Below are positions 1 to 15,379 of a stretch of DNA of 15,379 nt, one piece after another (the first letter of the stretch is position 1; every line of letters starts with the position of its first letter). The notes under the pieces are model-generated. The model was not told the DNA's origin. It did no database searches and saw nothing but the letters and a program-made list of their open reading frames with translations. Origin of the DNA: Oribacterium sp. UBA3737 (GTDB taxonomy: Bacteria; Bacillota_A; Clostridia; Lachnospirales; Lachnospiraceae); the NCBI GenBank assembly GCA_002371295.1, contig DFGZ01000189.1:1-15379 (forward strand). Direction: 5' to 3'. A program made the position numbers and the translations under genes.

Positions 1-476
1 CATGTATCATAATATGTGAAAAATGTTTCACAGGTTAATGTTCCGTCCATATCAAAAACGGCGATTCTATCCTTAACAGGAATGAATCCGTCTGAATTCT
101 CATCAACAGAAGCACTGACGAACTCTACAAGAGACTCCATGGCAGGAGAAGACGGATCCCATTTTGGAAGAGTTCCCTTCTTTTCGTTTTTCTTTTCTTC
201 AATGGAAATGATCTTACCATCATCATGAGAGGTAGTCTCTTCTGTTTCTTTTGCGGCTTCAGTTTCTTTTTCAGTTTCTGTTTCTTTCAACGCTTCAGTC
301 TCTGTGGCTTTTTCTGTTTCTTCAGCTTTTTCCGTTTCTTTCCCTGCTTCAGTCGCATCGCCTTCCGTGCTTTCGGCCTGAGCTTCGGTAACTGCTACAG
401 GAACAGATGTACTTTCACATGCTGTGAGACCGAGTGGCAGAGCCAGTGCCAATAACAGTGAAATAAATTTTTTCAT
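1..476 (-). CDS. HAD-family hydrolase lipoprotein, 3' part outside the window
   Basis: The first 158 residues are visible; the gene continues past the left edge. The start has a GGAGGAAG ribosome-binding site 7 nt upstream. Residues 1-20 form a lipoprotein signal peptide ending in the lipobox LTAC, with Cys20 as the expected lipidated residue, so the protein should be anchored outside the membrane. Residues 30-82 are a low-complexity linker of Glu, Thr, Lys and Ala. The catalytic domain starts around residue 105 (WDPSSPAMESL) and shows HAD motif I, FDMDGTL, with nucleophile Asp142 and acid/base Asp144. Known HAD enzymes with this motif are mostly phosphatases; the substrate cannot be told from this fragment. 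It lies downstream of the aminopropyltransferase gene on the same strand, 181 nt away. The HAD assignment is firm; membership of the upstream operon is doubtful. Confidence 0.88.
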   Translation of the reverse strand, partial: MKKFISLLLALALPLGLTACESTSVPVAVTEAQAESTEGDATEAGKETEKAEETEKATETEALKETETEKETEAAKETEETTSHDDGKIISIEEKKNEKKGTLPKWDPSSPAMESLVEFVSASVDENSDGFIPVKDRIAVFDMDGTLTCETFFTYYDT

Positions 477-657
477 ATTATTTCTTCCTCCGTACTAATA
501 GACACAAACTGTAAGGTAAGTGTTAAACTCGATACAGGAGCGCTTCGCGCTCACTTATATCACATTATGGGCTACCAAAAAAATTTCGACACCCAACATG
601 ATATGTATAAGCCACTTTTCTCTTTTTTTTTCATATTTTTTCAAAAAATATTTTTTA
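477..657. other. AT-rich spacer between speE-like gene and HAD lipoprotein gene
   Basis: Besides the palindrome at 531-561, this spacer holds long A/T runs near the speE stop, including the perfect 14-bp palindrome AAAAAATATTTTTT at 643-656. No open frame with a ribosome-binding site was found. No convincing promoter for the lipoprotein gene could be fixed; a weak TTAACA-like box lies near 521-526 (minus strand). Confidence 0.5.
531..561. repeat. Palindromic element, copy 1
   Basis: A 6-bp perfect stem (GAGCGC, loop TTC, GCGCTC at 538-552) is flanked by GATA on the left and TATC on the right. The left half reads GATACAGGAGCGCTTCGCG and matches the left half of the palindrome at 10240-10281 at 16 of 19 positions. 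It sits between the end of the speE-like gene and the start of the HAD lipoprotein gene. There is no clear T-run on either side, so a dispersed palindromic repeat fits better than a simple terminator. Confidence 0.55.
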
Positions 658-2163
658 TCAGTTCCAAAGCTCCTCTGCTCTGTTGTAGTACTCCATAAGA
701 ACAGGCTTCGTGAGATGGTTCACCTCAACGTCTGTATCAATTTCGTCCTTGCCGAATTTGAAAAGGGCGATGACATTGTCATCCGAAATATATTTTGTCT
801 CAACATCAAAAGAAATCTCTTCGGAAAGCTCTCCTCTGCTGGCCATATTGAAGCCCCAGTCTCCGAAGGCAGGAACCTCCATATGATAAGGCTTTACGTT
901 AAAGCCTTCACTTTCTATAGTCTTGTTTATGCACCAGAATGCCTTGGTGGCATAATAAGGGCTGGTGGACTGAACCACCAGAACGCCTGAATCCGTAAGA
1001 CATCCTGAACACATTCTGTAAAAAATATTGGAATAAAGCTTGTTCAGCACCTCTGTATTTGGATCCGGCAGGTCCACAATTATCACATCATACTGATCTT
1101 TACAGTCCTCAAGATACTCATATGCGTCCATGTTGTAGATATTGAGCTTGTCCGAAAGAAGACTGTTTCCGTTAATTTCCGTCACATTTTTGTTGGTGCT
1201 GCATATCCTTATCATCTCGGAGTCAAGGTCCACGAGATCTATTTTCCTGACTTCCGGATATTTAAGTACCTCACGGACTGCAAGCCCGTCTCCGCCACCC
1301 AGGATAAGGATATTCTCTCTTTTTTTTACCTCGTTCATGGGAACATGTACCAATGCTTCATGATAGCGATATTCGTCAGAGGTTGAGAACTGACAGTTAC
1401 CGTCGATATAGAGCCTTACGTCATCCCTGTGCTTTGTCATGACGATCTTCTGGTACTGGGTCTGCTCAATGAGCACTACTTTATCCCTGTAAAGACCGCT
1501 TTCTATGGATTCCGAAATATTGTCCGCCATGACCATGCCTGCCAGCATCAGGAAGACGAGAGCCACTGCAAGTGTACGGAATACCCTGATATTATCGACT
1601 CTTTTTCCGAATCTCCACATGATGAGCAGTGCTGCAGCTATATTCAGGAATCCGCACAAAAATGAAGTGGCGAAGTATCCGAGCTTCGGGAGAAGTATGA
1701 GTGGAAATGCTATGGAGCCTATAAGTCCGCCAATATAGTCAAAACTGAAGATAGATGAGAGGGTCACCTTCAGATTGTTCTCATCCTGCTCTATGATTCT
1801 GGTCATGACAGGAATCTCGGCTCCTGCAAAGGCTCCGATAATTATTATTTCAAGGTACATGACCATTGCATAATTGGATATATAGATATTGGCAAGGAAA
1901 AGTACCAGGGAACTGATACCTCCGATGACTCCTATTCCGAGCTCTATGGTCACAAAGATGTTGAAAAGATTATTTGAAAAATATTTGGAAACATAGGATC
2001 CGAGTCCCAGTGAAGCCATGTAAAGACCTATGGTCACCGAGTACTGGAGTGTACTGTTTCCTAAAAGATAAGAACTTACTGCGCTGATGATAAGCTCATA
2101 ACACATGGAACACCCTGAGATTATCAGGGTGGTCAGCATCAGAAGTCTGTACTTTTTACTCAT
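658..2163 (-). CDS. Membrane-anchored spermidine synthase-like aminopropyltransferase
   Basis: This 501-residue protein has about seven hydrophobic segments in residues 6-215, then a spermidine synthase fold. SpeE-type features are YHE at 267-269, the AdoMet-fold loop GGGDG at 289-293, VDLD at 311-314, MDA at 345-347 and DLPDP at 364-368, where the conserved Asp residues of the active site lie. The family transfers an aminopropyl group from decarboxylated S-adenosylmethionine to an amine. Soluble SpeE proteins are near 280-300 residues, so the membrane domain is an addition, known in a subset of the family. The open frame reaches 2253, but the start at 2163 has AGGAAGG upstream and begins directly before the first membrane helix; the earlier Met codons have no ribosome-binding site. 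It is the last gene of the block and should use the product of the SpeD-like gene. The acceptor amine is unknown. Confidence 0.88.
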   Translation of the reverse strand: MSKKYRLLMLTTLIISGCSMCYELIISAVSSYLLGNSTLQYSVTIGLYMASLGLGSYVSKYFSNNLFNIFVTIELGIGVIGGISSLVLFLANIYISNYAMVMYLEIIIIGAFAGAEIPVMTRIIEQDENNLKVTLSSIFSFDYIGGLIGSIAFPLILLPKLGYFATSFLCGFLNIAAALLIMWRFGKRVDNIRVFRTLAVALVFLMLAGMVMADNISESIESGLYRDKVVLIEQTQYQKIVMTKHRDDVRLYIDGNCQFSTSDEYRYHEALVHVPMNEVKKRENILILGGGDGLAVREVLKYPEVRKIDLVDLDSEMIRICSTNKNVTEINGNSLLSDKLNIYNMDAYEYLEDCKDQYDVIIVDLPDPNTEVLNKLYSNIFYRMCSGCLTDSGVLVVQSTSPYYATKAFWCINKTIESEGFNVKPYHMEVPAFGDWGFNMASRGELSEEISFDVETKYISDDNVIALFKFGKDEIDTDVEVNHLTKPVLMEYYNRAEELWN

Positions 2164-2289
2164 TAAAAAACGCCTTCCTAAAGGGCTGTAACGCCCAAGA
2201 ATAAAAATTAATATCCGGTCATCCTGAAACGGAATTTTCATTAATGAATCCATTTCTTATCAGGCCTGTTCATCTCAGGATGTACCGGC

Positions 2290-2706
2290 TCACTGAATCA
2301 CACCGCTTACGATGAAAGCCACTCCCATAAAGATTCCGAAGATCATGATTCCTGCAGCCTCATTCTTCTTGCTGAGCTCAACTCCAAAATTGAACTTTGT
2401 GTTCACGAGATCTACGATGAAATAGCCTAACATAAGTGCGATTACTCCGATTCCGGCAAATTCAGCCGTACTGATAACGCCCTGCAGAAGTTCGTGAGCT
2501 TCTGACACTTCAATAGAGATTATAGCTGAACGGATGATAAATCCGAGAGCCATGTATATTCCTGCCGATACCCAGCCTACAGATTTGTTTCCTTCCTGAA
2601 TTTCCTTTGGAAAATCAACCGGGATCAAAAGATCGATGATGAAATAAGCTGCCATCATTACTGCAAGTCCAACTGCAAGATAAACCAATGTTTCAAGTGC
2701 TACCAT
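2290..2706 (-). CDS. DUF350 family membrane protein
   Basis: This is a 138-residue protein, the usual length for DUF350, with four predicted membrane helices (about residues 6-27, 44-64, 77-100 and 116-136). It is an internal duplication: residues 12-63 and 86-137 align, each with a YFI[IV]DL motif at the end of one helix, a charged loop (KEIQEGNKS versus LSKKNEA), then a Gly-rich helix. The longest frame starts at 2850, but the ATG at 2706 has GGAGGA 7 nt upstream and coincides with the start of the conserved domain. DUF350 proteins have no agreed function. They are found beside envelope-stress and polyamine-type genes, for example yjfL in E. coli. Here the gene lies between DUF4178 and the membrane SpeE, which suggests a channel, carrier or scaffold role at the membrane; that role is inference. 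Confidence 0.85.
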   Translation of the reverse strand: MVALETLVYLAVGLAVMMAAYFIIDLLIPVDFPKEIQEGNKSVGWVSAGIYMALGFIIRSAIISIEVSEAHELLQGVISTAEFAGIGVIALMLGYFIVDLVNTKFNFGVELSKKNEAAGIMIFGIFMGVAFIVSGVIQ

Positions 2707-2713
2707 GATAAAT

Positions 2714-2740
2714 TCCTCCGTTTTTGAATCCTCTGTTTTT
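2714..2740. repeat. Tandem duplication at the DUF350 ribosome-binding site
   Basis: Two 12-bp units, TCCTCCGTTTTT (2714-2725) and TCCTCTGTTTTT (2729-2740), differ at one base and are offset by 15 bp. On the minus strand they read as two purine-rich AAAAACnGAGGA blocks; the one closer to the start codon is the ribosome-binding site of the DUF350 gene. This may be a small local duplication. Confidence 0.5.
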
Positions 2741-2885
2741 GGATTATGATTTAAAATATGCTGATGTGTAATTAAAAATTCATTCGCCGGACATACTCTG
2801 AAGATCCGGACGAAATAATTCAGGTTTCTGCGAAAACTATCAAAGCTCACATATCATGAACCGGATATAAATAAGCATTAAAGAT

Positions 2886-3956
2886 TTATTTTCCTCCGCT
2901 GAGTCCTCCGCCTGAGGAATTTCTGGCATTTATGCTGCTCTGCTTGACAGAAGACGAATAACTGTCGAAGTATCCGTTTCCTATGTTATGAATTGTATCT
3001 CCGCTATAGTTTGTGTAAGCGGAAGGCGTGTGGCTAAAGGTACTTGAATCTTTAGAAAAACCGGAACTGTAATAATGGCTCCTGTACCAGTGACTTGTGG
3101 ATTCCGAACTCTTATACGGCGTATTTCCCGATGAATAATTGTATTTTCTGTCAGAGACCTGAATAAGTACTTTATCGGGATCGTCTTCGGCATGATAAAT
3201 AAGACAGTATTCTTTCTTCGTCAATATAGCTATATCCCCGTCTTCCTGTTCATCCTTCTGTGTGACTGATTCGGTATAGCCTTCTATGCCGTTTATTATG
3301 TCTTTTGCGACATTATCCGTGGTGACTATGACATCCAGATACTTGTATACGTCAGCCTTTTGTTTTTCATTGCCTGTTATGGATGTCACATATTCGTACT
3401 TCGCATCCGATTTAACATACTGACTTATGGATTTCGGCCGGTTCATTAAAGCACCGATCAAATCACCTAGCCCGTATAATGCCAAAAATGCTATTGTGAT
3501 GATAACACTGAAACCCATATTGCTTGCAGGCTTTTTATATCCCACAACCTTGATCTCATTCAAATCAAGATACTCCCCCTGGGAATATTCGGTACCGTCA
3601 CTCCACATCTCTACCGATAGGGTCTTTTCTTCCGTCTGATCCTCAAATTCAACGAAGTCTGCAGCCTCTCCCGTATCTACATCCACATCTCCCAGGTGAG
3701 CCACCACCACCTGATGACCCTTATCCACCTCATGCCACTCAGGTCCTACATTGCCGCGAATGTGATTTGCCGCCCAGGAAATAGAGTATTCTTTGTAAAC
3801 ATCATCTATGGAGAGCCATCGCTCTCCTTTGTTTGTCTTAAGCCTGTACTCTGTCCAGGTTTTGTTGCCATCCAAGGTGTTTTTATACCTTATCCACCCT
3901 ATGACATGGGCTTCAAGACCGTCTATATTCAAAATCGATCCTATTTTTATATCCAT
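2886..3956 (-). CDS. DUF4178 domain membrane protein with Ser/Tyr/Gly-rich C-terminal tail
   Basis: The protein has 356 residues. Residues 1-140 resemble DUF4178: a repeated small beta-rich pattern with conserved Trp and Glu (W34..EY, W47LSID, W118). A single membrane helix lies at about 147-170. Residues 178-295 are a soluble region on the other side of the helix (VYKYLDVIVTTDNVAKDI, then a Tyr-rich stretch) that resembles DUF4247, a family I recall next to DUF350 and SpeD genes in Bacillales; this is a weak match by eye. Residues 274-356 are low complexity, rich in Ser, Tyr, Asn and Gly, ending in GGGLSGGK. A GTG start at 3971 is possible, but the ATG at 3956 has GGAGAG 6 nt upstream. The gap to the SpeD-like gene is 17 nt, so the two are surely co-transcribed. 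Function unknown. Confidence 0.75.
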   Translation of the reverse strand: MDIKIGSILNIDGLEAHVIGWIRYKNTLDGNKTWTEYRLKTNKGERWLSIDDVYKEYSISWAANHIRGNVGPEWHEVDKGHQVVVAHLGDVDVDTGEAADFVEFEDQTEEKTLSVEMWSDGTEYSQGEYLDLNEIKVVGYKKPASNMGFSVIITIAFLALYGLGDLIGALMNRPKSISQYVKSDAKYEYVTSITGNEKQKADVYKYLDVIVTTDNVAKDIINGIEGYTESVTQKDEQEDGDIAILTKKEYCLIYHAEDDPDKVLIQVSDRKYNYSSGNTPYKSSESTSHWYRSHYYSSGFSKDSSTFSHTPSAYTNYSGDTIHNIGNGYFDSYSSSVKQSSINARNSSGGGLSGGK

Positions 3957-3973
3957 ACTACTCTCCAACACGG

Positions 3974-4315
3974 TTATTCACCGCTTTTTATGTCCCTTTC
4001 AATGACTTGTATCTTTATTTCTTTTGCCTGAAACAATTCCCTTAACTTTTCAGAAATTCCGTCCACCACAGCATCGGTACATGAAAAAATATCTATGGCG
4101 GCATAACCGTATTCCGGCCATGTGTGAACTGAAAAATGGGAAGTTGTTATCACGGCAAAATAAGTAACTCCTATAGGTTCGAACTCATGGATACATTCCT
4201 CCACTATCTCCGCCTCCACATACTTTATTGCCGTATGTGCAGCCTCTTTTATCCTTTCGGGATCATCTATGATCTCCCCACAGCCGTAAAGATCTGCCAC
4301 AAGCTGTTTTGCCAT
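3974..4315 (-). CDS. SpeD-like pyruvoyl-dependent S-adenosylmethionine decarboxylase proenzyme
   Basis: The 113-residue product has the length and pattern of class 1B AdoMet decarboxylases. Key residues by analogy to the Thermotoga enzyme are all in register: Ser59 (self-cleavage, becomes the pyruvoyl group), His64 and Cys79, within SHFSVHTWPEYGYAAIDIFSC. The residue before Ser59 is Thr, where the family nearly always has Glu, and the processing Ser of the GVS motif is Thr51. The family makes decarboxylated AdoMet, the aminopropyl donor for SpeE. Some SpeD homologs are known to have become ornithine or arginine decarboxylases, so the substrate here is open. The frame extends to 4444, overlapping the upstream gene, but the ATG at 4315 has AAGGAG 7 nt upstream and starts the conserved MAKQLVADLYGCG. 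The gene lies 17 nt before the DUF4178 gene. Confidence 0.87.
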   Translation of the reverse strand: MAKQLVADLYGCGEIIDDPERIKEAAHTAIKYVEAEIVEECIHEFEPIGVTYFAVITTSHFSVHTWPEYGYAAIDIFSCTDAVVDGISEKLRELFQAKEIKIQVIERDIKSGE

Positions 4316-4409
4316 CTGTTGCTCCTTCCATATCCATAATTTTAAAAACCATCTGCTCCCTGATGATTCAGTGTATCCACTTTTATGTATAATCCCATGC
4401 AGTGTTTGA

Positions 4410-4739
4410 TCAGTCACTTTGACTGTGAAGGGTTCCATAGTCATTTTCTGACCTTAGCCTTGGTGCTCCGCATTTTTTGCAGAAAGCCGAGTCTGAACGA
4501 TTATAGGAATCACAGAATTCACAGAGCCAGTCAGGTCTGTCCGTCGTCTTCGCTGCCTGTTCTTCTGTCAATGCAGCCGACCCCGGATCTTTCGGCAGAT
4601 AAAATACTGTGTCTATCCCTCTGGATTTACCGCAATTTGGGCATGTAGCAAACCGGGCTTTTACTCCTTTTGAGCCGCAGAACACACAATCCCATAGTCC
4701 TTCAATTCTTTTTTCTTCCATACTCTCTAAATCCGACAT
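4410..4739 (-). CDS. Double zinc-ribbon protein with a RanBP2-type finger
   Basis: This small protein (109 residues from the ATG at 4739) has two four-cysteine modules. The first is W16, Cys18, Cys21, Cys33, Cys36. The second, W71, Cys73, Cys76, Asn80, Cys87, Cys90 followed by GAPR, fits the RanBP2 finger spacing C-x2-C-x3-N-x6-C-x2-C exactly. Between them lies an acidic and Ala-rich linker. In eukaryotes such fingers bind single-stranded RNA or ubiquitin; the bacterial ligand is unknown and could simply be a protein partner. No membrane segment is present, so it should be cytosolic. The start is uncertain: ATG at 4739, ATG at 4721, ATG at 4754 or TTG at 4760 are possible, and none has a strong ribosome-binding site. 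It is the first gene of the block, 94 nt before the SpeD-like gene. Confidence 0.78.
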   Translation of the reverse strand: MSDLESMEEKRIEGLWDCVFCGSKGVKARFATCPNCGKSRGIDTVFYLPKDPGSAALTEEQAAKTTDRPDWLCEFCDSYNRSDSAFCKKCGAPRLRSENDYGTLHSQSD

Positions 4740-4770
4740 TGTATCGTTTAGCATATACAAGCTGACGATA

Positions 4771-4850
4771 CTTTATGTCATACTACTTTCACTAAATTAT
4801 TAAAAATTACAATTATTGATATGTTACTTAATAATATGACATATGTAAAG
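4771..4850. repeat. Inverted repeat upstream of the zinc-ribbon gene
   Basis: CTTTATGTCATA at 4771-4782 is matched in inverted orientation by TATGACATATGTAAAG at 4835-4850, with a 3-nt insertion (TGT) in the right arm. A smaller nested inverted repeat, ATATGT at 4819-4824 and ACATAT at 4839-4844, shares the right arm. The arms lie where a regulator could bind upstream of the five-gene block. A regulator site is inference; chance repeats are possible in such AT-rich DNA. Confidence 0.35.
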
Positions 4851-4955
4851 TTTCTTGTTTGTAAGCCCTCCGACATGGTATTAAAAAACTAAACGGCTGA
4901 TGATAAATAATCCTGATATTTAAGTAGCGAAGGAATCCTGCTGACTGTTCCTGTG

Positions 4956-4964
4956 TGCTATAAT
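4956..4964 (+). promoter_or_regulatory. Extended -10 promoter for the DUF975 gene
   Basis: TGCTATAAT is a perfect extended -10 element (TGnTATAAT), about 60 nt before the start codon. No good -35 box is found at 17 bp, which is tolerable for an extended -10. Transcription would start near 4971, leaving a leader of about 50 nt. Confidence 0.65.
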
Positions 4965-4983
4965 AGACTGCAAATGATACCTA

Positions 4984-5005
4984 TTGACATTACAGTTGAC
5001 ATTAC
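4984..5005 (+). repeat. Tandem TTGACATTAC direct repeat in the DUF975 leader
   Basis: TTGACATTAC occurs at 4984-4993 and again at 4996-5005, a 12-bp period. It lies between the predicted transcription start and the ribosome-binding site (AAAGGAG at 5011-5017). Although each copy contains a TTGACA hexamer, no -10 box follows at the right distance. It may be an operator or a local duplication. Confidence 0.5.
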
Positions 5006-5023
5006 GTTTGAAAGGAGATCATC

Positions 5024-5731
5024 ATGTGGGACAGAGCGTATGTAAAAGCACAGGGCAAAGCAAGCTTTAAGAGAAACTACCTTAATTCTGTTCTTGTTGC
5101 CCTCATCTATTCATTGTTTTTCATTGCATCAGGTTCATCGGTAAGAGGAAAAAAGATAGACAGGGAAACTTTAAACAATCCTGATTTCATAAAGATATTA
5201 ATGATTATTTTGGCTGTGGTTGGTGTTCTTATCATAATCGGTACTATAATCAAGATTTTTGTGTTCAATCCCCTTGAGGTTGGATGTAACCGGTTTTTCC
5301 TTGTGAACCAGTATGATATTGCCACAATCGGTGAAGTAGGATACAGCTATAAAAACAACTATATGAATGCTGTTTCCGGTATCTTTCTCCGTGATCTGTT
5401 CACATTTCTTGGCTTCATACTGTTTATCATTCCGGGTCTCATACTGGGATACTCCTACAGACTGGTACCCTATATCCTGGCTGATGATCCACAGATCAAA
5501 GGCTCCGATGCCCTGAGGATGTCAAGATCCATGATGCAGGGTCATAAGCTTTCCGCATTTATCTATGACCTTTCATTTATAGGCTGGTATCTTTTGGGAA
5601 TCATCACCTGCGGAATAGCCATTGCATTTTATGTACGTCCCTATAAGCTGAATGCCGACGCAGCCCTTTATCTTGCCATAAAGTCACAGAATGGTTATGA
5701 ACAGAAACAGCCGGAACAGTTTGGTATCTAA
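5024..5731 (+). CDS. DUF975 family integral membrane protein
   Basis: This 235-residue protein begins with the family-typical AKGKASFKRNY-like segment (here VKAQGKASFKRNYLNS, residues 8-23). Hydrophobic segments lie at about 24-38, 57-78, 120-150 and 184-209. The conserved block IIPGLILGYSYRLVPYILADDP (about 137-158) followed by ALRMSRSMMQGHK is typical of DUF975 proteins of Firmicutes. The function of the family is unknown. The start codon has a strong AAAGGAG site 6 nt upstream. It is a single-gene transcript, with its own promoter upstream and a hairpin downstream, divergent from the polyamine-type block. Shared regulation with that block is possible but not shown. Confidence 0.85.
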   Translation: MWDRAYVKAQGKASFKRNYLNSVLVALIYSLFFIASGSSVRGKKIDRETLNNPDFIKILMIILAVVGVLIIIGTIIKIFVFNPLEVGCNRFFLVNQYDIATIGEVGYSYKNNYMNAVSGIFLRDLFTFLGFILFIIPGLILGYSYRLVPYILADDPQIKGSDALRMSRSMMQGHKLSAFIYDLSFIGWYLLGIITCGIAIAFYVRPYKLNADAALYLAIKSQNGYEQKQPEQFGI

Positions 5732-5771
5732 TCGAAAACATTGAATCTTTAATCCTGGTTTAAGGCATATT

Positions 5772-5808
5772 AACAAAGGACCTCTGTCCATGACAGAGGT
5801 CCTTTGTT
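5772..5808. terminator. Bidirectional hairpin terminator between DUF975 and sbcC
   Basis: A perfect 17-bp stem (5772-5788 with 5792-5808, loop CAT) stands between two convergent genes. The T-run is weak on the plus strand (GTTGTTCGTATATTC) and absent on the minus strand, but the position and stem strength support a terminator for both transcripts. Confidence 0.8.
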
Positions 5809-5875
5809 GTTCGTATATTCTTTAATTGATTTTATCTCTATGACTTACTGATAAAAATGTGAATGATGTCAGTCT

Positions 5876-8800
5876 TTAAATACCTTTATCTATTTCAATC
5901 TGACTTCCGTTTTTGGTTTTCCTTACACGTATCTGCTGAGGTATATTCTCGATCAGTTCTTCTCTGTGACTGATAACACCTACCAGCTTATTGCTTCCTG
6001 AAAGATTGATAAGGATATCCATGGCACTGTCAATTGACTTCCGATCCAGAGTACCAAAGCCCTCATCTATGAACAGTGCATCCATCTGTACGCCTCCCAG
6101 ATTTGATGACACTGTATCGGACAGTCCCAGTGCCAGGCTCAGGGATGCCTTAAAGCTCTCACCGCCGGAAAGGTTTCCCACCGGTCTTCTGTGCCCTGTA
6201 TAATTATCAAGTACTTCAAGATCCAGGAAGTTATTGCTCTTTTTGCCCGGAGAATCTTCCTTTCGGTGAAGCTCATACTGGTTGTCACTCATAGGCTGCA
6301 AGCGTCTGTTGGCCGCTGCTATGATTCCATCAAATCCTGCTGCCTGAATATACTGCTCCAGGGTGATCTTTCCGTTTCCGCTGGTTCCTCTTACAAGCTC
6401 ATACAGCTTCCTTGAGATATTATAGTCTCTGGATGCCTTTTCGTAATCAGGACGCAGTGTAAGGATGTTTGTCTGTTTCTCCTCATTGTTCTTGATCCTG
6501 TTTGAAATGTCATTTTCAAGCTTGCGAATAGATAAGACAATTCCCTCCTGTTTCATGCAGTCACTGTTCAATGCTTCTATATCGACCTTCGTTTTACCCT
6601 TTGCATCTTCCTTTGCCTGCGCAAGCTGCCTGCTATTTGCCGCTGTATCCTGTCTGTATCTGTTTATGACAGCTTCACTTCCGGCAATTACATCTTCGGA
6701 TACAACAAGACCAAGCATTTCATCAAGTGAATTAAATCCCTGGGATAATAGCTTTCCGTCAAGAACCTCCTTTAAGTCCTTTTCATTCTCACTGTTCTCA
6801 ATAAGAGATGTCTCCAGCGTTTTTATTTCAGAAGTTACCGCTGTGAGCTCATTTTCAGCTTTTCTCTTTGCTTCAGAAGCTCCGCTTATCTCAGTGGTGA
6901 TCTCATTCAGTTTATCTTCTGATTTCTTTTTTTCTGATGCTGCAGTAGCTCCGTCAGGATAGCTCAGCTCCTTAAGTGTTTCCAGTTCTGTATTATATCT
7001 GGTCATGTCTGTGACGGTTTCATGGATTTTTGTTTCCAGTTCCCGCCTTTCCTTTTCCAGTTTTTCGGTCTTTTCACCTGCAGCCTTTTTAAGTGCTTCA
7101 TCAGCTTCCTTAAGACTGTCACATTCCTTTTCCAGTTCAATTACTTCTGAAGAATTTACAGCAGTTTTTTCCTGAAGAACCATATAGGATTTTTCCAGCT
7201 CCACCAGTAACACATCAGGATCCTTACTATCGACCCGTACATCGAGAATGCTGTTCCCGAGACACCCGAGTATATCCGTCACCATCTGACCTTCATATAC
7301 TTCAAGAGCTTTCTTTTGAACCTCGGCAGCGGTATTTGCATCAGCCTTCTTCGTCTGAAGCTCTGTTTCCCTTAATTTGATGGATTCAAACTCAGCTTCT
7401 GAAATGGATTTTTCCGGAAGCTTTGCAGGTTCCGGATGGTGAAGTGATCCGCATACCGGACATTTTTCTCCCTCTTTTAGCCCTTCTGCAAGAATACCTG
7501 CCCTGGAGTTTTCCAGAATCTTTTCGGTCATAAGTCTTTCTTTTACGGCTTCCTCATATTCAGAAAATGCCAGACTGTAAGCTATCTGCTTTCTTTTAAG
7601 ATCTTCTCTCTTTTTGATCAGCCCGTCCTTTTTACGGAGAATCTCCATAACCGTATCTGACAGCCGTTGCAAGTTCTCACCCTCAGTCCGGACCTTCAAA
7701 AGCTCATTTGGTTTTGTGCTTAATTTTTCCAGGGTTTCCTGTAGTGAACTGATTCTGCTTTTCAATTTGGTATCTTCCTCTGCCAAAAATGACTGTTTTT
7801 CCTGATACCGCGTCTTTACATCCTGTAATCCTGACAATATCTTTTTCAGCTCATCTCTCCTAAGATATTTCGCTTCCTCCTCTTTTATTCTGTTAATATG
7901 AATCAGAAGCTCAGATGCCTCAGCCTGACGCTTTTCAGCCTTTTCCAATCGCTCACCCGCCTTCAGGGCCTGATCTTTGGCAGTTTTCTTTTTCAGCTCA
8001 TATTCTTTAATTCTTTCTTCTGTATTTTTTATTTCCCTCTTTTTGGATTCCCATAAATCATAAGCAGGTTTAACATCATGGGAAGCAGCCTTCTGTCTCT
8101 TTAAAACTGCTTCAAGCTCATGGATTTCCTGCTTTCTGGCATTTAATATTCTGTTTTCCTTTTCAAGCTCTTCCAGTCTTTCGATAAATTTATTATTGGT
8201 CTTTGCATTAGCGAGAACAGTACTTAGCCTTTTAAGCTCATTCTCTTCGGACAAAAGTCTGTCTCCCACCGTTTTCTGTCTTTCCTTGTCGTTAGTTATC
8301 AAAGCCCCGGTGATCCTTAAGAACTCATCAAGATTCCATGCACTTTTTGAACTTCCTGCCTTTTCCTGAAGTTCGGATAATTCTGTAAAATACATATCAT
8401 CTTCATCAGCTTTAACATCACGGAAATACTGGATTATACTCTGTTCCGAATAGAGACGCCTGCTGTTTCCTGCATCCATTCTATCTTTCAGCTTATATTC
8501 GATGGCTTTGTAACCATTTGTCATAAAAATGGTCCTGAGGATCTCTGTTCTCTGGTCGGTCTTAGCATTTAACAGATTCCAGAATTCACCCTGAGCTATC
8601 ATCGCTATCTGTTTAAACTGCTTTTCGTCTATATGAAGAAGCTCTTTTACCTGAGCATTGACCTGAGTCACTCCCTCAGTCGGAACTTCTCCTTCCGAAT
8701 AAAAGACCGCCTTCTCCTTCTCTGTTATCACGCCTTCTCCGCGCTGCTTTTTACGCTCATAAGCCGGTTGTCTCCATACATGATACTTATGTCCCTGATG

Positions 8801-9055
8801 GGTGAAATAAAAATCAACGAAACTGTCCGCATCAGGTTTTGCATATTCACTTCTGAGATTTTTAGTATCTCTGTATGAACCGCTTGTTGTGCCGTACAAG
8901 GCAAAGCATATAGCATCAAAAATCGTAGTCTTGCCGGCTCCTGTGTCTCCGGAAATCAGAAATAGTCCCTTATCCTCAAATTGTTCAAAGTCTATCTCCG
9001 GCGTCAGGCCGGCATAGGGTCCAAACGCACTTATAATTAGTTTAACCGGCTTCAT
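5876..9055 (-). CDS. sbcC: SbcC, ATPase subunit of the SbcCD nuclease
   Basis: This 1059-residue protein has the Rad50/SbcC layout: Walker A GDTGAGKTT at 36-44, Q-loop at about Gln155, long coiled coils at about 195-510 and 550-900, a central zinc hook CPVCG at 532-536, the ABC signature LSGGESFK at 962-969, Walker B LFIDE at 994-998, D-loop GTLD at 1001-1004 and switch His1030. The length is close to the E. coli protein (1048). With SbcD it forms an ATP-driven nuclease that opens DNA hairpins and trims protein-blocked ends, in the cytoplasm on DNA. Its start overlaps the sbcD stop by 14 nt, which implies translational coupling. All key residues are present, so it should be functional. Confidence 0.97.
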   Translation of the reverse strand: MKPVKLIISAFGPYAGLTPEIDFEQFEDKGLFLISGDTGAGKTTIFDAICFALYGTTSGSYRDTKNLRSEYAKPDADSFVDFYFTHQGHKYHVWRQPAYERKKQRGEGVITEKEKAVFYSEGEVPTEGVTQVNAQVKELLHIDEKQFKQIAMIAQGEFWNLLNAKTDQRTEILRTIFMTNGYKAIEYKLKDRMDAGNSRRLYSEQSIIQYFRDVKADEDDMYFTELSELQEKAGSSKSAWNLDEFLRITGALITNDKERQKTVGDRLLSEENELKRLSTVLANAKTNNKFIERLEELEKENRILNARKQEIHELEAVLKRQKAASHDVKPAYDLWESKKREIKNTEERIKEYELKKKTAKDQALKAGERLEKAEKRQAEASELLIHINRIKEEEAKYLRRDELKKILSGLQDVKTRYQEKQSFLAEEDTKLKSRISSLQETLEKLSTKPNELLKVRTEGENLQRLSDTVMEILRKKDGLIKKREDLKRKQIAYSLAFSEYEEAVKERLMTEKILENSRAGILAEGLKEGEKCPVCGSLHHPEPAKLPEKSISEAEFESIKLRETELQTKKADANTAAEVQKKALEVYEGQMVTDILGCLGNSILDVRVDSKDPDVLLVELEKSYMVLQEKTAVNSSEVIELEKECDSLKEADEALKKAAGEKTEKLEKERRELETKIHETVTDMTRYNTELETLKELSYPDGATAASEKKKSEDKLNEITTEISGASEAKRKAENELTAVTSEIKTLETSLIENSENEKDLKEVLDGKLLSQGFNSLDEMLGLVVSEDVIAGSEAVINRYRQDTAANSRQLAQAKEDAKGKTKVDIEALNSDCMKQEGIVLSIRKLENDISNRIKNNEEKQTNILTLRPDYEKASRDYNISRKLYELVRGTSGNGKITLEQYIQAAGFDGIIAAANRRLQPMSDNQYELHRKEDSPGKKSNNFLDLEVLDNYTGHRRPVGNLSGGESFKASLSLALGLSDTVSSNLGGVQMDALFIDEGFGTLDRKSIDSAMDILINLSGSNKLVGVISHREELIENIPQQIRVRKTKNGSQIEIDKGI

Positions 9056-10199
9056 TAATCACACCTGCCTCTCGTGCAACAATTCTCATCACATCCATCT
9101 CTTCATCACTTATTTCACATCCATAGATAAGACTGTAGAAATCGTTTATAAGTTCTGTAAAAGATCTGTTCTGTGCTATTTTTGAAATATCCACCTGCTC
9201 TAGTTCTCTGGTGCGGGAATTATCGTAATCTATCTTTACAGTATTTGGATATGTCTGCTGGAATATGCCCATGGCATCATTGATAATGTCTTCATCCGTC
9301 AATGTGGCATAAATAAAATCCTCAGTTGAATGAACATTGGCAGTATTCAGAAGATCTGAGATTTTTCCTTTGATATGCCTCATATCACGCATTGGTTTCA
9401 GCGGAAACAGCTCTATTCCCACATTACCCTTCTCGTCAATAGTAATGACAGGAACGGACTTTTCATTATTCACTTCACTTAATGAATACTTAAGAGGAGA
9501 TCCTGAGTATCTTACTTCATCACGTCCGATGCGCTGAGGTGAATGTATATGACCTAATGCCACATAGTCAAATTCATCGAAAATGTCATAACCTATCTTC
9601 TCCACCAGCCCGACACTTTGAGTCCCTGCACTTTCCGAACCACCCAGTGCCAGATCCTCTCCTTTACCAGCCACAAACTGATGAGCCACCAGAACATTGC
9701 ATTTCTCTTTATCGATTTCTGCATCTTTAAGAATCACCCTAACAGCGTCTTCATAGCTTTCTATTTTTTCATCAGGGAAAAAGTGTCTGACCTGGGAGGC
9801 TTTTACAAAGGGTAAAAGATAAATATTGACCTCCTTCTCTCCATCCCTTATTACATGCTTATCCAGATGTCCGTTAAAGATCGCAGAAATATAAATACTG
9901 TTACTTTCGAAAAGCATACTGCCGAAATTCAGTCTGTCATCAGAATCATGATTTCCGCTTATCAGAAATGTACTGACCTGTTTTTTTGCAAGCTGATTCA
10001 GAAAGCTGTCCAAAAGACGTGTTGCTGCTTCACTTGGTATCGCTTTATCATAAACATCTCCCGCAATAAGTACAGCATCGATCTTTTCATCATCAACAAG
10101 CTTCAGAACCTGACCAAGTATATATTCCTGATCTTTTATCAGATCAAAATCACCAAGGGATTTACCAAGATGTAAATCGCCTAAATGTATTAACTTCAT
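9042..10199 (-). CDS. sbcD: SbcD, nuclease subunit of the SbcCD complex
   Basis: This 385-residue calcineurin-type phosphoesterase carries the five metal-binding motifs of Mre11/SbcD: GDLH at 7-10, GDVYD at 47-51, GNHD at 82-85, VAH at 171-173 and GHIH at 216-219. The C-terminal part (about 270-385) is the region that contacts SbcC. SbcD supplies the Mn-dependent nuclease activity of the complex. The start has a GGAGG site 8 nt upstream. sbcC follows directly with overlapping ends, the standard gene order. A perfect TATAAT on the minus strand at 10301-10306 would give a leader of about 95 nt that includes the palindrome at 10240-10281. Confidence 0.97.
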   Translation of the reverse strand: MKLIHLGDLHLGKSLGDFDLIKDQEYILGQVLKLVDDEKIDAVLIAGDVYDKAIPSEAATRLLDSFLNQLAKKQVSTFLISGNHDSDDRLNFGSMLFESNSIYISAIFNGHLDKHVIRDGEKEVNIYLLPFVKASQVRHFFPDEKIESYEDAVRVILKDAEIDKEKCNVLVAHQFVAGKGEDLALGGSESAGTQSVGLVEKIGYDIFDEFDYVALGHIHSPQRIGRDEVRYSGSPLKYSLSEVNNEKSVPVITIDEKGNVGIELFPLKPMRDMRHIKGKISDLLNTANVHSTEDFIYATLTDEDIINDAMGIFQQTYPNTVKIDYDNSRTRELEQVDISKIAQNRSFTELINDFYSLIYGCEISDEEMDVMRIVAREAGVINEAG

Positions 10200-10239
10200 T
10201 TACAAACCTCCGTTAGAATGTAACTGATTGTCTGTTGTA

Positions 10240-10281
10240 GTAGATATCGGACCGCTTCGCGGGAAGCGGTTCAATATCTAC
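10240..10281. repeat. 42-bp palindrome in the sbcD leader, copy 2 of the palindromic element
   Basis: The inner stem is GGACCGCTTC (10249-10258) with GAAGCGGTTC (10263-10272), loop GCGG, one G-T mismatch. The outer stem is GTAGATAT (10240-10247) with ATATCTAC (10274-10281), separated from the inner stem by one mismatch (C10248/A10273). The left half shares GATA..GGA.CGCTTCGCG with the element at 531-561. If the TATAAT at 10301-10306 is used, the hairpin lies in the sbcD leader RNA, about 40 nt before the start codon. Confidence 0.75.
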
Positions 10282-10300
10282 TTCTGACACTCACATCATT

Positions 10301-10306
10301 ATTATA
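10301..10306 (-). promoter_or_regulatory. Candidate -10 box for sbcDC
   Basis: TATAAT on the minus strand, about 102 nt upstream of the sbcD start. No convincing -35 hexamer lies 16-18 bp further upstream, so the call rests on the perfect -10 and its position. Confidence 0.4.
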
Positions 10307-10381
10307 GTATCATATCAAAATATAACTCGTTACATAATCCATATAGTAGTCCATGGTAGACAAATTATTAATTTTCATACG

Positions 10382-10410
10382 TTGTCACGCAAAACATTTT
10401 CTGATATTAA
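10382..10410 (+). promoter_or_regulatory. Promoter for the secreted-protein gene
   Basis: A TTGTCA -35 box (10382-10387), a 17-bp spacer and a TATTAA -10 box (10405-10410) preceded by TG (extended -10) lie about 95 nt before the start codon. Transcription would begin near 10417. Confidence 0.6.
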
Positions 10411-10504
10411 TTAAAATCCTGCTTATTTTCCACTATTTTATGTCGATATATAAACTGATAAGGTTATTTCAATCCATATATTTATGAAAAGGAGGTAAAT
10501 GGTG

Positions 10505-11056
10505 ATGAAAAAAAGACTGGCACTTTTACTTGCTGTGGTAATGGCGATTTTTTCACTTGGAATGGTTTCTTTTGCAAAAGGAAACAGTGTTACCGAAATG
10601 AGTTGGAGCGATGGTGAACAAGCTGTCAAGGAGAGTGGAATCAAGGGCAGTTTTGTCACTCTGGATGAGATCGATATCAAGTTCTGGGTACCAAACGACT
10701 ATAAACCGGTAAAGATTACCGCTGAGGAAAAAGAAGAGGGATACATCGCCTATTATGAGAATTCAAAGACCAATGGCGTTGTCTCTGTGATGTATGTGGA
10801 TCTTAACGGAATGTCCCTTGAGGAATATAAGAAAGAGCTTAAAGGAATGTCCGATGTTACCGAAGTCGAGGATTGTATAATTAATGATATTAAGTGCGTT
10901 GGCTATCGTATGCCGGAGCAGGATAGCCTGTGTTTATTCTATACTACTCAAAAAGGCTATGGACTTGAATTCACTTTCGCTCCTGTAACAGATGATGACG
11001 ATGACTCCATTCAGATTCCTGCATATATCATGAGTTCTATTATGGAAGCTGAATAA
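10505..11056 (+). CDS. Small secreted protein of unknown function
   Basis: The product has 183 residues. Residues 1-24 are a Sec signal peptide (MKKR, hydrophobic core, cleavage likely after SFA), so the mature protein should be exported; there is no lipobox and no cell-wall sorting motif. The mature part is acidic, has three Cys residues (124, 131, 143) and a DDDDD cluster at 163-167 that could bind a cation. I do not recognise the family; the pattern of a short exported domain with a FWVPNDYKP segment resembles conserved hypothetical proteins of Lachnospiraceae. Three in-frame starts exist (ATG 10499, GTG 10502, ATG 10505). The last has the best spacing to GGAGG at 10491-10495 and begins with a normal signal peptide. 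It stands alone between its own promoter and a hairpin. Confidence 0.8.
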   Translation: MKKRLALLLAVVMAIFSLGMVSFAKGNSVTEMSWSDGEQAVKESGIKGSFVTLDEIDIKFWVPNDYKPVKITAEEKEEGYIAYYENSKTNGVVSVMYVDLNGMSLEEYKKELKGMSDVTEVEDCIINDIKCVGYRMPEQDSLCLFYTTQKGYGLEFTFAPVTDDDDDSIQIPAYIMSSIMEAE

Positions 11057-11087
11057 ATTTTCAGATATAATCAAAAAAATCAACATT

Positions 11088-11124
11088 AACAGAGCGGCAT
11101 CCCATATCAGGAAGCCGCTCTGTT
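11088..11124. terminator. Bidirectional hairpin terminator between convergent genes
   Basis: An 11-bp perfect stem, AACAGAGCGGC (11088-11098) with GCCGCTCTGTT (11114-11124), has a 15-nt loop. It lies between the secreted-protein gene (plus) and the CapA-type gene (minus). On the minus strand a run of seven T follows after a short gap; on the plus strand the T-run is weak. Confidence 0.8.
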
Positions 11125-11127
11125 TCA

Positions 11128-12297
11128 TTAATTAAATTCAACCATAGTCAGTAAATATTCCCTGACCTTCTCAAGCTTACTTCTCTTCCATGCTCCTTCC
11201 TCAGCAGTACGTGAATAAGGTACCACAACCGAAAGATCCATATGGGCTTTCTCGAAGTAACCGTCAGGCTCCGTACTGAAGAAGTAAGCATTCCATACAT
11301 CCTCTCCCGCATTCATAAAACGATCCTTCTCAAGATAGATCATTTTTTTACGCTCTTCCTGAATGAAGGCGGATGCAGCAAGCGGGGATAATAATTCAAA
11401 TTCCTCTGCCCGGATATCTGTGAAAATCACCGGCAGCTCTGTTTCTTCTATAATTTCCGGTCCTCTCAGAATTTTCGTACCAACCGCCTCAAAGGTCATT
11501 TCTGTTTCCGTAAAGTTAAGTTTCAGAAGAACTCCCTCATCGGTATAGGGATGAGCCCTCTGATAGTCGGTATCAAATATGAAATTACCGAGAGAATAAA
11601 AGATCATTTTACCGTCATCAAATATCTCATAGTTCTCTGCAACATGGGGATGATGGGCCACCACTGCATCAGCACCCATTTCAAGATACCTGATGTACCT
11701 GTCTCTCGTGTAGGGATTCGGCATGGCAGCGAACTCTTCTCCACCGTGAGCCACAACTATGCACCATCTGCAGTGTTCCTTTATCTCTTTTATCCTTGAT
11801 TCTATACGCTCCATGTCATCCCAGCGGAAGACCCCGGGATCTGTGGCTGTTGCGGGAATACATTCTGCCATATAGGCAACCCCGAACATACCTATACCAC
11901 CGGCTTCATCAAGGATCACCGGCCTGGAAGCCTCTTCTTCATTTATATCAGCACCTATAGTACATGCTCCCGATTCCACCGCAAGACGCTTTGTATTGAG
12001 GAGTCCATCCGCTCCCGCATCCATGATATGGTTGTTTGAAATATTCCATATATCCGCATGGATGTTTTTTAGCACTGATACCGCAGCCGGATTCATGCTG
12101 TGGAAGAAAACGCCGTGACTTCCGTTGTCCTCTGCATCAGTCAAAGCACCTTCAACATTGGCAACCACATGATCAGCGCTATGAAAAAAATCCAGAAGTG
12201 ACGGAGATACAAGTTCAGGATCCTCCCAACGTTTAAACATATATTTATCAAAGCCTATATCCCCGGTAAAAACGATGGATGTTTTTTCATTTTTCAT
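11128..12297 (-). CDS. CapA-family metallophosphatase-like protein without signal peptide
   Basis: This 389-residue protein matches the CapA (poly-gamma-glutamate synthesis) family, a calcineurin-like fold: FTGD at 10-13, NVEG at 47-50, SNNH at 87-90, AHGG at 183-186, HHPH at 215-218 and GNF at 237-239. CapA of Bacillus anthracis is exported or membrane-bound, but here the domain starts at residue 7 and neither signal peptide nor membrane helix is seen, so the protein is probably cytosolic. No capB or capC gene is nearby, so capsule synthesis is not indicated. Residues 260-389 are a less conserved extension. The ATG at 12297 has GGAGG 5 nt upstream; the ATG at 12309 is less likely because it lies before that site. 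It is the only gene between a hairpin and the pepD gene. Confidence 0.87.
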   Translation of the reverse strand: MKNEKTSIVFTGDIGFDKYMFKRWEDPELVSPSLLDFFHSADHVVANVEGALTDAEDNGSHGVFFHSMNPAAVSVLKNIHADIWNISNNHIMDAGADGLLNTKRLAVESGACTIGADINEEEASRPVILDEAGGIGMFGVAYMAECIPATATDPGVFRWDDMERIESRIKEIKEHCRWCIVVAHGGEEFAAMPNPYTRDRYIRYLEMGADAVVAHHPHVAENYEIFDDGKMIFYSLGNFIFDTDYQRAHPYTDEGVLLKLNFTETEMTFEAVGTKILRGPEIIEETELPVIFTDIRAEEFELLSPLAASAFIQEERKKMIYLEKDRFMNAGEDVWNAYFFSTEPDGYFEKAHMDLSVVVPYSRTAEEGAWKRSKLEKVREYLLTMVEFN

Positions 12298-12358
12298 ATT
12301 TTCCTCCATAAGTCATAGAAAATCGTATTTACCCGAATTCGTATATGACCCGCCAAAT

Positions 12359-12382
12359 AAGTTTGAAAGTACACTTAAACTT
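12359..12382. repeat. Imperfect palindrome upstream of the CapA-type gene
   Basis: Two 12-bp arms, AAGTTTGAAAGT and ACACTTAAACTT, pair at 10 of 12 positions when one G-T pair is allowed. It lies about 60-85 nt upstream of the start codon, where a regulator could bind. No clear promoter was found beside it and no terminator for pepD was seen in the 12298-12464 spacer. Confidence 0.35.
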
Positions 12383-12464
12383 TAGTCTTATGCAACACTG
12401 ACCAATTTTCAAAAACCATATATAAACAGCACTTAAGACGGATCATCAAACATCACAGATCAAA

Positions 12465-13901
12465 CTATTTCAGTCTCTTGAGAGTCTCCAGCGTCAGCTT
12501 ATATATCCGTCCTGTACTTTCGATATGAAGTCGTTCTCCCGGCGTATGGATATCTGTCAGATCAGGCCCGATAGAAACAGCATCAAGTCCCGGCATCTTT
12601 CCTGAAAGGATACCGCACTCAAGTCCCGCATGAAGAGCCTCGACCTTAGGCTCGGTACCGTTAAGCGCCTTGTATGCCTCGATCATGGTATCACGAAGTC
12701 TGGAATCAGCCTTATACTCCCACGCTGAATAGGCTGCTCCCAATTCAACTTCTGCGTCAAGTGCTCGTGCCAATGCCTCAATACGTTCAGCAGTCTCATC
12801 TCTCTGAGAGTTGATACTTGATCTGGTCAGAATACTGAAGTAAACCGCATCCCCATCTGTATATACCTGACCGAGATTCGTGGAGGTCTGAACGAGTCCT
12901 TCTACCTCGGCACTCATCACCTGTACTCCGTTTGGCACGGTGAACATAAAACATACTATATTCTCACTTACTTTCCTGCTGAATACCGAAGCGGCCTCAG
13001 CAGATTCAAGCTTCACCCATACCCCGGGATCTGAGGCTCTGTACTCATTCCTGAGATTATGATCAAGCTCTGCCACTGCCTCTTCAGCAGCCTTCATATC
13101 CGACACCATTATCGTTGCCGAAGCCTCTCTCGGAATCGCATTGTCCTTTGTTCCGCCGAAAACCTCAGCGATCCGCATCTCTGTCTTCCGGGATATCTCA
13201 AACAGCGCACGTCCCAGCAGAATGTCAGCATTGGCACGTCCCTTGTGGATCTCTTCTCCTGAATGTCCGCCCTTAAGTCCGCCTACTTTAACCTTCAATG
13301 CCCTTCCTGCCAATGTTTCTCTCCCACCGAAGAATCTGGTCTGAACTCTTACCGCTCCGGCACAGCTTACCGTGAAGATACCATCAGCCTCGGAATCAAT
13401 ATTCAGAAGATACTTTGCCTTGAGATCAGAGGTATCCAGCGCTCTCGCTCCAACCATACCGATCTCTTCACCGACAGTGAATACGCACTCAAGTTCCGGA
13501 TGCTCTATATCGTGAGATGCCAGAATGGCCAGCTCCATGGCCACAGCTATACCATCATCTCCTCCCAGGGTGGTTCCCTTTGCTCCGATCACATCTCCAT
13601 CCACAAAAAGATCCAGCCCTTCTTTCATCATGTCCTTCATGCAGTCAGGTTCCTGCTCGGCGACCATGTCCATATGACCCTGAAGCATGACGGTCCCGGC
13701 ATTTTCATAACCTTTTGTCGCAGGCTTGAAGATCACTACATTACCGGCTTCATCCTGACGATATCTGAGTTCGTGTTCGATGGCGAATTTCACAAGATGA
13801 TCGCTTATAGCCTGAGTGTTTCCTGAACCATGCGGTATACCGCATATTTCCTCAAAATAATTAAATACTTCCTTTGGTTCCAGATTTGTTAATACGCCCA
13901 T
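12465..13901 (-). CDS. pepD: Aminoacyl-histidine dipeptidase (M20 family, PepD)
   Basis: The 478-residue protein is full length for PepD. Metal and catalytic residues of the M20 fold are in place: GHMDM at 75-79 (His76, Asp78), LGGDDG at 112-117 (bridging Asp), GEE at 144-146 (catalytic Glu145, metal Glu146), NIDSE at 167-171 (Asp169) and a C-terminal His in DIHTPGE. The GHSGEE segment lies in the lid domain. PepD is a cytosolic zinc enzyme that cleaves dipeptides such as carnosine-type Xaa-His, feeding peptide nitrogen use. The start has AAGGAAAA upstream at proper spacing. It follows the DUF819 gene after 137 nt and has its own likely promoter at 14015-14037. Confidence 0.95.
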   Translation of the reverse strand: MGVLTNLEPKEVFNYFEEICGIPHGSGNTQAISDHLVKFAIEHELRYRQDEAGNVVIFKPATKGYENAGTVMLQGHMDMVAEQEPDCMKDMMKEGLDLFVDGDVIGAKGTTLGGDDGIAVAMELAILASHDIEHPELECVFTVGEEIGMVGARALDTSDLKAKYLLNIDSEADGIFTVSCAGAVRVQTRFFGGRETLAGRALKVKVGGLKGGHSGEEIHKGRANADILLGRALFEISRKTEMRIAEVFGGTKDNAIPREASATIMVSDMKAAEEAVAELDHNLRNEYRASDPGVWVKLESAEAASVFSRKVSENIVCFMFTVPNGVQVMSAEVEGLVQTSTNLGQVYTDGDAVYFSILTRSSINSQRDETAERIEALARALDAEVELGAAYSAWEYKADSRLRDTMIEAYKALNGTEPKVEALHAGLECGILSGKMPGLDAVSIGPDLTDIHTPGERLHIESTGRIYKLTLETLKRLK

Positions 13902-14014
13902 ATTTTTTCCTTATATCAAAAAGACTGTCATACCTTATGAGTCATGATAAACATCTATACGAAATTTTCACTTTCTGAACATCATCATTCGTAACGATAT
14001 CTGAACTCATATAT

Positions 14015-14037
14015 AGTATAACAGCCCATTATTTCAA
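14015..14037 (-). promoter_or_regulatory. Promoter for pepD
   Basis: On the minus strand TGTTATACT (14023 down to 14015) is an extended -10 match, about 114 nt upstream of the pepD start. A TTGAAA hexamer lies at 14037-14032, but only about 11 bp from that -10; it pairs better (16 bp) with TATATA just downstream. Two overlapping promoters are possible. Confidence 0.45.
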
Positions 14038-14038
14038 T

Positions 14039-15211
14039 TTAAGCTAATGCATGCATGATATTTGCACAGAGTACCGCAAGAGGTGTTCCTACAACATAAC
14101 CCATGAGAGCCATGAGGATACCTACCGGAACAAGTGATCCTGAGTAAGAACCCGCAAGTACAGGTGCGGATGCCGTACCGCCGATGTTGGCAAGTGATGC
14201 AACTCCGGCAGTGAACAGGTCAAGCTTGAGTACTCTGCAGATAACAAGCATGAGAACCGCATGAATGGCAAGAATGATAAATCCTGTCAGTATCCATGCA
14301 GGTGCATCTCCGAGCTCCAGAAGACTTGCGCGGCTTGCCAGAAGTCCGATTACCGAATAAAGGAGCAGGTTGGAAACTTCAGCAGATCCCGGAACCTTGC
14401 CAAGAGGTGTGACTGCCGCTATAAGTGAAACAGCTGTAATGAAAAGAACAGTCCAGGTTGCCTTATCGGAGAATCCCGTCGCATCATACAGTACAGTTCC
14501 TACATTTGATGCGATGGCACTTGCAAGAAAAGCTGAACCTATAAGAAGTATGAGGCTCTGGAATGTGATCTTGTTCGTATTTGACTTTGCCTCTTCCTCA
14601 AGCTTTGATGAAACCTCATCAAGCTTTGAAGTATCTGCCTTGGTCCACTTATTGAACTTAGGTGCCAGCTGGATAGCCCATAAGAGGAACATTACCCAAA
14701 GGGAATAGTCGATGGAATCGATGACAAGTGCATAGCCCATATCCGCTTCACTGATATTGAGGGCTGCCTGAACCGCAACCATGTTTCCTGAACCGCCGAT
14801 CCATGATCCGCACAGTGCGCCGAGACCCATCCATGCATCACTTCCTATGGCGCCTTTCATGATAAGGAATGCAGCTATAAATCCGATGATGATGGTTACT
14901 GTTGCAGAAAAGAATCCTATAAGCATCTTTGGGCCAAGCTTCAGAACCTTTCTGATATCGCATCTCAGAAGCATGGCAAAGATCATGGCATAGGTCAGAT
15001 TGTTCTTCAGCGCGCTGTAGGCCGGTTTCGTTTCTGCCATATCCCATACCTTCAAGGTACAGAGAAGCATGGCAATCAGATAGCAGAGAACAACGGCAGG
15101 CACGTACTTGAAGAATTTTTGAAGACCGCCTGTGGCATGTGTTGACAGCGTGACCAGAACGGCAGCCATAAACAACAGAACCGCAACATAAGTGAACCCA
15201 TTAGTAATCAT
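14039..15211 (-). CDS. DUF819 family integral membrane protein, transporter-like
   Basis: This 390-residue protein has about ten to eleven hydrophobic helices and one hydrophilic loop at about 195-222 (KFNKWTK to SNTNK) that splits it into two halves. Each half holds a Gly-rich motif, GSWIGGSGNM and ANIGGTASAPVLAGSY, in the pattern of two related repeats, as in DUF819 (YjcL-like) proteins. Family members are thought to be transporters, but no substrate is established. The ATG at 15211 has AAGGGGG 7 nt upstream; the longer frame to 15232 runs back through this site and is less likely. It lies directly upstream of pepD, which could suggest peptide or amino-acid uptake, but each gene seems to have its own promoter. 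No terminator follows it. Confidence 0.88.
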   Translation of the reverse strand: MITNGFTYVAVLLFMAAVLVTLSTHATGGLQKFFKYVPAVVLCYLIAMLLCTLKVWDMAETKPAYSALKNNLTYAMIFAMLLRCDIRKVLKLGPKMLIGFFSATVTIIIGFIAAFLIMKGAIGSDAWMGLGALCGSWIGGSGNMVAVQAALNISEADMGYALVIDSIDYSLWVMFLLWAIQLAPKFNKWTKADTSKLDEVSSKLEEEAKSNTNKITFQSLILLIGSAFLASAIASNVGTVLYDATGFSDKATWTVLFITAVSLIAAVTPLGKVPGSAEVSNLLLYSVIGLLASRASLLELGDAPAWILTGFIILAIHAVLMLVICRVLKLDLFTAGVASLANIGGTASAPVLAGSYSGSLVPVGILMALMGYVVGTPLAVLCANIMHALA

Positions 15212-15243
15212 AAACAACCCCCTTTGAAACATTATTTTTAATA

Positions 15244-15273
15244 ATTATAACACCTAAAATTAAGTTTTGTCTC
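15244..15273 (-). promoter_or_regulatory. Promoter for the DUF819 gene
   Basis: On the minus strand TGTTATAAT (15252 down to 15244) is a perfect extended -10 box. GAGACA at 15273-15268 can serve as a weak -35 with an 18-bp spacer. Transcription would start near 15237, giving a leader of about 26 nt. Confidence 0.6.
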
Positions 15274-15379
15274 TAGCTTAAAGATATATTAAGTAGAACA
15301 GATACGATATAAATTAAAGGAATGGCTCCGGAGCTGTTACTCAAAATTTCATACAATCTCCCATCAGAGATGGTCGATT

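Follow-up and report, generated by a model that had tools for sequence, protein, structure and literature searches.

What does a membrane-bound aminopropyltransferase modify when its gene lies beside those of an S-adenosylmethionine (AdoMet) decarboxylase, a zinc-ribbon protein and two further membrane proteins? The question is raised by the window, the whole 15,379-nt stretch of DNA analysed here (Oribacterium sp. UBA3737, contig DFGZ01000189.1, positions 1 to 15,379). A sequence-only reading of this DNA had proposed a membrane-linked aminopropyl target rather than putrescine only, with the tail of the DUF4178 protein as one of three options, beside a lipid and an exported small molecule. The analysis supports a membrane-linked target and, among the three options, favours the tail because of gene linkage, the separate polyamine genes of relatives and, above all, a near-invariant C-terminal Gly-Lys or His-Lys. 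With a probability of roughly 0.6, the operon is a protein-tail aminopropylation system, in which the lysine that ends an exported tail would receive an aminopropyl group derived from the SpeD product.

Composition and recurrence of the five-gene unit

The genes for the zinc ribbon, SpeD, the DUF4178 protein, the DUF350 protein and membrane SpeE follow one another in the order previously read, all on the minus strand between 658 and 4739 (Table 1). The 17-nt gap between the SpeD and DUF4178 genes also holds, if ATG 3956 is the start of the latter. As had been noted, no ornithine or arginine decarboxylase and no ATP-grasp ligase was found among the main ORFs of the window that were scanned, and the same ORFs showed no GSP_synth ATP-grasp gene.

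Table 1. Features of the five-gene unit, in positions of the window.
Feature	Position	Strand	Basis or remark
Zinc-ribbon protein	4410..4739	minus	two CxxC..CxxC ribbons; weak Pfam DZR
SpeD, class 1b AdoMet decarboxylase	3974..4315	minus	profile scores, catalytic residues
DUF4178 - membrane helix - DUF4247-like domain - Gly/Ser-rich tail	2886..3956	minus	proposed acceptor protein
DUF4178 beta-rich domain, residues 4-131	3564..3947	minus	predicted cytoplasmic
Single membrane helix of DUF4178 protein, residues 147-171	3444..3518	minus	
Stop-anchored tail RNSSGGGLSGGK	2889..2924	minus	invariant C-terminal Gly-Lys; proposed aminopropylation site
DUF350 membrane protein (YjfL family)	2290..2706	minus	Pfam
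Membrane aminopropyltransferase (membrane SpeE, PRK03612 type)	658..2163	minus	NF002956
Membrane part of SpeE, seven helices, residues 1-213	1525..2163	minus	
Aminopropyltransferase catalytic domain, residues 227-470	754..1485	minus	predicted extracytoplasmic

Gene-neighbourhood comparison showed that the linkage recurs. The exact five-gene order was found in 38 of the 80 nearest SpeE loci, which are not independent because they are the best 80 of 181 confirmed matches and come mostly from Lachnospiraceae. Among the 72 loci in which more than 3.5 kb of sequence precedes SpeE, 69 have DUF350 no more than 6 kb away; the corresponding numbers are 68 for DUF4178, 59 for SpeD and 41 for the zinc ribbon. 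The recurrence of the order and these neighbour counts argue against chance. No minus-strand terminator-like site was found in the gap between the DUF4178 and DUF350 genes. On that strand the gap also has three promoter-like matches, of which two overlap. They carry little weight, since the region contains 15 such matches versus 12.3 in shuffled sequences.

The zinc-ribbon protein matches Pfam DZR weakly (26.2 bits, below the cut-off of 27.3). It belongs mainly to the Lachnospiraceae form of the operon, with 14 homologues found in a single search, and is perhaps a cytoplasmic adaptor. SpeD was assigned to class 1b AdoMet decarboxylases by scores of 109.8 bits against PF02675 (cut-off 25) and 99.0 bits against TIGR03330 (cut-off 75.65). 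Of its possible starts, ATG 4315, which has an RBS-like sequence, agrees better with the family than does ATG 4444 further upstream. Alignment to 1tlu showed that SpeD keeps the equivalents of Thermotoga maritima S63, H68 and C83, the pyruvoyl Ser, catalytic His and Cys of AdoMet decarboxylase (PMC10407285), and it carries the same HTWPEYGYAAID as the T. maritima enzyme. Family membership and catalytic residues point to SpeD as the probable source of decarboxylated AdoMet (dcAdoMet). SpeD may serve ordinary polyamine synthesis too, because it is the sole SpeD in eight of ten relatives that also have a soluble SpeE. The DUF350 protein scored 86.5 bits against PF03994 (cut-off 26); its alternative start at GTG 2850 looks like an over-extension.

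Activity and topology of membrane SpeE

Membrane SpeE scored 599.5 bits against NF002956 (cut-off 472), which places it in PRK03612, and its predicted model matches structures with the aminopropyltransferase fold (1uir, 3anx and others). The enzyme looks active because Tyr267, His268, Glu269, Asp314, Asp346, Asp364 and Asp367 are invariant in all 127 membrane SpeE sequences. The conserved catalytic residues and the "about seven" helices of the sequence-only reading were both confirmed, the former in SpeE and SpeD alike, the latter as seven segments across 127 aligned relatives, the mean of every segment exceeding 1.0 in 93-100% of sequences. Mean K+R numbers in the 127 proteins are 2.58, 2.57, 2.43 and 4.17 for the N-terminus and loops 2-3, 4-5 and 6-7, versus 0.16, 0.13 and 0.55 for loops 1-2, 3-4 and 5-6. 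Taken together, seven helices and the positive-inside rule make an extracytoplasmic position of the catalytic domain probable. This topology depends on how the helices are counted: the hydrophobicity of helix 2 is weak (mean best 19-residue hydropathy 1.27), and the predicted model shows a single long helix in place of helices 5 and 6.

The acceptor loop before the conserved Trp is two residues shorter in 127/127 membrane SpeE than in 10/10 soluble SpeE proteins, at a place where solved enzymes vary too. It is a weak sign of a new acceptor, because the TYPSG form is also absent from the solved thermospermine synthase and the Pyrococcus horikoshii spermidine synthase.

Terminal residues of the partner proteins

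In the DUF4178 protein, the DUF4178 domain is fused via one membrane helix to a DUF4247-like domain, which is followed by a tail ending GGGLSGGK (mean pLDDT of the predicted structure, 90.9). It scored 51.3 bits against PF13785 (cut-off 25), and 69 of its 70 aligned members match this family, with E values up to 5. When the C-terminal domain was compared with DUF4247 by hhalign, the value was 97.4% with the tail and 65-79% without it. No Pfam match to DUF4247 (PF14042) was found in the window protein, and this family is absent among the 25 of 53 families listed for the 70 aligned members.

The tail was surveyed at 127 membrane-SpeE locus records, equal to 126 distinct places (L080 and L220 being one place), from Bacillota, Bacteroidota, Pseudomonadota and Gemmatimonadota. 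A partner ending in Gly-Lys or His-Lys at the stop codon was found in 123/127 records (122/126 places); as close relatives make up most of the 80 nearest loci, this count overstates independence. Automatic reading yielded 100 GK and 16 HK tails; those of L149 and L193 come from inspection by eye, that of L113 is in a frame on the divergent strand, L038, L039 and L042 have their GK/HK partner in trans, and a contig end interrupts the partner of L075. In evenly drawn samples, GK/HK ends were found at 13/13 Bacillota-type loci (12 fetched plus L057) and 27/29 Bacteroidota-type loci. The exceptions are L115, whose partner ends VK, L037, where no tail partner was found, and L211 and L212, where a GG tail and an ATP-grasp gene lie next to membrane SpeE. 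As background, 749 other ORFs with a length of 100 aa or more were read, all of them over 5 kb away from SpeE or on the opposite strand: 96 end in K and 2 in GK/HK, and among those with a hydrophobic segment 0/277 end in GK/HK. Likewise, none of ten soluble-SpeE loci has a neighbour with a GK/HK end.

The GK/HK tail occurs on at least four unrelated carriers. The carrier types are the DUF4178 fusion, a DUF4247 lipoprotein, a lipoprotein of 232-254 aa (hhalign probability against the window domain, 1.8), one-helix proteins of 45-83 aa and a long Alteromonas protein. All four DUF4247 genomes with a membrane SpeE have a GK end, whereas in two genomes where a DUF350-DUF4247 operon occurs and no membrane SpeE passes the cut-off, the tails are polybasic and lack a terminal GK. 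In a tree of 61 thinned sequences, the HK-associated SpeE proteins fall into one clade of 19 members (local support 0.999), of which they make up 18. A flavin amine oxidase gene adjoins the HK loci, and the N-terminus of its product appears twin-arginine-like by eye.

The last tail residue differs with the adjoining enzyme, being Lys beside the aminopropyltransferase and Gly, Ser or Ala beside ATP-grasp enzymes. Among proteins encoded next to ATP-grasp genes, 13 with Gly/Ser-rich tails were picked by eye: seven end GG, four Ser and two Ala; at two of the ATP-grasp loci (L230 and L235) a further neighbour ends VK. Escherichia coli YgiB and YjfM both end Gly-Gly.

Proposed mechanism, alternatives and known systems

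In the proposed mechanism, SpeD would produce dcAdoMet, from which membrane SpeE would transfer the aminopropyl group to a partner protein that is exported or anchored in the membrane (in the window, the DUF4178 protein); the receiving amine would be that in the side chain of the partner's C-terminal lysine. Like putrescine, the side chain of lysine has four carbons in a row and an amine at the end, and its aminopropylated end, -(CH2)4-NH-(CH2)3-NH2, would be identical to that of spermidine. If the catalytic domain is outside, dcAdoMet would need a way through the membrane, for which the helical part of SpeE or DUF350 is a speculative candidate; to our knowledge, dcAdoMet outside the cytoplasm is unusual. 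The cell envelope would thereby gain a polycationic tail capped with polyamine, which would fit the PspA and DUF350 context.

A related but unlikely explanation keeps the tail lysine as acceptor and places the SpeE catalytic domain in the cytoplasm, so that modification precedes export. SpeD, dcAdoMet and known aminopropyltransferases are cytoplasmic; YgiC, paired in E. coli with the lipoprotein YgiB, would also act before export if it is cytoplasmic; and the conserved cysteines of the SpeE catalytic domain would suit a cytoplasmic site as well, the helix count not being certain. However, the positive-inside pattern and the seven segments described above argue for the opposite side, and the twin-arginine-like oxidase at HK loci would suit an extracytoplasmic product. 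The Gly/His-Lys end could instead be a docking, sorting or encoded-charge element, with SpeE aminopropylating a lipid or small molecule, which we consider unlikely as well. The polybasic tails of the two operons without membrane SpeE indicate that tail charge may matter without the enzyme, and the DUF350 and PspA context is membrane-centred, but the tracking of the terminal residue with the adjoining enzyme and the recurrence of terminal lysine on unrelated carriers both speak against this reading.

There is very little likelihood that the SpeD/SpeE pair makes only free spermidine or another polyamine, with the remaining genes as bystanders. Intact catalytic residues and the frequent status of the operon SpeD as sole SpeD would agree with it, yet a second, soluble SpeE was found in 10/10 relatives, and the three soluble-SpeE clusters scanned are polyamine gene clusters, each with a decarboxylase-like gene. 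The tight linkage to DUF350 and DUF4178 also opposes it, and such fusions reportedly did not complement an E. coli speE mutant (Li, Kurihara, Kim, Liang and Michael 2019, Biochem J 476:2579).

How does tail aminopropylation compare with known systems? Already published are the core of AdoMet decarboxylase, membrane spermidine synthase (SpdSyn)-like protein and DUF350, the presence of DUF4178 in such operons, and the idea of another aminopropyl acceptor. Li et al. are said to have described clusters of AdoMet decarboxylase, an MFS-SpdSyn fusion and DUF350 in 2019 and to have proposed an acceptor other than putrescine; the enzymes and DUF350 are common to both, and the C-terminal lysine tail is proposed here. 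Li et al. are not known to have identified the acceptor, and none was found in the literature searched for the membrane aminopropyltransferases of these clusters. The candidate acceptor, the C-terminal lysine tail of an exported partner, is probably what is new, and the near-invariant stop-codon lysine on unrelated carriers makes it a concrete one. Hypusine and deoxyhypusine of eIF5A are likewise polyamine-type extensions of a lysine side chain; however, they are made by an unrelated enzyme, with aminobutyl from spermidine, in the cytoplasm and on an internal lysine.

PspA-linked operons, as described in passages of PMC11237479, contain 7TM-spermine synthase, DUF350, DUF4178 and a lipoprotein, with DUF4247 and DUF2617 variants, and thus have 7TM-SpdSyn, DUF350 and DUF4178 in common with the window unit. 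Unlike in those operons, DUF4178 is fused here to the tail protein, a zinc ribbon is added, and no match to PspA or CesT/Tir was found among the window ORFs scanned; PspA was found in distant relatives (L149 and L158). The passages of sections 14, 19 and 20 of that paper do not mention the tail, and the terms glycine and lysine each count 0.

RefSeq names YgiC and YjfC as peptide-spermidine ligases. Pederick et al. reportedly described these ligases with the DUF1190 proteins YgiB and YjfM in 2023. Both there and in the window, a polyamine enzyme adjoins an exported protein with a Gly/Ser-rich tail, and DUF350 is present in the yjf operon; the YgiC/YjfC systems combine an ATP-grasp ligase with a GG end, whereas the window unit combines an aminopropyltransferase with a GK end. 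Tails next to peptide-spermidine-ligase-type enzymes have GG-type ends instead, which suggests what E. coli YgiC and YjfC naturally act on. A broader, tentative and somewhat doubtful extension is that two convergent polyamine cappings of exported tails are widespread in bacteria: one by an extracytoplasmic membrane-anchored aminopropyltransferase on terminal lysine (GK/HK), the other by an ATP-grasp ligase joining spermidine to terminal Gly, Ser or Ala (GG-type, YgiB, YjfM). If this is true, the lysine route would amount to a new protein modification, C-terminal N-epsilon-aminopropyl-lysine, and to the use of an AdoMet-derived cofactor outside the cytoplasm. GK/HK and GG-type tails would then be linked by a shared idea, that of polyamine-capped envelope proteins.

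Operon organization and linkage in relatives

The five minus-strand genes that the sequence-only reading had placed at positions 658–4739 were recovered in the claimed order (zinc ribbon, SpeD, DUF4178 protein, DUF350 and membrane SpeE), each with a family match, that of the zinc ribbon being weak. The 17-nt gap reported between SpeD and DUF4178 was also found with the best-supported starts. On the minus strand, a scan of the DUF4178–DUF350 gap found three promoter-like matches and no terminator-like site; the region has promoter-like matches at about the frequency seen in shuffles.

Operon genes and flanking features in the window
Feature	Position	Strand	Remark
Zinc ribbon	ATG 4739	-	best-supported start
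SpeD	ATG 4315	-	best-supported start
DUF4178	ATG 3956	-	best-supported start
DUF350	2706	-	best-supported start
SpeE	2163	-	best-supported start
Lipoprotein-like gene start	3-476		long Glu/Thr-rich linker, FDMDGTL motif (HAD-type by eye), truncated at window end
sbcC and sbcD homologues	5876-10199		immediately past operon
PGA_cap protein	11131-12309		
M20-type beta-Ala-His dipeptidase	12468-13901		
DUF819 membrane protein	14042-15232		

A SpeE profile scan of the genome collection gave 181 confirmed relatives, the best 80 of which were retained; this set is mainly from Lachnospiraceae, and its loci are not independent. Its members were found to be linked rather than scattered, as expected of the joint system first proposed: the exact five-gene order is present in 38 of the 80 loci, the order lacking the zinc ribbon alone in 17, and DUF4178–DUF350–SpeE in 13. 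Within 6 kb of SpeE, counted in the 72 of these loci having more than 3.5 kb before SpeE, DUF350 was found in 69, DUF4178 in 68, SpeD in 59 and the zinc ribbon in 41. In one comparison locus, the zinc-ribbon profile also has a match in a 375-amino-acid protein upstream of the operon (L019:6244-7371).

A second, soluble SpeE (frames of 280–297 amino acids) was found in all 10 relatives searched. Each of these genomes has exactly one SpeD match, which is the operon's copy in eight; in the other two it is a longer gene outside the operon, one being class 1a by TIGR03331. The soluble-SpeE clusters of three relatives, scanned with NCBIfam, each contain a lysine/arginine/ornithine-decarboxylase-like protein scoring under curated cut-offs. 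A carboxynorspermidine synthase homologue, under its cut-off, is present in two (L095 and L104); above cut-off are nspC and agmatine deiminase in L104, and class 1a SpeD and agmatinase in L102. These clusters make it plausible that the relatives' spermidine-type polyamines are served by their own genes, although the product of the operon's SpeD may still be used by the soluble SpeE. In seven Lachnospiraceae relatives (L095-L101), the soluble SpeE has YDE for YHE and TCPAG for TYPSG, and the operon's SpeD is the only SpeD in these genomes.

Catalytic domain and topology of the membrane SpeE

The SpeE catalytic domain resembles solved aminopropyltransferases in both sequence and fold, and the catalytic residues are intact, Tyr267, His268, Glu269, Asp314, Asp346, Asp364 and Asp367 being invariant among 127 membrane SpeE proteins. 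From position 431 through Trp436, all 127 have six residues; each of the 10 soluble SpeE proteins compared has two more, with TYPSG, TYPAG or TCPAG at this loop. Since the solved thermospermine synthase and P. horikoshii spermidine synthase also deviate there, the shortened loop alone is no proof of a changed acceptor.

The estimate of about seven helices agrees with seven hydrophobic segments across the 127 proteins. Of these, helix 2 is weak (mean hydropathy 1.27; remaining six, 1.68 to 2.15), and in the structural model (mean pLDDT 89.6) helices 5 and 6 form one stretch, 131–184, overlong for a single crossing. Mean Lys+Arg counts are 2.58 at the N-terminus, 2.57 in loop 2-3, 2.43 in loop 4-5 and 4.17 in loop 6-7, against 0.16, 0.13 and 0.55 in loops 1-2, 3-4 and 5-6; the first residues past helix 7 average 1.73 Lys+Arg and 3.38 acidic residues. 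The positive-inside rule predicts a cytoplasmic N-terminus and, following helix 7, an extracytoplasmic catalytic domain.

Lysine-ending tails of the partner proteins

In the DUF4178 protein, a single helix separates the DUF4178 domain from a second domain, which is followed by the tail; the model has a mean pLDDT of 90.9 (44 in the last block). The helix-flanking charges (2.54 vs 1.70) lean mildly to N-in. A Gly-Lys end is present in 25 of 25 aligned sequences, despite length variation just before it, and, among the best 80 of the 181 relatives, wherever the DUF4178 gene end is present. In profile comparison, the second domain shows a possible resemblance to DUF4247 lipoproteins, scoring 97.4% with the tail and 65–79% without it; the domain gave no match to the DUF4247 model of Pfam.

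Membrane SpeE above cut-off was found in 13 of 398 and 29 of 395 evenly drawn genomes. A GK-ending partner accompanies all 13 of the first set, mostly DUF4247-type lipoproteins or membrane-anchored proteins; the second set has 11 GK, 16 HK and 2 GG. On plasmids (13 records matched, 7 regions fetched, 6 counted, a partial Rhodovulum SpeE being excluded), the partners of Ensifer, Gemmatirosa and Alteromonas end in GK; those of Novosphingobium and Burkholderia end in HK, and that of Tritonibacter in VK. At three Lachnospiraceae loci the partner is encoded in trans rather than in cis, and one partner gene is interrupted by a contig end. Altogether, GK or HK was found in 123 of 127 records, or 122 of 126 distinct places (L080 and L220 being the same). 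The exceptions are L115 (VK), L211 and L212 (GG), and L037, for which no partner was found in the 2.3 Mb assembly. HK-partnered SpeE proteins group in one clade of 19, including a single HGK member (local support 0.999; 61 thinned sequences, midpoint-rooted). A flavin oxidoreductase follows SpeE in HK loci; the two scanned (L195:7506-9122 and L203:7499-9088) are Amino_oxidase matches with twin-arginine-like starts by eye.

Such ends are rare among 749 other ORFs of at least 100 amino acids in these loci (more than 5 kb from SpeE or on the opposite strand): 96 end in K and two in GK or HK. None of 277 other ORFs with a hydrophobic segment has a GK/HK end, nor does any neighbour in 10 soluble-SpeE loci. 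Six genomes in a sample of 149 have DUF4247; four have membrane SpeE, with GK tails, and two have a DUF350–DUF4247 operon with a PspA-like gene (by eye), membrane SpeE being below cut-off or absent. The DUF4247 lipoproteins of these two operons (L228:6461-7210 and L229:6289-7050) have polybasic ends in place of GK, RVGGGRIMRRR and GSGKIRKRGRR.

Proposed acceptor and comparison with known systems

The order and conservation of the genes, the intact catalytic residues, the statistics of the tails and the charge pattern are observed. Beyond these, we consider it somewhat probable (about 0.6) that the tail lysine is the aminopropyl acceptor. Transfer by membrane SpeE would then probably take place on the outer side, decarboxylated AdoMet would pass across the membrane, and the modified tail would act in the envelope. 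A bolder, unified scheme, in which exported tails are capped with polyamine both by such extracytoplasmic catalysis and by ATP-grasp ligases, is less likely than not.

Li et al. reportedly found functional AdoMet decarboxylases, a fusion unable to complement a speE mutant, and clustering of DUF350. Operons combining a 7TM-spermine-synthase fusion, DUF350, DUF4178, a lipoprotein and PspA are described in PMC11237479, which cites Li et al. and suggests polyamine monitoring or aminopropylation of other substrates. Neither the cluster nor the idea of another acceptor is therefore new.

The ATP-grasp (GSP_synth) ligases offer a counterpart. E. coli K-12 YgiB (L118:3745-4416; SRSMGG) and YjfM (L221:6388-7026; RGHWGG) have Gly/Ser-rich tails with a Gly-Gly end and adjoin YgiC and YjfC, which RefSeq names peptide-spermidine ligases; these tails make them candidate natural substrates of the ligases. 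GSP_synth was found in 17 of 390 Bacteroidota-type genomes, 13 of the loci having a mostly adjacent, Gly/Ser-rich-tailed neighbour, chosen by eye (ends: 7 GG, 4 Ser, 2 Ala, 0 Lys). None of the same-strand neighbours listed at GSP_synth loci ends in GK or HK; L230 and L235 each have one further neighbour with a VK end. In two hybrid loci, a GG tail occurs together with SpeD, membrane SpeE and an ATP-grasp gene, the match of which in L211 has E 3.9e-81; in L211:3832-7529, membrane SpeE adjoins a divergent tail protein (GSGKSTRSYGG), the GSP_synth gene and SpeD, and L212 is alike. Given this split by neighbouring enzyme, GK/HK vs GG/Ser/Ala, the last residue seems to suit the reaction, offering an amine to receive the aminopropyl group or, on a small residue, a free carboxylate to enter the amide bond.
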